Shown here: positions 1 through 64,000 of the stretch, piece after piece
Numbering within the stretch: position 1 is the first letter of the stretch
How the letters are laid out: the number at the start of each line of letters is the position of its first letter
Assembly: GCA_009699245.1 (NCBI GenBank)
Contig: WLOQ01000010.1
Coordinates: 1 to 64,000, forward strand
Length of the DNA: 64,000 nt
Direction: 5' to 3'
Origin: Actinomycetota bacterium
GTDB taxonomy: Bacteria > Actinomycetota > Thermoleophilia > Solirubrobacterales > Solirubrobacteraceae
Notes under the pieces: generated by a model
Seen by the model: the letters and a program-made list of their open reading frames with translations, nothing else
Database searches by the model: none
Told to the model about the DNA's origin: nothing
Position numbers and translations under genes: made by a program

Positions 1-110
1 AGAAGCCCCCGACCAAGGAGACACCGTCCGTCTGCGGCAACGTGGGCGTCGGTGCCGCCGTCGAGGGTGGCAAGTGGAAGAGCCTCGGCTCGATCGTGGT
101 GGGTTCCTAA
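1..110 (+). CDS. Liv-type ABC substrate-binding protein, C-terminal end only
   Basis: Only the last 36 codons lie in the window, ending at TAA 108-110. The peptide closely matches the C-terminus of the next gene (29 of 35 aligned residues identical by eye, both ending in KSLG-x-I-x-VGS). The two genes are therefore tandem paralogues of a periplasmic/extracytoplasmic binding lipoprotein for a branched-chain-amino-acid-type importer. The conserved Cys in the PSVCG motif is kept and probably forms a disulphide with an upstream Cys. The 5' part is outside the window, so signal peptide and ligand residues cannot be judged. Confidence 0.85.
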   Translation, partial: KPPTKETPSVCGNVGVGAAVEGGKWKSLGSIVVGS

Positions 111-151
111 CCACCTGATCGACCAGCGCGCCACCCGGCGCGCGGCTTAGG

Positions 152-179
152 GGAAGGGGCGCCACTTGGCGCCCCTTCC
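152..179 (+). terminator. Hairpin terminator after first binding-protein gene
   Basis: A perfect 12-bp stem (152-163 with 168-179) with loop ACTT starts 41 bases after the stop codon. A weak T-containing tail follows. Its GGGGCGCC/GGCGCCCC core recurs in the hairpin after the second binding-protein gene (1653-1678), so the terminator was probably duplicated with the gene. Confidence 0.75.
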
Positions 180-201
180 TCGTTCCGGGGCAACGCGCTG
201 C

Positions 202-231
202 TTGACCGCGCCGTCACAACGGCAATAGGTT
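202..231 (+). promoter_or_regulatory. Putative promoter of second binding-protein gene
   Basis: TTGACC (202-207), an 18-bp spacer and TAGGTT (226-231) match the actinobacterial TTGACn/TAnnnT pattern. The expected transcript would start near 238-240 and give a leader of about 50 bases. It lies after the upstream terminator, so the two tandem genes would be transcribed independently. Confidence 0.5.
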
Positions 232-287
232 CGCGTGGTCGGCCTCAATCGTGGGGCGGCATGGGCACGTTTGAGGAGAGGTGCTTG

Positions 288-1601
288 ATGAAGCTGATTC
301 GGATCCTGCTGGCCGCGCTCGTATGCGTCGCGCTCGCAGTGACCGTCGCCGCCTGCGGTGACGACAACAATGACAAGGGGTCGGGCGCCAGCCCGAGCAC
401 GACGAAGACCGACGGCGGCGACACCGCCGGCGGGCCCTCGCAGGCCACGATCGACCTGGCGCTCAAGTACACCGGCGGCACCGCGGGTGCTGCTGACAGC
501 GCCAAGCCCCCGGTCAAGGTCGGGTTCACCACGATGATCGGCGGGACACCTGAGTTCCCCGAGCATGTGGAGACTGCCAAGGCCTTCACGAAGTTCATCA
601 ACGAGAAGCTCGGTGGCATCGGCGGGGCTCCGCTGGAGCTCGTCATCTGCACCATGCAGACCGAAGAGGACGGCCAGAAGTGTGGCGCCGAGTTCCTCGA
701 CGCGAACGTCCCGGTGATCAACCAGTCGCTCGCCGTGATCGGCAACGCCTCGCTCTACAAGACCGTCGTGCCGAAGATCCCGGTCATCACGGGCTCGCCG
801 GCCACCGGTCCTGACGCGACCACCCCCGGTGTCTACAACTTCACCGGCGGCGGACCTGGCGTCATCTACGGCATGGCCAAGGATGCAGCGAACCTCGGCC
901 TGAAGAACCTCGCGCTCGTGTCCGTCGGCAACCCCGGCGGCAAGTTCACGATGGAGCAGATCGCCGTCCCGGCACTCGACCAGGTCGGCGTGAAGCACTC
1001 GAAGGTCGTGTACTACTCCGACACCGCCACGACACCGGACATCGTCGCAGCGGTCCAGAACGCGGGCGGCTCGAAGGCCGACGGCATCTTCTTCGATCCG
1101 TCGACGCCGGCCCAGTGCACGTCACTGGTCAAGGCCATCAAGCAGCTCAACCTCGACGTGCCCGTCATCGCCACGGTGCTCTGCAACGGCCAGTCGGTCG
1201 TGGATTCCGCGGGCGGCGACTCCGGCCTTGAGGGCTGGCACATGTGGGGCTTCAACGAGAACCCGCGCGTGACTGGTGTGCCTGAGGTCGATGCCTACAA
1301 CGACGTCATGAAGGCCTACGGCGCAGAGTCGTTCGCGTTCACCGGCTTCGGCTCGGTGGCCGCACGCGACCTCCTGACGATCGCCGCGTTTGGCAATGCA
1401 GCCGGCGGGGAGATCACGCCGGACGTCATGAAGCAGGCGATCCTCGCGTTCCGCGGCCCGGCCTGGATGGTTCCGGGCGGGCAGAACTGCGAGAAGCCCC
1501 CGGTCAAGGAGACCCCGTCCGTCTGCGGTGACGTGGGCGTCGGCTCCGCCATCGAGGGTGGCAAGTGGAAGAGCCTCGGCGCGATCAAGGTCGGCAGCTG
1601 A
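288..1601 (+). CDS. Liv-type ABC transporter substrate-binding lipoprotein
   Basis: This 437-aa type 1 periplasmic binding protein (Peripla_BP_6/LivJ class) would capture a small ligand outside the membrane for a LivHMGF importer. ATG 288 is preferred over ATG 261 because a GAGGAGAG ribosome site lies just before it and the protein then begins with a classic lipoprotein signal: MKLIR, a hydrophobic stretch, then VAAC with the lipid-modified Cys at residue 23. A low-complexity Gly/Asp/Ser/Thr linker follows, then the two-lobe fold from about residue 75. No permease or ATPase gene is adjacent; the importer genes at 38.8-42.1 kb have their own binding protein. It is the second of two tandem paralogues. 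The ligand is unknown and need not be an amino acid, since such proteins in catabolic islands often bind aromatic or carboxylate compounds. Confidence 0.85.
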   Translation: MKLIRILLAALVCVALAVTVAACGDDNNDKGSGASPSTTKTDGGDTAGGPSQATIDLALKYTGGTAGAADSAKPPVKVGFTTMIGGTPEFPEHVETAKAFTKFINEKLGGIGGAPLELVICTMQTEEDGQKCGAEFLDANVPVINQSLAVIGNASLYKTVVPKIPVITGSPATGPDATTPGVYNFTGGGPGVIYGMAKDAANLGLKNLALVSVGNPGGKFTMEQIAVPALDQVGVKHSKVVYYSDTATTPDIVAAVQNAGGSKADGIFFDPSTPAQCTSLVKAIKQLNLDVPVIATVLCNGQSVVDSAGGDSGLEGWHMWGFNENPRVTGVPEVDAYNDVMKAYGAESFAFTGFGSVAARDLLTIAAFGNAAGGEITPDVMKQAILAFRGPAWMVPGGQNCEKPPVKETPSVCGDVGVGSAIEGGKWKSLGAIKVGS

Positions 1602-1612
1602 GCAACGCGACA

Positions 1613-1678
1613 GAGCGGTGCGGCCATCACGGCCGCACCGCTCCAGAGACGGGACGGGGCGCCATCTGGCGCCCCGTC
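1613..1678. terminator. Double hairpin between convergent genes
   Basis: Two perfect stems lie in tandem. The first has 13 bp (1613-1625 with 1631-1643, loop ATCAC). The second has 11 bp (1653-1663 with 1668-1678, loop ATCT). They separate the plus-strand binding protein (stop 1601) from the minus-strand crotonase (stop 1685), so they probably terminate transcription in both directions. Confidence 0.75.
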
Positions 1679-1684
1679 TGCGTT

Positions 1685-2467
1685 CTAGCGGCCTTCCCAG
1701 TTCGGCTTGCGCTTCTCGACGAAGGCGCGCACGCCCTCCTCGCGATCCCGGCTCGCATAGACGTCGGGGCCCACATTGAGGCGCAAGGCACTGTGCAGCG
1801 GGGTGTCCCAGCTCTTCGTCGCCATCTGCTTGTAGCGCTGGAGGGAGAGCGGGGCGTTGATGACGATCGAGGCGAGCAGCCGCTCGGCAGCGTCCTCGAG
1901 CTCAGCGGAGGACACGACCTCGTTGTAGAGGCCCCAGTGCAGGGCCTCTTGGGCGCTGATCGGGTCGCCGGTGTAGAGCATGCGGAAGGCGATGGCCCGC
2001 GGCACCATCCGCGGCAGGACGATCGAGCCGAAGTTGGCCCCCATCCCCCGCTTGGCCTCCGGCAGCGCGATGCCCGCGTGATCGGCGGCGATCCGCATGT
2101 CGCATGCCATCGCGAGTTCGCAGCCCGCGGCGTAGGCCGGGCCATTGAGGATCGCGATCGTCGGCTTGCCGGTCTCGACGACGACCTCGAAGAGGTTGCG
2201 GTCCGGACCGCGCATCGGGTGCGGCGGCCCGAGGCCGAGGGTCTTCGCGCGCTCGTCGAGCTCCTTGAGGTCGGTGCCGGCACAGAACGCCTGGTCGCCG
2301 GCCCCCGTGATCGTGATCGCCCAGATGTCCGGGTCGTCGTCGAGCTCCGTGAAGAGCTCGTTGAGTTCGCGGGTCAGGGCGATGCTGAGCGCGTTGCGGC
2401 GCTCGGGGCGGTTGATCGTCAGGCGGGCGACGTGGTCGCGACGCTCGACGAGCAGGTCGTCACTCAC
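1685..2467 (-). CDS. Enoyl-CoA hydratase/isomerase family protein
   Basis: A 260-aa crotonase-fold protein of normal family length. The CoA/oxyanion-hole motifs are visible: AFCAGTDLKEL at about residue 60 and NGPAYAAGCELAMACD at about residue 108. A Glu is kept in the LPEAKRGMG segment, but the position of the second catalytic Glu of classical hydratases appears as Arg (AIAFRMLYTG). The reaction may thus be isomerisation, hydrolysis or C-C cleavage rather than hydration. It is the last gene of the molybdenum-hydroxylase operon and overlaps coxG by 4 bases (ATGA), so the two are translationally coupled. The substrate is presumably the CoA thioester of the compound hydroxylated by that enzyme (inference). 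Confidence 0.8.
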   Translation of the reverse strand: MSDDLLVERRDHVARLTINRPERRNALSIALTRELNELFTELDDDPDIWAITITGAGDQAFCAGTDLKELDERAKTLGLGPPHPMRGPDRNLFEVVVETGKPTIAILNGPAYAAGCELAMACDMRIAADHAGIALPEAKRGMGANFGSIVLPRMVPRAIAFRMLYTGDPISAQEALHWGLYNEVVSSAELEDAAERLLASIVINAPLSLQRYKQMATKSWDTPLHSALRLNVGPDVYASRDREEGVRAFVEKRKPNWEGR

Positions 2468-3105
2468 AGCACGAGCCCCACGACGAGGCCGATCGCGAAT
2501 CCCACGACGAGGCAGGCGATCGCCGCACGGTTGCGGCGCAGCCCACCTGCGACGACGGTGCCGACGAGGCCGAGGCCGGAGATCGCCTCGGGCTCCGGGG
2601 CGAACGCAGGCGCGGGAGCGGCGGGCGCAGCAGCGTCTTCGCCCTCGACCTGCGGGGCAGCCTGGCTGAGCATCTCCCCCAGGTTCTTCGCGAAGGCGCC
2701 GACGAGGCGGTTCGAGACGTCCTGGATCGCGCCCTGCCCCATCGATGCGGCGCGGCCGCTGAGCTTCACGTCGACGTCGACGGCTCCGCGCGTGAGCGCG
2801 CCGTCCTGCGTGAGCGACAGCGTCGCGTCGGCGTCAGCGGTGCCCTGACCACGGGTCTCACGCGCCGTGACCCGCAGCACCGCACGGAGAGCGGCCGGGT
2901 CCTGCTCGACGATCTCGATATCCGCCTGGTAGCGCATCGTGATCGGCCCGACGCGCACGCGGATCGCGCCCGTGAACGTGTTGTCACCGGTGCGCTCAAC
3001 GCCCTCGGAGCCCGGGAGGCACGGGGCGACGCGCTCGAGGTCGAGCAGCGCGTCGTAGACCGTCGCGGCGTCCGCCGCGACCTCGAACTGCTGTGCGACG
3101 TTCAT
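2464..3105 (-). CDS. coxG: CoxG-like SRPBCC protein with C-terminal membrane anchor
   Basis: 213 aa. The N-terminal ~145 residues match the CoxG/SRPBCC fold (opening MNVAQQFEVAADAATVYDALLDLE cut here to its first residues MNVAQQFEVAADAATVYDAL; then LPGSEGVER). An Ala/Pro/Glu-rich linker and one hydrophobic helix near the C-terminus (IACLVVGFAIGLVVGLVL) follow. In CO dehydrogenase operons CoxG anchors the enzyme to the cytoplasmic membrane. Here the gene is coupled by 4-base overlaps to the large subunit upstream and the crotonase downstream. This supports a membrane-recruiting role for the molybdenum enzyme of the same operon. Confidence 0.85.
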   Translation of the reverse strand: MNVAQQFEVAADAATVYDALLDLERVAPCLPGSEGVERTGDNTFTGAIRVRVGPITMRYQADIEIVEQDPAALRAVLRVTARETRGQGTADADATLSLTQDGALTRGAVDVDVKLSGRAASMGQGAIQDVSNRLVGAFAKNLGEMLSQAAPQVEGEDAAAPAAPAPAFAPEPEAISGLGLVGTVVAGGLRRNRAAIACLVVGFAIGLVVGLVL

Positions 3106-5423
3106 GCCGAGGCCTGCTCGATCAGTGCGAGGAGCCTGCTGGGGCTCAGCGGCTGCTCGGTGATCGTCACGCCGAGCGGCGCGAGCGCGTCGGCGACCGC
3201 GTTGACGGTCGCTGCGACGCCGCCGATCGTCCCGCCCTCGCCGGCGCCCTTGTGGCCACCGGGAGTGTCGGACGGCGTGACGATGTGACCGATGCGGATC
3301 TCGGGAATGAGGTCGGCGACGGGCAGCAGGTAGTCCTTGAAGTTGACCGCCAGCGGGTTGCCGTCCGCGTCGTAGGGAATGTGCTCAAGGAGCGCTCCGC
3401 CAATGCCCTGGACGACCCCGCCGGAGATCTGCCCCTCGACGACCATGGGGTTGATCATCACGCCGCAGTCCTCACTGACGACGTAGTCGAGGAGCTTCAC
3501 GAGGCCCGTGTTGCGATCGACCTCGCACATGCACACGTGCGTGGCGTTGGAGTGCGTCACGAACGGGGCCGACCAGCGGGTCGTCTCCTCGATACCGGGC
3601 TCCATCCCCTCGGGGAGACGATCGGCGCCGTTGTACGCGACCTGCGTGATCTCCGTCAGCGCCATCGACGATGCCGGGCTGCCCTTGACGGACACGACGC
3701 CATCGACGAGCTCGAGATCGTCCGGCGCAGCCTCCATGAGGTGGCCTGCGAGGTCGAGGATCTTGGCGCGGGCCTTACGGGCGCTCATGCCGGCGACCGC
3801 GCCGCCGATGACGGCGCTGCGGCTGCCGAGGTTGCCGCCGCCGACCGGGGCGCTCGCGGTGTCACCCTGGACGATGGTGACGTCCTCGAAGGCGACGCCG
3901 AGCTCGTCGGCGACGACCTGGGCCATCGTCGTCTCGACGCTGTGGCCGTAGGAGCCGAGGCCCATGAGACACGTGACCTTGCCGCTCGGCTCGATGCGGA
4001 TCGTGGCCGCCTCGATGCCCATCGAACGGCCGCCACCAAAGGCGGTCGGCTCGATGTAGGACGCGATGCCGATGCCGAGCAGGCGCCCTTCGGCGCGCGC
4101 GGCGGCCTGCTCCTCGCGGAACTGGGCGTAGTGGGCCATCTCGACGGCCTGCTCGAGCGTCTCGGCCGGGCTGACGCGGTCGAACACGATGCCGCTGTGC
4201 AGCTGGTAGGGCTGGTCGGCCGCCTGGATGCTGTTGCGGCGGCGGACCTCAGCGGGATCCATGCCGATGCCTCGGGCGACGATGTCGAGCATCGTCTCGC
4301 GGACGGTGGTCTCGATCAGCCATGGCCCGCGGTACGGCCCGCGCGCGGTGGTGTTCGTGTAGTACTGGACGTTGCGGAAGCCGAAGTGCGGCACCTTGTA
4401 CGGACCGGGGAACCACGCGGCCACGAGGCCCGGATCGGCCTCCGCCGGCATCGCGGGATACGCGCCGGCGTCGAGCACGTGGTCGAGACGAATCGCCTGC
4501 AGGAGGCCGTCGTTGTTGACGCCGACCTCGATCGTGATCTGCTCGTGGCGCGAGTGGGTCGCCGCGGTGAGATTCTCCTGGCGATCTTCGATCCACTTCA
4601 GCGGACGGTCGATCCGCATCGCAGCGTGAAGGACGGCCATGTCATCGCGCGCCTGGAAGGCCTTCTGGCCGAAGCCGCCGCCGACGTCGCGCTGGATCAC
4701 GCGCACAGCGTGCTCCGGGAGCCCGAGCGAGAGCGCGAAGTAGGCGCGCGCCACATGCGGCGCCTGGCCTGCCATGTGGACGGTCAGTTCGCCGCCGGCC
4801 TTGTTCCACGAGGCGACGAAGCCACGAGTCTCCATGGGGACCGCGGCGTAGCGGTGCGACTTGATCGTCTCCTTGAACACGTGATCCGAGCCTGCGAACG
4901 CGGCCTCGAGCGCGGGGTCCGGCGGCGACGCCATCTCCGCGACGAGGTTCGTGCCGAGCTCGGCGTGGACGACTGGAGCGCCCTCCTCACCGGCGGCGCG
5001 GTAGTCGACGATCGGCGTGCGGGCCTCGTAGGCGACGTCGACGAGCTCGCACGCGTCCTCGGCGATGTAGCGGCTCTCGGCGATGACGATTGCGACGGGG
5101 TCACCGACGAACCGCACATCCTCGATCGCAAGCGGGTGCTGCGCCGGGACGTTGGCCTCGCTCGGCCACCACGGTGGGAGCCGGGGGAAGTCGTCGGCGC
5201 CCGTGAAGATCGCGACGACGCCGGGCACGGCGAGCGCCGCCTGCGTGTCGATCGACGCGATGCGCGCGCTCGCAAGCGGGCTGCGTACGAACGCTGCGTG
5301 CAGCATGCCCGGAAGCTGGACGTCGTCGACGAACTGGCCGCCGCCCGTGAGCAGGCGCGGGTCCTCGCGCCGCTTGACGGAGGCGCCGACGAACCGTGCC
5401 GCCCCGCCGGTCTGCGCGCTCAT
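3102..5423 (-). CDS. Molybdenum hydroxylase large subunit (CoxL/XdhB-type, non-canonical)
   Basis: 773 aa, the Mo-cofactor subunit of an aerobic xanthine/aldehyde/CO-dehydrogenase-family hydroxylase. The N-terminal aldehyde-oxidase a/b hammerhead begins RREDPRLLTGGGQF and the Mo-binding domains follow (GGGFGQKAF near residue 240). The catalytic Glu near the C-terminus is present (KGAGEGGTIGG, about E729). The active-site loop diagnostic of CO dehydrogenases (AYxCSFR in form I, AYRGAGR in form II) reads GPYRGPWL at residues 362-369. CO oxidation is therefore unlikely and a different carbon centre, perhaps an aromatic, aldehyde or CoA-linked substrate, is hydroxylated. The order S-L-G with 4-base overlaps (5420-5423, 3102-3105) indicates tight co-expression. 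Confidence 0.9.
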   Translation of the reverse strand: MSAQTGGAARFVGASVKRREDPRLLTGGGQFVDDVQLPGMLHAAFVRSPLASARIASIDTQAALAVPGVVAIFTGADDFPRLPPWWPSEANVPAQHPLAIEDVRFVGDPVAIVIAESRYIAEDACELVDVAYEARTPIVDYRAAGEEGAPVVHAELGTNLVAEMASPPDPALEAAFAGSDHVFKETIKSHRYAAVPMETRGFVASWNKAGGELTVHMAGQAPHVARAYFALSLGLPEHAVRVIQRDVGGGFGQKAFQARDDMAVLHAAMRIDRPLKWIEDRQENLTAATHSRHEQITIEVGVNNDGLLQAIRLDHVLDAGAYPAMPAEADPGLVAAWFPGPYKVPHFGFRNVQYYTNTTARGPYRGPWLIETTVRETMLDIVARGIGMDPAEVRRRNSIQAADQPYQLHSGIVFDRVSPAETLEQAVEMAHYAQFREEQAAARAEGRLLGIGIASYIEPTAFGGGRSMGIEAATIRIEPSGKVTCLMGLGSYGHSVETTMAQVVADELGVAFEDVTIVQGDTASAPVGGGNLGSRSAVIGGAVAGMSARKARAKILDLAGHLMEAAPDDLELVDGVVSVKGSPASSMALTEITQVAYNGADRLPEGMEPGIEETTRWSAPFVTHSNATHVCMCEVDRNTGLVKLLDYVVSEDCGVMINPMVVEGQISGGVVQGIGGALLEHIPYDADGNPLAVNFKDYLLPVADLIPEIRIGHIVTPSDTPGGHKGAGEGGTIGGVAATVNAVADALAPLGVTITEQPLSPSRLLALIEQASA

Positions 5424-5908
5424 GAGCGGGCCTCGGCGGCCAGCTGATCGGCAGCCTGGCGCACCGCAGCGATGATGCCCTGGTACCCGGTGCAGCGGCA
5501 GACGTTGCCGGACAGCGCCTCGCGGATCTGCTCGTCGCTCGGCGACGGGGTGTCACGCAGGAAGGCCTCGACGGTGACGATGAAGCCTGGCGTGCAGTAG
5601 CCGCATTGAAGACCGTGGTTGTCCATGAACGCCTGCTGGACGGGCGTCAGACCCTCGCGGCCGCCGCCGATCCCCTCGATGGTCGTGACCTGCGCCCCAT
5701 CGGCCTGGACGGCGAACATCAGGCACGAACGCATCGGCTCACCGTCGACGAGGACGGTGCATGCGCCGCAGACACCCTGCTCGCAGCCCGTGTGGGTGCC
5801 GGTGAGGGCGCAGTCCTCACGCAGGAAATCGACGAGCGTCAGCCGCGGCTCGACCTCCCCGGCATGCACCCGTCCGTTGACGGTCATCTCAACCTGCTGA
5901 CGGCTCAT
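5420..5908 (-). CDS. Molybdenum hydroxylase 2Fe-2S small subunit
   Basis: 162 aa, the electron-transfer subunit. The N-terminal plant-type ferredoxin domain has the Cys pattern CEQGVCGACTVLVDG plus a downstream RSCL. The C-terminal helical domain carries the second cluster motif LQCGYCTPG and NVCRCTGYQGI. All eight cluster cysteines are present, so the subunit looks functional. A GGGGAGA ribosome site precedes ATG 5908, and the stop overlaps the large-subunit start by 4 bases. Confidence 0.92.
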   Translation of the reverse strand: MSRQQVEMTVNGRVHAGEVEPRLTLVDFLREDCALTGTHTGCEQGVCGACTVLVDGEPMRSCLMFAVQADGAQVTTIEGIGGGREGLTPVQQAFMDNHGLQCGYCTPGFIVTVEAFLRDTPSPSDEQIREALSGNVCRCTGYQGIIAAVRQAADQLAAEARS

Positions 5909-5931
5909 TGTCTCTCCCCTGCTCGGTCGGG

Positions 5932-6798
5932 CTACTGGCTGTCGGCGATCGCCTCGGCGATCGCGGTGTTCGCAACGTGGACGACGATCGAGTGCCGGTA
6001 GGCGCTCGTCGCCTGTGCATCCTCGGGCGGCGTGAGGCCGTCCGCATCCGCCTGCAGCGCCGCGGTGAGCTCCTGCGAGCCCACCCCAGCGCCGGCAGCG
6101 AGTGCCGCCTCGGCGGCGGCGAGCCGGATCGGCGCACCCCCGACCCCGAAGGCGAGGACCCGTGCGTCGATCACCGCACCGCCAGACGTCGCGACGCGCA
6201 CGACGCAGCCGGCGAGTGCGAAGTCTCCGGGGCGCCGTGCGACCTCGAAGATCGCGGTCCCCTCGCCCGGACGGCGCACCGGGATGCGCACGGCGACGGC
6301 CACCTCATCCGGCTCGAGGGTTGTGGTGTACGCCGCCTCGAAGAGCTCGGCGGCAGGAATGCTGCGGCGGCCGCGCGTGCTCGCGACGTCGATGGTCGCA
6401 TCGAGCGCGACCGCGGTCGCCGGGTACTCGGCGGCGGGGTCGGCGTGACAGATGGACCCGCCGATCGTTCCGCGGTTGCGGATCTGCTGGTGGCCGATCC
6501 ACCCGGTCGCCTGGGCGAGAACCGGGGCGTGCTCGGCGACGAGCGCGTCCTTCGCGATCGCGGCCTGCCGGGTGGCGGCCCCGATGACGAGCTCGTCGCC
6601 ATCGCGGGCCACACCCTGGAGTTCCTCGATCCGACCGAGGTCGACGAGCTGCCCGAAGACCGCCAGGCGGAAGGCCATCAGCGGGACGAGGCTCTGCCCG
6701 CCGGCGATCGGTTTGGCGTCATACCCCCCGTCGGCGAGCGCCGTGAGCGCAGCGTCGAGCGAGGTGGGAGCGACGTAGTCAAACGCTGCGGGCTTCAT
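5932..6798 (-). CDS. Molybdenum hydroxylase FAD-binding medium subunit
   Basis: 288 aa, the flavin subunit of the three-subunit hydroxylase (CoxM/XdhC-fold, FAD_binding_5 plus CO_deh_flav_C). The two FAD-binding motifs are clear: PIAGGQSLVPLMAFRLA near residue 33 and TIGGSICHADPAAEYP near residue 113. It passes electrons from the 2Fe-2S clusters to its acceptor, NAD, quinone or another. It starts 4 bases after the upstream crotonase stop and ends 23 bases before the small subunit, so all are one transcript. Confidence 0.9.
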   Translation of the reverse strand: MKPAAFDYVAPTSLDAALTALADGGYDAKPIAGGQSLVPLMAFRLAVFGQLVDLGRIEELQGVARDGDELVIGAATRQAAIAKDALVAEHAPVLAQATGWIGHQQIRNRGTIGGSICHADPAAEYPATAVALDATIDVASTRGRRSIPAAELFEAAYTTTLEPDEVAVAVRIPVRRPGEGTAIFEVARRPGDFALAGCVVRVATSGGAVIDARVLAFGVGGAPIRLAAAEAALAAGAGVGSQELTAALQADADGLTPPEDAQATSAYRHSIVVHVANTAIAEAIADSQ

Positions 6799-6802
6799 GA
6801 GC

Positions 6803-7591
6803 TCAGTCCTTGATCGGGCGCTCGCCGCCGACGCGGTCTTGGATCGCCTTGGTCGCCGACTGCGAGCTGTCGGTCGAGCGCAGCACGCCCATGTGGGAGG
6901 ACGCGAGATCGAGCGACGTCTGGAGGTCGATGCGCGTCGACTGGTAGAGGGCGCGCTTAATCATGCCAGTCGCGACAGGATTCCAGCCGGCGATCTTCTC
7001 GGCCATCTCGTAGGTGGCCTCGATGAGCTTGTCGTCGTCATAGACCTTGTTGATCAGGCCCATGCGCTCGCACTCCTCGGCGGGGTACAGATCGCCGGTC
7101 ATGAAGATCTCCATGGCCTTGGCAATGCCCACCAGGCGCGGGAGGTACCACATGCCACCGGCACCGGGAACGAAGCCGATTTTGATGTAGCTCTCGCCGA
7201 AGCGGCCCGAACGCGCCGCGAGGCGGATGTCGCACATGAGGGCCATGTCGAGGCCGGCGCCGACGGCGACACCGGGCATGCAGGCGATGACCGGCTTGTC
7301 CATCTGCTCGAGGAGCGTCGGGATGCGCTGGATGCGCAGACGCAGGAGCTCCTTCTGGTCGAGCGGGCCGAGGCCCATCTCGCCGGTCGCACGGCCGAGG
7401 TCGACGCCCGCGCAGAACGCGTCACCGGCACCGCGCACCACGAGCACGCGCACGTCGGGATCGTCCTTCGCCTGTGCGACGGCGTCGCCCCAGTCGTCGA
7501 TCATCGGAAGCGTGAAGGCGTTCTTGCGCTCCGGGCGGTTGAGGAGGATCGTCGCGACACCGTTCTCGGTGCTGTACTCGAGGTCAGCCAT
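6803..7591 (-). CDS. Enoyl-CoA hydratase/isomerase family protein
   Basis: 262-aa crotonase, first gene of the molybdenum-hydroxylase operon. It shows AFCAGVDLGRATGEMG around residue 60 and PGVAVGAGLDMALMCDIRLA near residue 106 (oxyanion hole), PGAGGMWYLPRL near residue 147 and AMEIFMTG near residue 163. The second catalytic Glu of hydratases is kept in AMEIF, but the first Glu position appears as Ser/Tyr (GESYIKIG), the reverse of the downstream crotonase. An AAGGAA element precedes ATG 7591. The two crotonases flanking one hydroxylase suggest consecutive steps on a CoA-activated substrate; the exact reactions cannot be assigned from sequence. Confidence 0.8.
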   Translation of the reverse strand: MADLEYSTENGVATILLNRPERKNAFTLPMIDDWGDAVAQAKDDPDVRVLVVRGAGDAFCAGVDLGRATGEMGLGPLDQKELLRLRIQRIPTLLEQMDKPVIACMPGVAVGAGLDMALMCDIRLAARSGRFGESYIKIGFVPGAGGMWYLPRLVGIAKAMEIFMTGDLYPAEECERMGLINKVYDDDKLIEATYEMAEKIAGWNPVATGMIKRALYQSTRIDLQTSLDLASSHMGVLRSTDSSQSATKAIQDRVGGERPIKD

Positions 7592-7687
7592 GGGTTCCTT
7601 CGGTTGTGGCGGTCAAAAGGAATGCGGGTACGGCGGTGTGCGCGAGAGCGCCGGCCGCCGCTGGGCGACCGGCGCGTACGCGCGGTT

Positions 7688-9478
7688 CTAGCTCCTGCAG
7701 AGCCCGGTGTCCAGCGCGCGGCGCAGGTCACCGGATGCGTCACCGGGCGCGGTGAGCGCTCGAAAGACGACATGGCCGTCGGGGCGGATGAGAACGGCGC
7801 CGCCCTCATCGTGCCCGCGCAGCTCGGCCCAGGCACCGTCGACGTCGACCGCGTCGCCGTCCGGAGCGACCCGGTAGGCGGCGAGATCGATGCCGAACTC
7901 GGCGCCATGCGCCTTGGCGGCGTCGACCCATGCGGCGCCATCGGCGCCGGCGAGCAGCACCCAGCGGCCGCTCGGGATCAGGTGATGCGTGGCGAGGCGC
8001 TCCCCGCCGACGTTGAACCACGCGTGCGGCGCACGGTGGCCCGGGCGGGCGACCTGGACGTACTGCGTGCCGACCGGGTCATGCGGCGGGGCCGGGGTCC
8101 CGTCCGCAATGAAGCCCGCACTCTGCGCGTAGTCGTAGCCGAGGTCGATGTCGGCATGCTGGAACTCGCGGCGCAGCGTGTGCAGCATCTCCTCGAGCTG
8201 TGCGCGGCGAACCTCACCGTCGAACGTGTCCGCGAAGAGCCGGTCGAGCTGGCGGCGGTTGTGCTCCTCGGGCGCGCCGGGGAGCATCCCGAAGGCGCCA
8301 CCGACGGACAGGTGGTTGTAGAAGGAGAACGTCGCGAAGTCGACACGATCCTGCGCGACCGACTTGCGGTCGGTCTCGTAGGTGTCAAGCAGCGCGGGGG
8401 CTGCCTCGCCCTTGAGCACCGCGGCGATCTTCCAGCAGAGGTTGTGGGCGTCCTGCATGCCGGTGTTGAGACCGAGGCCGCCCATCGGCGAGTGACGATG
8501 CGCAGCGTCACCCGCGAGGAAGACGCGGCCGACCTGCCACTTGTCGATGACGCAGGACGTGATCTGCCACGGGCTCATCGTCACATTGGTGATCTCGAGG
8601 TCCGGGAGCTTGAAGAGGTCGCGCAGTTCGCGCACCGCGTCCTCCTCGGTGTAGTCCTTGAGCTCGCCGTTGGGGCCCTTCGGCATGACGAGGCCGCTGC
8701 GCCAGTGCTTGCAGTGGCGATCCCACGGCTCAGGGCCGCTCGCGACGATGCTGAAGCGGCGAACCTGGCCGGTCTCCGGCTGCGGCTGGAGGAAGAGACG
8801 GATCAGTGAGACATCCTCCTCGAGGTACGGCGAGAAGTCCGCATCGAAGATCAGCGAGACGACGTCGACCCAGGCGTCGGCGCCGACCATCTGGGCGCCG
8901 ATCTTCGGCCCGACGGTCTTGCCGGCGTCCGCCCCGATCATGTACTTCGCGCGGACCGTGTAGTCCTCGTCGGTGTCGAGGTTCTTGATCGTCGCCGTAA
9001 CGCCGTCAGCGTCCTGCTCGAAGTCGACGAGCTCATTGCGGAAGCGGACGTTGTCCTTGCCGTTGAGCTCCTCGGCGCGCTCGCGGAAGAGCGGCTCGAG
9101 CAGATGCTGCGGCGTGTTCGTCATGAGCGACGCCGTGATCTTGTTGTAGTAGTCCTCGAGGCCGCCATAGGACCAGGACGGGATGCTGTGGAGCAGCTTG
9201 TTGTCCCAGGACTCGTCACCGCCGAGACTCGTGTAGAAGCTCGTGTGCGTGAAGTTCTCCGGCGGGCAGCCGATGTCCCGCATCTCCTGCTCGATGCGCA
9301 TCTGGTGCGCGATCTCGAGCGACCGGGAGTGGATGATGTGCGCCTTGGGCACGAGCGACGTCGAAGGGTGCCGCTCGACGAGCAGCGAGTCGATGCCGAG
9401 CTCTGCAAGCAGGATGGAGGACGACAGCCCCGCTCCGCCTCCGCCGATGATCAGAACCGGCGTCTCCTGGATCTCCAT
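7688..9478 (-). CDS. FAD-dependent aromatic-ring monooxygenase (TfdB/PheA family)
   Basis: 596 aa, class A flavoprotein hydroxylase. The Rossmann GxGxxG is VLIIGGGGAGLS at residues 8-19, and the second FAD motif is VFLAGDAAHRHSPMGGLGLN near residue 310. The C-terminal ~130 residues are the thioredoxin-like extension of phenol/2,4-dichlorophenol hydroxylases, with the typical GGAVLIRPDGHVVFRA strand. Members hydroxylate phenolic or related rings with NAD(P)H and O2. A ribosome site GAGGTAGAGG precedes ATG 9478. It is divergent from an MFS exporter with an AT-rich palindrome between them, and lies 96 bases upstream of the molybdenum operon on the same strand, so it may be co-transcribed with it. 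Confidence 0.85.
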   Translation of the reverse strand: MEIQETPVLIIGGGGAGLSSSILLAELGIDSLLVERHPSTSLVPKAHIIHSRSLEIAHQMRIEQEMRDIGCPPENFTHTSFYTSLGGDESWDNKLLHSIPSWSYGGLEDYYNKITASLMTNTPQHLLEPLFRERAEELNGKDNVRFRNELVDFEQDADGVTATIKNLDTDEDYTVRAKYMIGADAGKTVGPKIGAQMVGADAWVDVVSLIFDADFSPYLEEDVSLIRLFLQPQPETGQVRRFSIVASGPEPWDRHCKHWRSGLVMPKGPNGELKDYTEEDAVRELRDLFKLPDLEITNVTMSPWQITSCVIDKWQVGRVFLAGDAAHRHSPMGGLGLNTGMQDAHNLCWKIAAVLKGEAAPALLDTYETDRKSVAQDRVDFATFSFYNHLSVGGAFGMLPGAPEEHNRRQLDRLFADTFDGEVRRAQLEEMLHTLRREFQHADIDLGYDYAQSAGFIADGTPAPPHDPVGTQYVQVARPGHRAPHAWFNVGGERLATHHLIPSGRWVLLAGADGAAWVDAAKAHGAEFGIDLAAYRVAPDGDAVDVDGAWAELRGHDEGGAVLIRPDGHVVFRALTAPGDASGDLRRALDTGLCRS

Positions 9479-9524
9479 GTACCTCTACCTCATCGCTTCC
9501 CGTGCCCAGGGGGACACGATCGAC

Positions 9525-9542
9525 TAATCATGGTCATTATTA
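9525..9542. promoter_or_regulatory. AT-rich quasi-palindromic operator between divergent genes
   Basis: TAATCAT-GGTC-ATTATTA: two 7-base arms, 6 of 7 matching, in one of the few AT-rich spots of this region. It sits 47 bases from the monooxygenase start and 60 from the MFS start. This is the size and position expected for a MarR- or TetR-type repressor site controlling both promoters. No regulator gene is adjacent. Confidence 0.45.
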
Positions 9543-9602
9543 CTACCGTATTCCCCGGGCGGGTGCCAGGACCCCCACAGCCTCCCAGGTATCATCGCCG
9601 GT

Positions 9603-10985
9603 GTGGCAGCGTCCCCCGCCAGCTCCGGTCCCGCGCTGGCTGAACCCGGGCGCACGCGGACGGGTCTCCTGCTCGGCGCGGCGCTCTCGCCGATTGCCCT
9701 GGGCGTCTCCACCACGGCGATCGCCCTCCCCGCGATCTCCGCGCACATGGGGCTCAGCCAGCCGCAAGCAGCCTGGATCCTCGCCGCGTATCTCCTCGCC
9801 CAGTCGGTCTGCGTCTCGCTGTTCGGGCGGCTCGCCGACCTGCGCGGCCTGCGCCTCACCTTCAGCGCCGCTGCGGTCCTGCTCCTCGTCGGCTCGGCGG
9901 CCTGCGCCATCTCCGGGTCGTTCGCGACGATCGTCGCCGGGCGCCTCCTCCAGGGCGCCGGCGCCGGCGCGATCACGGTGAGTCTCTTCGGCGTCGTCGG
10001 GACACGCTTCTCGCCCAGTGCCCGCCCGAAGGTCCTCGGCGCGATGACCGCGCTCGTGGGCATCGTCTCCGGCTCCGGCACCCTCATCGGCGGGGTCGTC
10101 ACCGACGCCGTGTCGTGGCGCGCGGTCGTCGCCCTCCCCGCCCTCGCGGTGCTCGTCGTCCCCGCCTGCCGCGCGCTCTGCCCCCGCACACCCGCCGCGA
10201 GCGGACGAATCGACGGCACCGGCGCGCTCCTCGTCGCCGCCATCACGGCGGTCGCCGTCGTGCTGCTCGAAAGCCCGAGCACCCACCCCGGCACGACACT
10301 GCTGATCGTGCTGCTCATCGTCGGCGCGCTCTGCTGCACGGCGCTCGTTCGACACGTGCGCCGCGTGCCGCTCGGCTTCATTCCGCTCGAGCTCGCGCGC
10401 GACCGGCGGTTCATCCGGGCGGGGCTCGCCGGGCTGTCGATCTACGGCGTCTACGTCGCGATGCTCTTCGCCGTTCCGCTCATCCTCACCGAGAGCCACG
10501 GGTGGAGCGCCAGCCGCATCGGCCTCGTGCTGCTTCCCGCCGCGATCTTCGGCGCCGCGGCTGCCTGGGTCGTCGGCGCGCTCAGCACGCGCGTCGACCC
10601 CTTCCGGATCACGGCGGTGCTCGCCGGGTTCGGCGTGATCGGCGCGCTCGTCGCTGGAATCGGCAACGGCGCGGCGGTGCCGTGCATCATCGGCCTTGCG
10701 CTCACCCTCTCGGGGGTGACGGGCGCCAATGTGTCGCTCGTCGCCCGCGTTCCGATGATGGCCGCCGCCGAGGTGCGCAGCGTCGCGACCGGCCTCTTCA
10801 CCCTCATCTTCCAGATCGGTGGGGCACTCGGATCCGCGATGGTCGCCGGACTTGACGATCCGCTCGGTGATCCGACGGCGCTCGCATGCGTGGCGATCCT
10901 GCCGCTCGCTGGGGTCTGGCTCGCGCTCTCCGCCGGGCGCGTGGGACGCGAGCGCGACGAGCTCGAGCCAGCAACCGCCTCCTGA
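9603..10985 (+). CDS. MFS transporter (DHA2 drug:H+ antiporter type)
   Basis: 460 aa, integral membrane, about 12-14 hydrophobic helices starting near residue 20 (LLLGAALSPIALGVSTTAIA). The conserved loop between helices 2 and 3 reads FGRLADLRGLRLTF, and an alternating Gly-rich motif (GRLLQGAGAGAITVSLFGV) marks helix 4-5. The predicted start is GTG 9603. It is divergent from the TfdB-like monooxygenase and shares its control region, so it may export an aromatic product or antagonise substrate toxicity. The substrate is unknown. Confidence 0.85.
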   Translation: MAASPASSGPALAEPGRTRTGLLLGAALSPIALGVSTTAIALPAISAHMGLSQPQAAWILAAYLLAQSVCVSLFGRLADLRGLRLTFSAAAVLLLVGSAACAISGSFATIVAGRLLQGAGAGAITVSLFGVVGTRFSPSARPKVLGAMTALVGIVSGSGTLIGGVVTDAVSWRAVVALPALAVLVVPACRALCPRTPAASGRIDGTGALLVAAITAVAVVLLESPSTHPGTTLLIVLLIVGALCCTALVRHVRRVPLGFIPLELARDRRFIRAGLAGLSIYGVYVAMLFAVPLILTESHGWSASRIGLVLLPAAIFGAAAAWVVGALSTRVDPFRITAVLAGFGVIGALVAGIGNGAAVPCIIGLALTLSGVTGANVSLVARVPMMAAAEVRSVATGLFTLIFQIGGALGSAMVAGLDDPLGDPTALACVAILPLAGVWLALSAGRVGRERDELEPATAS

Positions 10986-10990
10986 AACGA

Positions 10991-11018
10991 CGAGGGCCCC
11001 TCAGCTGAGGGGCCCTCG
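10991..11018. terminator. Perfect 28-bp palindrome, bidirectional terminator
   Basis: CGAGGGCCCCTCAG followed by its exact reverse complement forms a perfect stem that can close over a 4-base AGCT turn. It lies 5 bases after the plus-strand MFS stop and 23 bases before the minus-strand monooxygenase stop, in the convergent gap. Confidence 0.8.
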
Positions 11019-11041
11019 CATGCTGCGGATGGTGCTGCGGA

Positions 11042-12619
11042 CTAGGCCGGAGCCAGCGCCTTGATCTTCAGCTGACCGCGGAGGTCATCGATGATCGCGG
11101 GGAGCTCGTCGAGCGAGCGGATGCCGGCGAACACGTAGTAGTCGGGGCGCACGAGGACACCCATGACACCGTGCGTCGCGAAGTACTCCATGTACTCGGC
11201 GTCGAGCGGCTTGACGTCGCCACCGTCACCGACGTTCGCGGCCACGCAGTTGATCTGCGCGAGGAACTCGCGGTGCTCGTCGCTGAGGTCGGCGAGCGGA
11301 TCGGTACCGGCGACGATCAGCTGGAAACCCCAGCCGACGACGTCGTCGAAGCGGCCCGTGACGCCGTCCTTCTCGACCGGACCCTGCGGCCCGAGCAGAC
11401 CGGCGGGGCGATCGACCTCGCCACTCGCGCGATGCAGAATCCCGAAGTCGAGGTTCGGCATCGTGGGGGGCGGCGGCAGCTCGCCACCGCTCTTGAGGAA
11501 CGCGCTGAGCTCGTCGATGACCTTCTCATCGCGGGTGCAGGCGACCTTGCCGATCTCGACCGTGTCGACCGTGACCTTCGTCACGTGCGGACGACGCTCC
11601 TCGGTGTAGAGGTCGAGCAGGTCCTCGTCGGCCAGACCGCGCAGGACGAGGTCGAGCTTCCACGCGAGGTTGATCGAGTCACGCATGCCCGAGCATGCGC
11701 CCTGGCCCTGGAACGGCGGCATCTGATGTGCCGCATCGCCGGCGAGGAACGCCCGGCCCTGACGCCAGTTGTGCATGACCTTCGCCTCGAAGGGATAGAG
11801 GACCTGGCGGTAGATCTCCACGTCGTCCTTCGTGATGCCCCACGCGGACTCGAGGAAGTGGTAGCCCACGTCCGGGGTCAGCAGCTCGGTGTTGTCCTCG
11901 TCCGGATCGATGAGGAACTCGAAGCGCATGCGGTTGTTCCCGATCGGGATGACCGAGATCGGACGCTTCGGGTCGCAGATCGACGTCGAGGTCTCCGACG
12001 CGAACTGGTAGTCGCCCTTGCGCATGACGTCGACGCTCAGGAAGCCCTCGCGGAAGCCGTAGTCGTCCATCTCGGGCTTCATGACCTTGCGCACGATGCT
12101 GTTGGCACCGTCAGCGCCGATGAGGTACTTGGCGCGGTACTGCTTGGGATCCTCCTGCGGACCCTCATAGCGGCGCATGTTCTTCTCGACCGTGACGGTG
12201 ACGCCGTCGGCGTCCTGCTCGAAGGCCTTGAGCTCGTAGCCCTGGAACACCTGCACGCCGCGCTCACGCCCGGCCTCATCCATCGCACGCTCGACGTCCG
12301 GCTGGTACATCGACTTGCGGTTGTAGAAGCCGCTGACGCGCTTCTCCTTCTCAAAGTTCACGTCGATGAGGACGTTCCCCTCGCCGTCGACGAGGTGGTA
12401 CCACTTGACATCCGAGTGGTCGGCCAGCGCCTGGTCGACGTCGCCGGCAGCCTGAACGATGCGGCACGATTCGCCGTCGATGCTGCAGAGACGGGGCAGG
12501 CCGTACATCGTGGGCCAGCGCTCGAACACGGCGACCGAATGGCCCATGCGGGCGATCAGCGACGCAGCCGAGATGCCCGTGGGGCCGTAGCCGCTGATGA
12601 TGACGTCGAACTCCTCCAT
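11042..12619 (-). CDS. FAD-dependent monooxygenase (MhpA-like class A hydroxylase)
   Basis: 525 aa from ATG 12619, chosen because GGAGGA lies 8 bases upstream and the protein then opens directly with the flavin Rossmann motif (MEEFDVIISGYGPTGISAA). The second FAD motif is AFLAGDAAHQMPPFQGQGAC near residue 285. The C-terminal part resembles the thioredoxin-like domain of 3-(3-hydroxyphenyl)propionate hydroxylase relatives (GVLVRPDYYVFAG). It likely hydroxylates an aromatic or alicyclic acid with NADH and O2. It is divergent from the dienoyl-CoA-reductase-like gene across a 236-base gap with a large inverted repeat, so both may be co-induced. Confidence 0.85.
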   Translation of the reverse strand: MEEFDVIISGYGPTGISAASLIARMGHSVAVFERWPTMYGLPRLCSIDGESCRIVQAAGDVDQALADHSDVKWYHLVDGEGNVLIDVNFEKEKRVSGFYNRKSMYQPDVERAMDEAGRERGVQVFQGYELKAFEQDADGVTVTVEKNMRRYEGPQEDPKQYRAKYLIGADGANSIVRKVMKPEMDDYGFREGFLSVDVMRKGDYQFASETSTSICDPKRPISVIPIGNNRMRFEFLIDPDEDNTELLTPDVGYHFLESAWGITKDDVEIYRQVLYPFEAKVMHNWRQGRAFLAGDAAHQMPPFQGQGACSGMRDSINLAWKLDLVLRGLADEDLLDLYTEERRPHVTKVTVDTVEIGKVACTRDEKVIDELSAFLKSGGELPPPPTMPNLDFGILHRASGEVDRPAGLLGPQGPVEKDGVTGRFDDVVGWGFQLIVAGTDPLADLSDEHREFLAQINCVAANVGDGGDVKPLDAEYMEYFATHGVMGVLVRPDYYVFAGIRSLDELPAIIDDLRGQLKIKALAPA

Positions 12620-12691
12620 GTGAGGTCCTCCGTGGTGGTTGGAAACAGCGTGCCCGGCTGATGCCGGGTATTGCGGGCGATCATACGGGAC

Positions 12692-12727
12692 GCAGACCAT
12701 CCGCACCTGCGGATTCCTACGGTCTGC
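12692..12727. promoter_or_regulatory. Nested inverted repeat, candidate operator
   Basis: An inner repeat ATCCGCA-CC-TGCGGAT (12699-12714) is enclosed by outer arms GCAGACC (12692-12698) and GGTCTGC (12721-12727). It lies in the divergent gap between the monooxygenase (start 12619) and the OYE-like gene (start 12856). A dimeric repressor site is the simplest reading. The rest of the 236-base gap holds no gene that I can support; its right end is the GGAGGA ribosome site at 12843-12848. Confidence 0.45.
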
Positions 12728-12855
12728 CCAGGCTGGCGCGATCACCACATCCCCCGTCATCCCTGCACGAACGCGCGGCGCCGTTCATACTGCGACCCAT
12801 CGCAGCGGCCGACCCTCGTCGGCCCCGCTCGCATACGTCAACGGAGGAGAGAACA

Positions 12856-14880
12856 ATGACGAACCTCGATGCGCTGTGGCAGCCGATCACGGTCGGCGGC
12901 CTGACGATCCCCAACAGGGTCTTCGTCCCCGCACATGAGGCGTACTTCGCGGCCAACAAGGCCTTCAACCAGCAGTACGTCGACTACCTCGCCGAGCGCG
13001 CCAAGGGCGGCGCCGGCCTGGTGACGATCGGCGCGTCGGCCGTCCACCCGCGCGGCGCTGCCAACGGCCACACGCAGGCCTGGCACCCGGAGAACGTCCC
13101 CGTCTACCGCGCCCTCGCCGATGCCGTCCACGAGCACGGCGGCACCGTCTTCAGCCAGCTCTTCCACTGCGGCCACCAGGACAGCGGCCAGACCGGCTTC
13201 GACTGGGACCCGCCGATGAGCGCCTCGGCCGTCACCGGCCCGCTCTACGACCGTCAGGTCGAGGTGATGTCGCAGGACGACATCGACACGGTCATCGAGG
13301 CGTTCGCCCATTGCGCCGACCTCGTCGCCCAGGGCGGCCTCGACGGCGTCGAGCTGAGCGGCGGCCACGGCTACCTCATCGGCCAGTTCATCTCCCCGTT
13401 CACCAACCGCCGTGAGGACCAGTACGGCGGCTCGCTGGAGAACCGCTGTCGTCTGGCAATCGAGATCGCCACGGAGATCAAGCAGCGCTGCCCGGACCTG
13501 CCGCTCGGCATCCGCTTGAGCTACGACGAGTACCTCGGCGAGGTCGGCATCACGCCCGACGAGAGCGACCGCACGATCGTGATCCTCAACGACACGGGGC
13601 TCTTCGACTACTTCAACATCAGCGGCATCAACTACCACACGGTCTTCAACCTCGTCCCGCCGATGACGTCGGGGCTCGAGGGCCACATGGTCGAGAACGC
13701 GCGGCGCGCCAAGGCCGCGATCGGCGGGTCCACGCCGATCCTCGCGGCGAACGCCATCCGCACGATCGAGCAGGCCGCCGACGTGCTCAACGCGGGCGAC
13801 GCGGACATGGTCGGCCTCATGCGCGCCCACGTCGCCGATCCGGAGATTGTGCGCAAGGCCAAGGCCGGCCGCGCCGCCGAGATCCGTCCGTGTGTGCGCG
13901 CCAACCAGGGCTGCATCCGTCGCGGCAGCATGGGCAAGGGCATCGTCTGCACCGTCAACCCGGCGACCGGACGCGAGAAGGCGTGGGGCGTCGATCGCCA
14001 GGACGAGGACGGCGAGGCGCTGAACCTCGTCGTCGTCGGCGGCGGCCCCGCCGGCATGCAGGCCGCTGAGACGGCGGCGAGCCGCGGTCATCGCGTGACG
14101 CTGCTCGAGCGCTCGGGTGAGCTCGGAGGGTCGCTGCGGCTCGCCGCGGCGCTCCCGGCCCGCCACGAGTGGCTCGGCCTGATCGACCACCTCACCGGCG
14201 CGCTCGACCGCCTCGGCGTCGACGTGCGACTGAACACCGAGGCCGACGCGGACACGATCCGCAGCCTGTCGCCTGATGCCGTCGTCGTCGCCACCGGCGC
14301 GCACTTCGATCACAGCGGCAACTCGACGTTCCGCCCGGACCGCCCCGGCATTCCCGGCGCGGACCTGCCGCACGTCACCGACCCGGCCGCGGTCCTGCGC
14401 GATCCGAGCTCGGTCGGCGAGCGTGTCGTGATCGTCGACGAGCACGGCAACCATGCGGCGATGAGCCTCGCGCGCATGCTCGCCGAGTCCGGCAAGTCCG
14501 TCGAGGTCGTCACCCAGCAGCTCTACGGCGGCCAGGGCCTGACGTTCACCATGGACATCCCGTTCGTGCTCCCGGTGCTCGCGCACCTCGGCGTGACCCT
14601 GACGGCCCAGTCCTTCTGCGAGAGCATCGCGCCGGGCGAGGTGACGATCACGGACCTGTGGGGATCGAGCTCGCGCACGACGCCCGCGGACACGGTGATC
14701 CTGAACCTCAGCAAGGTCTCGGACAGCGCGCTCTTCGACACGCTCCAGGACGAGGTGTTCGACGTGCGGCGCATCGGCGATGCCCGCGTCCCGCGCGAGG
14801 TCGACGACGCGATCTACGAGGGTGAGCGCTGGGGCCGCACGATCGCGAGCCTCGCACGCCCCGCCGCAGCGACGGCGTGA
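12856..14880 (+). CDS. OYE/2,4-dienoyl-CoA reductase-type NADH:flavin oxidoreductase
   Basis: 674 aa from ATG 12856 (GGAGGA 8 bases before). The N-terminal ~340 residues are the FMN-binding TIM barrel of Old Yellow Enzyme; the C-terminal ~290 are an FAD/NAD(P) disulphide-reductase-like module with NLVVVGGGPAGMQAAETA near residue 391. The connecting 4Fe-4S motif, C-x2-C-x3-C-x11-C in FadH, reads C346-x2-A349-x3-C353-x11-C365. One ligand Cys is replaced by Ala, confirmed on the DNA (GCC 13900-13902). It probably reduces an activated C=C bond or demethylates an amine; the modified cluster makes electron flow uncertain. It is coupled to the next gene by a GTGA overlap. Confidence 0.85.
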   Translation: MTNLDALWQPITVGGLTIPNRVFVPAHEAYFAANKAFNQQYVDYLAERAKGGAGLVTIGASAVHPRGAANGHTQAWHPENVPVYRALADAVHEHGGTVFSQLFHCGHQDSGQTGFDWDPPMSASAVTGPLYDRQVEVMSQDDIDTVIEAFAHCADLVAQGGLDGVELSGGHGYLIGQFISPFTNRREDQYGGSLENRCRLAIEIATEIKQRCPDLPLGIRLSYDEYLGEVGITPDESDRTIVILNDTGLFDYFNISGINYHTVFNLVPPMTSGLEGHMVENARRAKAAIGGSTPILAANAIRTIEQAADVLNAGDADMVGLMRAHVADPEIVRKAKAGRAAEIRPCVRANQGCIRRGSMGKGIVCTVNPATGREKAWGVDRQDEDGEALNLVVVGGGPAGMQAAETAASRGHRVTLLERSGELGGSLRLAAALPARHEWLGLIDHLTGALDRLGVDVRLNTEADADTIRSLSPDAVVVATGAHFDHSGNSTFRPDRPGIPGADLPHVTDPAAVLRDPSSVGERVVIVDEHGNHAAMSLARMLAESGKSVEVVTQQLYGGQGLTFTMDIPFVLPVLAHLGVTLTAQSFCESIAPGEVTITDLWGSSSRTTPADTVILNLSKVSDSALFDTLQDEVFDVRRIGDARVPREVDDAIYEGERWGRTIASLARPAAATA

Positions 14881-15818
14881 CGCGAGCCACCGCTGCCCGC
14901 CTCGTCGAGCCGGGTCGGCCCCTGGACATCCAGGAGGTCGACCTGGCCGATCCGGCCGCGGGTGAGGTCCTCGTCGAGCTCACCCACGCCGGCGTCAACC
15001 CGTTCGACCGGTACAACGCTGCGGGGCTCGTGCTCCCGGACGGCCCCCTGCCGCGGACGATCGGCGGTGAGGCCACCGGCACGCTCGACGGGCGTGCGGT
15101 GCTCGTCGTCGGCGGGCCGACGGGCCTCGGCCTGACGAGCGACGGCACCTGGGCGACGGCGGTCGTCACCCCGGCCGAGACCGTGCTTCCCCTCCCCGAC
15201 GGCGTCGACCCGGTCGCCGCCGCAACCCTCGGCGTCGCCGGACAGACCGCGTGGCAGGCCGTCCACAGCGTCGGGCTCGTGACCTCCGCCGACCGCGTGG
15301 TCGTGCTCGGCGCTTCCGGCGGCGTCGGCGGGATCGCCGTCGCGCTGGCCGCGCAGACGGGCGCGGAGGTCTGGGGCCAGACGACGAACCCCGAGAACGC
15401 CGAGCTCATTCGCGAGAGCGGCGCACACCATGTGCTCGTTGGCGGCCCGGAGGCCCTCGATGCGGTCAAGCCCACCGTGGCCTTCGATGCCCTCGGCGGG
15501 GCCTATACCGGCGCGCTCGTCGAGCGCCTGCGGCCGGGCGGACGGCTCGTCTCCTACGGGACGTCGACGGGTGCCCGCGTCGAGCTGAACATGCAGTCCG
15601 TCTATCGCAAGGGCCTGTCGCTGCTCGGCTACGCGAGCCTGCACTTCGCGCCCGAAGAGCGCGAGGCGGCGCTCCTCGGCCTGCTCGACGCGCTCGCGAC
15701 CGGCGCGCTCAAGGTGCGGATCGCAGGGGTCCTGCCGCTGGCCGAGGCCCAGCAGGCCCTCGACCTGCTCGCGCAGCGCGCGATGGTCGGAAAGCTCGTG
15801 CTGGACCTGCGGGCCTGA
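14877..15818 (+). CDS. Zinc-independent quinone oxidoreductase (MDR superfamily)
   Basis: 313 aa, medium-chain dehydrogenase/reductase of the QOR subgroup. The GroES-like N-terminal domain (GVNPFDRYNAAG, GGEATGTLDG) is followed by a Rossmann domain with VVVLGASGGVGGIAVALAA near residue 141. The structural-zinc cysteine cluster of alcohol dehydrogenases is absent, as in QOR. Start GTG 14877 overlaps the upstream stop (GTGA), which indicates translational coupling with the OYE-like reductase. The likely role is NADPH reduction of an enone or quinone intermediate of the same pathway (inference). Confidence 0.85.
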   Translation: MTRATAARLVEPGRPLDIQEVDLADPAAGEVLVELTHAGVNPFDRYNAAGLVLPDGPLPRTIGGEATGTLDGRAVLVVGGPTGLGLTSDGTWATAVVTPAETVLPLPDGVDPVAAATLGVAGQTAWQAVHSVGLVTSADRVVVLGASGGVGGIAVALAAQTGAEVWGQTTNPENAELIRESGAHHVLVGGPEALDAVKPTVAFDALGGAYTGALVERLRPGGRLVSYGTSTGARVELNMQSVYRKGLSLLGYASLHFAPEEREAALLGLLDALATGALKVRIAGVLPLAEAQQALDLLAQRAMVGKLVLDLRA

Positions 15819-15832
15819 CGGCTCTGGCCCGC
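15809..15832. terminator. Weak hairpin between convergent genes
   Basis: A 7-bp stem GCGGGCC/GGCCCGC (15809-15815 with 15826-15832) overlaps the end of the quinone oxidoreductase. It sits 5 bases before the convergent acyl-CoA dehydrogenase stop. It is weaker than other terminators in the window. Confidence 0.4.
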
Positions 15833-15837
15833 CCGCG

Positions 15838-16935
15838 CTACGCGGTGCGGGCGAGATCGAGCGGTACGCGCCCGGAGGACACGAGGTCCCAGACGCCGCC
15901 GTCGCTGGCGAAGGCTGCCGCGCCGATGCGCTGAGCCCAATAGGACTCGCGACCGAACTCATCGCGCCACGACCACATGCGGCGGGTGAGGATCGAGAGG
16001 TGGTACTCCTTCGTGACGCCCATGGCCCCGTGGACCTGGTGCGCCGGCGCGGAGACGAGGCCGGCGGCGCGGCCCGTGACGACCTTGGCGGCTGCGATCT
16101 CGAGCCACGCCTCGGTGACGCCATTCTCCGACGCCGCAGTGGCCGCCAGCTCGACGGCCGAGCGCGACACGGCCACTTCACGCGCGATGCCCGCGAGCAT
16201 GTGCTGGACGGCCTGGAACTTCGCGATCGGTCGGCCGAACTGGGCGCGGTCCTTCGCGAACTGGACGGAGATCTCGAGCGCCTTCTCCATCGCGCCGAGC
16301 ATCTGGACCGAGCGCGACAGAGCGCCGCGCAGCTGCAGCTCGTCGATCGTCGCGGGGAGCGGCGCGAACGCGCCTGCGGCGACGCGCACGCCGCTGAGGA
16401 CGACCGTGTCGCGCGGCTCATGCGCGATGCTGAGCCCCGGCTCGATCGCCGCGTCGGACGGTGCGATGAGCGCCGTGTGGAGCGCACCGTCGGCGTCCTC
16501 GGCGACCACGACGAGGTGGTCGGCGGCAGCCGCCCACGGCACGCGCAGCGCGCGGCCCTCGAGGACCGCGGTGTCGCCGTCGACCGTGATGGTGACGCGA
16601 TCCTCGCGGCGCACCGGCGCCACGGCGATCATGCCCTCTGGAACCTGGAGGCCCGCCTCCGCGAGCGCCCAGCCTGCGAGCAGGCCGGTCTCGGCGAGCG
16701 GCAACGGCACGGCCTGACGGCCTGCCGAGCGCAACACGGTGAGCCCGTCGACGAGCGTTCCTCCCCCGCCACCGGCCTCCTCGGGGACGCTGGCGAGCGT
16801 CAGCCCGAGCTCCTCGGTGTCATTCCACAGCGGACGCGCGTCGGCTCCGGCCTCGATGTGCTCGACGACCTCGCCGGCGCACTGTTCCCCGAAGAAGGTC
16901 GCAACGGCATCAGCCAAGAGTGAACGCTCGCTCAT
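15838..16935 (-). CDS. Acyl-CoA dehydrogenase, small-subunit type
   Basis: 365 aa with the acyl-CoA dehydrogenase helical C-terminal domain: FAKDRAQFGRPIAKFQAVQH near residue 228 and HQVHGAMGVTKEYHL near residue 305. The canonical YEG(T/A)S catalytic-Glu segment is not recognisable; WSWRDEFGRESYW occupies that region. The N-terminal domain is short and divergent. This pattern fits the partner subunits of alpha2beta2 acyl-CoA dehydrogenases known from actinobacterial steroid catabolism (FadE28-FadE29 type). It overlaps the next upstream dehydrogenase gene by 4 bases, which supports a heteromeric enzyme. Confidence 0.85.
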   Translation of the reverse strand: MSERSLLADAVATFFGEQCAGEVVEHIEAGADARPLWNDTEELGLTLASVPEEAGGGGGTLVDGLTVLRSAGRQAVPLPLAETGLLAGWALAEAGLQVPEGMIAVAPVRREDRVTITVDGDTAVLEGRALRVPWAAAADHLVVVAEDADGALHTALIAPSDAAIEPGLSIAHEPRDTVVLSGVRVAAGAFAPLPATIDELQLRGALSRSVQMLGAMEKALEISVQFAKDRAQFGRPIAKFQAVQHMLAGIAREVAVSRSAVELAATAASENGVTEAWLEIAAAKVVTGRAAGLVSAPAHQVHGAMGVTKEYHLSILTRRMWSWRDEFGRESYWAQRIGAAAFASDGGVWDLVSSGRVPLDLARTA

Positions 16936-18065
16936 CGTCCCACCAGGTTCTTCGCGGTGATCCCACGCAGGACTTCGGCGCTGCCGCCGCGCAGGCTGAT
17001 CGTCGGGGCGTAGAGCATCGCGTGCTCCAGCAGCCCGACGAGGTACTCGTCCTCGTCCGGAACACCGAGGCCTCGCAGCTCGTACGTCATCTCCTGCTCG
17101 AACACGTTGCCCGCGTCCTTGGCGAGCGCGGCGTCGATCGCGAAGTCGCGACCGGCACCAGCGGACTCCATGACGCCCGCTGCCAGCGTGCGCAGCCCGA
17201 GCATGCGCGCGACCAGCTCGCCGACCTTCTCGGTCGACGCGGGCCGCGGCTCGGTCCGGCCGACGAAGGCCTCGAGCAGCGCCATGTTGCTCATGAAGCG
17301 GTCGGAGCCGCCACGCTCGTACCCGAGCTCGGCCGTGACCTGCTGCCAGCCGGCGCCCAGGACACCGACGAGGTTCTCCTCCGGGACGAAGGCGTCCTCG
17401 AAGAAGACCTCCGCGAGATGGTCGTCACCGATGGAGGCAGGAATCGGCCGGGCGACGACGCCCTCGGTGTTCTTCAGGTCGATGATGAGCTGGCTGAGGC
17501 CCGCGTGGTGGTTCTCCTCCTGGCTCGTGCGTACGAGCGCCAGGACGTAGTCCGCGCGATGCGAGCTGCTGGTCCAGATCTTCTGGCCGTTGACGATGAA
17601 CCCGCCCTCGACCGGCTCGGCCTTGGTGCGCACCGAGGCGAGGTCTGAGCCGCTGCCCGGCTCGCTCATGCCCAGGGCGAAGGCGATCTCCGCGCGGACG
17701 ATCCCGGGGATGTACTTCTCGCGCTGCTCAGGCGTGCCGAGCTTCAGGAGCTGCGGGCCGATCTGCCGCTCGGTCACCCAGTGGAAGGCGACCGGCGCGC
17801 CGGAGGCGAGCATCTCCTCGGCGACGACGAAGCGCTCGGCGTGAGAGCGGCCATGGCCGCCGTACTCCGGCGGGATCGTCATGCCGACCCAGCCCTTCGC
17901 CGCAAGCTCGCGGCTGAACTCGGGGTTCCACTCGTGGGTCCAGGCGTCGGCCTGAGGGGTGAACGCCCCCTCCTCCCGGCGCTTGGCGAGGTAGGTGCGG
18001 ACCTCGAGAGCGAGCTCCTGGAGCTCCTCCGTGGTCGGCGCGCTCGCGACGGTCTGTGGGTTCAT
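16932..18065 (-). CDS. Acyl-CoA dehydrogenase, large-subunit type
   Basis: 377 aa from ATG 18065. Family motifs are present: FALGMSEPGSGSDLASVRTK near residue 130 (FAD/substrate loop) and SLRGGSAEVLRGITAKNLVG at the C-terminus. In the latter the usual catalytic Glu position (YEGTSEIQR) is Arg359. With its ATGA-coupled partner downstream it probably forms a heterotetrameric dehydrogenase for bulky or branched acyl-CoA esters. TACCAT lies 7 bases before the ATG and no ribosome site is seen, so the transcript may be leaderless. Confidence 0.87.
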   Translation of the reverse strand: MNPQTVASAPTTEELQELALEVRTYLAKRREEGAFTPQADAWTHEWNPEFSRELAAKGWVGMTIPPEYGGHGRSHAERFVVAEEMLASGAPVAFHWVTERQIGPQLLKLGTPEQREKYIPGIVRAEIAFALGMSEPGSGSDLASVRTKAEPVEGGFIVNGQKIWTSSSHRADYVLALVRTSQEENHHAGLSQLIIDLKNTEGVVARPIPASIGDDHLAEVFFEDAFVPEENLVGVLGAGWQQVTAELGYERGGSDRFMSNMALLEAFVGRTEPRPASTEKVGELVARMLGLRTLAAGVMESAGAGRDFAIDAALAKDAGNVFEQEMTYELRGLGVPDEDEYLVGLLEHAMLYAPTISLRGGSAEVLRGITAKNLVGR

Positions 18066-18072
18066 GGCGCCG

Positions 18073-18078
18073 ATGGTA
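18073..18078 (-). promoter_or_regulatory. -10 box 7 bases before ATG (leaderless candidate)
   Basis: TACCAT on the minus strand fits TAnnnT. The spacing of 7 bases to ATG 18065 would place the transcription start at or next to the A of ATG. No convincing -35 or ribosome site is visible. Confidence 0.45.
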
Positions 18079-18109
18079 CAACGCCGCCGGAGCGCCTTTC
18101 GGCCAGGGT

Positions 18110-18682
18110 CTACGAGGCGAACTGCGCGGCGCCGTCGAGCTGCACGCGAGCGCCGTTGAGGAATCCGGCCAGCATCCGGTAGAAGCCGACGACGAGGACG
18201 AGCTCGAGCCGCTGGACGGGGTCGAAGATCCCATCGAGCGCCGCCCACGTGGCGTCGGAGACATCGGCGTCCGCCGACACCTCATCGGCGAGCGTGAGCA
18301 AGGCGCGGTCAGCGGCGCTCCACGGGTGTTCGTCATCGAAGGCGATCGCCGCGTCGACCTGCGCCTCGGTGAGCCCGGCGTCGATGCCGATGCGCCGGTG
18401 CTGGGAGAGCTCATACGCGCAGCGGGCGCGGGCAGCCGCGCGCACGATCACGAGCTCGCGCTCGCGCTCGGGGATCGTGCTGTCGAACATCAGCGCGCCG
18501 CCGAGGGCGTTCGCGCGCGCCATCAGGCGCGGGCGATGGGCGAGCGTTGCGAAGAGTCCGATCGGTGTGCCGTCCGCCGTGCGCGGCGCCTTGGCGAGCC
18601 GCTCGAGCTGGTCGGCGTCCGGCTCGGTGACGGGGCCGACGCGAGCGGGGCCGCGGACGGTGAAGGGATCGCTGGTGCTCAT
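18110..18682 (-). CDS. Carboxymuconolactone decarboxylase/AhpD-like family protein
   Basis: 190 aa from ATG 18682 (in-frame ATGs at 18691 and 18712 also exist). All-helical CMD fold with the motif REL-x-IVRAAARARCAYELSQH around residue 95. The family's Glu and His are present, but only one Cys of an AhpD-type CxxC, so peroxidase activity is unlikely. Start 18682 is preferred because TATCAT sits 7 bases upstream, as for other apparently leaderless genes here. A decarboxylase/lactonase-like or stress role is possible. It is divergent from a VOC gene whose start is only 19 bases away. Confidence 0.75.
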   Translation of the reverse strand: MSTSDPFTVRGPARVGPVTEPDADQLERLAKAPRTADGTPIGLFATLAHRPRLMARANALGGALMFDSTIPERERELVIVRAAARARCAYELSQHRRIGIDAGLTEAQVDAAIAFDDEHPWSAADRALLTLADEVSADADVSDATWAALDGIFDPVQRLELVLVVGFYRMLAGFLNGARVQLDGAAQFAS

Positions 18683-18701
18683 GACCGGCATGATATGCGC
18701 C
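18683..18701. promoter_or_regulatory. Shared symmetric -10 of two divergent genes
   Basis: The 19-base gap contains CATGATA (18689-18695). Read on the plus strand, CATGAT ends 7 bases before ATG 18702. Read on the minus strand, TATCAT ends 7 bases before ATG 18682. One 7-base element can thus serve as -10 for both genes, with both transcripts leaderless. The reading depends on the start-codon choices. Confidence 0.5.
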
Positions 18702-19121
18702 ATGTCGCGCACGCCTCGCCTTGATCACATCGGCATCCTCGTCGCTGACTTCGACGGTCTGCAGACCGCGTTCGGTGACGTCATGGGCCTCGAGGTCACC
18801 GGCCCGGAGCCGATCCCCGAGAAGGAGATGGACATCCTCTGGGTGCGGCTCGGTGAGATCCTCCTGCAGTTCATCCGCCCGTGGCACGACGCGACGCCGG
18901 CGGCGAAGGTGCTTCAGGAGAATGGCCCGGGGCTCCACCACCTCGGCCTCGAGGTCGACGACCTCGCCGGCATGCTCGCGACCCTCGATGGGCGGGGCAT
19001 CGCGCTCGACGACGCGCTCCCCCGAACCGGCGCGCACGGCGCGCAAGTCGCCTTCATCGCGGCGCCGGCGCTCGCCGGGACGGCCGTCGAGCTGATCCAG
19101 CACGCCGACCGGCCCGCGTAG
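18702..19121 (+). CDS. VOC-family protein, methylmalonyl-CoA epimerase-like
   Basis: 139 aa with two beta-alpha-beta-beta-beta modules: RLDHIGILVADFDGLQ at the N-terminus and LHHLGLEVDDLAGML at about residue 77. Candidate metal ligands follow the methylmalonyl-CoA epimerase pattern His-Gln-His-Glu: H in DHIG, Q in LLQFIRP, H in HHLG and E in VELIQH. Epimerisation of an acyl-CoA is a reasonable hypothesis, but other VOC lyases share the fold. CATGAT 7 bases before ATG suggests a leaderless start, and there is no ribosome site. Confidence 0.75.
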   Translation: MSRTPRLDHIGILVADFDGLQTAFGDVMGLEVTGPEPIPEKEMDILWVRLGEILLQFIRPWHDATPAAKVLQENGPGLHHLGLEVDDLAGMLATLDGRGIALDDALPRTGAHGAQVAFIAAPALAGTAVELIQHADRPA

Positions 19122-19132
19122 GCCGGTCGGCG
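19103..19132. terminator. 12-bp hairpin over the VOC stop codon
   Basis: Perfect stem CGCCGACCGGCC/GGCCGGTCGGCG (19103-19114 with 19121-19132), loop CGCGTA, embedded in the last codons of the VOC gene. It lies 8 bases from the convergent SnoaL-like stop, so it probably acts in both directions. Confidence 0.7.
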
Positions 19133-19140
19133 GGACCAGC

Positions 19141-19650
19141 TCAGGAGCCGGGGACCGGCGGGTACTCGGTCGACGACGGCGAGTTCACCGTCAGCCGCAG
19201 GCGATAGAGGTTGACGGTCTGGAAGAGCCACTCGCCGTCAACCTTCACGTACTCGTCGAGGTAGTGGCCCCAGCCGTCGACGTGCGCGCCGGCATACGGG
19301 TCCTGCGGGGTGATCGGGCCGGGCGGGAACTCGAGGTGGTCGTACATCACCCAGATGCCGCGAGCGGTCGTGTCGCTGAGGACCTCGATCTCGTACTGGT
19401 GGCCCTGATGGACGCTCAGCGCGGGCTGCAGCACCGCCGAAATGTTGCCCTGAATCTCCTCGCGGCCGTTGCAGCCGAACTGGGCGGCGTGATCCATGAA
19501 GGTCGCATCGGTGGCGAAGAGCCGGCCGAAGTCGTCCCACTTCTTCGTGTCCACGAAGCGCCAGTAGCGCGAGCGCAGCGCCTTGATCTCCTCGATCGCG
19601 ACCAGGCGCGCGACCTGCTCCTCGACCGACCCATCGGAAAGACGTGCCAT
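19141..19650 (-). CDS. SnoaL-like (NTF2-fold) protein
   Basis: 169 aa. The start ATG 19650 has AGGAGGAGCAGCA directly upstream. It matches the SnoaL_4 group: EEIKALRSRYWRFVDTKKWD near the N-terminus, LFATDATFMDHA, and a C-terminal sheet ending GEWLFQTVNLYRLR. Such NTF2-fold proteins are small dehydratases, isomerases or ring-hydroxylating-dioxygenase-beta-like proteins in polyketide, steroid and aromatic pathways. It is divergent from the GntR regulator and has a promoter with an inverted repeat across its -35, so it is probably the regulator's direct target. Confidence 0.8.
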   Translation of the reverse strand: MARLSDGSVEEQVARLVAIEEIKALRSRYWRFVDTKKWDDFGRLFATDATFMDHAAQFGCNGREEIQGNISAVLQPALSVHQGHQYEIEVLSDTTARGIWVMYDHLEFPPGPITPQDPYAGAHVDGWGHYLDEYVKVDGEWLFQTVNLYRLRLTVNSPSSTEYPPVPGS

Positions 19651-19685
19651 TGCTGCTCCTCCTGCCTCGAAGTCAATGGCGCGCG

Positions 19686-19723
19686 ATGCTAGTCCTGCCG
19701 CCGTCGCCGCGTCAACGCGGCGA
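19686..19723 (-). promoter_or_regulatory. Promoter of SnoaL-like gene with overlapping operator
   Basis: On the minus strand TTGACG (19710-19715), 18-bp spacer, TAGCAT (19686-19691), about 36 bases before ATG 19650. A perfect inverted repeat TCGCCGCGT-CA-ACGCGGCGA (19704-19723) is centred on the -35 box, the classic arrangement for repression. The divergent GntR/FadR gene is the obvious candidate regulator. Confidence 0.55.
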
Positions 19724-19742
19724 GCCCCGCCGTGACCAGGGT

Positions 19743-19748
19743 TAGAGT
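19743..19748 (+). promoter_or_regulatory. -10 box of the GntR gene (leaderless candidate)
   Basis: TAGAGT lies 7 bases before ATG 19756. No ribosome site is seen between them, so the mRNA may start at the ATG. The inverted repeat at 19704-19723 lies about 20 bases upstream, which would allow autoregulation. Confidence 0.45.
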
Positions 19749-19755
19749 CCCGACC

Positions 19756-20538
19756 ATGCCCGACTCCAGCCACGACGACCCGGTTCTGGGGACGCCCCTG
19801 GGCGTCTCGCGGCGGCGTCCGCCGAAGCGTTCGGAGCTCATCGCGCGCGACCTCGTCGACTACATCGTGGACGCGCGCCTGCCCGCCGGCGCGATGCTCC
19901 CGCGCGAGCGCGACATGATCGAGCAGCTCCAGGTGGGCCGCACGACGCTGCGCGAGGCGCTGCGGATCCTCGAGACGCGCGGCATCATCACAATCCGCTC
20001 CGGCCCGGGCGGCGGCCCCGTCGTGCGCCACCCCGAGCCGGGCGACCTCACCGAGTCGCTCACGCTCATCCTCCAGTTTCAGCGCGCGACGCTGCAGGAG
20101 GTCCACGACGCTCGCATCTGGCTCGAGCCGATGGCGGCGCGCATGGCCGCGTCACACATCACCTCGGCGGAGATCCGCCGCCTGCGCGAGCTCAACGAGG
20201 TGATGCAGGGTGCGGTCGACGCACCGACCGAGGATGTCCTGATCGATGCGAACACGCGGTTTCACCAGGTGATCGCCGGCGCCACCGGGAACGTCGTGAT
20301 GCAAGTCTTCACCGAGACCCTGCTGACCGTGGCCGACACCGGTGTGCAGGACCTCAAGCTCAACCGCGAGTTCCGCCGAACCTCGATTCGCGGACACGCC
20401 GAGATCATCGAGGCGCTTGAGGCCGCCGACCCGGACCGCGCCGAGGACGCCATGCGCCGCCACGTCGAGGAAGGCAAGCGGCGGCGCACCCGGGCCAACA
20501 AGGAGCTGATGGCCCGGGCGCTGCGCTGGGTGCAGTAG
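19756..20538 (+). CDS. GntR-family transcriptional regulator, FadR subfamily
   Basis: 260 aa from ATG 19756 (an in-frame GTG at 19732 is possible). The N-terminal winged helix includes LPAGAMLPRERDMIEQLQVG and RTTLREALRILETRGIITIR. The C-terminal FCD all-helical effector domain spans about residues 95-240 and has the metal-binding type pattern (DANTRFHQVIAG, H in SIRGHAEI). FadR-type regulators usually respond to an acid or CoA ester of the pathway they control. It is divergent from the SnoaL-like gene, and its stop is 3 bases from the convergent FAH-family gene. Confidence 0.88.
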   Translation: MPDSSHDDPVLGTPLGVSRRRPPKRSELIARDLVDYIVDARLPAGAMLPRERDMIEQLQVGRTTLREALRILETRGIITIRSGPGGGPVVRHPEPGDLTESLTLILQFQRATLQEVHDARIWLEPMAARMAASHITSAEIRRLRELNEVMQGAVDAPTEDVLIDANTRFHQVIAGATGNVVMQVFTETLLTVADTGVQDLKLNREFRRTSIRGHAEIIEALEAADPDRAEDAMRRHVEEGKRRRTRANKELMARALRWVQ

Positions 20539-20541
20539 CGG

Positions 20542-21360
20542 CTAGACCGCGACGCAGGTGTTGCTCAGCTCGCCGATGCCGTCGATCCAGGTGCGGACCT
20601 TCGTGCCATTGACGAGGTACTGCGGCGGGTCCTTGCGGGCGCCGATGCCGCTCGGCGTGCCGGTGAGGATGAGGTCCCCGGGGACGAGCGTGATGATGCC
20701 GCTGATGTAGGAGAGGATCTCGGCCGGGGAGAAGATCAGGTCGGCCGTGCGGGTCTCCTGGACGATCACGCCGTCCACCTCGCAGACGAGGTGCAGGTCG
20801 TCGGGGTTGTCGAACTCGTCGAGCGTCGCGACCGCCGGACCGACCGGGGTTGAGCCCTCGAAGGTCTTGCCCTGGAGCCACTGGTTCGTGCGGGTCTGCC
20901 AGTCGCGCATCGAGACGTCATTGGCGACCGTGTAGCCGGCGATCCCCTTGGCCGCCGTGGCGACGTCGGCGTAGCGCAGCTCCTCGCCGACGACGATCGT
21001 CAGCTCGGCCTCCCAGTCGACGCGATCGGAGTTCGGCGGCAGCTGGACGTCGTCGTACGGACCGATGATCGCGCGCGTGTACTTCGCGAAGATCGTCGGG
21101 TACTCGGGGATCCCGAGGCCGGTCTCCTCCGCGTGCGAGCGGTAGTTCAGGCCGACGCAGATGATCTTCTCGGGCTTCGGGACGACCGGGGCGAGGTCGG
21201 CTCCGGCCAGCGGGATCCGCGGACCGTCGGCTGCACCAGTGGTGCGCCAATCGCCGGCGAGCAGGGCGCCGACGTCGGCGGCGTCGAGGAGGACCAGCGC
21301 GTCACCCTCGATACGGGCGGCGCGATGGCCGTCGGCGGTCCGGACCGTGACGAGCTTCAT
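20542..21360 (-). CDS. Fumarylacetoacetate hydrolase-family protein
   Basis: 272 aa. The FAH catalytic domain begins near residue 65 (IICVGLNYRSHAEETG). Metal ligands are recognisable as the Glu pair in DWEAELTIVVG and the Asp in TVANDVSMRDWQ; the GDLILTGTPSGIG signature is near residue 228. Family members hydrolyse or decarboxylate beta-diketo acids in aromatic meta-cleavage and homoprotocatechuate pathways. GGAGCGCAGC precedes ATG 21360. It is divergent from the thiolase cluster, which suggests it handles a late ring-cleavage intermediate (inference). Confidence 0.88.
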   Translation of the reverse strand: MKLVTVRTADGHRAARIEGDALVLLDAADVGALLAGDWRTTGAADGPRIPLAGADLAPVVPKPEKIICVGLNYRSHAEETGLGIPEYPTIFAKYTRAIIGPYDDVQLPPNSDRVDWEAELTIVVGEELRYADVATAAKGIAGYTVANDVSMRDWQTRTNQWLQGKTFEGSTPVGPAVATLDEFDNPDDLHLVCEVDGVIVQETRTADLIFSPAEILSYISGIITLVPGDLILTGTPSGIGARKDPPQYLVNGTKVRTWIDGIGELSNTCVAV

Positions 21361-21447
21361 GCTGCGCTCCGATCGCTGCGCGCGGTGGACGGATGGGGCT
21401 GGGTAAGACGCATGGTGTCCTGTCGGTCGGTGATGTCCGGGGCCGTG

Positions 21448-21530
21448 CGCACCGGCGGTGCGGAGCGCGCTTCGTAGTATCGCGAATGCGCCAGAGGAGC
21501 GGCCGGAGACCCCCTCCCAATTGCTAGTGT
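21448..21530. promoter_or_regulatory. Divergent control region: palindrome and -10 boxes
   Basis: The 178-base gap contains a perfect CGCACCG-G-CGGTGCG palindrome (21448-21462), a TAGTAT box (21475-21480) and TAGTGT (21525-21530). TAGTGT ends 8 bases before ATG 21539 of the HMG-CoA-synthase-like gene, again the leaderless spacing. I see no gene in this gap. Confidence 0.4.
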
Positions 21531-21538
21531 CCAGCGCT

Positions 21539-22828
21539 ATGAGCCCCTTTCAGCAGGCCGAGGGACCTGACACGGCGGCCGCCGTCGTCGGCACCCCAGC
21601 AACCCTCCTCGGGGCCGGTGCGGTCCTTGGGATCGACCGTGTCCCGGCACGCAAGGGCCGCCGCGCGGCCGCCCGCCCGGACGAGGACGCGGTGACCCTC
21701 GCAGCCGAGGCCGCAGCGCTCGCGATCCCGGCCGACGCCGACCGCATCGGCGGCATCATCTTCGTGACGACGACGCCCCCGTACCTTGAGGGCGCCGCGG
21801 TCCAGGCGCTCGCCGAGCTGCTCGACCTCCAGGGCAACACGTTCGCGCTCGAGCTTTCCGCCTCGCTGCGTGACGGCCTTGCGGCCGTGCGTCTCGCCGC
21901 CTCGCTCGCCCCGAGCATCGGCCCGGTCCTCGTGTGCGCGTCGCACGCCGGCCGCGGTGATCGCACGATGGGCGACGGCGCCGTCGCGCTCCTGATCGGC
22001 GCGGACGCCGGTGAGGGCGCGGGCCTCGCACGCCTCACCCCCGTCACCTCGACGTCGATTGAGATCCGTGACCGCTGGCGGCTGCCCGGCGACGATGTCC
22101 CGCGCGACGCCGACCGCTCCTTCGCTCAGGAGATCGGCACCGTCAAGCTCGTCAACGACCTGATCGCCGGACTCCCCGAGGAGCTCAAGGCTCCCCCGGT
22201 CGTCGTCGGCCCGGACGCCCGCGGCTCCGCGACGGTCGAGAAGGCCGGCGGCGGTGCAGCCGACGCCGTCACGTCGCTCAGCGGCGTCATCGGCGCCGCG
22301 CATCCGCTGCTGCGCCTCGTCGCATCGCTCGACGCGCCGGCGCTCGTCGTCGCCATGTCGAACGGCCTCGGTGAGGCCGTCCACGTCGTCCCCGCACCTG
22401 CCGGCGCAGCCGCGGCCGCCCAGGTGCGCGGCCTCGCCGCCAACGGCGGCGCCGAGGCCGACCGCGCGATGGCCGACCCGATGCCCGCCGACTTCAACCC
22501 GTACTCCTCCGGACCGCGCGCCTGGCGCGACCGCGACGTCGACCTCCGCCTGGCCGGCCTCTTCGGCCCGGCCGAGGGGCTGCCCGCAGTGCCGGGCCGT
22601 CGTCACCCCGAGGGGGTCATCATCGCCCGCACCGCCGACCACGTGTACCCGGCCGGCAAGGTGACGGAGATGGCCGTCGCGACGATGGACGACGGCGGGC
22701 AGTACTACGGACAGGTCACGGTCGGCGATGACGTCCAGATCGGTGACCGAGTGAAGCTCGTACCGCGCCGCCTCCACCATGGCGGCGGGATGATCCAGTA
22801 CCACTGGAAGGTGACCCCATGCCGGTAG
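21539..22828 (+). CDS. HMG-CoA synthase/KAS III-like protein fused to DUF35 OB-fold
   Basis: 429 aa. Residues ~20-330 resemble the thiolase-superfamily fold of HMG-CoA synthase/ketoacyl synthase III (GAGAVLGIDRVP, IGGIIFVTTTPPYLEG, MGDGAVALLIG). The C-terminal ~75 residues form a DUF35-type OB fold (GQVTVGDDVQIGDRVKLVPR, MIQYHWKVTP) without the usual zinc-ribbon cysteines. At the expected nucleophile site the sequence is ELSASLRDG (residues 105-113) with no Cys, and only two cysteines occur in the whole protein. A non-catalytic scaffolding partner for the overlapping thiolase is therefore likely. Domain pairing is reminiscent of PhlA-PhlB-PhlC and the archaeal thiolase/HMGCS/DUF35 complex. 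The stop overlaps the thiolase start by 10 bases. Confidence 0.8.
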   Translation: MSPFQQAEGPDTAAAVVGTPATLLGAGAVLGIDRVPARKGRRAAARPDEDAVTLAAEAAALAIPADADRIGGIIFVTTTPPYLEGAAVQALAELLDLQGNTFALELSASLRDGLAAVRLAASLAPSIGPVLVCASHAGRGDRTMGDGAVALLIGADAGEGAGLARLTPVTSTSIEIRDRWRLPGDDVPRDADRSFAQEIGTVKLVNDLIAGLPEELKAPPVVVGPDARGSATVEKAGGGAADAVTSLSGVIGAAHPLLRLVASLDAPALVVAMSNGLGEAVHVVPAPAGAAAAAQVRGLAANGGAEADRAMADPMPADFNPYSSGPRAWRDRDVDLRLAGLFGPAEGLPAVPGRRHPEGVIIARTADHVYPAGKVTEMAVATMDDGGQYYGQVTVGDDVQIGDRVKLVPRRLHHGGGMIQYHWKVTPCR

Positions 22829-24006
22829 CCGGAAACGTCGCGATCGTCGGCTCTGCCGCAACGGTCTTCGGAGTCCATCACGAGCTGGGGTATCTCGACC
22901 TGCTCGAGGACGCCTCCCGCCGCGCCATCGAGGATGCGGGGCTCCAGAACCAGGATGTCGAAGCCGCATGGCTCAGCACCGCGGTGACGGATGTCGTCGC
23001 TCTCGAGGGTGAGTCGGGCAGCCCGATCACCGAGCGCCTCGACTTCGCTCCCCGCCCCGTGACGCGCGTCTCCGCGTACTGCGCCTCCGGCATGGAGGCC
23101 GTCCGTAACGCGGCCATCTCGATCGCCGCCGGCGAGTACGAGGTCGTCCTCGCGGTCGGCGCCGAGAAGATGCGCGACGTCACGCCGCGCGGCAGCCTCG
23201 TCGCCCGCACCGGCAATATGACCCACCCGACCCTCACCAAGGGCCGCACCGGGCCGGGCTTCTTCGCGCTGCTCGCAAGCCGCTACCTCGACACCTTCAA
23301 CCGCACGACCGACGACCTGTCGGCGGTCGCGGTGAAGAACCACGAGCACGCGACGCGCAACCCGATCGCGCAGTACAACGAGCCGGTCACGGCCGAGCAG
23401 GTCCGCAGCTCGGCGATGATCGCCGACCCGCTGCGGGTCCTCGACTGCACCCCCACGACCGACGGCGCCGCCGCGGTCGTGCTCGCATCCGTCGAGTGGG
23501 CGAAGAAGAGCGGTCGCCCCTACGCGGTCCTCTCCGGGGTCGGCTTCTCCGTCATGGACGGCTACTACTCGGGCCTCTACAACCCGGAGAACGACTTCCT
23601 CGGGTTCCGGGCGACGCGTGAGGCCTCCAAGGTCGCCTACGCGCAGGCCGGCATCCACACCCCGCGTGAGCAGCTCGACCTCGTCGAATGCCACGACTGC
23701 TTCACAATCACGGAGATCCTCAACTACGAGGACCTCGGCCTCTGTGGTCGCGGCGAGGGCTGGAAGCTCCTGCTCGACGGTGCGACCACGATCGGCGGCG
23801 ACATCCCGGTGAACCTCTCCGGCGGTCTGCAGTCCTGCGGCCACCCGATCGGCGCCACCGGCGTGCGCGTCGTCAAGGAGGTCGCCGATCAGATGATCGG
23901 GCGCGCCGGTGGCCGACAGGTCGCAGGCGCGAAGCACGGCGTCGCTCACACGCTGGGCGGCCCGGGCATCCTCTCCTGCGTGATGGTCATCAGCGCCGCC
24001 GAGTAA
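22819..24006 (+). CDS. SCP2-type thiolase (acetyl-CoA acyltransferase-like)
   Basis: 395 aa. The nucleophilic Cys88 lies in SAYCASGMEAVRNAA. A His is in VECHDCFTITEI and the CGHPIGATG motif follows near residue 337. The C-terminal GGPG (not CxGGG) is typical of the SCP2/Ltp subgroup, which works with DUF35 partners as thiolase or retro-aldolase in steroid side-chain and benzylsuccinate pathways. It overlaps the upstream HMGCS-like/DUF35 gene by 10 bases, so the two are translationally coupled and probably form one complex. It would cleave a beta-ketoacyl-CoA or a beta-hydroxyacyl-CoA. Confidence 0.9.
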   Translation: MPVAGNVAIVGSAATVFGVHHELGYLDLLEDASRRAIEDAGLQNQDVEAAWLSTAVTDVVALEGESGSPITERLDFAPRPVTRVSAYCASGMEAVRNAAISIAAGEYEVVLAVGAEKMRDVTPRGSLVARTGNMTHPTLTKGRTGPGFFALLASRYLDTFNRTTDDLSAVAVKNHEHATRNPIAQYNEPVTAEQVRSSAMIADPLRVLDCTPTTDGAAAVVLASVEWAKKSGRPYAVLSGVGFSVMDGYYSGLYNPENDFLGFRATREASKVAYAQAGIHTPREQLDLVECHDCFTITEILNYEDLGLCGRGEGWKLLLDGATTIGGDIPVNLSGGLQSCGHPIGATGVRVVKEVADQMIGRAGGRQVAGAKHGVAHTLGGPGILSCVMVISAAE

Positions 24007-24033
24007 CGCGCCGCCGACAGACTGCGGAATTGC

Positions 24034-24059
24034 GAGGGGCCCGCGCGAGCGGGCCCCTC
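24034..24059. terminator. 11-bp GC hairpin between convergent genes
   Basis: GAGGGGCCCGC/GCGGGCCCCTC (24034-24044 with 24049-24059), loop GCGA, followed by TCTTGCGTTCC. It lies 28 bases after the thiolase stop and 50 bases before the minus-strand flavoprotein stop. Confidence 0.75.
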
Positions 24060-24109
24060 TTGCGTTCCGGCTGCCCGAGACCCGAAGGCCGCGGGCGTGG
24101 AAGCATCGA

Positions 24110-25873
24110 TCAGGCGCTGACGTACGAGGACGCCGCGGTGAGCGGATCGCCGATCGCCGCGCGCCCGGCGCAGTAGCCATTGAAGATGGCCGGCCCGAGC
24201 GTCGAGCCGCCGCCCCAGTACGCCGCGCCGGTCGGCGAGGCGATGCAGTTGCCCGCACCGAACAGGCCGGGAACCGGCGTGCGGTCGTTGCGCAGGATCT
24301 GCCCGTCGAGCGTGATCTTCGGACCGCCCTTGGAGCCGAGGCACGACGCGCCGTAGACGAGCGCGTAGTACGGGCCGGTGTCCGCGATGGGGTACATCGT
24401 GAAGTTCGGCTTCTCGTCCTCACCGCGGAACTGCACGCTGAAGTACTGCTGCGGCCAGGTGTTGCCACGGCCGAAGTCCTCGTCGACGCCGGTCTCGGCG
24501 AAGCCGTTGAACCGCTCGATCGTCGCCTTGAGATTCGGGACGAAGTCGTCCGAGAGCTGGAAGCCATCGGTCTGGTCGGCGAGGCCGTCCAGGCGGGCGC
24601 GCAGGGCGTCGGCGAGCTCCTCGAGCGTGTCGCCCTTGACGACGTACTCGGGGATCTCCGGTGCGACCGGCACGGGCCAGCGGGCCGGCCACTCCGACGG
24701 ATCGTCGATGACCGAGCCGTGGAGCACCTGGACCAGGAGCCGGTACGGGTAGCTGCCGTCCGGCGCCTGGTACGAGTGGATCTTGCCGCGCTCGTTGTAC
24801 GACTCCTTCTCGTTGCTCACGCGCTTGCCCTCGAAGCTCACGCCGACGGTCGCGTCGCCGTAGAGCTGGTTCATGAGCTCACCCTGCTCGGTGCTTGCGA
24901 GGCACGGCTCGAGCGGCAGAGTCGCCCACCACGCCTCACGCATGTTGCCGAGCGAGAGGTCGTGACGCTCGGCGATCCGCACGAGGTCGCCGCGGTTCGT
25001 CTCCACGCCGCAGGAGCCGACGATCGGGCCGCGCAGGTACTTCTCGCGCAGCTCCTTGTCGTGCTCGAGACCACCGCTGCCGAAGATGACGGCCTTGCGG
25101 GCCGTCACGGTGACCGAGCCGCTCGGGCTGTCAGCCACGACGCCGGTCACGCCGCCCTCATCGTCGAAGACGAGGTCGGTGACGCGGTGCTCGCAGACGA
25201 CGTCGCCGCCGTACTTACGCAGCGATGCCGCGAGGCGCAGCGTGAGGTCGACGCCGTCGCCGAAGGTCGCGCCGAGCGACTGCATCGCCTCGTCCGACCC
25301 GCCGGTGCGCTTCGCGCTGAGCGAGAACCCAGCCGATCCACGGTCCTTGTCGAAGGCGGTGACGCAGAGCAGACGGCCGTACGTGTTGCCGTCCTCCTCG
25401 GTCTCGAACCAGCTCGGCAGGCCGAGGTCGTCGCCGCGGAAGGAGCCGAGCCACATGATCGTGATGTCGTCGGTGGACTCGAGGTCGCCGATGACCTCGG
25501 CGGCGTTGTCGTAGTAGTGGACGATGTGATCCCACTCGTGCTGGTCGAGGCCATGGCGCTCGGCGCCGCGGTCGTACTTCTCGGGGTACGCCATGCGCGC
25601 CATGTGCGCGAGGCATCCGTCGCGGTCGTCAACGAAGTGGTCGTCGGTCTGCGCGCGCTCGAGCTGCAGGCGGTTGCGCGGGATCCAGAAGCCACCCGAG
25701 GACTTGGCGGTCGTTCCGCCGATGCCCTCTGCGACCTCAAGGACGATCACCGACGCGCCACCGCGCGCGGCCGTCATGGCGGCCGTGAGGCCAGAGGCCC
25801 CTGCGCCGACGACGACGACGTCGTACTCCGTCTCGGCCAGCGTGTTGCCGCCGCCGTTCATGTTCTCCGACAC
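24110..25873 (-). CDS. KstD/fumarate-reductase-like FAD flavoprotein
   Basis: 587 aa from GTG 25873, chosen because AGGAGG lies 8 bases upstream; ATG 25861 is the alternative. The FAD_binding_2 fold opens VVVVGAGASGLTAAMTAARGG. The family's SSGGFWIPRNR loop is at about residue 65, and AYWGGGSTLGPA is near the C-terminus, where ketosteroid dehydrogenases have their Tyr-x3-Gly. Such enzymes introduce or remove C=C bonds next to a ketone (3-ketosteroid Delta1-dehydrogenase, Delta4 enzymes) or reduce fumarate-like acids. It is last in a ~10-kb operon that contains a paralogue at 29.8-31.6 kb. The substrate is unproven. Confidence 0.82.
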   Translation of the reverse strand: MSENMNGGGNTLAETEYDVVVVGAGASGLTAAMTAARGGASVIVLEVAEGIGGTTAKSSGGFWIPRNRLQLERAQTDDHFVDDRDGCLAHMARMAYPEKYDRGAERHGLDQHEWDHIVHYYDNAAEVIGDLESTDDITIMWLGSFRGDDLGLPSWFETEEDGNTYGRLLCVTAFDKDRGSAGFSLSAKRTGGSDEAMQSLGATFGDGVDLTLRLAASLRKYGGDVVCEHRVTDLVFDDEGGVTGVVADSPSGSVTVTARKAVIFGSGGLEHDKELREKYLRGPIVGSCGVETNRGDLVRIAERHDLSLGNMREAWWATLPLEPCLASTEQGELMNQLYGDATVGVSFEGKRVSNEKESYNERGKIHSYQAPDGSYPYRLLVQVLHGSVIDDPSEWPARWPVPVAPEIPEYVVKGDTLEELADALRARLDGLADQTDGFQLSDDFVPNLKATIERFNGFAETGVDEDFGRGNTWPQQYFSVQFRGEDEKPNFTMYPIADTGPYYALVYGASCLGSKGGPKITLDGQILRNDRTPVPGLFGAGNCIASPTGAAYWGGGSTLGPAIFNGYCAGRAAIGDPLTAASSYVSA

Positions 25874-25959
25874 GAGCCACTCCTCCTGGATCCTGCATTC
25901 GGCTGCGCGACCGCGCCAGCCCTCTCTGCGCGTGATTGTCTCACACGCAGAGCGCCGCG

Positions 25960-27411
25960 TCAGGCGCGCTCGGGCGCCGACGACACGACGCGACTCGTGA
26001 TCGCGCGCCGCGCGGAGCTCGGGATCAGCAGCGCCGCAAGCGCTGCGCCCAGCGCGGCGATCGCGCAGACGACGTAGACGAGCGTGAAGGCGCCTTCGGT
26101 GGGAGACCCACCGGCGACGCTCGTCGTGAGGATCGTCGCGGCGACCTGCGCCCCGATGGCGCCGCCCAGCATGCGCACGACCGTGTTCACCCCGGAAGCC
26201 GCCCCGGTCTGGTCCTGCCTGACGTTCTGCACGATGAGGTTGACCATCGCCGCGAAGGCGAGACCGAGCGCGAGGCCGACGATCGTGTTGGCGACATAGA
26301 TCTCCCACGGCTCGGAGCGCATCGTCGCGAACATCACGAAGGCGATCGTCGCGAGCACGCACGCGAGGAGCAGCGGCGGCTTGGAGCCCACGCGGCGCTC
26401 GATCGCGCCGGCGAACTGGCCGGCGAAGAACATCCCGAGGGCCGCCGGCGCCTGGTACATCCCCGCCTCGACGATCGACGAGCCAAAGCCGTAGCCCGTG
26501 CTCGTCGGCTCCTGGACGAGCATCGGCGTGACGAGGAACGAGGCGTACATGCCGACCCCGTAGAGCACGGCGACGAGGTTCGTCGTCCACACGCCGCGCA
26601 GGCGCATCATGTGCATGTCGATGACCGGCGTGTCGCTGCGCAGTTCGACCTGCACCCAGGACGCCATCAGGAGCAGGCCGAACGCGAAGAGGCCGAGCGT
26701 CTTCGGCGAGCCGACCCCCCACGAGTCGCTCTGCGTGACGGCGATCAGGGCCGCGCTGAGCCCGAACGACATGAGCGCCGCCGCCGCCCAGTTGATCCGG
26801 CCCGGGACCTTGACCGGCGATGGCGGGACCCAGAGCCACGCGGCGATGAGCGCGAGGACGGTCATCCCGAACGGCACCCAGAAGAGCCAGTGATAGTTCA
26901 GCTGCTCGACGATCACGCCGGCGAGCACGAGCCCGACGGCCGAGCCGATACCGAGGAGCGAGGAGAGAAAGCCCAGGCTGCCCGGGATCTTCTTCGGCGG
27001 CAGCTCGTCGCGGACGATGCCGTAGGCGAGCGGGAAGACGCCGCCGCCGACGCCCTGGATGACGCGTCCGAGGATGAGCACCCCGATCGAGCTGGCGAGC
27101 GCGGAGAGCAGCGTCCCGGCGATCAGGACGACGAGCACGACGCGCAGCATGCGGTCCTTGCCGAACATGTCGCCGAGACGGCCCACGATCGGCGTCGCGA
27201 CCGCGGCGCTGAGCAGGTACCCCGTCATGACCCATGCGATCGTGCCCTGCGAGGCGCCGAAGCGGTGCTGGATGTCCGGCAGCGCCGGGATGACGAGCGA
27301 CTGCAGGAGCGAGTAGCCGAGCGCCGCGAATGCGACGACCGCAAGGGTCATCCGCGGGTTCACCCGCGCACGAGTCCCTCCGGCGTCGTCGGCGACGTCG
27401 GCGCCGGTCAC
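25960..27411 (-). CDS. MFS transporter (DHA2 type)
   Basis: 483 aa, many hydrophobic helices. The motif between helices 2 and 3 is GRLGDMFGKDRMLR (about residue 75) and the helix-5 antiporter-type motif is GRVIQGVGGGVFPLAYGI. The sequence starts with a short charged N-terminus and MTLAVVAFAALGYSLLQSLV. Start ATG 27411 overlaps the stop of the EthD-like gene by 4 bases (ATGA). Within the operon it may export or import the pathway substrate; a drug-efflux annotation alone would miss this context. Confidence 0.87.
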   Translation of the reverse strand: MTGADVADDAGGTRARVNPRMTLAVVAFAALGYSLLQSLVIPALPDIQHRFGASQGTIAWVMTGYLLSAAVATPIVGRLGDMFGKDRMLRVVLVVLIAGTLLSALASSIGVLILGRVIQGVGGGVFPLAYGIVRDELPPKKIPGSLGFLSSLLGIGSAVGLVLAGVIVEQLNYHWLFWVPFGMTVLALIAAWLWVPPSPVKVPGRINWAAAALMSFGLSAALIAVTQSDSWGVGSPKTLGLFAFGLLLMASWVQVELRSDTPVIDMHMMRLRGVWTTNLVAVLYGVGMYASFLVTPMLVQEPTSTGYGFGSSIVEAGMYQAPAALGMFFAGQFAGAIERRVGSKPPLLLACVLATIAFVMFATMRSEPWEIYVANTIVGLALGLAFAAMVNLIVQNVRQDQTGAASGVNTVVRMLGGAIGAQVAATILTTSVAGGSPTEGAFTLVYVVCAIAALGAALAALLIPSSARRAITSRVVSSAPERA

Positions 27412-28112
27412 GCCGAGGCCCGCTCGAAGAGCAGGTTCTCGTGCGTCAGGACGGCCTCGTTGCGGCGGTGATCGAGGAACTCGCGCTCCATGTCGAGCAG
27501 CCCCGAGCCCTTGAGCTCGCCCATGAAGGCGCCCATCTGCTCGACGGAGGCGAACGACATCTCGACGAAGCCGTCGCAGTACTCGGCATCCGGGAACGCG
27601 TGGTTCTGCACGTAGCGGCAGACGTTCCCGGTGAGCGCGGGGCGCGCCAGGAACTCAGCGCCCACGGCGAGCCAGCCTGCCTTGAAGCCGGCGCGGTCGA
27701 CGCCGTCGACGCGGTGCAGCGCCGCGACCAGCGTGATCGGGCCCGGCTCCCCGTCGACGATCACGTGCTCCTCAGTGGGGACGAGGTTGGCGCCGAGCCG
27801 ACGGCCGAAGGTGTCGACCTCGTCGACCGCCATCGTCTCGACGTCATCGACGAGCCCCATCACCGGGTCGAGGTCGAGCCAGATCATTCCCACACCGCCG
27901 TACTGCCCATTGTGCATGCGAGCGATCACATCCTCGCTCACGCCATGCTCACCGGCGACGATGGTGTCGCACTGCTTGTAGCGCGTGTGGTGCTCCCAGA
28001 GTGAGAGCCCCATCGCCAGTGCACCGTGCCCGCGCCAGCGCGCACGGAAGTCGGCGTGGCTGCGACCGTCGGGCAGCGGGGCGAGGTACATGACCTTCGC
28101 CGGATTCGTCAT
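27408..28112 (-). CDS. EthD-like dimeric alpha/beta-barrel protein (tandem copy A)
   Basis: 234 aa. Opens KVMYLAPLPDGRSHADFRAR and appears to hold two ferredoxin-like halves of ~110 residues each (second half from ITLVAALHRVDGVDRAGF). This suggests an EthD/Dabb-type fold duplicated within the chain. The close paralogue immediately upstream (28137-28853) shares RYKQCD, YGGVG and DAEYCDGFVE blocks. EthD domains assist cytochrome P450 ether cleavage in Rhodococcus or act as small ring-modifying enzymes, but no P450 is encoded here. Function is unknown; coupling to MFS and flavoprotein genes points to the same catabolic pathway. Confidence 0.65.
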   Translation of the reverse strand: MTNPAKVMYLAPLPDGRSHADFRARWRGHGALAMGLSLWEHHTRYKQCDTIVAGEHGVSEDVIARMHNGQYGGVGMIWLDLDPVMGLVDDVETMAVDEVDTFGRRLGANLVPTEEHVIVDGEPGPITLVAALHRVDGVDRAGFKAGWLAVGAEFLARPALTGNVCRYVQNHAFPDAEYCDGFVEMSFASVEQMGAFMGELKGSGLLDMEREFLDHRRNEAVLTHENLLFERASA

Positions 28113-28136
28113 GGGGTCTGGCTCCTTGCGGCCCGC

Positions 28137-28853
28137 TCAGTCGACGACGTCGTAGAGCAGGGTCTCCCGCGTGATGACCGCCTCCATCTTGGAGCGATCC
28201 ATGAACTCGTTCTCGGCCTCGGCGAGGCCGGACTCCTGCATGGCGCCCATGAAGGCGAGCAGGTTGTCGACGTCCGCGAACGAGAGCTCGACGAAGCCGT
28301 CGCAGTACTCAGCCTCGGGGAAGGCGTCGTTGTGGACGTACCGGTTGACGCGGCTCGCGAGCTCCGGGCGGCGAGCGACCTCCTGCCCCAGCTCGAGCCA
28401 CTTCTTCGAGAAGGTCTCGCGATCCATCCCGGCGACGCGGTGGACAGCGCCGATGACCGTGATCGGACCGGGCGCGCCCGGGATGACCTCGCTCTGCACC
28501 ACACCGGTGAGGTTGACGCCCAGCTCTCGGCCGAACGTCGGGACCTCATCGACGCACATGGTCTGCACGTCGTCGGTCTCCGACAGCGTCGCCCCTAGCG
28601 CCTCCGCGTCGTGGAAGTAGATCTGCCCCACGCCGCCGTAGTCGGCGGTGCGGAAGTGGGCGAGGAGGTCCTCCGGGAGGCCCTCCTCGCCGGCCGTCAG
28701 GACATCGCACTGCTTGTAGCGCGACATGTACTTCCAAAAGCCGAGCCCCATCGCGAGGTCCGCATGCTGACGCCAGCGAGCGCGGAACTCGGGATGGGTG
28801 CGGCCGACCACCAGCGGGGCTAGGTACATGACCTTGATCTCACCGGTGGCCAT
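28137..28853 (-). CDS. EthD-like dimeric alpha/beta-barrel protein (tandem copy B)
   Basis: 238 aa from ATG 28853, 5 bases after the hydrolase stop, with a GGGGAG element upstream. Begins MATGEIKVMYLAPLVVGRTH; contains RYKQCDVLTAGEEG, YGGVGQIYF and AEYCDGFVELSFADV, matching the downstream copy block by block. The pair arose by tandem duplication. Two halves (break near residue 120) each resemble EthD/Dabb barrels. A Cys-rich or metal site is not evident. I cannot assign an activity; candidates are a cyclase, isomerase or protective binding protein for a reactive intermediate. Confidence 0.65.
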   Translation of the reverse strand: MATGEIKVMYLAPLVVGRTHPEFRARWRQHADLAMGLGFWKYMSRYKQCDVLTAGEEGLPEDLLAHFRTADYGGVGQIYFHDAEALGATLSETDDVQTMCVDEVPTFGRELGVNLTGVVQSEVIPGAPGPITVIGAVHRVAGMDRETFSKKWLELGQEVARRPELASRVNRYVHNDAFPEAEYCDGFVELSFADVDNLLAFMGAMQESGLAEAENEFMDRSKMEAVITRETLLYDVVD

Positions 28854-28858
28854 GTCGG

Positions 28859-29782
28859 TCAGCTCCCCTGCGTGTGCGCGGTGACGAAGTCCGCAATGTG
28901 GTCGAGCGCCTGCTGCGCGTCCGGCAGGAACGAGCAGTGGTTGTGCCAGAGGTGCGTCATGTCGTCCCACACCTCGATGGTCACGTCGACGCCGGCGGCC
29001 TTCGCCTTCTCGCCGAAGGCGATGCCGTCGTCCTGGATGCCCTCGTCGCCGCCGACCTGGATCAGCAGCGGCGGAAGGCCGGTGAGGTCGTGATTGATCG
29101 GCGATGCGGCGACCTCGTCCTGGCCCTGCATGAAGGCCGGGACGTTCTGCATCGCCAGCTCACGCGTGACGAAGCAGTGGGCGCCGATGTTCGGGTCGTT
29201 CCACGACGCGCCCTTGAACTCGAAGTCCGCCATCGGGGAGATCGGGACCGCCCCGCCCGGCAGCGGATGACCGCCGTCGCGCAGCGCGAGCAGCGTGAGC
29301 AGCACGAGGCCACCACCGGCGGACTCGCCGGCGATCACGACGTTCTCGGCCTTCACGCCGGTCTCCAGCAGCGCGAGGAACGCCGTGACGACGTCCTCGA
29401 CCTGCGCCGGGAAGGGGTTCTCCGGGGCCAGGCGGTAGCGCGGCAGGATCGCACGGGCCTTGGCACGCCGCGCGGCACGCGAGATCGGCGTCGTGACCGT
29501 CTCCGGGCTGCCGAGCACGAAGCCGCCGCCGTGGAGATACATGATCACGCGGCCGGTGTCCGCGCCGGGCGGAGTCACCTCGACGGCGGAGATGCCACCC
29601 AGGTTGATGTCGCGCTTCTCGATGTCGGCGTCGAGCGGCCCGGACCATGTGGGAATGACCGAGGCATCAAGGCCACGGACGGTCGCGAGCGCGACCATCG
29701 GGTCGGAGTCGTCCACGCCGGCCAGCTTGGCCTTGTAATCAGCGACGGCCTCGCGGGCCCGCTCAAGCTCTGCACTTGCCAT
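28859..29782 (-). CDS. Alpha/beta hydrolase, hormone-sensitive-lipase (HSL) family
   Basis: 307 aa. HSL-family signature YLHGGGFVLGS near residue 86 (oxyanion hole), nucleophile elbow VIAGESAGGGLVL with Ser near residue 155, and catalytic Asp/Glu and His candidates in GGDEGIQDDGIAF and THLWHNHC near the C-terminus. It would hydrolyse a short ester or lactone. In this operon it could open a lactone formed by Baeyer-Villiger-type or flavin chemistry (inference). The gap to the EthD-like gene is 5 bases. Confidence 0.88.
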   Translation of the reverse strand: MASAELERAREAVADYKAKLAGVDDSDPMVALATVRGLDASVIPTWSGPLDADIEKRDINLGGISAVEVTPPGADTGRVIMYLHGGGFVLGSPETVTTPISRAARRAKARAILPRYRLAPENPFPAQVEDVVTAFLALLETGVKAENVVIAGESAGGGLVLLTLLALRDGGHPLPGGAVPISPMADFEFKGASWNDPNIGAHCFVTRELAMQNVPAFMQGQDEVAASPINHDLTGLPPLLIQVGGDEGIQDDGIAFGEKAKAAGVDVTIEVWDDMTHLWHNHCSFLPDAQQALDHIADFVTAHTQGS

Positions 29783-29824
29783 GTCGTCGTTCCTCTTTCG
29801 GGGGTCTGGTAGTCGTGGGTGCGC

Positions 29825-31564
29825 TCAGGCGGCGGCCTGAGCGGCGGCGGTACGGCGGGGCTCCTGCGCGACGTTCTTCCCGGCCATGTAGCCGAGGACG
29901 AGCGCCGGACCGAGCGTGCTGCCGCCGCCCCAGTAGGCCTCGCCGGCCGGTGAGGCGATGCAGTTGCCCGCGCCGTAGAGGCCCGGGATGGGCTCGCCGC
30001 TGGGACGCAGGACGCGGCCGCTCGTGTCGGTGACCGGCCCGCCCTTGGTGTCGAGCGTCGCCGCGCCGAGGACCATCGCGTAGTACGGGCCCTCCTCGCG
30101 GAAGGCGGCCAGGCAGTTGTTCTTCGCACCGGGGCGCAGCGGCTCGCTGTACCACTGGTTCGAGTCGTTGCCGCGCCCGAAGTCACGGTCGACACCCCCC
30201 TGCGCGAACTCGGCGTACAGCGCGAGGGTCGCCTTCAGGCCGTCGAGGAAGTCGGACCGCAGCTCGAAGTTCTCGACCTCGGCACCGAGCTTGGTCAGCC
30301 GCGCCTCGATGTTCGCCGCAAGCTCCTCGAGCGTGTCGCCGACGATGACGTAGTCCTCACGCACACCGGCGGGCGGGATCGGCCAGCGCGACGGCCACAC
30401 GAGCTCGTCGCCGGCGACCGCGTCGTCATAGACGAGGAAGAGGTACTTGTTCGGCAGCTCGCCGTTCTCGTCCGCGACGAAGTGCGCCTTGCCGCGCTCG
30501 TTGTACATCGACTTCTCGTTGACGACGCGCTCACCGGAGGCGTTGACGATGATCGAGCTGGCGCCGGGGATGAAGCCCATGAGCTCAGGCGTCTCCGACA
30601 TCGTCTTGGCGAGCTCCACCGGCAGCTCGGTCCACCACGCCTCGCGCATGTTGCCGAGTTCAGCGCCGGCCTCGAGTGCGATGTCGATGAAGTCGCCCTG
30701 CGCGGTGCCGACCGAGCAGGACCCGACGATCGGGCCGCGCAGGTACGCCTTGGCGTGGACCGGGTTGTGGCTGAAGCCGCCGGTGCCGAACACGACGCCC
30801 TGGCGGGCGCCGATGCGCACGGGCCCGTCGGGCGTCGAGGCGGTGACGCCGATGGCGGCGCCGTCGGCATCCTGGATCACGCCGGTGACCCGCGTCTCGA
30901 GCACGATCTGGACGCCGAGGCGCTCTGCTGCCGCGGCGAGCTGACCGACCATGTCGGCGCCGTCGCCCTGGCGGCCGCCGAGCTGACGCATCGCCTCGGC
31001 CGACGGGTTCGACGCGACGGACTCGGCGAACTCCTCGACGCGCGCGCCGAGGACCGTGCCGTTGGTCGCGTCGTAGCCGCTGTTGTAGTAGTGCGGCATG
31101 CCGTCGTCGCGCCCCGGATAGTCCATCTGGGTCGACTTGAGGATGCCTTCGGCCTCGTACTCGTCGATGACCTTCGGCGCGATGTCGAAGAACTCGGCGA
31201 TGAGGTCGTACTCCCGCTGGGTCAGGCCGAGCAGCGGCGCGTTCTCATCAAAACGGTCGGGATAGCCGAGGACCGCCATGTGCTTCAACGTCGCATCGCG
31301 GTCCATGGAGACGCCGCGCTCACGCTGGTTGCGGTTGTTCGGAATCCAGTAGCCACCGGATGAACGCCATGAGGTGCCGCCGATCTTGTCGGCGACCTCG
31401 AGCATCACGACGTCGGCGCCGCCGCGGGCAGCCATCACAGCTGCAGAGAGGGCTGCCGACCCCGTGCCGACGACGATCACGTCGGTCGCGGTGATGCCCG
31501 TTGTCTCGTTGCCCTGGACCTCGGGTCGATCCCCGAGATCGCGGTGGCTCCTGAAGTTCCCCAT
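29825..31564 (-). CDS. KstD/fumarate-reductase-like FAD flavoprotein (paralogue)
   Basis: 579 aa from ATG 31564 (a GGGGGAG element is close upstream; ATG 31585 is possible). FAD motif VIVVGTGSAALSAAVMAARGG, family loop GGTSWRSSGGYWIPNNRNQ, and C-terminal GLYGAGNCIASPAGEAYWGG with the Tyr-x3-Gly arrangement. It is clearly homologous to the flavoprotein at 24.1-25.9 kb in the same operon. Two copies suggest sequential or stereospecific dehydrogenations of a cyclic ketone. Note GTGSAALS: the third Gly of GxGxxG is Ala, tolerated in this family. Confidence 0.82.
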   Translation of the reverse strand: MGNFRSHRDLGDRPEVQGNETTGITATDVIVVGTGSAALSAAVMAARGGADVVMLEVADKIGGTSWRSSGGYWIPNNRNQRERGVSMDRDATLKHMAVLGYPDRFDENAPLLGLTQREYDLIAEFFDIAPKVIDEYEAEGILKSTQMDYPGRDDGMPHYYNSGYDATNGTVLGARVEEFAESVASNPSAEAMRQLGGRQGDGADMVGQLAAAAERLGVQIVLETRVTGVIQDADGAAIGVTASTPDGPVRIGARQGVVFGTGGFSHNPVHAKAYLRGPIVGSCSVGTAQGDFIDIALEAGAELGNMREAWWTELPVELAKTMSETPELMGFIPGASSIIVNASGERVVNEKSMYNERGKAHFVADENGELPNKYLFLVYDDAVAGDELVWPSRWPIPPAGVREDYVIVGDTLEELAANIEARLTKLGAEVENFELRSDFLDGLKATLALYAEFAQGGVDRDFGRGNDSNQWYSEPLRPGAKNNCLAAFREEGPYYAMVLGAATLDTKGGPVTDTSGRVLRPSGEPIPGLYGAGNCIASPAGEAYWGGGSTLGPALVLGYMAGKNVAQEPRRTAAAQAAA

Positions 31565-31671
31565 GTCTCCCCCTGCGGTGTACATCCGCGCCGGGACGGC
31601 GGCGGATTGAAGCTGCACGATCCTAGTCGCTGGGGCGAGCGCGCGGCAACCCGCTCGACCGACCCCGACCG

Positions 31672-32073
31672 CTAGCTCGGCTCGACAAACTCGACGCGCA
31701 CGCCGGCGGTCGCCGCGGTGTCGAGAAAGGCGATCGTCGCGCCGTGGTGGCCGACCATCGGATCCCCGTCGCGAGCGACGATGCTGGCATCGGCGAGCCC
31801 CGCGAGCAGCGGATTCATTCCCTCGACCGTGAACGCGATGTGGTGGACGCCACCCTGGCCGTTGCGGATCGCCTCCGCAGCGCGGGAGTCCTCACCGAGC
31901 GGGCGGATGAACTCGATCCGCACCCCATCGCAATGCACCCAGAGGATCTCGATGCCGAGCGTGGGCTCCGGCTCGGGCTCGTCGACCTTGAGGCCGAGCC
32001 GCTGCGCGAGACCGAGGACCACGTCGAAGTCCTCGACGAGGATTCCGACGTGGTTGAAGCCCGTGACGCCCAT
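31672..32073 (-). CDS. VOC-family protein (methylmalonyl-CoA epimerase-like fold)
   Basis: 133 aa. Two VOC half-modules: GFNHVGILVEDFDVVLG and VHHIAFTVEGMNPLL. Putative metal ligands are His in NHVG, Glu in RIEFIRP, His in VHHIA and Glu in RVEFVEPS. It resembles the VOC protein at 18.7 kb, but with Glu instead of Gln at the second site, so lyase or epimerase activity cannot be decided. It follows acetoacetyl-CoA synthetase by 2 bases and precedes the flavoprotein, inside the ~10-kb operon. Confidence 0.72.
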   Translation of the reverse strand: MGVTGFNHVGILVEDFDVVLGLAQRLGLKVDEPEPEPTLGIEILWVHCDGVRIEFIRPLGEDSRAAEAIRNGQGGVHHIAFTVEGMNPLLAGLADASIVARDGDPMVGHHGATIAFLDTAATAGVRVEFVEPS

Positions 32074-32075
32074 CG

Positions 32076-34049
32076 TCAGTCCTTCGGGCGCGAAGCGGCG
32101 ATCGCCGCGAACTCGTCGAGGACCTCGGCGTTCTGCACGGAGCCGGCGTTGGCGACCTTGGCGACGTCCTCGCCGAGCATGATCTGCTTGACGGGAACCT
32201 CGAGCTTCTTACCGGTGAGCGTCATCGGAATCCCGCTCACCGCGTAGGCCTCGTCGGGCACGTGGCGCGGCGAGCGCTGGCGGCGCAGCTCGCCGGCGAG
32301 CTTCTTCTTCAGCTCGTCGGTCATCTCGACACCGTCCGCGAGGACGACGAAGAGCATCAGCGTGCCGCCGCCGCGCGTGCCGCCCTCAAGGTGTACGACG
32401 AGACTGTCGTCGACCTCCGGGAGCGCATTCACGACGCTGTAGAACTCGCTCGATCCGAGCCGCACACCGCCGCGGTTGAGCGTCGCGTCCGAGCGCCCGA
32501 GGATGTCGCAGGTGCCGCGCGGCGAGACGATGAAGCGGTCGCCGTGGCGCCAGTACCCGGGGAACATCTCGAAGTACGTCGTGCGGTAGCGCTCGCCGTC
32601 CTCGTCACCCCAGAAGAAGACGGGCATCGAAGGCATCGGCTTCGTGATGATCAGCTCGCCGGGCTCATCGATGAGCGGCTTGCCGTTCTCGTCCCACGCC
32701 TCCGCGGCGACGCCGAGGAGGCGCGCCGGGATCTCGCCGGCGCTGACCGGGGAGATCGGCGTGCCGCTGACGAAGCCCGAGCAGACGTCGGTCCCGCCGC
32801 TGCCGGAGAAGAAGTGGACACCGGGCTTCACGTCGTCGTTGACGTAGTGGTAGCCCTCGACGGGCACGGGCGAGCCGGCCCCGACGATCTCGCGCACCCG
32901 GCTGAGGTCGTAGTGGTCCTTGGGCTTCAGGCCGGACTCGCGGCAGAGCATGAGGTACGCGGCGCTCACGCCCCAGCTCGTGACCTTCGCCTGCTCGACG
33001 AAGTGGAAGAGCTCGCCGAGCTCCGGGTACGTGGGGTCGCCGTCGAGAATCGCGAAGCTCGCGCCCGTGAGCAGCGAGGAGACGACGCGGTTCCAGACCA
33101 TCCAGGCGGTCGTCGAGAAGAAGAAGTAGCGGTCCTCCTTCTTGAGATCCTGCAGGAGCGCCCCGACCTTCAGGTGCTCGAGGAGGATGCCGCCCTGGCT
33201 CTGGACGATCGGCTTCGGCAGCCCGGTGGTGCCGGACGAGAAGAGGATCCAGAGCGGGTGCTCGAACGGCACCGGCTCGAAGGTGAGCGGCGCCGTGTGC
33301 GCGCGCAGCTCGTCCCAGGACATCGTGTCCGGCACCGGCGTGGCGCCCTCGAGGTACGGGATCACGACGGTCGCGGCGAGGTTCGGCAGCGCCTGGCGGA
33401 TCGCGGTGATCTCCTCGGCGCGCTCGATCTTCTTCTTGCCGTAGACGTAGCCGTCGACGGCGAGCAGGACCTTCGGGTCGATCTGCTGGATGCGGTCGAG
33501 GACGCTCTGGATGCCGAACTCGGGCGGACAGGCGGCCCAGATGGCGCCGAGGCTGGCACAGGCGAGCAGCGTGATCGCGGCCTCGGGGATGTTCGCGACG
33601 TACGCGGCGACGCGGTCGCCGGGGCCGACGCCGAGGCGGCGCAGGCCTTCACGCACGCGCGCGACCTCTTCGCGCAGCTCGCCGCGCGTGAGGTTGATCG
33701 GGTCGCGCGACTGCGAGTGGGCGACGATGACCTCCTGGTCGTCGTCCTCGAAGCGCAGCACGTGCTCGGTGTAGTTGAGCTTCGCGCCCGGAAACCACAC
33801 GGCGCCCGGCATCTTCGCGTCGGCGAGCGCGGCCGTGGGCTGCTCGTGGGCGATGATGTCGAAGTAGTCCCAGATCGACTGCCAGAAGTCGCTGAGCTCG
33901 GTCGTCGACCACTCCCAGAGCGACGTGTAATCGTCGAACTGCAGCCCGCGCTCGCGCTCGAGCCACCCCATGTAGTCACCGATGCGCGTGGTCTCGCGCC
34001 AGTCGGTCGGCGGCGTCCAGAGCACCTCACCGGGTGCGAGCGGACTCAT
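32076..34049 (-). CDS. Acetoacetyl-CoA synthetase (acetoacetate-CoA ligase)
   Basis: 657 aa, the usual length for the family. It opens with the characteristic LWTPPTDWRETTRIGDYMGW. Adenylation P-loop LFSSGTTGLPKPIVQSQGG is near residue 267, and the C-terminal swivel domain includes GRSDATLNRGGVRLGSSEFY and the catalytic-Lys region SGIPMTLTGKKLEVPVK. It forms an acyl-adenylate, then the CoA thioester, of acetoacetate or a similar 3-oxo acid. As the first gene of the 24-34 kb operon it could activate the pathway substrate itself rather than serve ketone-body metabolism. GGGGGCACCC precedes ATG 34049. Confidence 0.88.
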   Translation of the reverse strand: MSPLAPGEVLWTPPTDWRETTRIGDYMGWLERERGLQFDDYTSLWEWSTTELSDFWQSIWDYFDIIAHEQPTAALADAKMPGAVWFPGAKLNYTEHVLRFEDDDQEVIVAHSQSRDPINLTRGELREEVARVREGLRRLGVGPGDRVAAYVANIPEAAITLLACASLGAIWAACPPEFGIQSVLDRIQQIDPKVLLAVDGYVYGKKKIERAEEITAIRQALPNLAATVVIPYLEGATPVPDTMSWDELRAHTAPLTFEPVPFEHPLWILFSSGTTGLPKPIVQSQGGILLEHLKVGALLQDLKKEDRYFFFSTTAWMVWNRVVSSLLTGASFAILDGDPTYPELGELFHFVEQAKVTSWGVSAAYLMLCRESGLKPKDHYDLSRVREIVGAGSPVPVEGYHYVNDDVKPGVHFFSGSGGTDVCSGFVSGTPISPVSAGEIPARLLGVAAEAWDENGKPLIDEPGELIITKPMPSMPVFFWGDEDGERYRTTYFEMFPGYWRHGDRFIVSPRGTCDILGRSDATLNRGGVRLGSSEFYSVVNALPEVDDSLVVHLEGGTRGGGTLMLFVVLADGVEMTDELKKKLAGELRRQRSPRHVPDEAYAVSGIPMTLTGKKLEVPVKQIMLGEDVAKVANAGSVQNAEVLDEFAAIAASRPKD

Positions 34050-34161
34050 CGGGTGCCCCCGTGGGAGCGGGTCGGGATGCGTGCGGACATGCTCTTCTCT
34101 CGTCGGGGAACGGCAGTGCGCCGACAGGCGAAGCGGGAAAGATACTCCTCGCCCCGCTTAG

Positions 34162-34167
34162 TAGGCT
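34162..34167 (+). promoter_or_regulatory. -10 box 6 bases before ATG (leaderless candidate)
   Basis: TAGGCT ends 6 bases before ATG 34174; the spacing leaves no room for a ribosome site. The 124-base gap to the divergent acetoacetyl-CoA synthetase start (34049) contains no gene. Confidence 0.4.
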
Positions 34168-34173
34168 TGCCGC

Positions 34174-35358
34174 ATGAGCGACCATTCCTTCTCCGGATTC
34201 GAGCTTCCCGACGAGCTGCGCATGCTCTCGGAAGCTCTCCGTGACTTCGTCCGCAACGAGATCCTGCCCGTCGAGGCGGCGCTGGACCCCACGCTGCGGG
34301 CCATTCCGCAGCCCCAGCTCGGCGAGCTCCAGGCGAAGGCGCGCACCGCCGGCTTCTGGTGCATGGACGCGCCGGTCGAGTTCGGCGGCGGCGGACTCTC
34401 GACGTTCGAGATGGCCGTCGTCTGGGAGGCGGCGAGCCGTCACCGCTACACCTTCCCCACCCCCGGCGGCGGCGTGATCGGCTACAGCCCGCCGGTCGTC
34501 CTCTACCGCGGCAACGAGGAGCAGATCGAGAAGTACGTCAAGCCCGTGATCGAAAAGGGTCTCATCACCTTCACCGCGATCAGCGAGCCCACCGGCGGTT
34601 CCGACCCGGCGCGCGCCCTGCGCACGACGGCGCGGCGTGACGGCGACAAGTACATCCTCAACGGCCGCAAGATGTGGGCGACGAACGCCGACGAGGCCGA
34701 CTTCGGCGTCGTCTACGCGCGGACCGACACGGCCACCGGCCGCTCCGGCATCAGCGCCTTCGTCGTCGAGACGAACACGCCGGGCATGCACGTCTCCAAG
34801 GTCCCGGTGATGCGCAACCACTGGACCACCGAGGTCGAGTTCAACGACTGCGAGATTCCCGCCGCGAACCTCATCGGCGATGAGGGTGAGGGCTTCGCCC
34901 TGGCGCAGAAGTGGATGGTCCGCGGCCGCGTGATGCTCGCCGCCCAGGCGCTCGGCGTCGCCGAGGAGTCGGTCCGCATGGCCGCCGAGTGGTCGAAGGA
35001 GCGCGAGACATTCGGCGCGCTGCTCGCCACCCGTCAGGGTGTCCAGTTCCCGCTCGCCGACTCGCTCGTCGAGATCGAGGCCGCTCGCGCGCTCGCATGG
35101 AAGGCCGCCTGGAAGGACGATCAGGGCCAGGACGCCCGCGTCGACGCCTCGATGGCGAAGCTCTTCGCCAGCGAGATGGGCTTCAACACCGTCGATCGCT
35201 GCATCCAGATCTTCGGCGGCATGGGCACGGCCAAGGAGATGAACCTTGAGCACTGGTTCCGCGACCTGCGCACGATGCGCATCGTCGAGGGCGCCAGCGA
35301 GATCCAGCGGTACCTCATCGCGCGCGACCTCCTCGGGGCCGCCGCGACCGGCCGCTGA
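34174..35358 (+). CDS. Acyl-CoA dehydrogenase
   Basis: 394 aa with complete family signatures: TFTAISEPTGGSDPARALRT near residue 130 (FAD loop), KERETFGALLATRQGVQF near residue 275 and the C-terminal MRIVEGASEIQRYLIARDLL, which keeps the canonical catalytic Glu. Unlike the pair at 15.8-18.1 kb it looks self-sufficient, presumably a homotetramer oxidising acyl-CoA to enoyl-CoA with electron transfer to ETF. It is monocistronic between a divergent operon and a convergent SDR, and appears leaderless. Confidence 0.9.
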   Translation: MSDHSFSGFELPDELRMLSEALRDFVRNEILPVEAALDPTLRAIPQPQLGELQAKARTAGFWCMDAPVEFGGGGLSTFEMAVVWEAASRHRYTFPTPGGGVIGYSPPVVLYRGNEEQIEKYVKPVIEKGLITFTAISEPTGGSDPARALRTTARRDGDKYILNGRKMWATNADEADFGVVYARTDTATGRSGISAFVVETNTPGMHVSKVPVMRNHWTTEVEFNDCEIPAANLIGDEGEGFALAQKWMVRGRVMLAAQALGVAEESVRMAAEWSKERETFGALLATRQGVQFPLADSLVEIEAARALAWKAAWKDDQGQDARVDASMAKLFASEMGFNTVDRCIQIFGGMGTAKEMNLEHWFRDLRTMRIVEGASEIQRYLIARDLLGAAATGR

Positions 35359-35372
35359 TCCACCGGACGTGA

Positions 35373-35399
35373 GTGCGGCCCGGCGTGTCCGGGCCGCAC
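35373..35399. terminator. 11-bp hairpin between convergent genes
   Basis: GTGCGGCCCGG/CCGGGCCGCAC (35373-35383 with 35389-35399), loop CGTGT, between the acyl-CoA dehydrogenase stop (35358) and the SDR stop (35410). It is symmetric enough to serve both strands. Confidence 0.75.
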
Positions 35400-35409
35400 A
35401 ATCCGCTGC

Positions 35410-36201
35410 CTACTGGATCTTCTCCTTCGGCGGCTCCTTCACGGCGTACCCGATGGTGGTCGTCAGACCGCCATCCACCGTGATGATGTTGTTCTGGAAG
35501 TGACCTGCGGCGTCGTCCGCGAGCATCGTCACCGCGTGTGAGATGTCCTGCGGGATCCCCACACGTCCGCCGGGATGGAAGCCCGCCATGCGCTCGCGCA
35601 TCGCCTGGTCGGAGAGCATCGTCGCCGTGAGCGGCGTCTCGACCAGCCCGGGCTGCACGGTGTTGAAGGTCAATCCCTCGGCCGCGTGCTCCGCGGTGAG
35701 GGCACGCATCAGGCCCTCAAGGCCGCTCTTCGTCAGCGCGTACAGACTCGTGTTCGCCGCTCCCCCACGCGCCCCGTTCGACGAGATGAAGATCACACGT
35801 CCATAGCGGCGCTCCACCATCCCGGGGACCACCGCCTGCGTGAGGAGATAGGGCCCGCGGAGATTCACGGCGACAGCGGTCTCGAACGACTCGAGCGGAT
35901 GCTGGGTGAACGGACCGAAGAACATCGTCCCGGCGTTGTTCACAAGGATGTCGATCGGGCCGAGCGCCGCCTCGGTCGCGGCGACGGCGGCAGCCGCCGA
36001 CGCGGGATCCGCGGATTCGTGCGTGACGAACTCGGCCGTGCCGCCGCGCTCGCGGATGCGCTCGACAACCGCCCGGCCACGGGCTGCGTCGCGGCCCGCG
36101 ACGGCGACGCGGGCGCCCCCCGCCGCGAGGTCCTCCGCGATCGCCTCACCGATCCCCGACGTCGCTCCGGTCACGAGTGCGGTCCTGTTCTCGACGCCCA
36201 T
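35410..36201 (-). CDS. Short-chain dehydrogenase/reductase
   Basis: 263 aa from ATG 36201 (GGAGG 7-8 bases upstream). Classical SDR: cofactor motif TGATSGIGEAIAEDL, structural NNAG (VNNAGTMFFGPF), catalytic Ser in ISSNGARGG and YxxxK in LYALTKSGLEGL. The substrate-binding end HFQNNIITVDGGLT is typical. An Arg follows the Rossmann beta2 strand (VAGRDAARG), suggesting NADP(H) preference. It oxidises or reduces a secondary alcohol or ketone; which one in the pathway is unknown. Confidence 0.88.
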   Translation of the reverse strand: MGVENRTALVTGATSGIGEAIAEDLAAGGARVAVAGRDAARGRAVVERIRERGGTAEFVTHESADPASAAAAVAATEAALGPIDILVNNAGTMFFGPFTQHPLESFETAVAVNLRGPYLLTQAVVPGMVERRYGRVIFISSNGARGGAANTSLYALTKSGLEGLMRALTAEHAAEGLTFNTVQPGLVETPLTATMLSDQAMRERMAGFHPGGRVGIPQDISHAVTMLADDAAGHFQNNIITVDGGLTTTIGYAVKEPPKEKIQ

Positions 36202-36242
36202 CAGATGCCTCCATCTCCGGCTGCGGGCGGGCCCCGCAGCGC

Positions 36243-36299
36243 TTGTTGCGCGGAGCCTACCCGGGGGTATGATCGGCGTGGCGGCCACCCTCGGCCGCC
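36243..36299 (+). promoter_or_regulatory. Promoter with perfect TATGAT and downstream inverted repeat
   Basis: TATGAT (36268-36273) has -35 candidates TTGTTG (36243-36248, 19-bp spacer) or TTGCGC (36246-36251, 16-bp spacer). A 7-bp inverted repeat GGCGGCC/GGCCGCC (36280-36286 with 36293-36299) lies at the expected transcription start, as an operator or 5'-UTR hairpin. It drives the NmrA-like gene, whose ATG is at 36327. Confidence 0.5.
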
Positions 36300-36326
36300 T
36301 GACCGTCGATCAAGGGGTGGACCCGC

Positions 36327-37235
36327 ATGAAGTACGCCGTCACCGGCGCCGGAGGTTTTCTCGGGCGCTCAACCATCGAGCAGCTGATCGAGCGCGGCGT
36401 CCCCGCCTCGGACATCGTCGCCGTGACCCGGCGCCCGGGTGCCGTCGATGAGAGCCTCGTGGCCCAGGGCGTTGAGGTGCGGATCGCCGACTTCATGGAT
36501 CCGCCGGCACTGCGCGAGGCCTTCACGGGCGTCGACCGCGTCTTCATCACGACGGTCACCTACGAGACCACCGGCCTGCGCGTCGAGCAGCACAGCAACG
36601 CGATCTACGCGGCGCGTGACGCCGGCGCCACCCGCGTCGTGCTCCCCTCGATGCCGAAGGTCGACGAGAACCACCCGACCGGCGCCTACGCCCTGGAGTA
36701 CCCGGCGAGCGAGAAGGTCCTGCGCGAGAGCGGCATCCCCGAGTGGACGGTGCTCCAGAACGGCCCGTACTCCGAGTTCCTCATCCCGCGTGCGATGCTC
36801 GCGGCGGCCACGGGCGAACTGGCGAGCAATGCCGGCGACGGCCGCACGGCCCCGGTGACCCATGCCGACTGCGCAGCCGTCGCTGCCGCCGTCCTCACCG
36901 ACGACGGGCACGCCGGCAAGACGTACGTCGTCACCGGCCCGCAGCTCTACACGCAGGCCGAGCTCGCGGAGCTCTTCGCCGACGTCACCGGCAAGCCGAT
37001 CAAGCACGTCGAGTACTCCGACGACGACATGACCCCGCACATGCTGCACGTCGGGCTGCCCTCACCCTTCCCGATTCTCATGAAGCGGCACCTGAAGGCC
37101 GTGCGCCTCGGCTACTTCGACGACCTCACCACCGTCGTCGAGGACGTCACCGGCCGCCCCGCGCAGCCGCTGCGCCCCGTGATCGAGGCCGCGCGCGACG
37201 AGATTCTCAACCCCACGCCCCCGCCCGGGGCCTGA
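36327..37235 (+). CDS. NmrA-like NAD(P)-dependent quinone reductase/epimerase (atypical SDR)
   Basis: 302 aa. N-terminal Rossmann glycine motif YAVTGAGGFLGRSTIEQL; an Arg pair (VTRRPG) after beta2 suggests NADP(H). It resembles the NmrA/QOR2 (YtfG) group, which lacks the YxxxK pair. Contains the group's LPSMPKVDENHPTGAYALEY segment and an NGPYSEFLIPRAML block. Likely a quinone/enone reductase or a redox-sensing protein. It is followed 15 bases later by an SDR in the same direction. Confidence 0.8.
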   Translation: MKYAVTGAGGFLGRSTIEQLIERGVPASDIVAVTRRPGAVDESLVAQGVEVRIADFMDPPALREAFTGVDRVFITTVTYETTGLRVEQHSNAIYAARDAGATRVVLPSMPKVDENHPTGAYALEYPASEKVLRESGIPEWTVLQNGPYSEFLIPRAMLAAATGELASNAGDGRTAPVTHADCAAVAAAVLTDDGHAGKTYVVTGPQLYTQAELAELFADVTGKPIKHVEYSDDDMTPHMLHVGLPSPFPILMKRHLKAVRLGYFDDLTTVVEDVTGRPAQPLRPVIEAARDEILNPTPPPGA

Positions 37236-37250
37236 CCACAGGAGCTGCAC

Positions 37251-38021
37251 ATGGGACGTCTTGATGGAAAGGTCGTCGTCATCACGGGGACGAGCAGCGG
37301 CCAGGGCCAGGTTGCCGCCGTGCGCTTCGCCCAGGAGGGCGCGAAGATCGCCGGCTGCGGCCGCTCGGCTGAGCGCCAGCAGGAGACCGCGCGACTCGTC
37401 GCGGAGGCCGGGGGCGAGATGCACTCGACCGTGCTCGACCTGACCGACCCTGAGGCCGTCGTGGCCTGGATGGATGAGGTCGCCGCGCACTTCGGCGGCA
37501 TCGACGTGCTCTACAACAACGCCGGTGAGCCGAAGTTCGGCCCGCCGGACGTCATGCCGGTCGAGGATTGGAAGTTCACGATCGCGAACGAGCTCGACAT
37601 CGTGTTCTACGCGACGCGTGCCGCCTGGCCGCATCTGAAGAAGCGCGGCGCCGGGGCCAACATCATCATGGTCGGCTCGGTGTCCGGGATGATTGGGGTC
37701 GGCGGCCTGCCGCAGAGCGCCCACTCCGCGACGAAGCAGGGCATCGTCGGCATGACCCGCCAGCTCGCCGCTGAGGGCGCGCTCGACGGCATCCGCGTGA
37801 ACTGCGTCAGCCCCGGGCTGATCGACACCCCCGCCACCTCACAGTTCATCGAGATGGGCGCGCCAGGGCCGCTCGGGTCGCTCATGGGCCGGCTGCCGCT
37901 CGGCCGCCCGGGCGTGTCGATCGAGGTCGTCAACGCCGCGCTGTTCCTCGCATCGGACGAGGCGTCGTACATCACCGGTGTGAACCTCCCGGTGGACGGC
38001 GGCCTCACGGTTCTGCAGTAG
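37251..38021 (+). CDS. Short-chain dehydrogenase/reductase
   Basis: 256 aa, classical SDR: GTSSGQGQVAAVRFA (note Gln for Ile in TGxxxGxG), structural YNNAGEPKFGP, catalytic Ser in VGSVSGMIGVGG and SATKQGIVGM, where the usual Tyr of YxxxK is replaced by Ser (HSATK by eye). The terminal NLPVDGGLTVLQ is family-typical. CAGGAGCTGCAC precedes ATG 37251. The missing Tyr would impair standard dehydrogenase chemistry; this deserves checking by alignment. Confidence 0.82.
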   Translation: MGRLDGKVVVITGTSSGQGQVAAVRFAQEGAKIAGCGRSAERQQETARLVAEAGGEMHSTVLDLTDPEAVVAWMDEVAAHFGGIDVLYNNAGEPKFGPPDVMPVEDWKFTIANELDIVFYATRAAWPHLKKRGAGANIIMVGSVSGMIGVGGLPQSAHSATKQGIVGMTRQLAAEGALDGIRVNCVSPGLIDTPATSQFIEMGAPGPLGSLMGRLPLGRPGVSIEVVNAALFLASDEASYITGVNLPVDGGLTVLQ

Positions 38022-38035
38022 CCCTCACGTGGGAG

Positions 38036-38063
38036 CCGGGCGCCGGGAGGTCCCGGTGCCCGG
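38036..38063. terminator. 12-bp hairpin between convergent genes
   Basis: CCGGGCGCCGGG/CCCGGTGCCCGG (38036-38047 with 38052-38063), one G.U pair, loop AGGT. It lies between the plus-strand SDR (stop 38021) and the minus-strand EthD-like gene (stop 38078), and probably also ends the liv operon. Confidence 0.75.
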
Positions 38064-38077
38064 TCACCTGCGGCAGG

Positions 38078-38827
38078 TCAGCCCTTGAGGACTTCGGGGC
38101 GCCCGACGACGACCACGCCCTGCGTGCGGTCGAGCCACGGCGCCTCGGCCGGGAAGAGCTCCTCGACGAGCGAGGGCTGACCCATGAAGTCGAGCATCTG
38201 CTCGACCGACGAGAAGCCCATGATCGCGACGCCGTCGAAGCGGGCGTCGCCTGCGCCGGTCGGGTCGAAGACGTGGCTCTGGATGTACATCTGGGACCGG
38301 CTGACGAGCTCATCATGGGTCAGGAAGAGGTCGATGAAGTCGCGCCACTGATCGGCGAACTCGTCCAGCGTCAGGTTCGGCTGGCGCTTGAGCCAGCTGA
38401 AGATCTTGATGTTCGTGTCGCCACGGTCGTAGATCAGCTCGTCCTGGAAGAGGAAGGAGTTCTCGATCGAACTGCCGAGGATCTCGGCCTCGTGCGAGCG
38501 CGCCTCGATGACCTCGGGCAGCGCCGCGAGCTCGCCGAGCGCCTCCATGCCACCGGTCAGCCATGCCTGGCCGACGCAACCCCAGGCGTCGCTGATGAGC
38601 CCGGGGCCAAAGAGCGCCCCAGGGAGCGTGGGATCGTCGGCCGGCGAGAAGAGCTGGGTGATCTCGTACCGCGTGACGATCGGCCCCACCTGCTCGAGCG
38701 CCATGATGCCGCGCAGGTGCTCGGCCCATTTCGGCGTCACCTGCGCCGGTGTGGCATCCGCGGGGCACGGTGCGAGGTACATGAGCTTCTGGGCCTCGGT
38801 GGCGCGGCCGACGTGCTGACGGGTCAT
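38078..38827 (-). CDS. EthD-like protein encoded at the end of the liv operon
   Basis: 249 aa. Shares the opening KLMYLAPCPADATP and general two-half layout with the EthD-like pair at 27.4-28.9 kb, but is more divergent (FLFQDELIYDRGDTNIKIF mid-chain, ARFDGVAIMGFSSVEQMLDF near the end). Start ATG 38827 overlaps the livF stop by 4 bases, so it is translated with the transporter. A cytoplasmic protein tied to an importer suggests action on, or binding of, the imported compound. No specific reaction can be assigned. Confidence 0.65.
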   Translation of the reverse strand: MTRQHVGRATEAQKLMYLAPCPADATPAQVTPKWAEHLRGIMALEQVGPIVTRYEITQLFSPADDPTLPGALFGPGLISDAWGCVGQAWLTGGMEALGELAALPEVIEARSHEAEILGSSIENSFLFQDELIYDRGDTNIKIFSWLKRQPNLTLDEFADQWRDFIDLFLTHDELVSRSQMYIQSHVFDPTGAGDARFDGVAIMGFSSVEQMLDFMGQPSLVEELFPAEAPWLDRTQGVVVVGRPEVLKG

Positions 38828-39555
38828 GCGGAAGCTCCTCGGAGGGGTGAATCGGCGGGCAGGTGCCCGTGGAGGTAGACGCTGCGCAGATCCTCGGTGC
38901 GCGCAGCGAGATCCTTGGCTGGCGCGCGCAGCGCGACCTCGCCGCGGCTGAGGACGTACGCCTCGTCGCCGATGGCGAGCGCGAGCGCTGCGAACTGCTC
39001 AACGAGCAGGACCGCCATGCCCTCGTCGGCGAGGCGCCGCCAGATCGGCATGAGGCGGCGCACGATCACAGGTGCCAGGCCGAGGGACATCTCGTCCACG
39101 AGGATCGTGCTGGGCTTCATCGCGAGCGCACGGGCGATCACGAGCATCTGCTGCTCGCCGCCCGAGAGCGAGCGCGCGAGCGTGTCGCGACGCTGGACGA
39201 GCTCGGGGAAGGTCGAGAACGCCTCCTCGGCCGCATCACGGTCCTTGGCAGCGACCAGCACGTTCTCGAACGTCGTGAGCTCGCCGAAGACGGCGCGTCC
39301 CTGCTCGACGTGCGCGAGGCCGAGGCGCGAGCGCTTCACGCGCGAGGCCCGGTTGATCTTCGCGCCATCGAGCTCGGCGGTTCCGCCGCTCGCGGGGATC
39401 AGTCCGGAGATCGCTTCGAGCAGCGTGGTCTTGCCGGCGCCGTTCGGGCCGAGCATGACGGTCACCTGACCGCGGGGGACGACGAGATCGACTTTGCGGA
39501 CGATCGGGAAACCTGCGCGATCGACCGAGAAGCCGCTGAGCTCAAGACCCTCCAT
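38824..39555 (-). CDS. livF: Branched-chain-amino-acid-type ABC transporter ATPase LivF
   Basis: 243 aa. Walker A GPNGAGKTTLLEA near residue 37, Q-loop, signature SLSGGEQQMLVIARAL near residue 130, Walker B STILVDEMSLGLAP, and H-switch region ending LLVEQFAALALAIGD. This second ATPase pairs with the LivG domain encoded upstream. Stop TGA and start ATG share one base with livM-livG (TGATG at 39555). Confidence 0.92.
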   Translation of the reverse strand: MEGLELSGFSVDRAGFPIVRKVDLVVPRGQVTVMLGPNGAGKTTLLEAISGLIPASGGTAELDGAKINRASRVKRSRLGLAHVEQGRAVFGELTTFENVLVAAKDRDAAEEAFSTFPELVQRRDTLARSLSGGEQQMLVIARALAMKPSTILVDEMSLGLAPVIVRRLMPIWRRLADEGMAVLLVEQFAALALAIGDEAYVLSRGEVALRAPAKDLAARTEDLRSVYLHGHLPADSPLRGASA

Positions 39556-41300
39556 CAGACCTCCACCTCCTCGCCCAGGTAGGCCGAGACGACCTTCGGA
39601 TCCGACAGGACGACATCCGGAGTGCCATCGGCGATGACGCGGCCGAAGTCGAGCACGACGACATGCTGCGCGATGGCCGTCACGAGCTCCATGTCGTGTT
39701 CGACGAGCAGCACCGAGGGGCCGTACCGGCCGGGAATCTCGGCGATGCGCCGCGCGATCTCCTCGGACTCCTCGCCGCCGAGTCCGGCTGCGGGCTCGTC
39801 GAGCAGCACGAGCTCCGGCTGCGCGGCGACGGCCCCGGCGACCTCGAGCAGTCGGCGAGTGCCGACGTCGATGTCACCGACGCGCGTGTCGCGTGGCGGG
39901 CACGAGAAGAAGGCGAGCAGGTCGTCGATGAAGTCCGGCGTCGCCACGCGGCGCTGTTCGCGCGAGAGCCCGAGGCGCAGGTACTCCTCGATGGACAGGT
40001 CCGGGATCGTGCGCCCCTGCTGGAAGGAGCGACGCACGCCATGGTGCGCACGCTCGTGCGCCGAGTAACCGTCGATCGGCGACCCTGCTGCGCTGACCGA
40101 CCCGCTGTAACTGCGATTGAACCCGGTCACGCAGTCGATGAAGGTCGACTTGCCGGCACCGTTGGGGCCGATCAGTGCCACGACCGATCCGTGCGGGACC
40201 GTGATCGAGACATCCTCGAGCGCCTTGACCTGCCCGTAGCTGAACGTGAGGCCCTCGACGACGAGGGCAGCCGCTGAACCATCAGCGGGTGCGGGCACCG
40301 AGGGCGGCTCGTAGCCGACGGGAGGCTCGGCGACCCCGAGCTCAGCGGTCTTGCGGCGACGTCGATGGAGGACGTCGCGAATGTCCTCCGCGGCGCCGAA
40401 CCCGCGGCGCAGACCGAGGATCGCGCCGACGCCGAAGAAGATGTCACCGATGTCCTGGGGAAGCCCGAGGAGCTTGAGGATCGTCGGCATGAAGGCGAAG
40501 AGCGCGCCGCCGATCAGCGCGCCTTCGACGAAGCGCGAGCCGACCATGATCGCGAGTGCGAAGAGGCTCAGCGACCCGAGCGGCGAGAGGCTGCCGCTCG
40601 GCTCGGCAGTCCCGAGCTGGACGGCGAAGATTGCACCGGCGACGCCGCCGCAGAGCGCACTCACGCCGAAGGCGGTCATCTTCGCGATCGGTGCGCTGCG
40701 TCCGAGGGCCGCCGTGGCGCGCTCGCTTTCGCGCAGGGCAGACCAGCTGCTGCCGATGTTCGTCCGGCCGAGGATCGTGACGATCAGTGCCACCACGATG
40801 AACGCGCCGGCGGCGAAGAGATAGAAGGACCCCTCGCTCATGAGCGCATCTGGGCGCTCGATGAAGTTCGCCTGCTTTGCGCCCGGGAACCCCTTGACGG
40901 AGAGATACACCGTCAAGGCAGTCGAGAACGCCAACGTCACGACGCCGAGGTTGATGCCGCGCAGGCGCAGGGCCGGCAGGCTGACGAGCACGCCGATCGG
41001 GACCGTGATGAGGCTCGCGATGACGAGCTTGATGAGGAAGGGCATCCCCGGCGCGTGGACGTTGAGCCAGAGGATCACGAACGCTCCGACGGCCATGAAT
41101 GCCGTCTGGGCGAGGCAGATGAGGGCTGCGCGCCCTGTGACGACGCCGAGCCCGAGCAGCGCGATCGCGAAGATCGCCGCCGTCGTCGCGTTGTACTGAT
41201 CGAATTCGGAAAGGAAGACCGGGGGGATCAGCAGCAGGACGAGGACGACCACCGCGACCGGCAGGCTGCGGACGATCCAGCGGGGATCAGCGAGCCGCAT
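39555..41300 (-). CDS. Fused LivM permease-LivG ATPase
   Basis: 581 aa. Residues 1-~300 are a LivM-type permease with about 8-10 helices (LLGLGVVTGRAALICLAQTA, ALRLRGINLGVVTLA). A charged linker (RRRRKTAEL, Pro-rich) joins a LivG-type ATPase from about residue 345. Walker A is GPNGAGKSTF near residue 375 and Walker B is LVLLDEPAAGLGGEES. The ABC signature is degenerate: DVGTRRLLEV where LivG normally has LSYGQQRRLE. Such fusions ensure 1:1 permease/ATPase stoichiometry. The start overlaps the livH end by 14 bases. Confidence 0.9.
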   Translation of the reverse strand: MRLADPRWIVRSLPVAVVVLVLLLIPPVFLSEFDQYNATTAAIFAIALLGLGVVTGRAALICLAQTAFMAVGAFVILWLNVHAPGMPFLIKLVIASLITVPIGVLVSLPALRLRGINLGVVTLAFSTALTVYLSVKGFPGAKQANFIERPDALMSEGSFYLFAAGAFIVVALIVTILGRTNIGSSWSALRESERATAALGRSAPIAKMTAFGVSALCGGVAGAIFAVQLGTAEPSGSLSPLGSLSLFALAIMVGSRFVEGALIGGALFAFMPTILKLLGLPQDIGDIFFGVGAILGLRRGFGAAEDIRDVLHRRRRKTAELGVAEPPVGYEPPSVPAPADGSAAALVVEGLTFSYGQVKALEDVSITVPHGSVVALIGPNGAGKSTFIDCVTGFNRSYSGSVSAAGSPIDGYSAHERAHHGVRRSFQQGRTIPDLSIEEYLRLGLSREQRRVATPDFIDDLLAFFSCPPRDTRVGDIDVGTRRLLEVAGAVAAQPELVLLDEPAAGLGGEESEEIARRIAEIPGRYGPSVLLVEHDMELVTAIAQHVVVLDFGRVIADGTPDVVLSDPKVVSAYLGEEVEV

Positions 41301-42144
41301 CCCACACCTCCTTGCGCTGCGTCCACATCAGGACGATGACGATGACGGCCAGGGGGATGATGTCCTGGTACTGCTTGACCTCTGGCCAGTACTCGGTCAT
41401 GCCGGTGATGATGCCGATGCCGACGCCGCCGACGACCGCGAGCCAGGTGCTGCGGAAGAGGCCGAGCGACGCGGCGGCGAGCGCCGGAAGGATCAGGAGG
41501 CCGATGCTCAGGAAGTCGGCGCCGCGTGACGGCGTGACGACGAGCAGCCCGACGGCCGTGATGGCGCCGGTGACGCCCCAGACGCCGACGGCGAGCCAGC
41601 GCGACGGGACGCCGAGGAGCTCGGCTGTCTGTGGGCGCTCGGACTGCGCGCGCAGCCGGATGCCGAGGCGCGTGCCGCGCAGGAAGACGTCAACGAGGAA
41701 GGCGAGGACGATGGCCGCGAGGACCACTGCGAGACCCGCCCAGGTCACGTTGACGCCGAAGATTCTGAAGGTCGATCCGCCGAAGAGCTCAGGCGCGACC
41801 CGGGGGGTGCTGCCCGCGATGCGGAAGCCGAGGGTGAGCAGCGTGATGAAGATGGCGATCGCCACCGTCGAGCGCCGCTCGGTCGGTGCGTCGGCGAACC
41901 ACGCCGACATGAGGGAGCCGCAGATGACTGCGACGCCCGCACCTGCGGCGGCGCCCACAAGCGCCGCCGGCAGGTACGCCCAGCCATGTTCGCTGAGAAT
42001 GATGGCGACATATGCGCCAATCGCGCCGATGGCCGTCTGCGCGAAGTTGAGCACGCGCACCATGCGGAACATCACGACGAGACAGACCGCGACCAGGGCA
42101 TACGCCCCGCCGTAGATCAGTCCCGAAACCGCATAGTTGAACAT
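41287..42144 (-). CDS. livH: Branched-chain-amino-acid-type ABC transporter permease LivH
   Basis: 285 aa with about 8 hydrophobic helices, including the family's early MFNYAVSGLIYGGAYALVAV and the motif LAVGVWGVTGAITAVGLLVV. The cytoplasmic coupling loop between helices (GIRLRAQSERPQTAELLGV) is typical of LivH. It heterodimerises with the LivM part of the fused protein encoded next. The gap to the binding-protein gene upstream is 35 bases. Confidence 0.9.
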   Translation of the reverse strand: MFNYAVSGLIYGGAYALVAVCLVVMFRMVRVLNFAQTAIGAIGAYVAIILSEHGWAYLPAALVGAAAGAGVAVICGSLMSAWFADAPTERRSTVAIAIFITLLTLGFRIAGSTPRVAPELFGGSTFRIFGVNVTWAGLAVVLAAIVLAFLVDVFLRGTRLGIRLRAQSERPQTAELLGVPSRWLAVGVWGVTGAITAVGLLVVTPSRGADFLSIGLLILPALAAASLGLFRSTWLAVVGGVGIGIITGMTEYWPEVKQYQDIIPLAVIVIVLMWTQRKEVWDAAR

Positions 42145-42179
42145 GCTCAGACCTCGCGCAGTGGCTCAGCAGGGAGGGA

Positions 42180-43397
42180 CTAGCCCCAGACGATCCAGTC
42201 CGGCGTGGCGACGACCCACTTGCCGTTCTCGATCTTCACCATCTTGGCGCCCTTGTTCGAGTTGTGAGCCTTGTCGGGCCCGAACGCGTACGGGGTCGCT
42301 GTCCAGCCGTCGGTGTCGACGCTGGTCGCCGCGAGGAGTGCCTTGTTGTAGGACTCCTTCGTGACCTCACCCTGGATGCCCGAAACGATCTTCGTGAACA
42401 TCGTCGCGGCGTGCCAGCCGAACTGCGACAGGCCGGACACCGGGACGCCGTGCTTCTTGAACGATGCCAGCATCGGTGCGAGCTTCGGATCGGGCTCCGT
42501 GAACGGCAGGAGCTCAGACGTCGCGTAGATCTCCTTGACGTCGCCGAGGGCCTTCGCGAGGTCCGGGTTGTACTGCGAGCCCATGAAGACGAGCGGCACA
42601 GTGGTGAGGCCCTGCTTGTCGCGGGCCACGGCCATCGGGCCGGTCTGGTTCGCCGTACCGTCGGTCGCGATCGCCTCGCAGCCCTTGGACTTCGCCGTGG
42701 CGAAGAGGGCGTCGAGGTTCGACTTCTGCGTCAGCGACTGATCAGCCATCGTCAGCGCCTCGCCGTACTTCTCCTCGTACCACTTGATGACGTCGGGAGC
42801 GTACGGGATCTGCAGGGTCGTGAAGATCGCGCAGACCTTCTTCTTGCCCAGCGTGTCACGCGCGTAGGTGAGTGCCACCCTGAAGTCGCCCGTCGGGCCG
42901 GTGTTGACCGGCGAGACGTTCGGCTGCAGGAAGCACGGCGGAATTGCGCCGCCGCCCATGATGCTGCGGATCTCGTTGGCCTCGAGGTACTTCTGGTTGA
43001 CCGCGCAGCCGACGAGGGTCATGTCGCCGACGAGGCCGATGACCTTCTCCTGCTCGACGAGCTCACGCGCTGCGCGAGCGGTCAGAGCGGGATCGGTCTT
43101 GTCGTCCTTGACGACGACCTCGACCTTGTAGCCGTTGACGCCGCCCTTGGCGTTGAGATCGTCGAAGTACGCCTGGACGGCCTTCGACATCTCGCCGAGC
43201 GGGATCGGACCCGTGATCGCCGCGATGTTGCCGATCTTGATCGTGCCCTTGTTGGCTGCCGGCTGAGCGGCAGTGGTCTTCGAGCCCGTGCCCGAATCCT
43301 TGCTGTCATTCCCGCACGCAGCGAGCACGACGGCCGCGAGCATCACTGCGGTGACTGCCGCGAGCATGCGCACGTACTTCATGGACAGAGTCTTCAA
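42180..43397 (-). CDS. Liv-type ABC substrate-binding lipoprotein
   Basis: 405 aa from TTG 43397, chosen because GAGGAGGAACAGCG lies 7-8 bases before it; ATG 43382 is the alternative. Lipoprotein signal with hydrophobic core and lipobox VLAAC (Cys28), a Ser/Lys/Thr linker, then a type 1 periplasmic-binding fold (IKIGNIAAITGPIPLGE). It is the binding component of the importer encoded downstream. It is only distantly similar to the tandem pair at 0-1.6 kb. The 125-base gap upstream may hold its promoter (TAGCCT on the minus strand at 43471-43476), and no gene is seen there. Confidence 0.88.
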   Translation of the reverse strand: MKTLSMKYVRMLAAVTAVMLAAVVLAACGNDSKDSGTGSKTTAAQPAANKGTIKIGNIAAITGPIPLGEMSKAVQAYFDDLNAKGGVNGYKVEVVVKDDKTDPALTARAARELVEQEKVIGLVGDMTLVGCAVNQKYLEANEIRSIMGGGAIPPCFLQPNVSPVNTGPTGDFRVALTYARDTLGKKKVCAIFTTLQIPYAPDVIKWYEEKYGEALTMADQSLTQKSNLDALFATAKSKGCEAIATDGTANQTGPMAVARDKQGLTTVPLVFMGSQYNPDLAKALGDVKEIYATSELLPFTEPDPKLAPMLASFKKHGVPVSGLSQFGWHAATMFTKIVSGIQGEVTKESYNKALLAATSVDTDGWTATPYAFGPDKAHNSNKGAKMVKIENGKWVVATPDWIVWG

Positions 43398-43522
43398 CGC
43401 TGTTCCTCCTCAGGAAGCTTTTGATGGGTTGGAGGCGGCCCGACTGGACCGGACCCCGGTTCGCGGCCGAAGGCTACCTTGTCACCCGGCCGAGTGCCAG
43501 ACGGAATCAAATTTGGTGAAGC

Positions 43523-43813
43523 TCAGGCCTCGGACAGCAGCCGGGTCTCGATCTCCGCGACGAATTCCTTGGGGCTGTGCGGGAACTTTTCGCGGCCGCC
43601 GTTCTCGTAGTAGTCCTGCTCCACGGCCTCCCAGCCGTCGGGTGCTGCGTGGCCGACGAGCCAGACGAAGATGCCGTCCTCCTCGTTGAACCAGCCGCCC
43701 TTGACCTCGAAGCCGACGCGCTTGCGCGCGGGGACGACCCAGTTGGTCCAGAGGTCGCGGAAGTCATCCATGTGGCCGGGCTTGATGGTGTAGGTGCGTA
43801 GCTGCCAGATCAT
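43523..43813 (-). CDS. NIPSNAP-family small protein
   Basis: 96 aa. It begins MIWQLRTYTIKPGHMDDFRD, the standard NIPSNAP opening, and has a single ferredoxin-like alpha/beta domain expected to dimerise (Dabb superfamily, as with the EthD proteins nearby). Role unknown; often found next to catabolic and transport genes. TATAGA ends 6 bases before ATG 43813, another leaderless-type arrangement. Confidence 0.8.
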   Translation of the reverse strand: MIWQLRTYTIKPGHMDDFRDLWTNWVVPARKRVGFEVKGGWFNEEDGIFVWLVGHAAPDGWEAVEQDYYENGGREKFPHSPKEFVAEIETRLLSEA

Positions 43814-43819
43814 GCGCCG

Positions 43820-43825
43820 TCTATA
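43820..43825 (-). promoter_or_regulatory. -10 box 6 bases before NIPSNAP start
   Basis: TATAGA on the minus strand, 6 bases from ATG 43813, with no ribosome site between. The fit to TAnnnT is imperfect at the last base. Confidence 0.35.
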
Positions 43826-43900
43826 CCATGGCCCGGGTGTTGACGGCGTGGACGCTCCCGAGGCTGCAGGCGTGATGCGGCCCGGTGCGCGCTGAGCGCC

Positions 43901-45523
43901 GTGCCGTCCCCGACGGCGGACGCCTGGGCACCGCTGCGGCGTCCGATCTATCGCGGACTGCTCCTCTGCCAGTTCGCGAGCAACGTCGGCACGTGGATGC
44001 AGGTGGTCGGGGCGCAGTGGCTCATGGGCGACCTCACCTCGAGCGTCACGGCGGTCGCGCTCGTCCAGACGGCCGTCACGCTGCCGGTCTTCCTCGCGGT
44101 GCTCCCAGCCGGCGCGCTCGGCGACCTGCTCGACCGGCGGGTGCTGCTGATCGCCTCCCAAGGCGGGATGGCCGTCGTCGCGGCGATTCTCGCGCTGATG
44201 ACCGAGGGCGGCATGATGACGCCCTGGCTCCTGCTGAGCCTCACCTTCCTCCTCGGTATGGGCCAGGCGGTGGTGGTGCCGTCGTGGCATGCGATCCAGC
44301 CGGAACTCGTTCCGCGCGAGGAGATCCCCCAGGCGGTGACGCTCCACGGCGTCAATGTGAACTTCGCTCGCGCGGTGGGGCCGGCGATCGGCGGCCTCGT
44401 GATCGCCGCCGTCGGCCCGGCCGCCGTCTTCGGGCTCAACGCGCTGTCGTTCGGCTTCAGCGTCATCGCGCTCGCACGCTGGAAGCGCGTGAAGGTCGAG
44501 CAGCGGTTCGCGACCGAGGGGTTCCTGCGTGCGATGCGGGCCGGTGGCGCCTACGTCCGCGCGACCCCGCCGATGCGCATCCTGCTGATGCGGCTCGGCG
44601 CCTTCATGGTCTTCGCGAGCGCGCTGTGGACGCTGCTGCCGATCGTCGCGCGCGATCGGCTCGACCTGAGCTCCACCGGGTACGGCCTCCTGCTCGCGGC
44701 CGCCGGGATCGGCGCGGCCACCGGCGTGGTGACGCTACCGCCACTGCGGCGCAGGTTCTCGACGAACGCGATCATCGGGCTCTCCTCCGGGGCGTTCGGC
44801 ATCGGACTCCTCGTCCTCGGCCTCTCCCACTCCGTCGTACCCGATGTCGTCGTGCTGCCGGTCCTCGGCCTTGCCTGGGTGGCGACGCTCTCCTCGATGA
44901 TGGCCGCCGCGCAGTCGATGCTCCCCGCCTGGTCCAGGGCGCGCGGCCTGTCCTGGTACGTCGTGGTCGTGATGGGCGGGCAGGCCGGGGGCTCGATCCT
45001 CTGGGGTCTCGTCGCCGAGCATCCGTCGCTAACGTTCGCCCTCGTGCTCACCGGCGCCGGGCTCGTGGGCAACTCGATCTCCGGGCGGTGGCTCCCGGTC
45101 AACTGGCTCAACGTCGACCTCGAGGTCTCGCAGCACTGGCCGCAGGACGACCTCGACGAGGAGCTGCCGGACGACGCCGGGCCCTTCCACGTGCGCGTGC
45201 GCTACGCCGTGCAGCCTGGGGCCGCGGCGCAGTTCCGCAAGGCGATGGAACCGGTCAGTCGCCAGCGCCGGCGCACCGGCGCGACCCGCTGGGTCCTGCG
45301 TGAGGACCCGCAGACCCCCGGGATGTTCATCGAATCCTGGTACGTCCCCCTTTGGATCGACCATCAGCGCCAGCACCGCGAGCGCACGACGATGCGCGAC
45401 CGGGAGATCGAGGAGGCGGCCCTGGCCTTCCTCGTCCCGGGCACCGAACCGGCGATCGAGCGCGTCCTCGCCGAGCCGCCCCGCAGGCTCGGCCTCCTGC
45501 GCCGCCGGGCCCGCGCCAGCTAG
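43901..45523 (+). CDS. MFS_3 transporter with C-terminal monooxygenase-like domain
   Basis: 540 aa from GTG 43901. Residues ~15-405 are an MFS permease of the EntS/MFS_3 class (GTWMQVVGAQWLM, FLAVLPAGALGDLLDRR). The last ~110 residues form a soluble ABM/Dabb-like domain (HVRVRYAVQPGAAAQFRKAM, WYVPLWIDHQRQHRERTTM), as is usual for full-length MFS_3 members. Exporters of siderophores or lipophilic compounds belong here. It is 12 bases upstream of the phosphatase gene. Confidence 0.85.
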   Translation: MPSPTADAWAPLRRPIYRGLLLCQFASNVGTWMQVVGAQWLMGDLTSSVTAVALVQTAVTLPVFLAVLPAGALGDLLDRRVLLIASQGGMAVVAAILALMTEGGMMTPWLLLSLTFLLGMGQAVVVPSWHAIQPELVPREEIPQAVTLHGVNVNFARAVGPAIGGLVIAAVGPAAVFGLNALSFGFSVIALARWKRVKVEQRFATEGFLRAMRAGGAYVRATPPMRILLMRLGAFMVFASALWTLLPIVARDRLDLSSTGYGLLLAAAGIGAATGVVTLPPLRRRFSTNAIIGLSSGAFGIGLLVLGLSHSVVPDVVVLPVLGLAWVATLSSMMAAAQSMLPAWSRARGLSWYVVVVMGGQAGGSILWGLVAEHPSLTFALVLTGAGLVGNSISGRWLPVNWLNVDLEVSQHWPQDDLDEELPDDAGPFHVRVRYAVQPGAAAQFRKAMEPVSRQRRRTGATRWVLREDPQTPGMFIESWYVPLWIDHQRQHRERTTMRDREIEEAALAFLVPGTEPAIERVLAEPPRRLGLLRRRARAS

Positions 45524-45526
45524 GTT
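45521..45526 (+). promoter_or_regulatory. -10 box near phosphatase start
   Basis: TAGGTT overlaps the upstream stop codon TAG and ends 9 bases before ATG 45536. Possible leaderless start, or chance. Confidence 0.3.
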
Positions 45527-45535
45527 CCGGCCGCG

Positions 45536-46213
45536 ATGCCCACGCTCCTGCTCGTCCGTCACGGCCAGGCGTCCTTCGGGACCGCCGACTACGACCGCCT
45601 CTCCGAGCTCGGCCACCGGCAGGCGGAGGTCGTCGCGCAGACCCTCGCGAGCCGCGGCACCGTCGTGTCACGGATCGTGTCCGGAAGCCTCGTGCGTCAG
45701 CGGGAGACGGCCGCGCCGCTCGCGCAGGCGCTGGGCCTTGAGCCTGAAATCGACGCGGCGTGGAACGAGTACGACACGGATGGAATCCTCGCCTGCCACT
45801 CGGGCGCCGGCCTGCGGCTCGAGCATGGGGACGACGCGCCGGCTGTGTCGAACGAGGCCTTTCAGGACGTGCTCGACCGCGCGCTGCTCGACTGGGTCGC
45901 GGCCGGCGAGACGGGGCCCGCCCCTGAAACGTGGACCGGCTTTGCGGCGCGCGTCGGTGGGGCGCTCGAGCGCCTGTGCCGCGAGCTCGGCCCCGGCGAG
46001 ACCGCCGTCGCGTGCACCTCGGGCGGCGCGCTCGCGGCAGCCTGCAGCGGGCTGCTCGAGAGCGTCTCGGCGTTCGTCCCGCTGCAGCGCGTCGCCGTCA
46101 ACGCGGGGATCACGCGCGTCGTCAGCGGCCGCCGCGGCATCTCGCTGCTCTCCTTCAACGATCACAGTCACCTCGAGGCCGCCGGTGGACGCGGGCTCGT
46201 GACGTTCCGCTGA
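45536..46213 (+). CDS. Histidine phosphatase (phosphoglycerate mutase-like) family protein
   Basis: 225 aa. RHG signature LLLVRHGQASFGTADYDRLS at the N-terminus with the phosphorylated His; LTELG-like SELGHRQAE; the second catalytic half is CTSGGALAAACSG near residue 160, where classical members have a His (GGHG or SHG), so the second catalytic His is not obvious. Substrate unknown: phosphosugar, nucleotide or adenosylcobalamin-type intermediates are known for the family. Confidence 0.8.
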   Translation: MPTLLLVRHGQASFGTADYDRLSELGHRQAEVVAQTLASRGTVVSRIVSGSLVRQRETAAPLAQALGLEPEIDAAWNEYDTDGILACHSGAGLRLEHGDDAPAVSNEAFQDVLDRALLDWVAAGETGPAPETWTGFAARVGGALERLCRELGPGETAVACTSGGALAAACSGLLESVSAFVPLQRVAVNAGITRVVSGRRGISLLSFNDHSHLEAAGGRGLVTFR

Positions 46214-46216
46214 AGT

Positions 46217-46250
46217 TAGAATCGGTGCAATTCGGCGCCGTCCGCGGCGC
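46217..46250 (+). promoter_or_regulatory. Putative leuA -10 and short leader hairpin
   Basis: TAGAAT (46217-46222) is a good TAnnnT -10, giving a leader of about 48 bases. GCGCCG-TCCG-CGGCGC (46235-46250) could form a small hairpin in this leader. No T-box or leucine leader peptide is visible. Confidence 0.4.
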
Positions 46251-46276
46251 GTAACCGCCAGGCCACGAGACGAGCG

Positions 46277-48022
46277 ATGAGCACCCCCACCACCAACGCC
46301 TCCTGGAGCACCCAGCGCGACTCCTCGATGCCATCGGGCCGTTACCGGCCCTTCAGCCACCGGGTCCCCTTCGCCCTTGAGGACCGCACCTGGCCCGATC
46401 GGGCCATCGATCGCGCGCCGATCTGGGCGGCCGTCGACCTGCGCGACGGTAACCAGGCGCTGATCGACCCGATGGATGCGACGCGCAAGCGCCGCATGTT
46501 CGACCTGCTCGTCTCGATCGGCATCAAGGAGATCGAGGTCGGCTACCCCGCCTCGGGCGAGACCGACTTCGAGTTCATCCGTTCGCTCATCGAGAGCGAC
46601 GCGATTCCGGACGATGTTCGCATCCAGGTGCTCGTCCCCGCACGCCCGGAGATGATCGAGCTGACCTTCGAGTGCCTGGAGGGCGCATCGAAGGCGCTGC
46701 TGCACCTCTACACCGCGACGGCGCCGCAGTGGCGTGAGCATGTGCTCGGCGTCGGGACGGATGGCGTCGCCGCGCTCGTGCGCGAGGCTGCCGAGGATGT
46801 CGCCCGCCGCGCCGAGAAGCTCACCGGGACCGACCTGCGCCTGCAGTTCTCCCCCGAGGTCTTCGTCCTCACGGAGCCGGAGCTGGCGCTCGCCACCTCC
46901 GACCTCGTGAGCTCCATCTGGGACCCGAGCCCCGACCGCCCGATGGTCCTGAACCTCCCCTCCACGGTCGAGGTCTCGACGCCGAACGTCTTCGCCGACC
47001 AGATCGAGTGGATGGACCGCCACATCGCGCGGCGTGACTCGGTGATCCTCTCCGTCCACCCACACAACGACCGCGGCACGGGCGTCGCCTCGGCCGAGCT
47101 CGCGCTGATGGCGGGCGCCGATCGCGTCGAGGGCTGCCTCTTCGGCAACGGGGAGCGGACCGGCAACGTCGACCTCATCACGCTCGCGCTGAACCTGCAC
47201 ACGCAGGGCATCAACCCCCAGCTGGAGCTGTCCGACATCGACGCGATCCGCAGCGCCGTCGAGTACTGCAACCAGATCCCGGTCCACGAGCGCCACCCCT
47301 ACGGCGGCGACCTCGTCTACACGTCGTTCTCCGGCACGCACCAAGACGCCATCAACAAGGTCTTCACCGCGCGCGACCGCGTGGCGCAGGAGACCGGCGT
47401 CCCGGTCGAGGAGCAGCCGTGGGAGATGCCGTACCTGCCGATTGACCCGCACGACGTGGGCCGCACGTATGAGGCGGTCATCCGCGTCAACAGCCAGTCC
47501 GGCAAGGGCGGCATGGCGTACCTCATGAAGACCGAGCACGGGCTCGATCTCCCTCGCGGCCTGCAGATCGAATTCTCGAAGATCGTCCAGGCGAAGACCG
47601 ACGAGCTCGGCGGCGAGGTCACGCCCGCCGAGCTCTGGGAGATCTTCTCCGGCGCGTACCTCCCGGCCGAGCAGGACGGCCGGCGCGGGCAGCGCATCAT
47701 CGAACTGCGCAACGTGTCGCTCGCCGACGACCGCGACGAGCTGACCGTGAAGCTCGAGCTCGGCGGCGAGGTCCGCGAGCTGAGCGGCGCCGGCAACGGA
47801 CCGATCGCGGCGTTCGTCACCGGCCTCGCCGAGCTCGGCATCGCCGTCGACGTCCTCGACTACTCCGAGCATGCGATGTCCGCTGGCGGCGACGCCGTGG
47901 CGGCTGCGTACGTCTACTGCGACGTCGATGGGACGCGCCTGTGGGGCGTCGGCATCGGCGCGAACATCGTGCGCGCCTCGCTCGACGCAGTCATGAGCGC
48001 CGTCGAGCGCGCACGCGGCTGA
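46277..48022 (+). CDS. leuA: 2-isopropylmalate synthase
   Basis: 581 aa, the long actinobacterial/fungal form. It condenses acetyl-CoA with 2-oxoisovalerate, the first step of leucine biosynthesis. TIM-barrel catalytic motifs: VDLRDGNQALIDPMD near residue 55 (DxRDGxQ) and SVHPHNDRGTGVASAELALM near residue 258 (metal-binding HxHND). The C-terminal ~130 residues are the LeuA_dimer regulatory domain that binds leucine for feedback inhibition. The stop shares a base with the MaoC start (TGATG at 48020-48024). Confidence 0.93.
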   Translation: MSTPTTNASWSTQRDSSMPSGRYRPFSHRVPFALEDRTWPDRAIDRAPIWAAVDLRDGNQALIDPMDATRKRRMFDLLVSIGIKEIEVGYPASGETDFEFIRSLIESDAIPDDVRIQVLVPARPEMIELTFECLEGASKALLHLYTATAPQWREHVLGVGTDGVAALVREAAEDVARRAEKLTGTDLRLQFSPEVFVLTEPELALATSDLVSSIWDPSPDRPMVLNLPSTVEVSTPNVFADQIEWMDRHIARRDSVILSVHPHNDRGTGVASAELALMAGADRVEGCLFGNGERTGNVDLITLALNLHTQGINPQLELSDIDAIRSAVEYCNQIPVHERHPYGGDLVYTSFSGTHQDAINKVFTARDRVAQETGVPVEEQPWEMPYLPIDPHDVGRTYEAVIRVNSQSGKGGMAYLMKTEHGLDLPRGLQIEFSKIVQAKTDELGGEVTPAELWEIFSGAYLPAEQDGRRGQRIIELRNVSLADDRDELTVKLELGGEVRELSGAGNGPIAAFVTGLAELGIAVDVLDYSEHAMSAGGDAVAAAYVYCDVDGTRLWGVGIGANIVRASLDAVMSAVERARG

Positions 48023-48894
48023 TGGACCCGCGCAAGCCGTTCACCGCGGAGCTCGCGCAGTCCCTTGTCGGCGCCTCGCTGCCGACAAGCCACCGCCGCT
48101 GGGACGCGGACGACGTGATCCTCTACCACCTCGGCGTGGGCGCCGGAGCGGCGCTCCCCGAAGGGGACCTGCGGTACGTCTACGAGCGCGACCTCGTCGT
48201 GCTGCCGAGCTTCGCCACCGCCGTGGTCCACCCGACCGGCACTGCCAGCGACCGCATCCCCGGGCTGACGCTCGACCGGTCGATGACCGTGCACGGCGAG
48301 CAGGAGGTCATCCTCCATCAGCCCATCCCGCTCGAGGCCGACACCGAGACGACGGGCAAGGTCATCGAGATCTGCGAGATGGGGCGCCACGCGCTGATCC
48401 GCACGGAGACGCAGACCCGCGACGCCGACGGCGTGCTGCTCTTCACCACCCGCTTCGGCATCGTGCTGCGCGAGGCCGGGGGCTTCGGCGTCGCGCGCAC
48501 GTCAGCCGTCGCCGACGACGCACCGGCCGAGCCCGCCGATGTCGTCGTGCGGGTGCCGACGAGCCCCCGCCAGGCGGCGATCTATCGCCTCTGCGGCGAC
48601 CGCAACCCGCTGCACATCGACCCGCAGCATGCGCGCGCGGTCGGCTTCGATCTCCCGATCCTCCACGGCCTCTCGACCTTCGGGGCGATCGTGCGCTGTG
48701 CGATCGACGAGGCGGCGGGCGGCCGTCCCCAGGATGTCGCCGCGATCGGGGCGCGCTTCGGCTCCCCCGTGATCCCCGGCGATGAGCTCGACGTCGAGCT
48801 CTGGCAGCGCGGGGAACACGTGCACATCCGGGCGCGTGTCCCGGGCGCTGAGCGGGCGGTCCTCACGCACGCCCACCTGCAGCTGCGGAGCTGA
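48022..48894 (+). CDS. MaoC-like double hot-dog dehydratase
   Basis: 290 aa from ATG 48022. An N-terminal degenerate hot-dog (FAS1-like dehydratase) is followed by a C-terminal MaoC/hydratase-2 domain. The signature lies at about residues 195-225: YRLCGDRNPLHIDPQHARAV and PILHGLSTFG. The Asp and His of the R-hydratase site (D in GDRN, H in LHID) are present. It hydrates 2-enoyl-CoA to (R)-3-hydroxyacyl-CoA in beta-oxidation-like pathways. Coupling to leuA by a one-base stop/start overlap is unexpected for this function. Confidence 0.88.
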   Translation: MDPRKPFTAELAQSLVGASLPTSHRRWDADDVILYHLGVGAGAALPEGDLRYVYERDLVVLPSFATAVVHPTGTASDRIPGLTLDRSMTVHGEQEVILHQPIPLEADTETTGKVIEICEMGRHALIRTETQTRDADGVLLFTTRFGIVLREAGGFGVARTSAVADDAPAEPADVVVRVPTSPRQAAIYRLCGDRNPLHIDPQHARAVGFDLPILHGLSTFGAIVRCAIDEAAGGRPQDVAAIGARFGSPVIPGDELDVELWQRGEHVHIRARVPGAERAVLTHAHLQLRS

Positions 48895-48925
48895 CGGGCC
48901 CGCGCGCCTCTCGGCCGCGGACCCG
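48895..48925. terminator. Imperfect hairpin between convergent genes
   Basis: CGGGCCCGCG (48895-48904) pairs with CGCGGACCCG (48916-48925) with one C/A mismatch. It begins right at the MaoC stop and lies 16 bases before the M20 peptidase stop. Confidence 0.4.
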
Positions 48926-48940
48926 CCCTCCCCTGCAGGA

Positions 48941-50146
48941 CTAGCTCAGGAGCTTGAGCGTCGCGTTCGCGTAGATGTCCGCGGCGCGGCGCACCTCGTC
49001 GAGCGAGATGTGCTCGTCGACCTGGTGGGCCTGCTCGAAGTCGCCGGGGCCGAATGTGATGACGGCGGGACTGTCGAACCCGTCGGCGTCCGGACGCATC
49101 ATCTCGACGGCATCGACCCAGCCGCCGTTGAACTTGCGGATCTCCGGGGTGTTGCCCTCGGCGGCGATCGCCTCGCTGAGCGCCTTGACGCCCACGTGCT
49201 CCGGGTTGCACTCACCGGGACGCAGCCACAGGCGGCCGGCGCCCATCGGCAGGACCTTGGCCTCGTAGCGGACCTCGCCGTCCTCCTGCTCGAGCGTACG
49301 CAGGAACGCGTCGATCGCGGTGCGCACCTCCGGGAGCTGCGTGCCGGCCGGGGACATGACCGAGATGATCACGTCGCAACGGCCCGGGATCGTCCAGCCG
49401 CCACCGGGCAGCGTGCGGATCGCCTGGATCGTGACGCGCGGCTCGAACCACTGCGAGTCGCCCTTCGGCGTGACGAGGCGGCCGGCGTCGACGGCCTCGA
49501 CGAGCTTGGCGACCTTGGAAATCGCGTTGATGCCCTTCTCCGGCTCGGTCGGGTGGGCGGTGCGGCCGATGGCCGTCACCTTCCAGGTGGAGATGCCCGG
49601 GTAGGCGATCTCGACGCCCTCGTTGCTCGTGGCCTCGGCGGACCAGATGGTGCCAATGCGCTCGGTGATCCCGAGGTCAGCCATGAGGACCGCGCCGCGG
49701 AAGCCGTCCTCGCCGTCGCAGTCGGACATGAAGTAGATCGGGCCGCTGCGCTTGGCACCGGACTTCACGATCGACTCGATCGCAGCGAGCATCGCGACGT
49801 GCGTACCCTTGGAGTCCACGGCGCCACGGCCGTAGAGGATGCCGTCCTCGACGATGCCGCCCCACGGGTCACGCGACCAGTCGGAGGGCACGGCGTGAAC
49901 GGTGTCGTAGTGGGCGTCGAAGAGGACGCCGGGGCCGTCGCCGTCACCCTCGAGGACGCCGAGGACGAGGGGCGTCGGGAACTTCTCGACGGCGTAGTGC
50001 TCGACGCTGAAGCCGAGCTCCTTGAGGCGTGCAGTCACCCAGAGGTGGCCCGTGGTCGGCTCGCCGACCACGCTCTTGATACGGACCATCTGCTGAAGGA
50101 GGTCCGTGACGCGCTCGACGCTGGCCTTGGGGAGTTCGTTGCTCAT
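48941..50146 (-). CDS. M20-family metallopeptidase/deacylase (ArgE/DapE-like)
   Basis: 401 aa from ATG 50146. M20 zinc-site motifs: LFDAHYDTVHA (His, Asp), GRGAVDSKGTHVAML (bridging Asp), SDCDGEDGF (Glu pair region) and a C-terminal EQAHQVDEHIS with the last His ligand. The inserted lid/dimerisation domain is in the middle. It would hydrolyse an N-acyl amino acid, dipeptide or carbamate. It follows the E2 gene by 34 bases on the same strand, so it is probably in the E2 operon. GAGAGAGC precedes the ATG. Confidence 0.85.
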   Translation of the reverse strand: MSNELPKASVERVTDLLQQMVRIKSVVGEPTTGHLWVTARLKELGFSVEHYAVEKFPTPLVLGVLEGDGDGPGVLFDAHYDTVHAVPSDWSRDPWGGIVEDGILYGRGAVDSKGTHVAMLAAIESIVKSGAKRSGPIYFMSDCDGEDGFRGAVLMADLGITERIGTIWSAEATSNEGVEIAYPGISTWKVTAIGRTAHPTEPEKGINAISKVAKLVEAVDAGRLVTPKGDSQWFEPRVTIQAIRTLPGGGWTIPGRCDVIISVMSPAGTQLPEVRTAIDAFLRTLEQEDGEVRYEAKVLPMGAGRLWLRPGECNPEHVGVKALSEAIAAEGNTPEIRKFNGGWVDAVEMMRPDADGFDSPAVITFGPGDFEQAHQVDEHISLDEVRRAADIYANATLKLLS

Positions 50147-50180
50147 GCTCTCTCTGGTTCTGTTGGATTGATGGGGGCGG

Positions 50181-51416
50181 TCAGACCCGCCAGGGCATGC
50201 CGCCCTCGAGGAGGTCGGCGAGCTCGGCGAGGGCAGCGGCGCCGACGGCGCCGTCCACGACACGGTGGTCGAAGCTCATGGTGACCGCCAGCGAGGGCTG
50301 GACGGCGATGCCGCGGCCGCGCGGCACGAGGCGATCGACGACGCGGCCGACGGCGACGATCGACGACTCGCCGGGGTTCACCATCGCGGTGAAGCGGTCG
50401 ATGCCGAAGCCGCCGAGGTTGCTCAGCGTCGTCGTGCCGCCGGTCATGTCCTCGAGCTTCAGACGGCCGGCGCGGGCGTCGTCGACGAGGCGGGCGCGAT
50501 CGGCGGCGAGCTCGCGCAGCGGGCGCACGTGCGCACCGCGCACGACCGGTACGACGAGCCCGCGATCGGTGGCGACGGCGAGGCCGACGTCGATCGAGGA
50601 CGGGCGGCGAATGCCGGGCTCATCGCCGTCGACGAAGACGGCGGCGACGTCCGGGTGACGCGCGAGCGCCTCGGCGATCGCCTGGATCAGGAGGTCGTTG
50701 ACGCCGGGGCGCGCACCGCTCTGGACGGCGGACGCGGCGGCGTCCTTCTGCGCGAGGAGATGCGTCGCATCGACCTCACGCACGAGCTGGTACTGCGGGA
50801 CCTCGCGCTGGCTCAGGGCCATGCGGCGCGCGATGGCGCGACGGATCGGGCTGAAGATCTCGACCTCGCCGGGGGCGGCGGGCGTGGTGGCCGGCGCAGC
50901 CGTGGGCGCACCTGCGGGAGCGCTGGCAGCCGCGATCCGCACGTCGTCGAGGACGATGCGTCCGCGCGGGCCGGTCCCGGCGATGCTCTCGAGGGCGATG
51001 CCGTGCTCGCGCGCTGCGCGGCGGGCGACCGGTGAGGCGCGCACACGCGCCGTCGCGGCTGCCGGAGCCTCCGCTGCCGGGACTGTTGTGACGGGCGCAG
51101 CGACGGGCTCCTCGGCGGACGGCGCGGCTGCGGCTGTGCCGCCGTCCGCTGCCGGTGCGCCGTCGAGCGGCTCATCGGCGGTGTCCGCGATCAGCGCGAG
51201 CACGGCGCCCACCGGGACCGTCTCGCCGAGCTCTACGCGGATCTCGCGCACGATGCCCGCGGCCGGCGCGGTCACGTCCGTGTCCGCCTTGTCGGTCGAC
51301 AGCGTGATCAGCGGCTCGTCCTTGGCGACGGCGGCGCCGACCGCGACGAGGAGCTCCACGACGGTGCCCTCCGTCACCTCGAGCCCCAGCTGGGGCATGA
51401 GGACCTCGGTGATCAC
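50181..51416 (-). CDS. 2-oxoacid/acetoin dehydrogenase E2 (dihydrolipoyl acyltransferase)
   Basis: 411 aa from GTG 51416. One lipoyl domain (MPQLGLEVTEG; lipoylated Lys in STDKADTDV), an Ala/Pro-rich hinge, a peripheral-subunit-binding domain (ASPVARRAAREHGIALESI, GTGPRGRI) and a C-terminal catalytic domain ending with SFDHRVVDGA (active-site His and Asp). Upstream in-frame starts (ATG 51467) are excluded because the -10 of its promoter lies at 51455-51460; ATG 51398 is a second choice. Its E1 partners are encoded divergently. No E3 (lipoamide dehydrogenase) gene is in the window. Confidence 0.88.
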   Translation of the reverse strand: MITEVLMPQLGLEVTEGTVVELLVAVGAAVAKDEPLITLSTDKADTDVTAPAAGIVREIRVELGETVPVGAVLALIADTADEPLDGAPAADGGTAAAAPSAEEPVAAPVTTVPAAEAPAAATARVRASPVARRAAREHGIALESIAGTGPRGRIVLDDVRIAAASAPAGAPTAAPATTPAAPGEVEIFSPIRRAIARRMALSQREVPQYQLVREVDATHLLAQKDAAASAVQSGARPGVNDLLIQAIAEALARHPDVAAVFVDGDEPGIRRPSSIDVGLAVATDRGLVVPVVRGAHVRPLRELAADRARLVDDARAGRLKLEDMTGGTTTLSNLGGFGIDRFTAMVNPGESSIVAVGRVVDRLVPRGRGIAVQPSLAVTMSFDHRVVDGAVGAAALAELADLLEGGMPWRV

Positions 51417-51454
51417 CGTGCGGCCTGCTGTCGGGGGAACATCACGATCGTCAG

Positions 51455-51483
51455 ACCGTAAAGGCAAAATCCGCGCCTGTCAA
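51455..51483 (-). promoter_or_regulatory. Promoter of E2 gene
   Basis: On the minus strand a consensus TTGACA (51478-51483), 17-bp spacer and TACGGT (51455-51460). This is one of the best promoter matches in the window. Predicted start near 51448, leader about 30 bases to GTG 51416. Confidence 0.65.
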
Positions 51484-51485
51484 GC

Positions 51486-51515
51486 TTGCAACTGCGATTA
51501 GTGTCTGGCACTATT
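51486..51515 (+). promoter_or_regulatory. Promoter of E1 operon with overlapping inverted repeat
   Basis: TTGCAA (51486-51491), 17-bp spacer and CACTAT (51509-51514) end 7 bases before GTG 51522. An inverted repeat ATTAGTG-TCTGG-CACTATT (51497-51515, 6 of 7 pairs) covers the spacer and -10. Its -35 is separated from the divergent E2 -35 by only 2 bases. The GntR protein encoded third in this operon is the likely ligand-responsive repressor (inference). Confidence 0.5.
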
Positions 51516-51521
51516 GCCCAT

Positions 51522-52469
51522 GTGACCCTCTCTGAGCTGTATGCCTCCATGGCGCTCATCCGCGCGTTCGAGACGCGCGTGTCCGAGCTCTACCGCGACG
51601 GCGAGATCCCGGGCTTCGTCCACACCTCCCTCGGCCAAGAGGCCGTTGCGGCCGGCGTCTGCGGCGCGCTGCGCGAGGACGACTACATGGCCACCACCCA
51701 TCGCGGCCACGGCCATGTGCTAGCCAAGGGCGCGGACGTCGACGGGATGATGGCCGAGCTCTTCGGGCGTGCGACCGGCCTCTGCGGCGGCAAGGGCGGC
51801 TCGATGCACGTCGCCGACCCGGCGCGCGGCATCCTCGGCGCCAACGCGATCGTCGGGGCCGGCATGCCGCTCATCACCGGCGCCGGGCTTTCAAGCAAGC
51901 TGCTCGGGCAGGGGCGCGTCGCCGTCGCCTTCTTCGGCGAGGGCGCTGTGAACCAGGGCACCTTCCACGAGGCGCTGAACCTCTGCGCGATCTGGGACCT
52001 CCCCGTGATCTTCGCCTGCGAGAACAACGGCTACGCCGAGTTCTCCGCCAACGCGGACATGACCCGTGTCGCCTCGGTCGCCGGCCGGACCGCCGCGTAC
52101 GGCGTCCACGCCGAGACCGTCGACGGCAACGACGTCGCCGCGGTCCACGAGGCCACCGACCGCGCCGTCGAGCGGTGCCGCAGCGGCGAGGGACCTGTCG
52201 TCCTCGAGCTCATGACCTACCGCTGGCACGGCCACTACGAGGGTGACGCCCAGCCGTACAAGCCTGAGGCCGAGGCGCAGGAGTGGCGCGACCGCGACCC
52301 GCTGATCCTCGCCGAGCGCGCGCTGGTGGAGAGCGGTGCGGCCACGGCCGACGAGCTCGCCGCCGTGCGCGCCGCAGCCGAAGCGCGCATCGATGCCGCC
52401 ACAGAGGCTGCCCGCCAAGCTCCAGACCCCGCCCCTGAGGAGGCGTTCGCCCATGTCTTCGCAGGCTGA
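51522..52469 (+). CDS. 2-oxoacid/acetoin dehydrogenase E1 alpha subunit
   Basis: 315 aa from GTG 51522. Thiamine-diphosphate-dependent E1 alpha: LYRDGEIPGFVHTSLGQEAV, HRGHGHVLAKGAD, CGGKGGSMHVADP and the TPP motif GEGAVNQGTFHEALN...ENNGYAEF near residues 145-180. The phosphorylation-loop region has TYRWHGHYEGD. Decarboxylates a 2-oxo acid or cleaves acetoin and passes the acyl group to E2. The AcoA/PDH question cannot be settled by eye. No ribosome site; the start is judged leaderless from the promoter position. Confidence 0.88.
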   Translation: MTLSELYASMALIRAFETRVSELYRDGEIPGFVHTSLGQEAVAAGVCGALREDDYMATTHRGHGHVLAKGADVDGMMAELFGRATGLCGGKGGSMHVADPARGILGANAIVGAGMPLITGAGLSSKLLGQGRVAVAFFGEGAVNQGTFHEALNLCAIWDLPVIFACENNGYAEFSANADMTRVASVAGRTAAYGVHAETVDGNDVAAVHEATDRAVERCRSGEGPVVLELMTYRWHGHYEGDAQPYKPEAEAQEWRDRDPLILAERALVESGAATADELAAVRAAAEARIDAATEAARQAPDPAPEEAFAHVFAG

Positions 52470-53439
52470 GATCGTGCCCACCCGCTACATGGAGGCGATC
52501 AACCTCGGGCTCGCCGACGCCCTGGAGGAAGACGATCGCGTCATCCTCCTGGGGATCGACGTCGGCGCCGGCGGCGGCATCTTCACCGTCACCCGCGGCC
52601 TCCATGAGCGCTTCGGCAGCGAGCGCGTGATCGACACGCCGATCAGCGAGATGGGCTACGTCGGAGCGGGCGTCGGCGCAGCGATGACCGGCCTGCGGCC
52701 GATCGTCGAGATCATGTTCATGGACTTCATCAGCGTCTGCCTCGATCCGATCATGAACCAGGCGACGAAGCTCGGATACATGACCAACGGTGCGCTGTCC
52801 GTCCCGATCGTCTTCCGGATGCAGACCGGCGCCGGACGCAGCGCAGGCGCCCAGCACTCGCAGAGCCTCGAGGCGATGCTCGCCCACATCCCGGGCCTCA
52901 AGGTCGTCATGCCCGCGACGGTCACCGACGCGCGCGACCTCCTGCTCGAGGCCGTGCGCGACCCGGGGCCGGTCGCCTACATCGAGAACCGTCGCCTGTA
53001 CGCGATGAAGGGTGACCTCGAGACCGATCCGCTGCCGCTCGGCAAGGCGCGCGTCGCCCGCCCGGGTGACGACGTGACCGTCGTGACGTGGGGCCAGACG
53101 CTGCGCGACTGCCTGAAGGCCGCCGAGACGAGCAGTGCCTCGCTCGAAGTGATCGACCTGCGGTCGCTCGTGCCGCTCGACATCGAGACGGTCTACCGCT
53201 CCGCCGAGCGGACCGGACGCGTGCTCGTCGTCCACGAGGCGGTCCAGGACTTCGGCGCCGGCGCGGAGATCGCCGCGCGGGTCGGCGAAGAGGTGTTCGA
53301 CCTCCTGCTCGCCCCCGTGCGCCGCGTCGCCACCCCGGCGGTCCCGATGCCGTTCAACCCCGCCCTCGAGCGCTCGCTGCTGCCGAGCCCTGAGGCGATC
53401 GCCGCCGCCGCTGAAGGGCTGGTCGCGGAGGGCCGATGA
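52453..53439 (+). CDS. 2-oxoacid/acetoin dehydrogenase E1 beta subunit
   Basis: 328 aa from ATG 52453, overlapping the alpha gene by 17 bases, with GAGGAGG about 10 bases upstream. Transketolase pyrimidine-binding domain (RYMEAINLGLADALEED, DTPISEMGYVGAGVGAAM, QTGAGRSAGAQHSQSLEAML) followed by the C-terminal transketolase domain (LEVIDLRSLVPLDIETV). Forms the alpha2beta2 E1 with the preceding product. The overlap ensures equal synthesis. Confidence 0.9.
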   Translation: MSSQAEIVPTRYMEAINLGLADALEEDDRVILLGIDVGAGGGIFTVTRGLHERFGSERVIDTPISEMGYVGAGVGAAMTGLRPIVEIMFMDFISVCLDPIMNQATKLGYMTNGALSVPIVFRMQTGAGRSAGAQHSQSLEAMLAHIPGLKVVMPATVTDARDLLLEAVRDPGPVAYIENRRLYAMKGDLETDPLPLGKARVARPGDDVTVVTWGQTLRDCLKAAETSSASLEVIDLRSLVPLDIETVYRSAERTGRVLVVHEAVQDFGAGAEIAARVGEEVFDLLLAPVRRVATPAVPMPFNPALERSLLPSPEAIAAAAEGLVAEGR

Positions 53440-54185
53440 GCTTCGTCGCCCCCTCCATCGGCGAAGGCCCCGCGTACGAGCGGCTCGCCCGCCAGATCCG
53501 CCGGCGGATCGAGGACGGAGTGATCGCGCCCGGCGCGCGGCTGCCCTCCGAGACGCAGCTCGCGGTGGAGGCGCAGGTGAGCAGGTCGACGGTGCGCGAG
53601 GCGCTGCGGATGCTCCAGGAGGCGGGACTGATCGAGCGCCCGAGCCCGCGGATCATGGTGGTCAGCGAGCGCACGGATGAGACCGCCGAACGCCAGCTCG
53701 TGTGGGCGCTCGGGCGACATCTGCTGACCTTCGACCGGCTCCACGAGGCCCTCTCGCTGCTTGAGCCAGAGCTCTCGCGCCTGGCCGCCGAGCGCGCGGA
53801 CGAGGCCGATCTGCGCGAGCTCGCCCGCAACCTCGAAGCGCAGGAACTGGCGCTCAAGGACTTCGCGCAATGGAACCGCCTCGACCAGGAGTTCCACCTC
53901 GCCATCGCCGAGATCGCCGACAACCCGGCACTGATGATCGCCCGCGCTCCGGTGACGACGATCCTCATGCCGACGCTGACCGGGTTCGTGACGAGTCAGT
54001 CCGTCACCGCCGCCGGGCTGCGCTGGCACCGGCGCATCCTCGAGCAGATCGAGCTGCGCGACGGCGAGGCAGCGGCGCTCATGACGCGGCGGCACGTCGA
54101 CGACTTCCGCTCAGCCTGGATCGCCTCCGGCGGCGACCTCGAGCAGGTCATCGCCGTCGAATCAGAGCTCACGCAGGCCGCCTAG
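53436..54185 (+). CDS. GntR-family regulator (FadR/PdhR-like)
   Basis: 249 aa; ATG 53436 overlaps the E1 beta stop by 4 bases. N-terminal winged helix: IEDGVIAPGARLPSETQLAV and RSTVREALRMLQEAGLIER. FCD effector domain follows, from about residue 90, with LDQEFHLAIAEIADNPAL and a His in LRWHRRILEQI. Being the last gene of the dehydrogenase operon, it is analogous to PdhR next to pdh genes and probably controls the divergent E1/E2 promoters in response to the keto-acid or its CoA product. Confidence 0.88.
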   Translation: MSFVAPSIGEGPAYERLARQIRRRIEDGVIAPGARLPSETQLAVEAQVSRSTVREALRMLQEAGLIERPSPRIMVVSERTDETAERQLVWALGRHLLTFDRLHEALSLLEPELSRLAAERADEADLRELARNLEAQELALKDFAQWNRLDQEFHLAIAEIADNPALMIARAPVTTILMPTLTGFVTSQSVTAAGLRWHRRILEQIELRDGEAAALMTRRHVDDFRSAWIASGGDLEQVIAVESELTQAA

Positions 54186-54202
54186 CTCCGGCGGCGGCCC
54201 GC

Positions 54203-55300
54203 TCAGGGCGCCGTCGCGTGGATGCGCCCGGAGGCGTCGCGCAGACGTCCGCCCGTGCGGCCCCGCCGCAGCGCGACGATCTCCGCCATGATCGAGAGCG
54301 CCGTCTCCTCAGCGCTCTGCGCACCAAGGTCAAGGCCCACCGGCGCCGCGATGCGGGCCAGCTCGTCCTCGCCGAGGCCGAGCGCGAGCAGGCGCTCGCG
54401 CCGGGACTCCTGCGCCCGCCGGCTGCCCATCGCGCCGACATACGCGGCCGGCGAGCGCAGCGCGAGCTCCAGGGCGGCGTCGTCGAGCTTCGGATCGTGG
54501 GTCAGGACGACGATGGCAGTCGCGGCATCGATGCCGCCGAGCTGCGTGAAGGCCTCCTGTGGCCACTTCGCGACGACCTCCTCGGCCGCCGGAAAGCGCT
54601 CGGGCTGTGCGAACCGCGCGCGTGGATCGATGACGAAGGGGCGCCACCCGAGCTGCGCCGCGAGCGCACACAGGGCGGTCGCGTAGTCGACGGCGCCGAA
54701 GACGAAGAGCCGGGGCGGCGGCGCGACCACGTCGACGAAGACCGCCTGGCCGAGGACCTCGCGCACGGCGCTGCGCTCCTCCCAGAGGAGCGTGTCGGCG
54801 GCGGCTGCCGCGGCCGCATCAAGGTCATCCGCTCCCAGCGTGCCGTGGCGCTCGCCCGCGGCGTCCACGAAGAGCTTCGCGCCGGCGCGCTCGCCGTCGA
54901 GGAGCGTGACGACCGCCGCCCTTCGCCCGTCGCGCGCGGCCTCGAGCAGACAGTCGTCCGGCGTCCCCGCACTCGGCTCCCAGCGCTCGAGCCAGACGGA
55001 GATGGCGCCGCCGCACTGCAGGCCCACGTCCCACGCCTGCTCGTCGGAGATGCCGTACTCGAGCAGCTGCGGCGCCCCGCCCGCGAGGAGCGCTTCTGCC
55101 GCCTCAACGACGGCCCCTTCGACGCAGCCGCCCGAGACGGAGCCGTCGATACCCCCGCCCTCGCCGATGACCATCCGTGTGCCGATCGGCCGCGGTGCTG
55201 ACCGCTGCGTGCCCACGACGGTCGCGACGGCGACGCCCTCCCCACGCGCGGCCCAGCCGCGGGCCTGGTCCATCACGTCATGGTCGGAGGTGCGGTTCAT
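54203..55300 (-). CDS. xdhC: XdhC/CoxI-family molybdenum cofactor insertion protein
   Basis: 365 aa. N-terminal XdhC_CoxI domain (VATVVGTQRSAPRPIGTRMV, GSVSGGCVEGAV, GLQCGGAISVWLE) and C-terminal Rossmann XdhC_C domain (THDPKLDDAALELAL, YVGAMGSRRAQESRRERLL, PVGLDLGAQSAEETALSI). XdhC binds Mo cofactor, protects its sulphido form and delivers it to xanthine-dehydrogenase-family apoenzymes. ATG 55300 overlaps the CoxE stop by 4 bases. The only molybdenum hydroxylase in the window is at 3.1-6.8 kb, the likely client. Confidence 0.9.
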   Translation of the reverse strand: MNRTSDHDVMDQARGWAARGEGVAVATVVGTQRSAPRPIGTRMVIGEGGGIDGSVSGGCVEGAVVEAAEALLAGGAPQLLEYGISDEQAWDVGLQCGGAISVWLERWEPSAGTPDDCLLEAARDGRRAAVVTLLDGERAGAKLFVDAAGERHGTLGADDLDAAAAAAADTLLWEERSAVREVLGQAVFVDVVAPPPRLFVFGAVDYATALCALAAQLGWRPFVIDPRARFAQPERFPAAEEVVAKWPQEAFTQLGGIDAATAIVVLTHDPKLDDAALELALRSPAAYVGAMGSRRAQESRRERLLALGLGEDELARIAAPVGLDLGAQSAEETALSIMAEIVALRRGRTGGRLRDASGRIHATAP

Positions 55301-56466
55301 GTCCAGGGGGCGGGCGTGATGCGCAGCAGGGCGAGGCGCGGGTCGTGCTCACTCGGTGATGAGGCCCCGGCGAGTGCGCGCCCGGCCTCCTCGATGCTGG
55401 CGAGATTATGCCCACTGAGCAGCAGATCCACGTGCGGCAGCGCAGCCCGCATCCCCCGCGCCAGCGGCTGGTACGCCGGGTCCGCGTAGAGCGGGTTGAG
55501 CCAGACGACGCGGTGGGAAAGGCGCGAGAGCCGCGCGATCCCCCGTTCAAGGACCTCTGGATCGCCGCGCTCAAGGCCGTCCGAGCAGACGATCACGTGC
55601 GCGCCGCGCAGCATCGCGCCGCGACCGTGGTCGCGGATCAGTCCTTCGACCGCCTCGCCGATCAGCGTCCCGCCGTCCCAGTCCGCGACCTCGGCTGCGA
55701 CCGCGTCGAGCGCCTGCCAGAGCCCGGGGTGCCGGAGCGCGGGCGTCACGCGGGTGAGGCGCGTCGCGAAGCAGAAGACCTCCCAGCGGTGTCCCTCTTG
55801 GAGCGCCGCGTGCGCGAGGACGAGCAGCGCGCGCGAGTACGCGGCCATCGAGCCGGAGACGTCGAGGAGCAGCACGACGCGGCGGCGCTCGGTGCGGCGC
55901 GCACGACTGCGCAGATCCCACGGCTCGCCGCCCGCGCGGGCGGCTCGCCGCAGGGTCCGGCGCATGTCGGGCGTGCCGGAGCCCGCGGGCTGCCAGCGCC
56001 GCGTGCGGCGCGTCGCCGCGAGGATGCCGCGCCCGGCATCGCGCAGCGCGAGGAGCTCCGCGTCGCTGAGGGCCTTGAACGACTTCTCGCGCAGCTCTTC
56101 GAGTTCGCTCGCGAGCGCGATGACCACCGTCTCGTCGGCGCCCACTCCGGCGTCCTCGGGCTCCGTCTCACCGGCGGACGGCTCACCGACGGCGTCCTGC
56201 GGCTCGTCAAGGTCGAGGTCGGGGCGCTCCGGGACTCCCGACTCCGGCGCGAACTCGGCGGCGAAGAGCCGGTCGTAGATCGGCAGATCCTCCGGCCGGG
56301 AGATGAGCGTCTGGCGCCCGGCCCAGTAGAGGTCCTGCGGGGGGAGCAGCGCGGCTGCGGCGGCGAAGTCAGCGGCAGACGAGCCGCCGGTCCTCACGCC
56401 CGCGCGGCGCAGCTCGCCGGTGAAGGCGACGAGCCGACGAAGCGGGTCATCCGCGCAGGAGGACAT
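55297..56466 (-). CDS. coxE: CoxE-like von Willebrand factor A domain protein
   Basis: 389 aa. N-terminal helical part (LRRLVAFTGELRRAGVRTGG) and a VWA domain from about residue 200 with the MIDAS motif LLLDVSGSMAAYSRALLVLA (DxSxS). CoxE works with the AAA+ protein CoxD in assembling the [CuSMoO2]-type or related Mo site of CoxL-family enzymes. It overlaps coxD by 20 bases and xdhC by 4. A Glu/Asp-rich stretch around residues 85-115 separates the two parts. Confidence 0.88.
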   Translation of the reverse strand: MSSCADDPLRRLVAFTGELRRAGVRTGGSSAADFAAAAALLPPQDLYWAGRQTLISRPEDLPIYDRLFAAEFAPESGVPERPDLDLDEPQDAVGEPSAGETEPEDAGVGADETVVIALASELEELREKSFKALSDAELLALRDAGRGILAATRRTRRWQPAGSGTPDMRRTLRRAARAGGEPWDLRSRARRTERRRVVLLLDVSGSMAAYSRALLVLAHAALQEGHRWEVFCFATRLTRVTPALRHPGLWQALDAVAAEVADWDGGTLIGEAVEGLIRDHGRGAMLRGAHVIVCSDGLERGDPEVLERGIARLSRLSHRVVWLNPLYADPAYQPLARGMRAALPHVDLLLSGHNLASIEEAGRALAGASSPSEHDPRLALLRITPAPWT

Positions 56467-57325
56467 CTGCCTCCGCGCTGACGCGATCGAGGTCGTCGCG
56501 GTTCTTGACGACCCACCCGAGCGTCAGGCGGGCCTCCTCGCCCGATGCCGCGGTGGCGCCGAGCTCGTTCAGCGCACGCGCCCAGTCGACGGCCTCAGCT
56601 GCCCCGGGCGCCTTGACGAGCCCCATCTCGCGCAGCCGCTCCGTCGTGACCGCGACCGACCGCGCCAGCCCCTCGGACACTTCGGGAGCGCGCGAGCGGA
56701 TGATCTCCACCTCGCGGTCGACGTCGGGAAAGTCGATCCAGTGGTAGAGGCACCGGCGCCCGAGCGCGTCATGAAGCTCGCGGGTGCGATTCGAGGTGAT
56801 CACGACGATCGGCGGCTGCGGCGCGGTGATCGTGCCGAGCTCGGGGATCGTGATCGAGAAGTCGCCGAGGACCTCCAGCAGGAAGGCCTCGAACTCATCG
56901 TCGGCGCGATCGATCTCGTCGATCAGCAGGACCGCGCGCGAGCCGGCGCGGATCGCCCGCAGCAGCGGCCGCTCGAGGAGGAACTCCTCGCGGTAGAGCG
57001 ACTCGACCTGGGTCTCCCCCGGGTCCGCTGCCGCCCGGGCCGTCAGGAGCTGCCGCGGGTAGTCCCACTCGTAGAGGGCCTGCGCGGCGTCGATGCCCTC
57101 GTAACAGGAGAGGCGCACGAGCTCGGCGCCGAGCATCGTGGCGAGCGTCCGCGCCACCTCCGTCTTGCCGACGCCCGGCTCGCCCTCGAGCAGGAGCGGG
57201 CGGCCCATGCGCAGGGCGAGCAGGATCGCCGTCGCAAGGCCATGGTCGGCGAGGTATCCCTGCCGCGCCATGGCGGCGGCGACCTCGTCGGCGGTTGTCG
57301 GGAGTGTGGTGTCGGCGGGCGTCAT
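56447..57325 (-). CDS. coxD: CoxD-like MoxR-family AAA+ ATPase
   Basis: 292 aa from ATG 57325. Walker A LLEGEPGVGKTEVARTLA near residue 48, Walker B AVLLIDEIDRADDEFEAFLL, sensor-1 VVITSNRTRELHDALGRRC. MoxR-type chaperone ATPases partner with VWA proteins to mature metal enzymes. CoxD acts on the Mo site of CO-dehydrogenase-like enzymes. The start is ATGA-coupled to mocA (57322-57325) and the end overlaps coxE. Confidence 0.9.
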   Translation of the reverse strand: MTPADTTLPTTADEVAAAMARQGYLADHGLATAILLALRMGRPLLLEGEPGVGKTEVARTLATMLGAELVRLSCYEGIDAAQALYEWDYPRQLLTARAAADPGETQVESLYREEFLLERPLLRAIRAGSRAVLLIDEIDRADDEFEAFLLEVLGDFSITIPELGTITAPQPPIVVITSNRTRELHDALGRRCLYHWIDFPDVDREVEIIRSRAPEVSEGLARSVAVTTERLREMGLVKAPGAAEAVDWARALNELGATAASGEEARLTLGWVVKNRDDLDRVSAEADVLLRG

Positions 57326-57978
57326 GCGTCGGCGGGTGTCGAAGGACCCGCTGGGGAGCCCGGGCGCCCAAGGTACTCCAGATCGGCTGGAGCATCCACG
57401 TCGGTGACAGCGCCGAGGTGCCCACATTCGACTTCGAGGACGCGTTGCCCCTGGAGGATCGCGCGGGCGCCATCGTCGCCGCGCAGCGCCTCGATCGCGG
57501 GCGTGAGCGACGCAGCGAGCGCGACGGGGTGGCCGGGGCGCCCGTCCCAGGTCGCGCGCACGGCCTCCGTCCCGTGCGGAGCAGCGAGCGCCGCCTGCGC
57601 GACGGCGCGCACGGCGGCCGCCGGGAGGAGCGGCTCGTCGGCGAGCGTGATCAGGACCCAGGGCGCGCCGGCGGCCGCGGCGACCCCGCAGCGCAGCGAC
57701 GCGCTGATGCCCTGCGCATGGTCGGCGCAGGCCACGACCTCGGCCCGGGTGCCGGCGAGCGCCGCCCGCGTCTCCTGCACGTGGGCACCTGCCACGACGA
57801 GCACGCGCTCGACGAGTTCGATCTGCGCGACCGCATCCACCGCGTGGCGCACGAGCGGGATCCCCTCGAGCAATGCGAGCTGCTTGGCGGAGCCGAAGCG
57901 CCGCCCGGAACCGGCCGCGAGCACGACCGCCGTTGGACGCACGCCGATGCTGGCTGTAGAAGACGTGGTCATCGTCAT
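57322..57978 (-). CDS. mocA: Molybdenum cofactor nucleotidyltransferase (MocA/MobA-like)
   Basis: 218 aa. Nucleotidyltransferase signature AVVLAAGSGRRFGSAKQLAL (LAAGxSxRxGxxK) near residue 18, VLITLADEPLLP with the metal-binding Asp, and GRPGHPVALAAS typical of MocA, which makes the cytosine-dinucleotide (MCD) form used by CoxL/XDH-family enzymes. First gene of the maturation operon. Its start is 20 bases from the divergent aldo/keto reductase start. In-frame ATG 57972 is an alternative. Confidence 0.87.
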   Translation of the reverse strand: MTMTTSSTASIGVRPTAVVLAAGSGRRFGSAKQLALLEGIPLVRHAVDAVAQIELVERVLVVAGAHVQETRAALAGTRAEVVACADHAQGISASLRCGVAAAAGAPWVLITLADEPLLPAAAVRAVAQAALAAPHGTEAVRATWDGRPGHPVALAASLTPAIEALRGDDGARAILQGQRVLEVECGHLGAVTDVDAPADLEYLGRPGSPAGPSTPADA

Positions 57979-57998
57979 CGGAGAGAGGGACGGCAGTC

Positions 57999-58991
57999 AT
58001 GAAGAAGGTAACGCTCGGACGTTCAGGCCTTGAGGTCTCGCGGATCGCATACGGCACGGGCCCGCTGGGCGGCGGCATGGGCCACTTCGACGAGGCTGCC
58101 GCGACCGCCTCGGTGCGCCACGCCCTCGATGTCGGCATCAACCTCTTCGACACGGGACGGGTGTATGGGCGCGCGGAGGAGCTGCTCGGCAAGACGCTCG
58201 GCGCGGAGCTGCGCCGTGACCGCGACTCGATCGTGATCGCCACGAAGTGCGGCCTGCGGCCGTCGGGCTCCGATAACCCCGGCGACCCGGGCATCACCCG
58301 CGACTCGAGCCCCGCGGCGATCCGCTCGGATCTCGAGACGAGCCTCTCGACGCTCGGCCTCGACCACGTCGACATCCTGCAGATCCATTGGCCGGACCCG
58401 ATGGTGCCGCTCGCCGAGGTGTCGGGGACGCTGGCGGAGCTGCGCGACGAGGGGAAGATCCGGCACATCGGCGTGTCGAACTTCACCGCGCAGCAGCTCG
58501 CGGAGTTCGACGCCGGAGCAGCCGTGGCGGAGACGAGCCAGCCGGGGTTCAGCATGCTCAACCGCGGGCCAGCGCAGGATGACCTTCCGTACTGCGCGCA
58601 GCACGACGTCGGCGTGCTCGTCTACGGGCCGCTCGCGCATGGCCTGCTGTCCGGCGCCGGGTACGACCCGAGTCGCGTCTTCGGCGAGTTCGACTGGCGG
58701 CGCAACCATCCGTTCTTCCAGCCCGAGACGATGACGACGAACCAGCAGGTCGTCGGTCGCCTCGAGGCCTTCGCGGCCGAGCGCGGCAACACCGTCGCCC
58801 AGCTTGCGATCGCCTGGACGCTCGCCCAGCCGGGGGTTCACGTCGCGATCCTCGGGACCAGCAAGGTCGCGCACATTGATGCCGCGCTCCCGGCCGATGA
58901 CATCGAGCTCAGCGAGGCTGACCTGGCTGAGATCGACGCGATTCTCGCCGACGCGATCGCGATCCCGTTCTTTCAGGTCGAGGACATGTAA
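57999..58991 (+). CDS. Aldo/keto reductase
   Basis: 330 aa. AKR barrel with opening GRSGLEVSRIAYGTGPLGGG. The tetrad is recognisable: Asp in INLFDTGRVYG (D), Tyr of RVYG, Lys in IATKCGLRP and His in ILQIHWPDP. The AKR11/13-type C-terminus lies in TVAQLAIAWTLAQPGVHVAI and the NADPH-loop SKVAHIDAAL. GAGAGAGGG precedes ATG 57999. It would reduce or oxidise a carbonyl; galactose/fucose-dehydrogenase-like relatives also exist. Divergent from mocA. Confidence 0.87.
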   Translation: MKKVTLGRSGLEVSRIAYGTGPLGGGMGHFDEAAATASVRHALDVGINLFDTGRVYGRAEELLGKTLGAELRRDRDSIVIATKCGLRPSGSDNPGDPGITRDSSPAAIRSDLETSLSTLGLDHVDILQIHWPDPMVPLAEVSGTLAELRDEGKIRHIGVSNFTAQQLAEFDAGAAVAETSQPGFSMLNRGPAQDDLPYCAQHDVGVLVYGPLAHGLLSGAGYDPSRVFGEFDWRRNHPFFQPETMTTNQQVVGRLEAFAAERGNTVAQLAIAWTLAQPGVHVAILGTSKVAHIDAALPADDIELSEADLAEIDAILADAIAIPFFQVEDM

Positions 58992-58997
58992 AGCACG

Positions 58998-59113
58998 CCC
59001 GGGCCCGCGCCTACGGCCGGAGAGAACGGCCCGGGCCCGCGCCTACGGCCGGAGAGAACGGCCCGGGCCCGCGCCTACGGCCGGAGAGAACGGCCCGGGC
59101 CCGCGCCTACGGC
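58998..59113. repeat. 32-bp GC-rich tandem repeat (3 full copies plus a 20-base partial)
   Basis: Exact 32-bp units at 58998-59029, 59030-59061 and 59062-59093, then 20 bases of a fourth (59094-59113). Each unit starts CCCGGGCCCGCGCCTACGGC and ends with CGGAGAGAACGG. The partial unit forms the left arm of the terminator at 59094-59124, so the array looks like an expansion of that arm. It lies in the convergent gap between the aldo/keto reductase and the flavoprotein. No spacers, so not CRISPR. Confidence 0.9.
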
Positions 59114-59124
59114 GCGGGCCCGGG
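59094..59124. terminator. 14-bp hairpin at the end of the tandem repeat
   Basis: CCCGGGCCCGCGCC (59094-59107), loop TAC, GGCGCGGGCCCGGG (59111-59124), followed by GGAATGTTCTTATA. Very stable stem with a T-containing tail on the plus strand; convergent genes end at 58991 and 59133. Confidence 0.8.
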
Positions 59125-59132
59125 GAATGTTC

Positions 59133-60524
59133 TTATAGGGCAGGCACCCGCGTGAGATCCGTCACCTCGGCGGGGATCACCTTCTGCGCCCACTCCGCCA
59201 CACGCTCCTGGACCTCAGGTGCGAAGAGCGGCGTCGGGTCCATCTGGTTGATAGCGCCCTGCAGCAGGCCGACGAGCCAGCCATCGGCCGTCGCCGCGCG
59301 CTCCAGAGCGGTGAAGAACTCAGCGCCTGCGAGATCCTCGGCGGTGGGCGGCTCGAGCCCGATCGCCTCGGTGGTGGGCAGACGCATGTCGCCACCGACC
59401 GCGACGCCCCAGGCGAACGCGTTGATCTCGATGACGCGGGCGGGGAACCCGTCGACGACTGCGTCGAGCGACGCGCCGGGCTCGCCGAGCTGGCGCGCAA
59501 ACTCGAGCGCCTGCCGCGAGCAGTTCGTCATCCCCTGGCCGTAACCGGGGTTCATGCACTGCATCGAGTCGCCGATGCAGACGAAGCCCGCCGGACGCCT
59601 CTCCATCTTGTGGTACTGCCGCATGCGGTTGAGCGACGTGCGCGTGGTGGTGATCTCCGTGAGCGGCTCGGACTGCTGGTAGATGTCCCAGAGGATCGGC
59701 GTCATCGCCGTCTGCAGGAACTCCTCGAATCCGGCCTCATCGCCGGGCGGGAAGTCTCCGGCGGACCCGCACGTCGTCATGATCGTGTAGCCGTTGTCCT
59801 GGAGCAGCAGCGACCCACCGCGCGTCTCGCCGGGGTACGGGAGCGCAATCACGCCAGTGACCCCCTCGGGCCACACCTCGTCCGGCACCTTCACGAGCCG
59901 GCTCGCGTAGCCGAGGTGCGGCTGGACCTCGACCTCGTCCGGGACGTCGTAGCCGAGCGCCTCGAGCCACTTCGTGGCGCGCGAGGCGCGCCCGGTCGCA
60001 TCGATCACCAGATCGCCCGTGAGCTCGCGCTGCTCGCCGTCGCACTCGAGCGTGACGCCGGTCACGCGATCGCCACCGTCCGTCGCGAGGACCCCCGTCG
60101 CTGTCGCCCGCAGCAGCTCGATGTTCGGGAAGTCGCCGATCAGGTCGCGCACGACAGCCTCGAGCACCGGACGACGCGCGAAGAACGTCTCGACGCCGGT
60201 CTCGGCGCGCTTGAGCCAGCCCTGACCCGTGAGAAACGCAATGTCGCGCGGCTGGTCGAAGATCGGGGCGCCAGCGGCGACCATCCGGTCGCTGAAGCCC
60301 GGCATGAGCGCCTCGAAGGCGTCACGGCCGCCGGTCATCAGTGCGTGCGTGTGCGTGCCCTGCGGAACGCCGCGGCGGTTCTCGGGGCCCTCCGGCAGCT
60401 CGTCGCGCTCGACGATGGTGACCTTCGTGAAGTGGGGGCTGACGGCGGCTGCCGATGCCATCCCGGAGATGCTGCCTCCGAGGACGATCGCGTGCTCGCC
60501 GTGCTTGACCTGACCTGCTCCCAT
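59133..60524 (-). CDS. FAD-dependent oxidoreductase (geranylgeranyl-reductase/halogenase-like)
   Basis: 463 aa from ATG 60524, with CAGGAGGCAGGG directly upstream. FAD Rossmann motif HAIVLGGSISGMASAAAVSP (GGSISG) near residue 10, GVPQGTHTHALM near residue 55 and the second FAD motif GFVCIGDSMQCMNPGYGQGM near residue 315. The fold is that of class A monooxygenases and geranylgeranyl reductases. Substrate unknown. It has its own promoter candidate about 100 bases upstream and the tRNA-Tyr gene beyond. Confidence 0.82.
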   Translation of the reverse strand: MGAGQVKHGEHAIVLGGSISGMASAAAVSPHFTKVTIVERDELPEGPENRRGVPQGTHTHALMTGGRDAFEALMPGFSDRMVAAGAPIFDQPRDIAFLTGQGWLKRAETGVETFFARRPVLEAVVRDLIGDFPNIELLRATATGVLATDGGDRVTGVTLECDGEQRELTGDLVIDATGRASRATKWLEALGYDVPDEVEVQPHLGYASRLVKVPDEVWPEGVTGVIALPYPGETRGGSLLLQDNGYTIMTTCGSAGDFPPGDEAGFEEFLQTAMTPILWDIYQQSEPLTEITTTRTSLNRMRQYHKMERRPAGFVCIGDSMQCMNPGYGQGMTNCSRQALEFARQLGEPGASLDAVVDGFPARVIEINAFAWGVAVGGDMRLPTTEAIGLEPPTAEDLAGAEFFTALERAATADGWLVGLLQGAINQMDPTPLFAPEVQERVAEWAQKVIPAEVTDLTRVPAL

Positions 60525-60631
60525 CCCTGCCTCCTGAATGACGTGGGTCCCGTCCGTGAGTGCGCTCGACGCTACCGGGGCTGCCGCGCTCTGTGTGGCG
60601 CCTGCGCGCCAAGTTGACGGCAGCGTCACGA

Positions 60632-60661
60632 ATCGTACACCAGGCGGACGGAACGCCACAA
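60632..60661 (-). promoter_or_regulatory. Promoter candidate of the flavoprotein gene
   Basis: On the minus strand TTGTGG (60656-60661), 18-bp spacer and TACGAT (60632-60637). Predicted 5' leader about 100 bases to ATG 60524. I see no gene or known RNA element in that leader. Confidence 0.4.
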
Positions 60662-60666
60662 CGACA

Positions 60667-60689
60667 GAGGGTCCCGGATGGGGACCCTC
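60667..60689 (-). terminator. Terminator of tRNA-Tyr
   Basis: GAGGGTCCC/GGGACCCTC (60667-60675 with 60681-60689), loop 5 bases, 22 bases after the tRNA 3' end. On the minus strand it is followed by TGTCGTTGTGG, which is T-containing. Confidence 0.65.
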
Positions 60690-60710
60690 GGGAACGGCTG
60701 CTTGCGTCAG

Positions 60711-60792
60711 TGGAGGGAGCAGGATTCGAACCTGCGTAGGCAGAGCCAACGGGTTTACAGCCCGTCTCCTTTAACCACTCGGACATCCCTCC
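60711..60792 (-). tRNA. tRNA-Tyr (anticodon GTA)
   Basis: 82 nt. Acceptor stem GGAGGGA/TCCCTCC, discriminator A (60711), anticodon stem-loop ACGGG-CTGTAAA-CCCGT with anticodon GTA at 60756-60758, a long variable arm as in type II tRNA-Tyr, and a T-loop GGTTCGAATCC. The 3' CCA is not encoded. Confidence 0.95.
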
Positions 60793-60823
60793 GTGGCGTG
60801 GGCACAGGCCCACAGGACGGCGG

Positions 60824-60829
60824 ATGGTA
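60824..60829 (-). promoter_or_regulatory. Putative -10 of tRNA-Tyr
   Basis: TACCAT on the minus strand, about 32 bases before the mature 5' end. No clear -35. Confidence 0.3.
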
Positions 60830-60831
60830 GC

Positions 60832-60856
60832 GGGCCGGAGCGCGCAGCTCCGGCCC
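60832..60856 (-). terminator. Terminator of the sigma-factor gene
   Basis: GGGCCGGAGC/GCTCCGGCCC (60832-60841 with 60847-60856), loop GCGCA, 16 bases after the sigma-factor stop. No U-tract. It separates the sigma gene from tRNA-Tyr, which lies downstream on the same strand. Confidence 0.65.
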
Positions 60857-60871
60857 ACCCCATGCGCAGGC

Positions 60872-62038
60872 TCAGGCTGCGTCGCGCAGGCGCTGCGCCT
60901 CGGGCAGCGCCTCGAGCTTCTTGAGCGTGTGATTCTCGATCTGGCGGATGCGCTCGCGTGTGACGTTGAACGCACGCCCGACCTCCTCGAGCGTGCGCGG
61001 CTGGCCGCCCGTGAGGCCGAAGCGCATCTCGATGACCTCGCGCTCGCGCTGCGGCAGGGCCGCCAGCACGCGACGCACGTTCTCCTTGCGCAGCGACTCC
61101 GATGCGAGCTCGAACGGCGACTCGGCGTTCTGGTCCTCGACGAAGTCCCCGAGCTGGGACTCATCCTCATCGCCGACCGGCTTCTCGAGCGACACCGGCT
61201 GCTGGCTCATGCGCAGGATCTCGCGCACCTCGTGCGGCGTGATGTCGAGCTCCGATGCCACTTCCTCCGGCGTGGGCTCGCGGCCGAGCGACTGCACGAG
61301 CTGGCGCTCGACGTGCACGACCTTGTTGAGCTTCTCCACCATGTGGACCGGGATGCGGATCGTACGGCCCTTGTCGGCGATTGCGCGGGTGACCGCCTGC
61401 CGGATCCACCAAGTCGCGTACGTCGAGAACTTGTAGCCGCGGCGGTAGTCGAACTTCTCGACTGCGCGGATGAGGCCGAGCGACCCCTCCTGGATGAGGT
61501 CGAGAAAGGTCAGCCCACGGCCGAGGTACCCCTTGGCGATCGACACGACCAGACGCAGGTTGGCCTCGACCATCTGCTGCTTGGCCGCCATGTCGCCGCG
61601 CTCGATGCGCCGCGCGAGCTCAACCTCCTGGGCCGCGGTGAGCAGCGACACGCGCCCGATCGAGCGCAGGTAGAGGCGCAGCGAGTCGAGGCTCGGCTCG
61701 ACGGTGAGGTCGATCTCCGGCTTCTTGCGCGAATCCGACCTGCCACCGCGACGCGATGACTTCTCAGCGGCCGGCGGACCCTCGGTGATCGGCGGCGCCG
61801 GAGCGCCGATGCCCGGATCGCCCTCGTGGAGCAGATCGATGCCCTGCTCCTCGAAGTGGGCGTGCAGCTCGCGCACCTGCTCCTTGGTGACATCGGCCTC
61901 CTCGAGGCACGTCGTCACCTGCTCAACCGTCAGGTAGCCGCGCTCCTGTCCTTCTGCGACAAGCTGACGCAGATCATCCTGCTCCCAGATCGGCGCCTCG
62001 TCGGCCAGAAGACCATTGGCCTTCGTCGTCGTGCTCAC
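60872..62038 (-). CDS. rpoD: Primary RNA polymerase sigma factor (RpoD/SigA family)
   Basis: 388 aa from GTG 62038 (a TTG at 62092 is in frame but lacks support). N-terminal region 1.1-like helices ([20 protein letters not shown]), acidic/basic linker, region 1.2 ([19 protein letters not shown]), region 2 ([56 protein letters not shown]) and region 4.2 helix-turn-helix ([20 protein letters not shown]). All core-binding and -10/-35-recognition regions are intact, so this is likely the housekeeping sigma factor. Divergent from folE2; terminator follows. Confidence 0.92.
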
Positions 62039-62064
62039 GTCATGACCCCCGTGCGAGAAATTCC

Positions 62065-62085
62065 AGGGCGACCGGCGGTCGCCCT
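62065..62085 (-). other. Hairpin in the 5' leader of the sigma gene
   Basis: AGGGCGACC-GGC-GGTCGCCCT, a 9-bp perfect stem 27-47 bases before GTG 62038 on the minus strand. It could modulate mRNA stability or translation, or be a protein site. Confidence 0.35.
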
Positions 62086-62250
62086 CTCCCAATCCCTATG
62101 TCTCTCTCCCTGCATCTCGGTCTGGGCCTTCTCCTCCCGCTGCGCCGAAACGCTTGGGGGCCCGTACTCAAGAAGCTGAGTGATAGCACAAAACACGGCG
62201 ATCTTCGCCTACCCTCTTTCCCTTACCGATCCCGGAAGGATCCACGTTCA

Positions 62251-63258
62251 ATGGACCCCAACGCCGCCACATCCTCACCCGACGTGCAGAACCGCGTCCC
62301 CCAGATCCACGTCTCGCTCTCGCGCGTGGGAGTGACCGGCGTCGAGAAGGTGATCCGCATCGGCGCTCCCGGGCAGGAGCAGCCCTACCACGCCCAGCTC
62401 GAGTGCTTCGTCGATCTCGGTCCGGCGCAGAAGGGCGCACACATGTCGCGGTTCGAGGAGGTCGTCAACGACGCGATCGGTGAGGTCGTCGTCGGCGGCA
62501 CCGGGTTCAAGGCCGAGGACCTCGCGACGCGCGTGGCCGAGGTCATCCGCGAGCGCCAGGACGCGCTGCGCGCCGAGGTCACGATCTCCGCCCGCTACCC
62601 CGAGCACAAGCCCGCCCCGGTGTCCGGCATCACGACGCAGGAGATGTACACCGTCCATGGAGCCGCGGTCGCGACCGAGCTTGGAACACGCCGGCTCACC
62701 GGCGTCGCGGGGCAGGGCATGACCGCCTGCCCGTGCGCGCAGGAGCTCGTCGCCGGGAAGGCGCGCGTGCGCCTCGAGGATGATGGCTTCACCGGCGAGC
62801 AGATCGAGCGCATCTTCGACGCGGTGCCCGTCGCCACCCACAACCAGCGCGGCCTCGGGACGCTCTACATCGGCTGCGTCGAGGGCAACGACATCGCCGT
62901 GGAGGCGCAGGATCTGCTCGCCATCGTCGAGGACTCGATGTCCAGCGAGATCTACGAGCTGATGAAGCGCAGCGACGAGGGCTCGGTCGTCGAGAAGGCC
63001 CATCGCCGCCCCCGCTTCGTCGAAGACTGCGTGCGCGAAGCCATCAAGAGCGTCGTCGAGCAGTACGGCGGCCTCGACGACGGCACCTTCGTGATGGCGC
63101 GCCAAGAGAACCTCGAAACGATCCACCAGCACAACGTCGTCGCCGAGCGGTTCGGCCTGCTCGGCGAGCTGCGCCGCGAGGTCATCACGGGCGAGCATCT
63201 GCCGCACCACACGTCGATGCGCGAGTGGCTCGACGCCGCCGGGCGCCCGCGCAACTAG
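62251..63258 (+). CDS. folE2: GTP cyclohydrolase I type B (FolE2)
   Basis: 335 aa from ATG 62251 (CGGAAGGA upstream; TACCCT -10 candidate at 62212-62217). COG1469 family enzyme converting GTP to dihydroneopterin triphosphate, the first step of folate/pterin synthesis. Motifs: RVPQIHVSLSRVGVTGVEK, active-site Cys segment GMTACPCAQELV near residue 155, HNQRG near residue 198 and QHNVVAERFGL near the C-terminus. FolE2 can use several metals and replaces zinc-dependent FolE; whether FolE is also present is outside the window. Confidence 0.92.
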   Translation: MDPNAATSSPDVQNRVPQIHVSLSRVGVTGVEKVIRIGAPGQEQPYHAQLECFVDLGPAQKGAHMSRFEEVVNDAIGEVVVGGTGFKAEDLATRVAEVIRERQDALRAEVTISARYPEHKPAPVSGITTQEMYTVHGAAVATELGTRRLTGVAGQGMTACPCAQELVAGKARVRLEDDGFTGEQIERIFDAVPVATHNQRGLGTLYIGCVEGNDIAVEAQDLLAIVEDSMSSEIYELMKRSDEGSVVEKAHRRPRFVEDCVREAIKSVVEQYGGLDDGTFVMARQENLETIHQHNVVAERFGLLGELRREVITGEHLPHHTSMREWLDAAGRPRN

Positions 63259-63275
63259 CGGGACGTCCGCGTCAC

Positions 63276-63683
63276 TCAGGCCTTCGCCGCGCAGGCTGCG
63301 AGGGCGTTGCCCTGCGACTCGAGCGCCACGAGCGGGAACCGCGCGGGGCGCTCGTAGATCTTGCGCGCTGCCATGGCGCCGGCGAGCGACGGCGTATCGG
63401 CGTTCCAGAGGGCGAGCACCTGGTACTCGCGGGCTGGCCCGGCGATGAGCACGCCCTTCGTCTCCCCCCAGTCCCAACGCCGCGTGACGGTCGCCTTGCC
63501 GGCGAGGACGTCGTCGCGCATCGCGGAGAGCGAGTCACTCGAGCGCGCCGGTGCGATGTCCGACTTGATGACGCACGCGGTGATGTCCCCGGGGACGGGG
63601 TTGCGGTTGTCGAGGATCACGTAGGTCGCGACGGTGACCGAGGCGACCGCGACGAGCACGACGAATCCGATGAGCCACTTCAT
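63276..63683 (-). CDS. Small membrane-anchored protein of unknown function
   Basis: 135 aa from ATG 63683 (GGAGG 7 bases upstream). One N-terminal hydrophobic segment (KWLIGFVVLVAVASVTVATY) forms a signal anchor without lipobox; the rest is a small soluble domain with Cys residues (TACVIKSD and the terminal LAACAAKA). Its start overlaps the pgsA stop by 4 bases, so it is translated after pgsA. I do not recognise the family. Confidence 0.75.
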   Translation of the reverse strand: MKWLIGFVVLVAVASVTVATYVILDNRNPVPGDITACVIKSDIAPARSSDSLSAMRDDVLAGKATVTRRWDWGETKGVLIAGPAREYQVLALWNADTPSLAGAMAARKIYERPARFPLVALESQGNALAACAAKA

Positions 63684-64000
63684 GGCGAAACCTCCGTCCC
63701 CGGCGCGTCGGGCCCGCGGGTGCCCGAGCGACGCAGCTCGGCCTCCCGCAGCAGCCGCCGCATCCCGAAGAAGTAGTCGACCCCGCTCGCCACGGTGAGG
63801 GCCACCATGGTGTAGACGAGGATGTCGACCCACAGAGGTGCGGGATCGACGAGGATGAGCAGGAAGACGGTGAGCACCTGGATCGCCGTCTTGACCTTGC
63901 CCCACTGATTGGCGGGGATCACGACGCCCTCACCCTTCGCCGCCATACGGGCGACGGTGACGGCGAACTCGCGGGCGATGATCACCATCGCGACCCACGC
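63680..64000 (-). CDS. pgsA: CDP-diacylglycerol-glycerol-3-phosphate phosphatidyltransferase, C-terminal part
   Basis: Only the last ~106 codons lie in the window; the gene continues beyond position 64000. The segment WVAMVIIAREFAVTVARMAA, followed by GVVIPANQWGKVKTAIQVLT and helices (VFLLILVDPAPLWVDILVYT), fits the C-terminal half of PgsA. The CDP-alcohol catalytic motif is in the missing part. The end, about 25 residues rich in Arg/Gly/Glu, is variable. Role: phosphatidylglycerophosphate synthesis at the membrane. Confidence 0.85.
   Translation of the reverse strand, partial: AWVAMVIIAREFAVTVARMAAKGEGVVIPANQWGKVKTAIQVLTVFLLILVDPAPLWVDILVYTMVALTVASGVDYFFGMRRLLREAELRRSGTRGPDAPGTEVSP

Follow-up and report, generated by a model that had tools for sequence, protein, structure and literature searches.

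A fused HMG-CoA-synthase-like/DUF35 protein without catalytic residues, paired with a thiolase in an actinomycetotal genome

The gene pair and its products

The window, that is, the whole stretch of 64,000 nt analyzed here from a bacterium of the Solirubrobacteraceae, contains on its forward strand two overlapping genes, P0001 and P0002. These genes and the features discussed below are:

21539–22828, + strand: gene P0001 (ATG at 21539, stop at 22828), 429 amino acids
P0001, about residues 18–310: HMG-CoA-synthase-like pseudoenzyme domain (profile search, AlphaFold2 model, fold search, family alignment)
P0001, about residues 340–429: fused DUF35-type OB domain (profile search, AlphaFold2 model, fold search, family alignment)
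21770..21772, + strand: codon of Thr78, at the site of the catalytic Glu82 of MtHMGCS (114-row alignment)
21866..21868, + strand: codon of Leu110, at the site of the catalytic Cys114 of MtHMGCS (alignment to MtHMGCS)
22205..22207, + strand: codon of Val223, at the site of His238 of MtHMGCS (114-row alignment)
22472..22825, + strand: C-terminal part of P0001 (residues 312–429), with a linker, a shortened Cys-less zinc-ribbon region, and the OB fold (alignment A2, separate model)
22819..22828, + strand: overlap of the two genes, 10 nt, ATGCCGGTAG
22819–24006, + strand: gene P0002 (ATG at 22819, stop at 24006), 395 amino acids; SCP2-type thiolase (22819..24006; Pfam PF22691, Thiolase_C_1, 2.8e-42; PF00108, 5.2e-23)

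The start and stop positions and the overlap agree with the initial annotation of this DNA. Of the five closest relatives, L037, L038, and L041 have the same 10-nt overlap. The P0001 reading frame is real: the frame, the gene order, and the Cys-less motif are kept in four full-length relatives at 41%–46% identity. P0001 occurs as a single copy in its genome (1.95 Mb, 99.4% complete) and has no match in any of the 16 other genomes of the same genus, so that it is rare among near relatives. The same genome contains a separate thiolase with an adjoining canonical DUF35 protein (L009, G000:C1:269631-270940); this thiolase is the only other Thiolase_C_1 match in that genome.

P0002 has the residues that characterize SCP2-type thiolases: the nucleophilic Cys88, the HDCF motif at 292–295 (H292-D-C-F295), and GHP at 341–343. 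GGPG is present at 380–383, and the motif table thus confirms the Cys88, His, and GGPG read initially from the sequence. The best PDB match is 6esq_A (1.2e-61), the acetoacetyl-CoA thiolase from the archaeal complex with HMGCS; other matches are to BbsAB (7PXP, 1.5e-50), Ltp2 (6ok1_A, 3.3e-29), and Sal (9myr_A, 1.3e-25). Neither of the aldolase motifs YDHF and YDCY is present in P0002, which has HDCF at that place.

A pseudoenzyme domain fused to an OB fold

Taken alone, P0001 gives no Pfam match at E up to 1. It matches weakly NF003274 (archaeal HMG-CoA synthase, 9.8e-11) and 6esq_I (2.4e-4), and HMG-CoA synthase models match it far under their cut-offs. With P0001 alone below the reach of Pfam, a family profile is needed for recognition. 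A profile of 20 proteins (P0001 and 19 relatives) matches PhlA best (4e-51), together with MtHMGCS (1.5e-44) and MucA (6e-28), and further MtDUF35 (6esq_E, 1.4e-19, with the C-terminal part), PhlB (1.8e-15), and ChsH2-DUF35 (8.8e-12). The AlphaFold2 model of P0001 (pLDDT 81.8, pTM 0.85) has the fold of the HMGCS/KAS III family. Its fold matches are to 6esq_J (Z 30.1 over 285 residues, rmsd 2.9), Chromobacterium PhlA (9skh_C, Z 29.8), and MucA (Z 29.6), which are to be read as ties, and to Pseudomonas PhlA (Z 29.0). Each of the solved proteins closest to P0001 (MtHMGCS, PhlA, and MucA) belongs to a thiolase complex as one of its subunits. Both profile and fold searches recover the resemblance to PhlACB and to the archaeal thiolase/HMGCS/DUF35 complex that was initially suggested from the sequence.

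The catalytic Cys, Glu, and His of HMG-CoA synthase (as in the archaeal 6ESQ) are all three absent from P0001. The missing Cys had been noticed at the outset, and the alignment with HMGCS and PhlA, run to place it, gives Leu110 in the column of Cys114; the active-site Cys was sought and not found, and P0001 has no Cys in any alignment column up to 15 positions away from that of the nucleophile. In the nucleophile column, Gly is found in PhlA and Glu in MucA. The residue directly after Leu110, Arg111, is invariant in alignment A1, and a Lys occupies this position in MtHMGCS and PhlA.

The C-terminal part has the OB fold of DUF35 (PF12172 and PF01796), with five strands at about residues 358–427 ending in a conserved R-R...GG..Y.WK motif. 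No Cys occurs in residues 312–427, and the four-Cys rubredoxin-like zinc ribbon of DUF35 is absent. The OB fold without zinc-ribbon cysteines described initially is thus present, with the refinement that the preceding ribbon region is shortened and not just Cys-less. The domain matches 6esq_E in profile searches (1.5e-20), and its closest solved relatives, again subunits of thiolase complexes, are MtDUF35, PhlB, ChsH2, and the DUF35 of Shy. In a separate model of the C-terminal 118 residues (pLDDT 71.8, with the OB strands above 75), the best eight fold matches (Z 8.8–9.7) are DUF35 subunits or DUF35-like proteins: 6htj (9.7), 6ok1 (9.4), 6esq (9.4), 5m3k (9.2), 9vbt (9.1), 9vbo (8.9), 9myr (8.8), and 9skh (8.8). 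Ribosomal OB folds come next after the DUF35-type chains (Z 7.6).

In L012 and L013, the sister lineage of P0001, all four zinc-ribbon cysteines are retained. A second clade without the ribbon contains 10 proteins, mainly from Actinomycetota, which excludes a loss unique to the window lineage; the loss corresponds to two changes on the tree. Some of 30 proteins sampled from the phylum lack the ribbon as well. The ribbon was lost at least twice in the fused family. A simple Cys4 pattern scores 28 of 104 proteins as losses, an overcount because many proteins have C-x2-C ... C-x4-C; the true losses, counted by eye, are 13. Since the ribbon aids the contact with the thiolase in some complexes, docking may differ in P0001.

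Family, pairing, and genomic context

A class-wide search gives the close relatives L010–L014 and, at about one-third identity, a bigger group of fused proteins. The HMGCS-like domain is common to all aligned relatives and the C-terminal DUF35 unit is present in most. Among the 20 profile members, Pfam finds OB_ChsH2_C in 17 and the zinc ribbon in 17. In the 114-row alignment (P0001 and 113 other rows, with MtHMGCS as reference), the catalytic residues are missing nearly throughout the relatives (Cys 0/113, Glu 0/113, His 1/111). The 30 further proteins from the phylum sample likewise lack the catalytic Cys and give the same overall picture. The loss of the Cys in all aligned relatives makes it a real feature, but one of the whole family and not of this locus. 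Local decay or a sequencing fault is ruled out, since the loss is family-wide, and the idea that the Cys-less fusion is peculiar to this locus has to be abandoned: it is widespread in bacteria and archaea.

When P0001 alone is the query, neither a profile-free scan of contigs nor a search against plasmids gives a match; relatives are found when the contigs are scanned with alignment A1. In species genomes, 80 loci occur in Chloroflexota, Myxococcota, Thermodesulfobacteriota, Actinomycetota, Bacillota, and archaea. In 71 of the 80, the start of a thiolase gene lies no more than about 220 nt downstream (four of the other nine reach the contig end), and a same-strand thiolase is present at all 30 phylum loci. 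The partner thiolases have Cys88 (108/108), HDCF (96/105), and GHP (94/95 covered). With such near-constant pairing and these motif counts, one member with and one member without catalytic residues is the rule. A profile match is found in 56 of 296 sampled phylum genomes (about one-fifth), a count that takes in some matches without the OB part.

In the tree, the window clade (P0001 and L010–L013) is fully supported. PhlA and MucA fall outside the clade of the fused family and lie with MtHMGCS across one branch (support 100/99); the root is not fixed and the branch separates sides only. Within the same limits, P0001 does not group with PhlA rather than with the other fused proteins. Long branches lead both to the window clade and to the stand-alone proteins of family f5, which makes their relative placement unsure. 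Stand-alone Cys-less HMGCS-like proteins of about 330 amino acids, each followed by a thiolase (L027:1423-2412, and also L029–L036), are found in a different family of this class, whose genomes are small.

Public records call family members OB-fold domain-containing protein, or even hydroxymethylglutaryl-CoA synthase. The latter name is carried by a member on a Streptomyces cathayae plasmid (L163:7881-9266); no aligned relative has the catalytic Cys.

Family members are found in beta-oxidation operons with CoA ligase, acyl-CoA dehydrogenase, MaoC hydratase, SDR, the fused protein, and the thiolase. Operons of the Bacillus type have an SDR, a CoA-transferase, a CoA ligase, an acyl-CoA dehydrogenase, the fused protein, the thiolase, and two MaoC-type hydratases. 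The plasmid copies of Variovorax, Rhodococcus, and Novosphingobium sp. ES2-1 occur with the same gene kinds as the beta-oxidation operons. On plasmid pdjl-6-4 of Rhodococcus qingshengii (L161:7983-10555), the fused protein and thiolase are found with a CoA ligase and the alpha and beta subunits of a ring-hydroxylating dioxygenase; this gene make-up, similar in kind to that of the ibuprofen ipf cluster, suggests that acyl side chains are removed from ring-oxidized aromatic acids. On plasmid p3 of Novosphingobium sp. ES2-1 (L162:7992-14099), the fused protein and thiolase share one operon with separate lipid-transfer and OB-fold proteins (Ltp2/DUF35-like), next to a FadD3-type ligase and a P450.

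The window itself contains acyl-CoA dehydrogenases, a CoA ligase, an SDR, enoyl-CoA hydratases, FAD_binding_2 flavoproteins, VOC and EthD-type proteins, an FAH-type hydrolase, and two FAD_binding_3 flavoproteins, of which one has a C-terminal domain of the aromatic-ring hydroxylase type. The pair adjoins a same-strand GntR-type regulator and does not lie within a complete beta-oxidation operon. Together, the gene contexts in the window and in the relatives indicate organic-acid breakdown. A molybdenum hydroxylase operon at 3102-6798 (a MoCoBD protein with apparent iron–sulfur and FAD subunits, and an enoyl-CoA hydratase on either side) probably belongs to this breakdown island as well. Three related proteins with a K-V/L-MYLAP stretch near the start, larger than a single EthD unit, are encoded at 27408-28112, 28137-28970, and 38078-38827; two are in tandem, and at least one has an EthD domain.

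A candidate heteromeric thiolase

P0001 corresponds to the PhlA/PhlB portion of a thiolase complex, here fused into one chain and devoid of the zinc ribbon. PhlACB (PpATase; 5M3K, 9SKH) also has a Cys- and Glu-less HMGCS-like subunit, a Cys88 thiolase, and a DUF35 protein, the activity of the window thiolase being predicted. PhlA itself lacks the catalytic Cys and Glu and only PhlC acts in PhlACB (PMC6392133); the C88S variant of PhlC is dead, and the full operon has to be expressed. Unlike the window pair, PhlACB is encoded by three separate genes, its PhlB has a zinc ribbon, and it performs a CoA-independent acylation of phloroglucinols. Because the solved PhlACB complex contains just such a partnership of a Cys-less HMGCS-like subunit, an active thiolase, and a DUF35 protein, P0001 is most likely a non-catalytic scaffold, or CoA-site, subunit of a heteromeric 3-oxoacyl-CoA thiolase. 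Of the apparently non-catalytic, fused partner described in the initial annotation, the loss and the fusion are real, but the loss does not distinguish the pair from PhlACB.

All three components of the archaeal thiolase/HMGCS/DUF35 complex (6ESQ) are homologous to the window pair, and CoA binds there at the interface of all three proteins (PMC6392133). Its HMGCS is active, with Cys114 and Glu82, whereas the window version has lost these residues and has HMGCS and DUF35 fused. MucABC of Streptococcus macacae (9VBO, 9VBT) combines an A subunit that is Cys-less at the nucleophile position with thiolase and PhlB-like subunits, but the subunits are separate and the sequence is distant from the fused family (6e-28). 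Benzoylsuccinyl-CoA thiolase BbsAB (7PXP) shares the thiolase and DUF35 in a breakdown pathway (OB domain Z 7.3), but has, per its PDB entries, two subunits only and is without an HMGCS-like domain. In the aldolases Ltp2–ChsH2 and Sal–Shy (6OK1, 9MYR), a thiolase-fold enzyme is docked to a fused DUF35 (OB Z 9.4 and 8.8); there, however, DUF35 is fused to a MaoC hydratase and the motifs are YDHF/YDCY, not HDCF. Fusions of DUF35 to members of the thiolase superfamily, and an active and an inactive member with DUF35, appear in a 2010 paper (PMC2954200).

We consider it probable (about 0.7) that P0001 and P0002 form a heteromeric thiolase, with P0002 as catalyst and P0001 as pseudoenzyme partner, acting at the last step of organic-acid breakdown. 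The homologies, the lost catalytic and zinc-binding residues, the retained thiolase motifs, and the near-constant pairing are computational observations; a physical P0001–P0002 complex is predicted from homology and gene order. In this complex, the acyl group would be taken up by Cys88 of P0002, with the acid/base and the oxyanion hole supplied by the HDCF and GHP residues, and P0002 would convert 3-oxoacyl-CoA and CoA into two acyl-CoAs. The HMGCS-like domain of P0001, with all three catalytic residues gone, would be a structural partner, and the OB (DUF35) domain would dock onto P0002 and help to form the CoA-binding site, a role modeled on the separate HMGCS-like and DUF35 subunits of the archaeal complex and PhlACB. 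The fusion and the gene overlap favor equal amounts of the three domains (1:1:1). What the OB domain does, the direction of the reaction, and the substrate are predictions. The neighbors and motifs point to a beta-oxidation-like thiolysis, and the pair most likely acts at the last, thiolytic step in the breakdown of an organic, possibly cyclic, acid.

The former active site of P0001 could still be of use, for example to hold a bulky acyl chain or to channel an intermediate to P0002, and thereby set the substrate range. In PpATase, PhlA, PhlB, and PhlC together bound one continuous cavity, and the sites of PhlA and PhlC are next to each other (PMC6392133). The domain and fold of P0001 are kept across phyla, and the Arg next to the lost Cys is invariant in A1 (Lys in MtHMGCS and PhlA); such conservation is equally expected of a structural subunit, and this function, which is compatible with the heteromeric thiolase, is a tentative possibility. 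An unlikely alternative is a PhlACB-like C-acyltransferase or deacylase, which would transfer an acyl group to a carbon nucleophile, aromatic or other, or take it from one (Friedel–Crafts or its reverse), with no thiolysis of a linear 3-oxoacyl-CoA. The inventory of parts is that of PhlACB, with its CoA-independent acyl transfer, the active sites of P0002 and PhlC being compared at Cys88 only. The FAD_binding_3 flavoproteins of the window point the same way, as does the Rhodococcus operon with its CoA ligase and ring-hydroxylating dioxygenase subunits, gene kinds that make up the ipf cluster for ibuprofen, where the ipfDE-encoded thiolase releases propionyl-CoA. Against such a transferase stand the separation of the fused family from PhlA and MucA in the tree (100/99) and the fact that most contexts seen, in raw counts of neighbors without background control, are of beta-oxidation with SDR and acyl-CoA dehydrogenase.

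The initial annotation considered a new acyl-CoA lyase architecture. A retro-aldol lyase like Ltp2 or Sal would split a beta-hydroxyacyl-CoA without a covalent step; some relatives have a steroid-type context, the DUF35 partner is shared, and P0002 does match Ltp2 and Sal. The thiolase 6esq_A is a far better match, however, and P0002 has Cys88, HDCF, and GHP, whereas the aldolases have YDHF (Ltp2) or YDCY (Sal) (PMC12329534) and steroid C3-side-chain aldolases are without the thiolase Cys. With HDCF and Cys88 in P0002, a retro-aldolase is very improbable. There is practically no likelihood that P0001 works as a genuine HMG-CoA synthase or KAS III enzyme with a different set of residues: HMG-CoA synthase models do recognize it, far under their cut-offs, and one plasmid copy is so annotated, but Cys, Glu, and His are all lost family-wide. 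Both the Ltp2-like lyase and the active HMGCS were rejected, on motifs and lost residues.

In the open-licence literature searched, we found no paper describing a fused Cys-less HMGCS-like/DUF35 family. What is new is a widespread fusion family, apparently undescribed in that literature, with the zinc ribbon lost at least twice. A broader view, speculative and rather doubtful, is that the fused Cys-less proteins, together with the thiolases next to them, make up a large and so far undescribed group of heteromeric thiolases in bacteria and archaea, in which the dead pocket would be a second chamber for bulky or cyclic acyl groups and would decide the substrate, some branches cleaving acyl groups off ring carbons.

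The current public names hide dead enzymes paired with a thiolase. The natural series in the family, with the zinc ribbon kept or twice lost, can be used for probing the roles of the pseudo-domain and of the ribbon. Recognizing the pair gives a candidate two-subunit thiolase for the breakdown of organic acids, and possibly of steroids or aromatics, in about one-fifth of the sampled genomes of the phylum.

Follow-up and report, generated by a model that had tools for sequence, protein, structure and literature searches.

Two adjacent genes of a Solirubrobacteraceae contig, EthD-1 and EthD-2, encode internally duplicated proteins of the EthD family and lie within an operon that also encodes two cyclohexanone-dehydrogenase-like flavoproteins. 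We tentatively propose, as a possible rather than a probable reading, that the pair are fused-dimer EthD enzymes of a ring-ketone operon which enolise a ring enone and hydrate or dehydrate it. The EthD family is known, and this pair is a version of it without prior characterisation. EthD genes are found within catabolic clusters; to our knowledge few of them have an assigned function.

Both genes form open reading frames on the minus strand of the window (the whole stretch of 64,000 nucleotides that was analysed), EthD-1 at 27408..28112 (234 amino acids) and EthD-2 at 28137..28853 (238 amino acids), as a sequence-only reading of this DNA had placed them. The two proteins aligned with 53% identity and a single 4-residue gap, and the four blocks which that reading had described as shared (MYLAPL, RYKQCD, YGGVG and AEYCDGFVE) were all present in each. 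GC content at the third codon position was coding-like for the pair (0.91 and 0.86, the latter taken on the 277 amino acid open frame of that gene). Their suspected EthD membership was borne out by a profile search, in which the two proteins scored 29.4 and 43.3 bits against a Pfam gathering score of 22 (PF07110), each in two stretches, the stronger stretch of EthD-1 being its C-terminal half; Pfam gave no NIPSNAP or Dabb match, only EthD and a sub-threshold DUF7913 being listed at E ≤ 1. A PDB sequence search with the 238 amino acid EthD-2 query gave 0 matches at E ≤ 10, which leaves the pair with no close relative among proteins of solved structure. In a tree of 17 EthD proteins the pair formed a supported clade (99/99) and the deeper branching was mostly without resolution, so no statement is made about the origin of the pair. 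The window holds a third two-half EthD gene (38078..38827, minus strand), a paralogue outside the operon of the pair, in a separate operon behind a branched-chain-type ABC transporter.

The internal duplication suspected from the letters was seen when profiles of the N-terminal and C-terminal halves were compared with hhalign (probability 96.4%, E 1.1e-9, 87 columns), and in the AlphaFold2 models the order of helices and strands occurs twice in EthD-1 (pLDDT 92.8, pTM 0.89) and in EthD-2 (pLDDT 94.2, pTM 0.90). Each polypeptide is thus predicted to comprise two ferredoxin-like halves that form one fused alpha/beta barrel, the fold that had been expected. This two-half form had also been taken as unusual, a view that did not stand, as Hsh3 of Sphingobium sp. 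Chol11, an only remotely related protein, is a two-half EthD enzyme already in print (PMC12175502, in excerpt) and several further two-half EthD genes occur in the genome studied here.

The pair lies within a tight operon of eight genes, all on the minus strand, with intergenic gaps of 2, 53, 42, 5, 24, -4 and about 86 bases. Its first gene (32076..34049) encodes an acetoacetate--CoA-ligase-type enzyme scoring over two NCBIfam cut-offs (863.2 against 639 and 743 against 520.9), followed by a VOC/glyoxalase-type protein (31672..32073) which is methylmalonyl-CoA-epimerase-like, below the cut-off of that model. Next come flavoprotein a (29825..31618; FAD_binding_2) and an HSL-family serine hydrolase (28859..29782; Abhydrolase_3) whose best solved relative is EstD11 and whose match to the GESAG HSL model is below cut-off. 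Downstream of EthD-2 and EthD-1 are an MFS transporter (25960..27411; DHA2/EmrB-like, below the curated cut-off), which overlaps EthD-1 by 4 bases, and flavoprotein b (24110..25873), for which we chose a GTG start behind AGGAGG, its searches having been run with 24110-25909. The sequence-only reading had coupled the pair to flavoproteins, an HSL hydrolase and an MFS transporter, all of which are indeed in this operon, and had missed the ligase-type and VOC genes. A promoter scan found 0 and a terminator scan found 4 against 2.4 expected. The EthD gene of the ethyl tert-butyl ether (ETBE, eth) cluster has a P450 neighbour, which is context and does not define the family. No P450 (PF00067) match was found on the contig of the window, and hence none in the window, as had been stated earlier, the 9 PF00067 matches of the genome (about 8 genes) all being on other contigs.

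The nearest solved relatives of both flavoproteins are cyclohexanone dehydrogenase structures 8AM3, 8AM6 and 8AM8 (E 1.9e-89 and 6.6e-93). The best ketosteroid dehydrogenase, 7p18, matches them at E 3.8e-42 and 7e-35, so that their earlier description as KstD-like was imprecise. Three catalytic residues of the Alicycliphilus denitrificans enzyme (8AM3), Tyr376, Tyr570 and Gly574 (PMC10966990, in excerpt), align with Tyr, Tyr and Gly in flavoproteins a and b, and the region of the fourth, Tyr195, is poorly aligned in one flavoprotein and unaligned in the other. The two flavoprotein genes also have DNA repeats in common (75-83% identity), as paralogues would show. In strain K601 the cyclohexanone dehydrogenase gene adjoins a molybdenum 3-hydroxycyclohexanone dehydrogenase (PMC10966990, in excerpt). 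As a separate observation, the alicyclic ketone pathway is said to be without a hydratase since the molybdenum enzyme MhyADH has been doubted as one.

The substrate of the operon would be a ring-shaped (alicyclic or terpenoid-like) ketone, which the two flavoproteins would convert by desaturation into an enone or a dienone. The EthD proteins may then enolise this product and add or remove water (Michael hydration or its reverse), after which a dehydrogenase and the HSL hydrolase would open the ring and the acetoacetate-CoA-ligase-type enzyme would activate the keto acid product for beta-oxidation. The presence of two sister genes suggests two substrates handled in sequence or a hetero-oligomer, if the two proteins do pair. 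Tyr10, Trp27, His30, Tyr46 and Glu103 (EthD-2 numbering) were identical in all 12 rows of an EthD alignment in which two rows are near-copies, and Lys7 was kept in 11 of the 12; seven rows had been fetched by a pattern including Trp27 and His30, which builds in their His30 conservation, and the independent test of that residue consists of 3 paralogues from the same genome. The C-terminal counterpart of His30 is a His in only 2 of the 12 rows. Catalysis probably takes place in a pocket of the N-terminal half, where His30 is the candidate acid/base and Tyr46 and Glu103 are putative helpers, while the C-terminal half, which is without the His, may serve as scaffold.

Within the genome itself there are 10 EthD genes and 8 cyclohexanone-dehydrogenase-like flavoproteins, an enrichment of both relative to 60 related genomes, none of which has more than 2 EthD matches or 1 such flavoprotein. 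Of the 8 flavoproteins, 6 have an EthD gene within 10 kb and 4 have one within 5 kb, and we count this proximity together with the enrichment in favour of the operon reading; however, SDR genes also cluster near EthD genes (12/33 within 10 kb, Fisher p 0.057 against the flavoproteins), so much of the clustering may reflect catabolic islands. EthD-2 as a 238 amino acid query found nothing at E 1e-3 in the 60 relatives, a set with 16 members of the same genus (61 genomes searched, its own included), and a profile of 5 EthD proteins of the genome (E 1e-10) found matches in 7/398 other genomes of the class and 13/395 other genomes of the phylum (samples which may overlap), the match spanning one half only in about 15 of these 20. 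Neither the viral contigs nor a first scan of genome contigs held a relative of the pair, PHROGs gave nothing for it, and plasmids gave one record at E 1e-5 and three at E ≤ 1. The nearest relatives found beyond the genome are two-half EthD proteins of Novosphingobium, Variovorax and other Proteobacteria (loci L042-L048; E 1e-8 to 5e-16, 22-35% identity in the best segment). EthD genes are paired at L046 and L048 as in the window, SDR-like genes adjoin them in L044-L048, and L048 has an OYE-family flavin oxidoreductase, a ferredoxin reductase and a P450 nearby; no cyclohexanone-dehydrogenase-like gene was seen in the seven fetched stretches. Two results count against the operon reading: only 2/7 external genomes carrying two-half EthD have the flavoprotein at E 1e-40, and none of 12 plasmid flavoprotein loci (10-14 kb fetched around each) had an EthD gene nearby, in a scan whose profiles detected EthD in 4/4 control stretches. 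An NTF2-like gene was found within 1-3 genes of the flavoprotein at all 8 annotated plasmid loci (the other 4 of the 12 hits, on stretches without annotation, were left out of this count and were scanned for EthD). Four of the 8 resemble one Rhodococcus locus and 2 one Novosphingobium locus, and since these six adjoin Rieske or ring-hydroxylating-dioxygenase alpha genes, the NTF2-like genes may encode dioxygenase beta subunits; the idea that they replace EthD elsewhere, prompted by the similar tasks of the NTF2-like Hsh2 and the EthD protein Hsh3, was set aside.

Fold matches were taken by VIA alignment in preference to Foldseek alone, which ranked putative monooxygenase, chlorite-dismutase and coproheme-decarboxylase chains highly at an rmsd of about 5-9. 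Among the full-length matches was the chalcone isomerase of Eubacterium ramulus (3zph, 4d06; Z 13.2-13.5, rmsd 4.3-4.5, 215-221 residues), a bacterial enzyme of two fused ferredoxin-like domains which uses a His to catalyse (retro-)Michael addition adjacent to a ketone (PMC9694015, PMC8361940, both in excerpt); in these excerpts one of its two domains is catalytic, with the acid/base His, and a mobile lid (residues 106-130) is a feature of its own. We count this match and its Michael chemistry in favour of the (de)hydration reading. Sequence kinship was undetectable (hhalign 12.4, with values of up to 15.2 among 100 shuffles, N-terminal 106 residues only), so the position of its His33 was not transferred; His30 sits in helix 20-35 of the EthD-2 model, where the residue register against chalcone isomerase is unreliable.

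The pair could instead be an enol or lactone isomerase, shifting a double bond or rearranging a lactone with no change of water after ring desaturation or cleavage, which we consider somewhat unlikely. The model for this would be 4-methylmuconolactone methylisomerase (3hds/3hfk), a ring-lactone isomerase and single domain of about 116 amino acids, which was the top PDB sequence match of both profiles (E 0.22 and 0.056, within a range of 0.056 to 0.25, weak and not significant) and matches the fold of one half (Z 11.6, rmsd 2.5, 97 residues of the C-terminal half), although this is the half without the His. A more specific form of the preferred (de)hydration reading, that the pair is a dedicated Michael hydratase/dehydratase acting on the flavoprotein-made enone as a hetero-oligomer of half-degenerate two-half chains, and hence the missing enzyme of the alicyclic pathway, is unlikely as it stands. 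Two further points count against the preferred (de)hydration reading: 2-cyclohexenone can take up water spontaneously (PMC4052635, in excerpt), and the best full-length fold match is not a hydratase. That match is the anthrone-oxidase-like 5f9p (Z 16.8, rmsd 3.2, 208 residues), followed by the monooxygenase PenE (9kdp; Z 16.1, rmsd 3.0, 198 residues), and on this ground the pair might be a cofactor-free monooxygenase oxidising a ring compound with oxygen. We regard this as distinctly unlikely, as these matches share 8% identity and a common fold shows no function, while the operon would suit desaturation chemistry with no oxygenase; a literature search for 5F9P, PenE and 9KDP found nothing useful.

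A helper role has been ascribed to the EthD protein that accompanies the ETBE P450, and a non-catalytic role for the pair, in binding, carrying or protecting a reactive enone, might suit a binding oligomer of sister proteins. We find this improbable, since the strict conservation of Tyr46 and Glu103 fits a catalytic pocket and a similar-sized EthD barrel protein (about 250 amino acids) can be an enzyme, as Hsh3 demonstrates (PMC12175502, in excerpt). Hsh3 is described there as a 7-beta-hydroxysteroid dehydratase with an EthD domain and a nearly mirror-symmetric predicted barrel, acting on a 7-beta-hydroxy-3-keto steroid, and we count its removal of water as precedent for EthD (de)hydration. 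It resembles the pair in its EthD domain, two-half barrel and catabolic role with a keto compound, and differs in that its substrate is a steroid and not the ring-ketone class proposed here. Its Novosphingobium aromaticivorans homologue (252 amino acids) is a single gene beside SDR genes, a regulator, a P450 and a ferredoxin. A profile built from 11 members of the group of the pair detected this homologue (E 4e-5; E 1.4e-7 among 927 open frames), but it gave no meaningful BLASTP match to the EthD proteins of the window, and its Pfam EthD match is only in the C-terminal half, the half which lacks the His in the pair, both of which count against the hydratase reading. Published Hsh3 homologues are at least 62% identical (PMC12175502, in excerpt), and the pair of the window lies outside that range. 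That the pair is an Hsh3 equivalent dehydrating a steroid or bile salt is very improbable despite the same architecture, the KstD-like neighbours and nearby SDR genes, given that BLASTP result and the closer kinship of the flavoproteins with cyclohexanone dehydrogenase than with KstD; KshA (PF19298) was not found in the 99.4% complete genome, in a search whose family rang only once in control genomes, below cut-off, and full steroid breakdown was rejected as the main reading since no KshA was found.

Whether a true Michael hydratase acts in the cyclohexanol pathway is a question raised in print (PMC4052635, in excerpt), and the EthD pair bears upon it. The operon, in which a two-half EthD pair accompanies cyclohexanone-dehydrogenase-like flavoproteins, narrows its possible substrates to a few testable ones. 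Hsh3, as a single case, suggests a general role for EthD proteins in the (de)hydration of ring ketones, and the pair described here could show whether they are a general means of adding water to, or removing it from, such compounds.

Two adjacent genes on the minus strand, EthD-2 (28137-28853, 238 aa) and EthD-1 (27408-28112, 234 aa), are open reading frames with a coding-like GC pattern, separated by 24 bases. Their products are 53% identical, share all four sequence blocks by which the sequence-only reading had paired them, and were each assigned to EthD by Pfam above the gathering score, confirming that observation; neither scored above cut-off with any NCBIfam model, and a PDB sequence search with EthD-2 returned no match at E values up to 10. 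The two-half make-up proposed for them was also upheld, as N-half and C-half profiles aligned with a probability of 96.4% (E 1.1e-9; six rows, being EthD-1, EthD-2, the third EthD gene of the window and three proteobacterial proteins) and the strand and helix order repeats within each AlphaFold2 model, predicted from a 10-row alignment (pLDDT 94.2 and pTM 0.90 for EthD-2, 92.8 and 0.89 for EthD-1). VIA-align ranked fused two-half barrels among its first matches (anthrone-oxidase-like 5f9p, Z 16.8, rmsd 3.2, 208 aligned; PenE 9kdp, Z 16.1; sulfur oxygenase reductases, Z 13.7-14.9; bacterial chalcone isomerase, Z 13.2-13.5), with single-half matches, including 4-methylmuconolactone methylisomerase (Z 11.6) and olivetolic acid cyclase (Z 10.6), ranking later; function is not deducible from the fold that these share. 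The third two-half EthD gene, at 38078-38827 (minus strand), is 26-27% identical to the pair and immediately follows a branched-chain-type ABC transporter operon (38824-43397).

The operon, all on the minus strand, opens with an acetoacetate-CoA-ligase-type gene (32076-34049) passing two NCBIfam cut-offs, followed by genes for a VOC protein (31672-32073), flavoprotein a (29825-31618), an HSL hydrolase (28859-29782), EthD-2 and EthD-1 in fifth and sixth place, an MFS protein (25960-27411) and flavoprotein b (24110-25873); the model matches of the VOC, HSL and MFS proteins are below cut-off. Gaps in transcription order are 2, 53, 42, 5, 24 and -4 bases, and about 86 bases separate the MFS stop from the GTG start that we chose for flavoprotein b. 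Both flavoproteins, which had been read as KstD-like, matched cyclohexanone dehydrogenase best (8AM8/8AM3/8AM6; E 1.9e-89 for a and 6.6e-93 for b), with ketosteroid dehydrogenases only second (7p18; E 3.8e-42 and 7e-35 respectively). The catalytic residues described for cyclohexanone dehydrogenase include Tyr376, Tyr570 and Gly574 (PMC10966990), and these template positions are Tyr, Tyr and Gly in both flavoproteins, while Tyr195 had no placeable counterpart in the alignments. No exact activity can be named for them, since their matches to the NCBIfam KstD, ChcC1 and ChcC2 models all fall well under the cut-offs. Canonical steroid breakdown is an unlikely role for the operon because KshA was not found in this genome (1.95 Mb, 99.4% complete). 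Beside the operon, 21458-24006 (plus strand) encodes an HMG-CoA-synthase-like protein and then an SCP2/lipid-transfer-type thiolase (models below cut-offs).

A known EthD-domain enzyme is Hsh3 of Sphingobium sp. Chol11, described as a 7-beta-hydroxysteroid dehydratase with a nearly mirror-symmetric predicted barrel, acting on a delta-4-3-keto bile salt (PMC12175502). We compared its N. aromaticivorans homologue WP_011906908.1, taken from plasmid pNL2, whose Pfam EthD match is confined to the C-half. BLASTP gave no meaningful match between it and the EthD proteins of the window, hhalign a weak one (37%, E 3.5e-4) and an 11-row profile E 4e-5 (database size set to 100,000), so the pair and Hsh3 are relatives within the family and not necessarily orthologues.

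The genome carries 11 EthD domain matches (9 genes, or 10 counting EthD-1, which was unlisted in that search) and eight cyclohexanone-dehydrogenase-like flavoproteins at E 1e-40. Among 60 related genomes, seven have any EthD match, with a maximum of two, and a single one (G020) has a flavoprotein of this kind, one copy; G020 is also the sole relative with two EthD matches, both inside one open frame. An EthD gene is present within 10 kb for six of the eight flavoprotein genes and within 5 kb for four, counts reached by 0 and 41 of 200,000 random placements respectively (contigs joined end to end, those of unknown length pooled). In the 10-kb controls, 1 of 8 P450 genes and 12 of 33 SDR genes (35 matches, fragments merged) were near EthD genes, and the flavoproteins differed from the SDR genes at P = 0.057; EthD genes therefore mark catabolic islands, and any extra tie to the flavoproteins is at most modest.

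On contig C18, two head-to-head EthD genes are adjoined by two flavoprotein genes. On C14 (L041:8269-10637 and L050), a two-half EthD gene adjoins a VAO-type FAD oxidase, named by sequence reading, with cyclohexanone-dehydrogenase-like flavoproteins further along; one of the eight flavoprotein genes (G000:C14:190556-192268) has an in-frame TGA within its match, which may mean that the gene is broken or that the assembly is wrong there. On C1, a 228-aa protein adjoining a flavoprotein gene (L051:16228-16914, minus strand), with no Pfam match and missed by the EthD profile, appears by eye to be another two-half alpha/beta barrel. A same-group flavoprotein on C19 (L053:7205-8790) has no EthD match near and is followed at once by a SnoaL_4 (NTF2-like) gene.

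Outside this genome the EthD-flavoprotein tie is not general. Such a flavoprotein occurs in 2 of the 7 genomes carrying the nearest external EthD relatives, and none of 12 plasmid loci with one had an EthD gene within 10-14 kb each side, where the record allowed (two EthD profiles, which recovered EthD in 4 of 4 control stretches, including the Hsh3 homologue). Close relatives of the pair are rare, with none in the 60 related genomes at E 1e-3; a genome_contigs scan with one peptide pattern gave 350 pattern matches, leading to seven proteobacterial loci (best-segment identity 22-35%). Across all 12 rows of alignments A1 and A5, of which two are near-copies, Tyr10, Trp27, His30, Tyr46 and Glu103 (EthD-2 numbering) are invariant, conservation of Trp27 and His30 in the seven loci being by construction, as the pattern included both. 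Two of these 12 rows carry a His at the C-half position that corresponds to His30, and the C-half first helix region is absent from the alignment in the three Novosphingobium rows. Side-by-side EthD genes of such length are a recurrent arrangement, because pairs occur in proteobacterial loci L046 and L048 and on C18, with a sub-threshold EthD neighbour (19.3 bits) in L042. In the L048 pair the Pfam match lies in the N-half of one gene and the C-half of the other, and in the L046 pair the scan covered the second gene alone, whose match is in the C-half. These C-half-match genes (L048:10694-11377 and L046:8105-8746, both minus strand) adjoin EthD genes of the present group and resemble the Hsh3 homologue in the position of the match; L048 also encodes an OYE-family flavin oxidoreductase, a ferredoxin reductase and a P450.

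Bacterial chalcone isomerase is described as using His33 to catalyse Michael addition, reversibly, beside a ketone (PMC9694015, PMC8361940). By analogy with this enzyme and Hsh3, His30 in the N-half would remove or restore a proton at a position alpha or vinylogous to a ring ketone, with water being added to or leaving the beta carbon; the enone would come from the flavoproteins, and once opened the ring would be handled by the hydrolase and ligase. We offer this mechanism tentatively, as quite possible though short of probable. The proposed route would resemble the cyclohexanol route, which passes through cyclohexanone, 2-cyclohexenone, 3-hydroxycyclohexanone and 1,3-cyclohexanedione (PMC3692508), and whose hydratase is described as unsettled and possibly unnecessary (PMC4052635). 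None of the papers listed in the literature searches combined EthD with cyclohexanone dehydrogenase, and no report of such coupling was seen among them. The interpretation offered by the sequence-only reading is partly supported: the EthD pair, which may perform an undescribed step, is a known kind of enzyme, and it is its subfamily and setting that are new.
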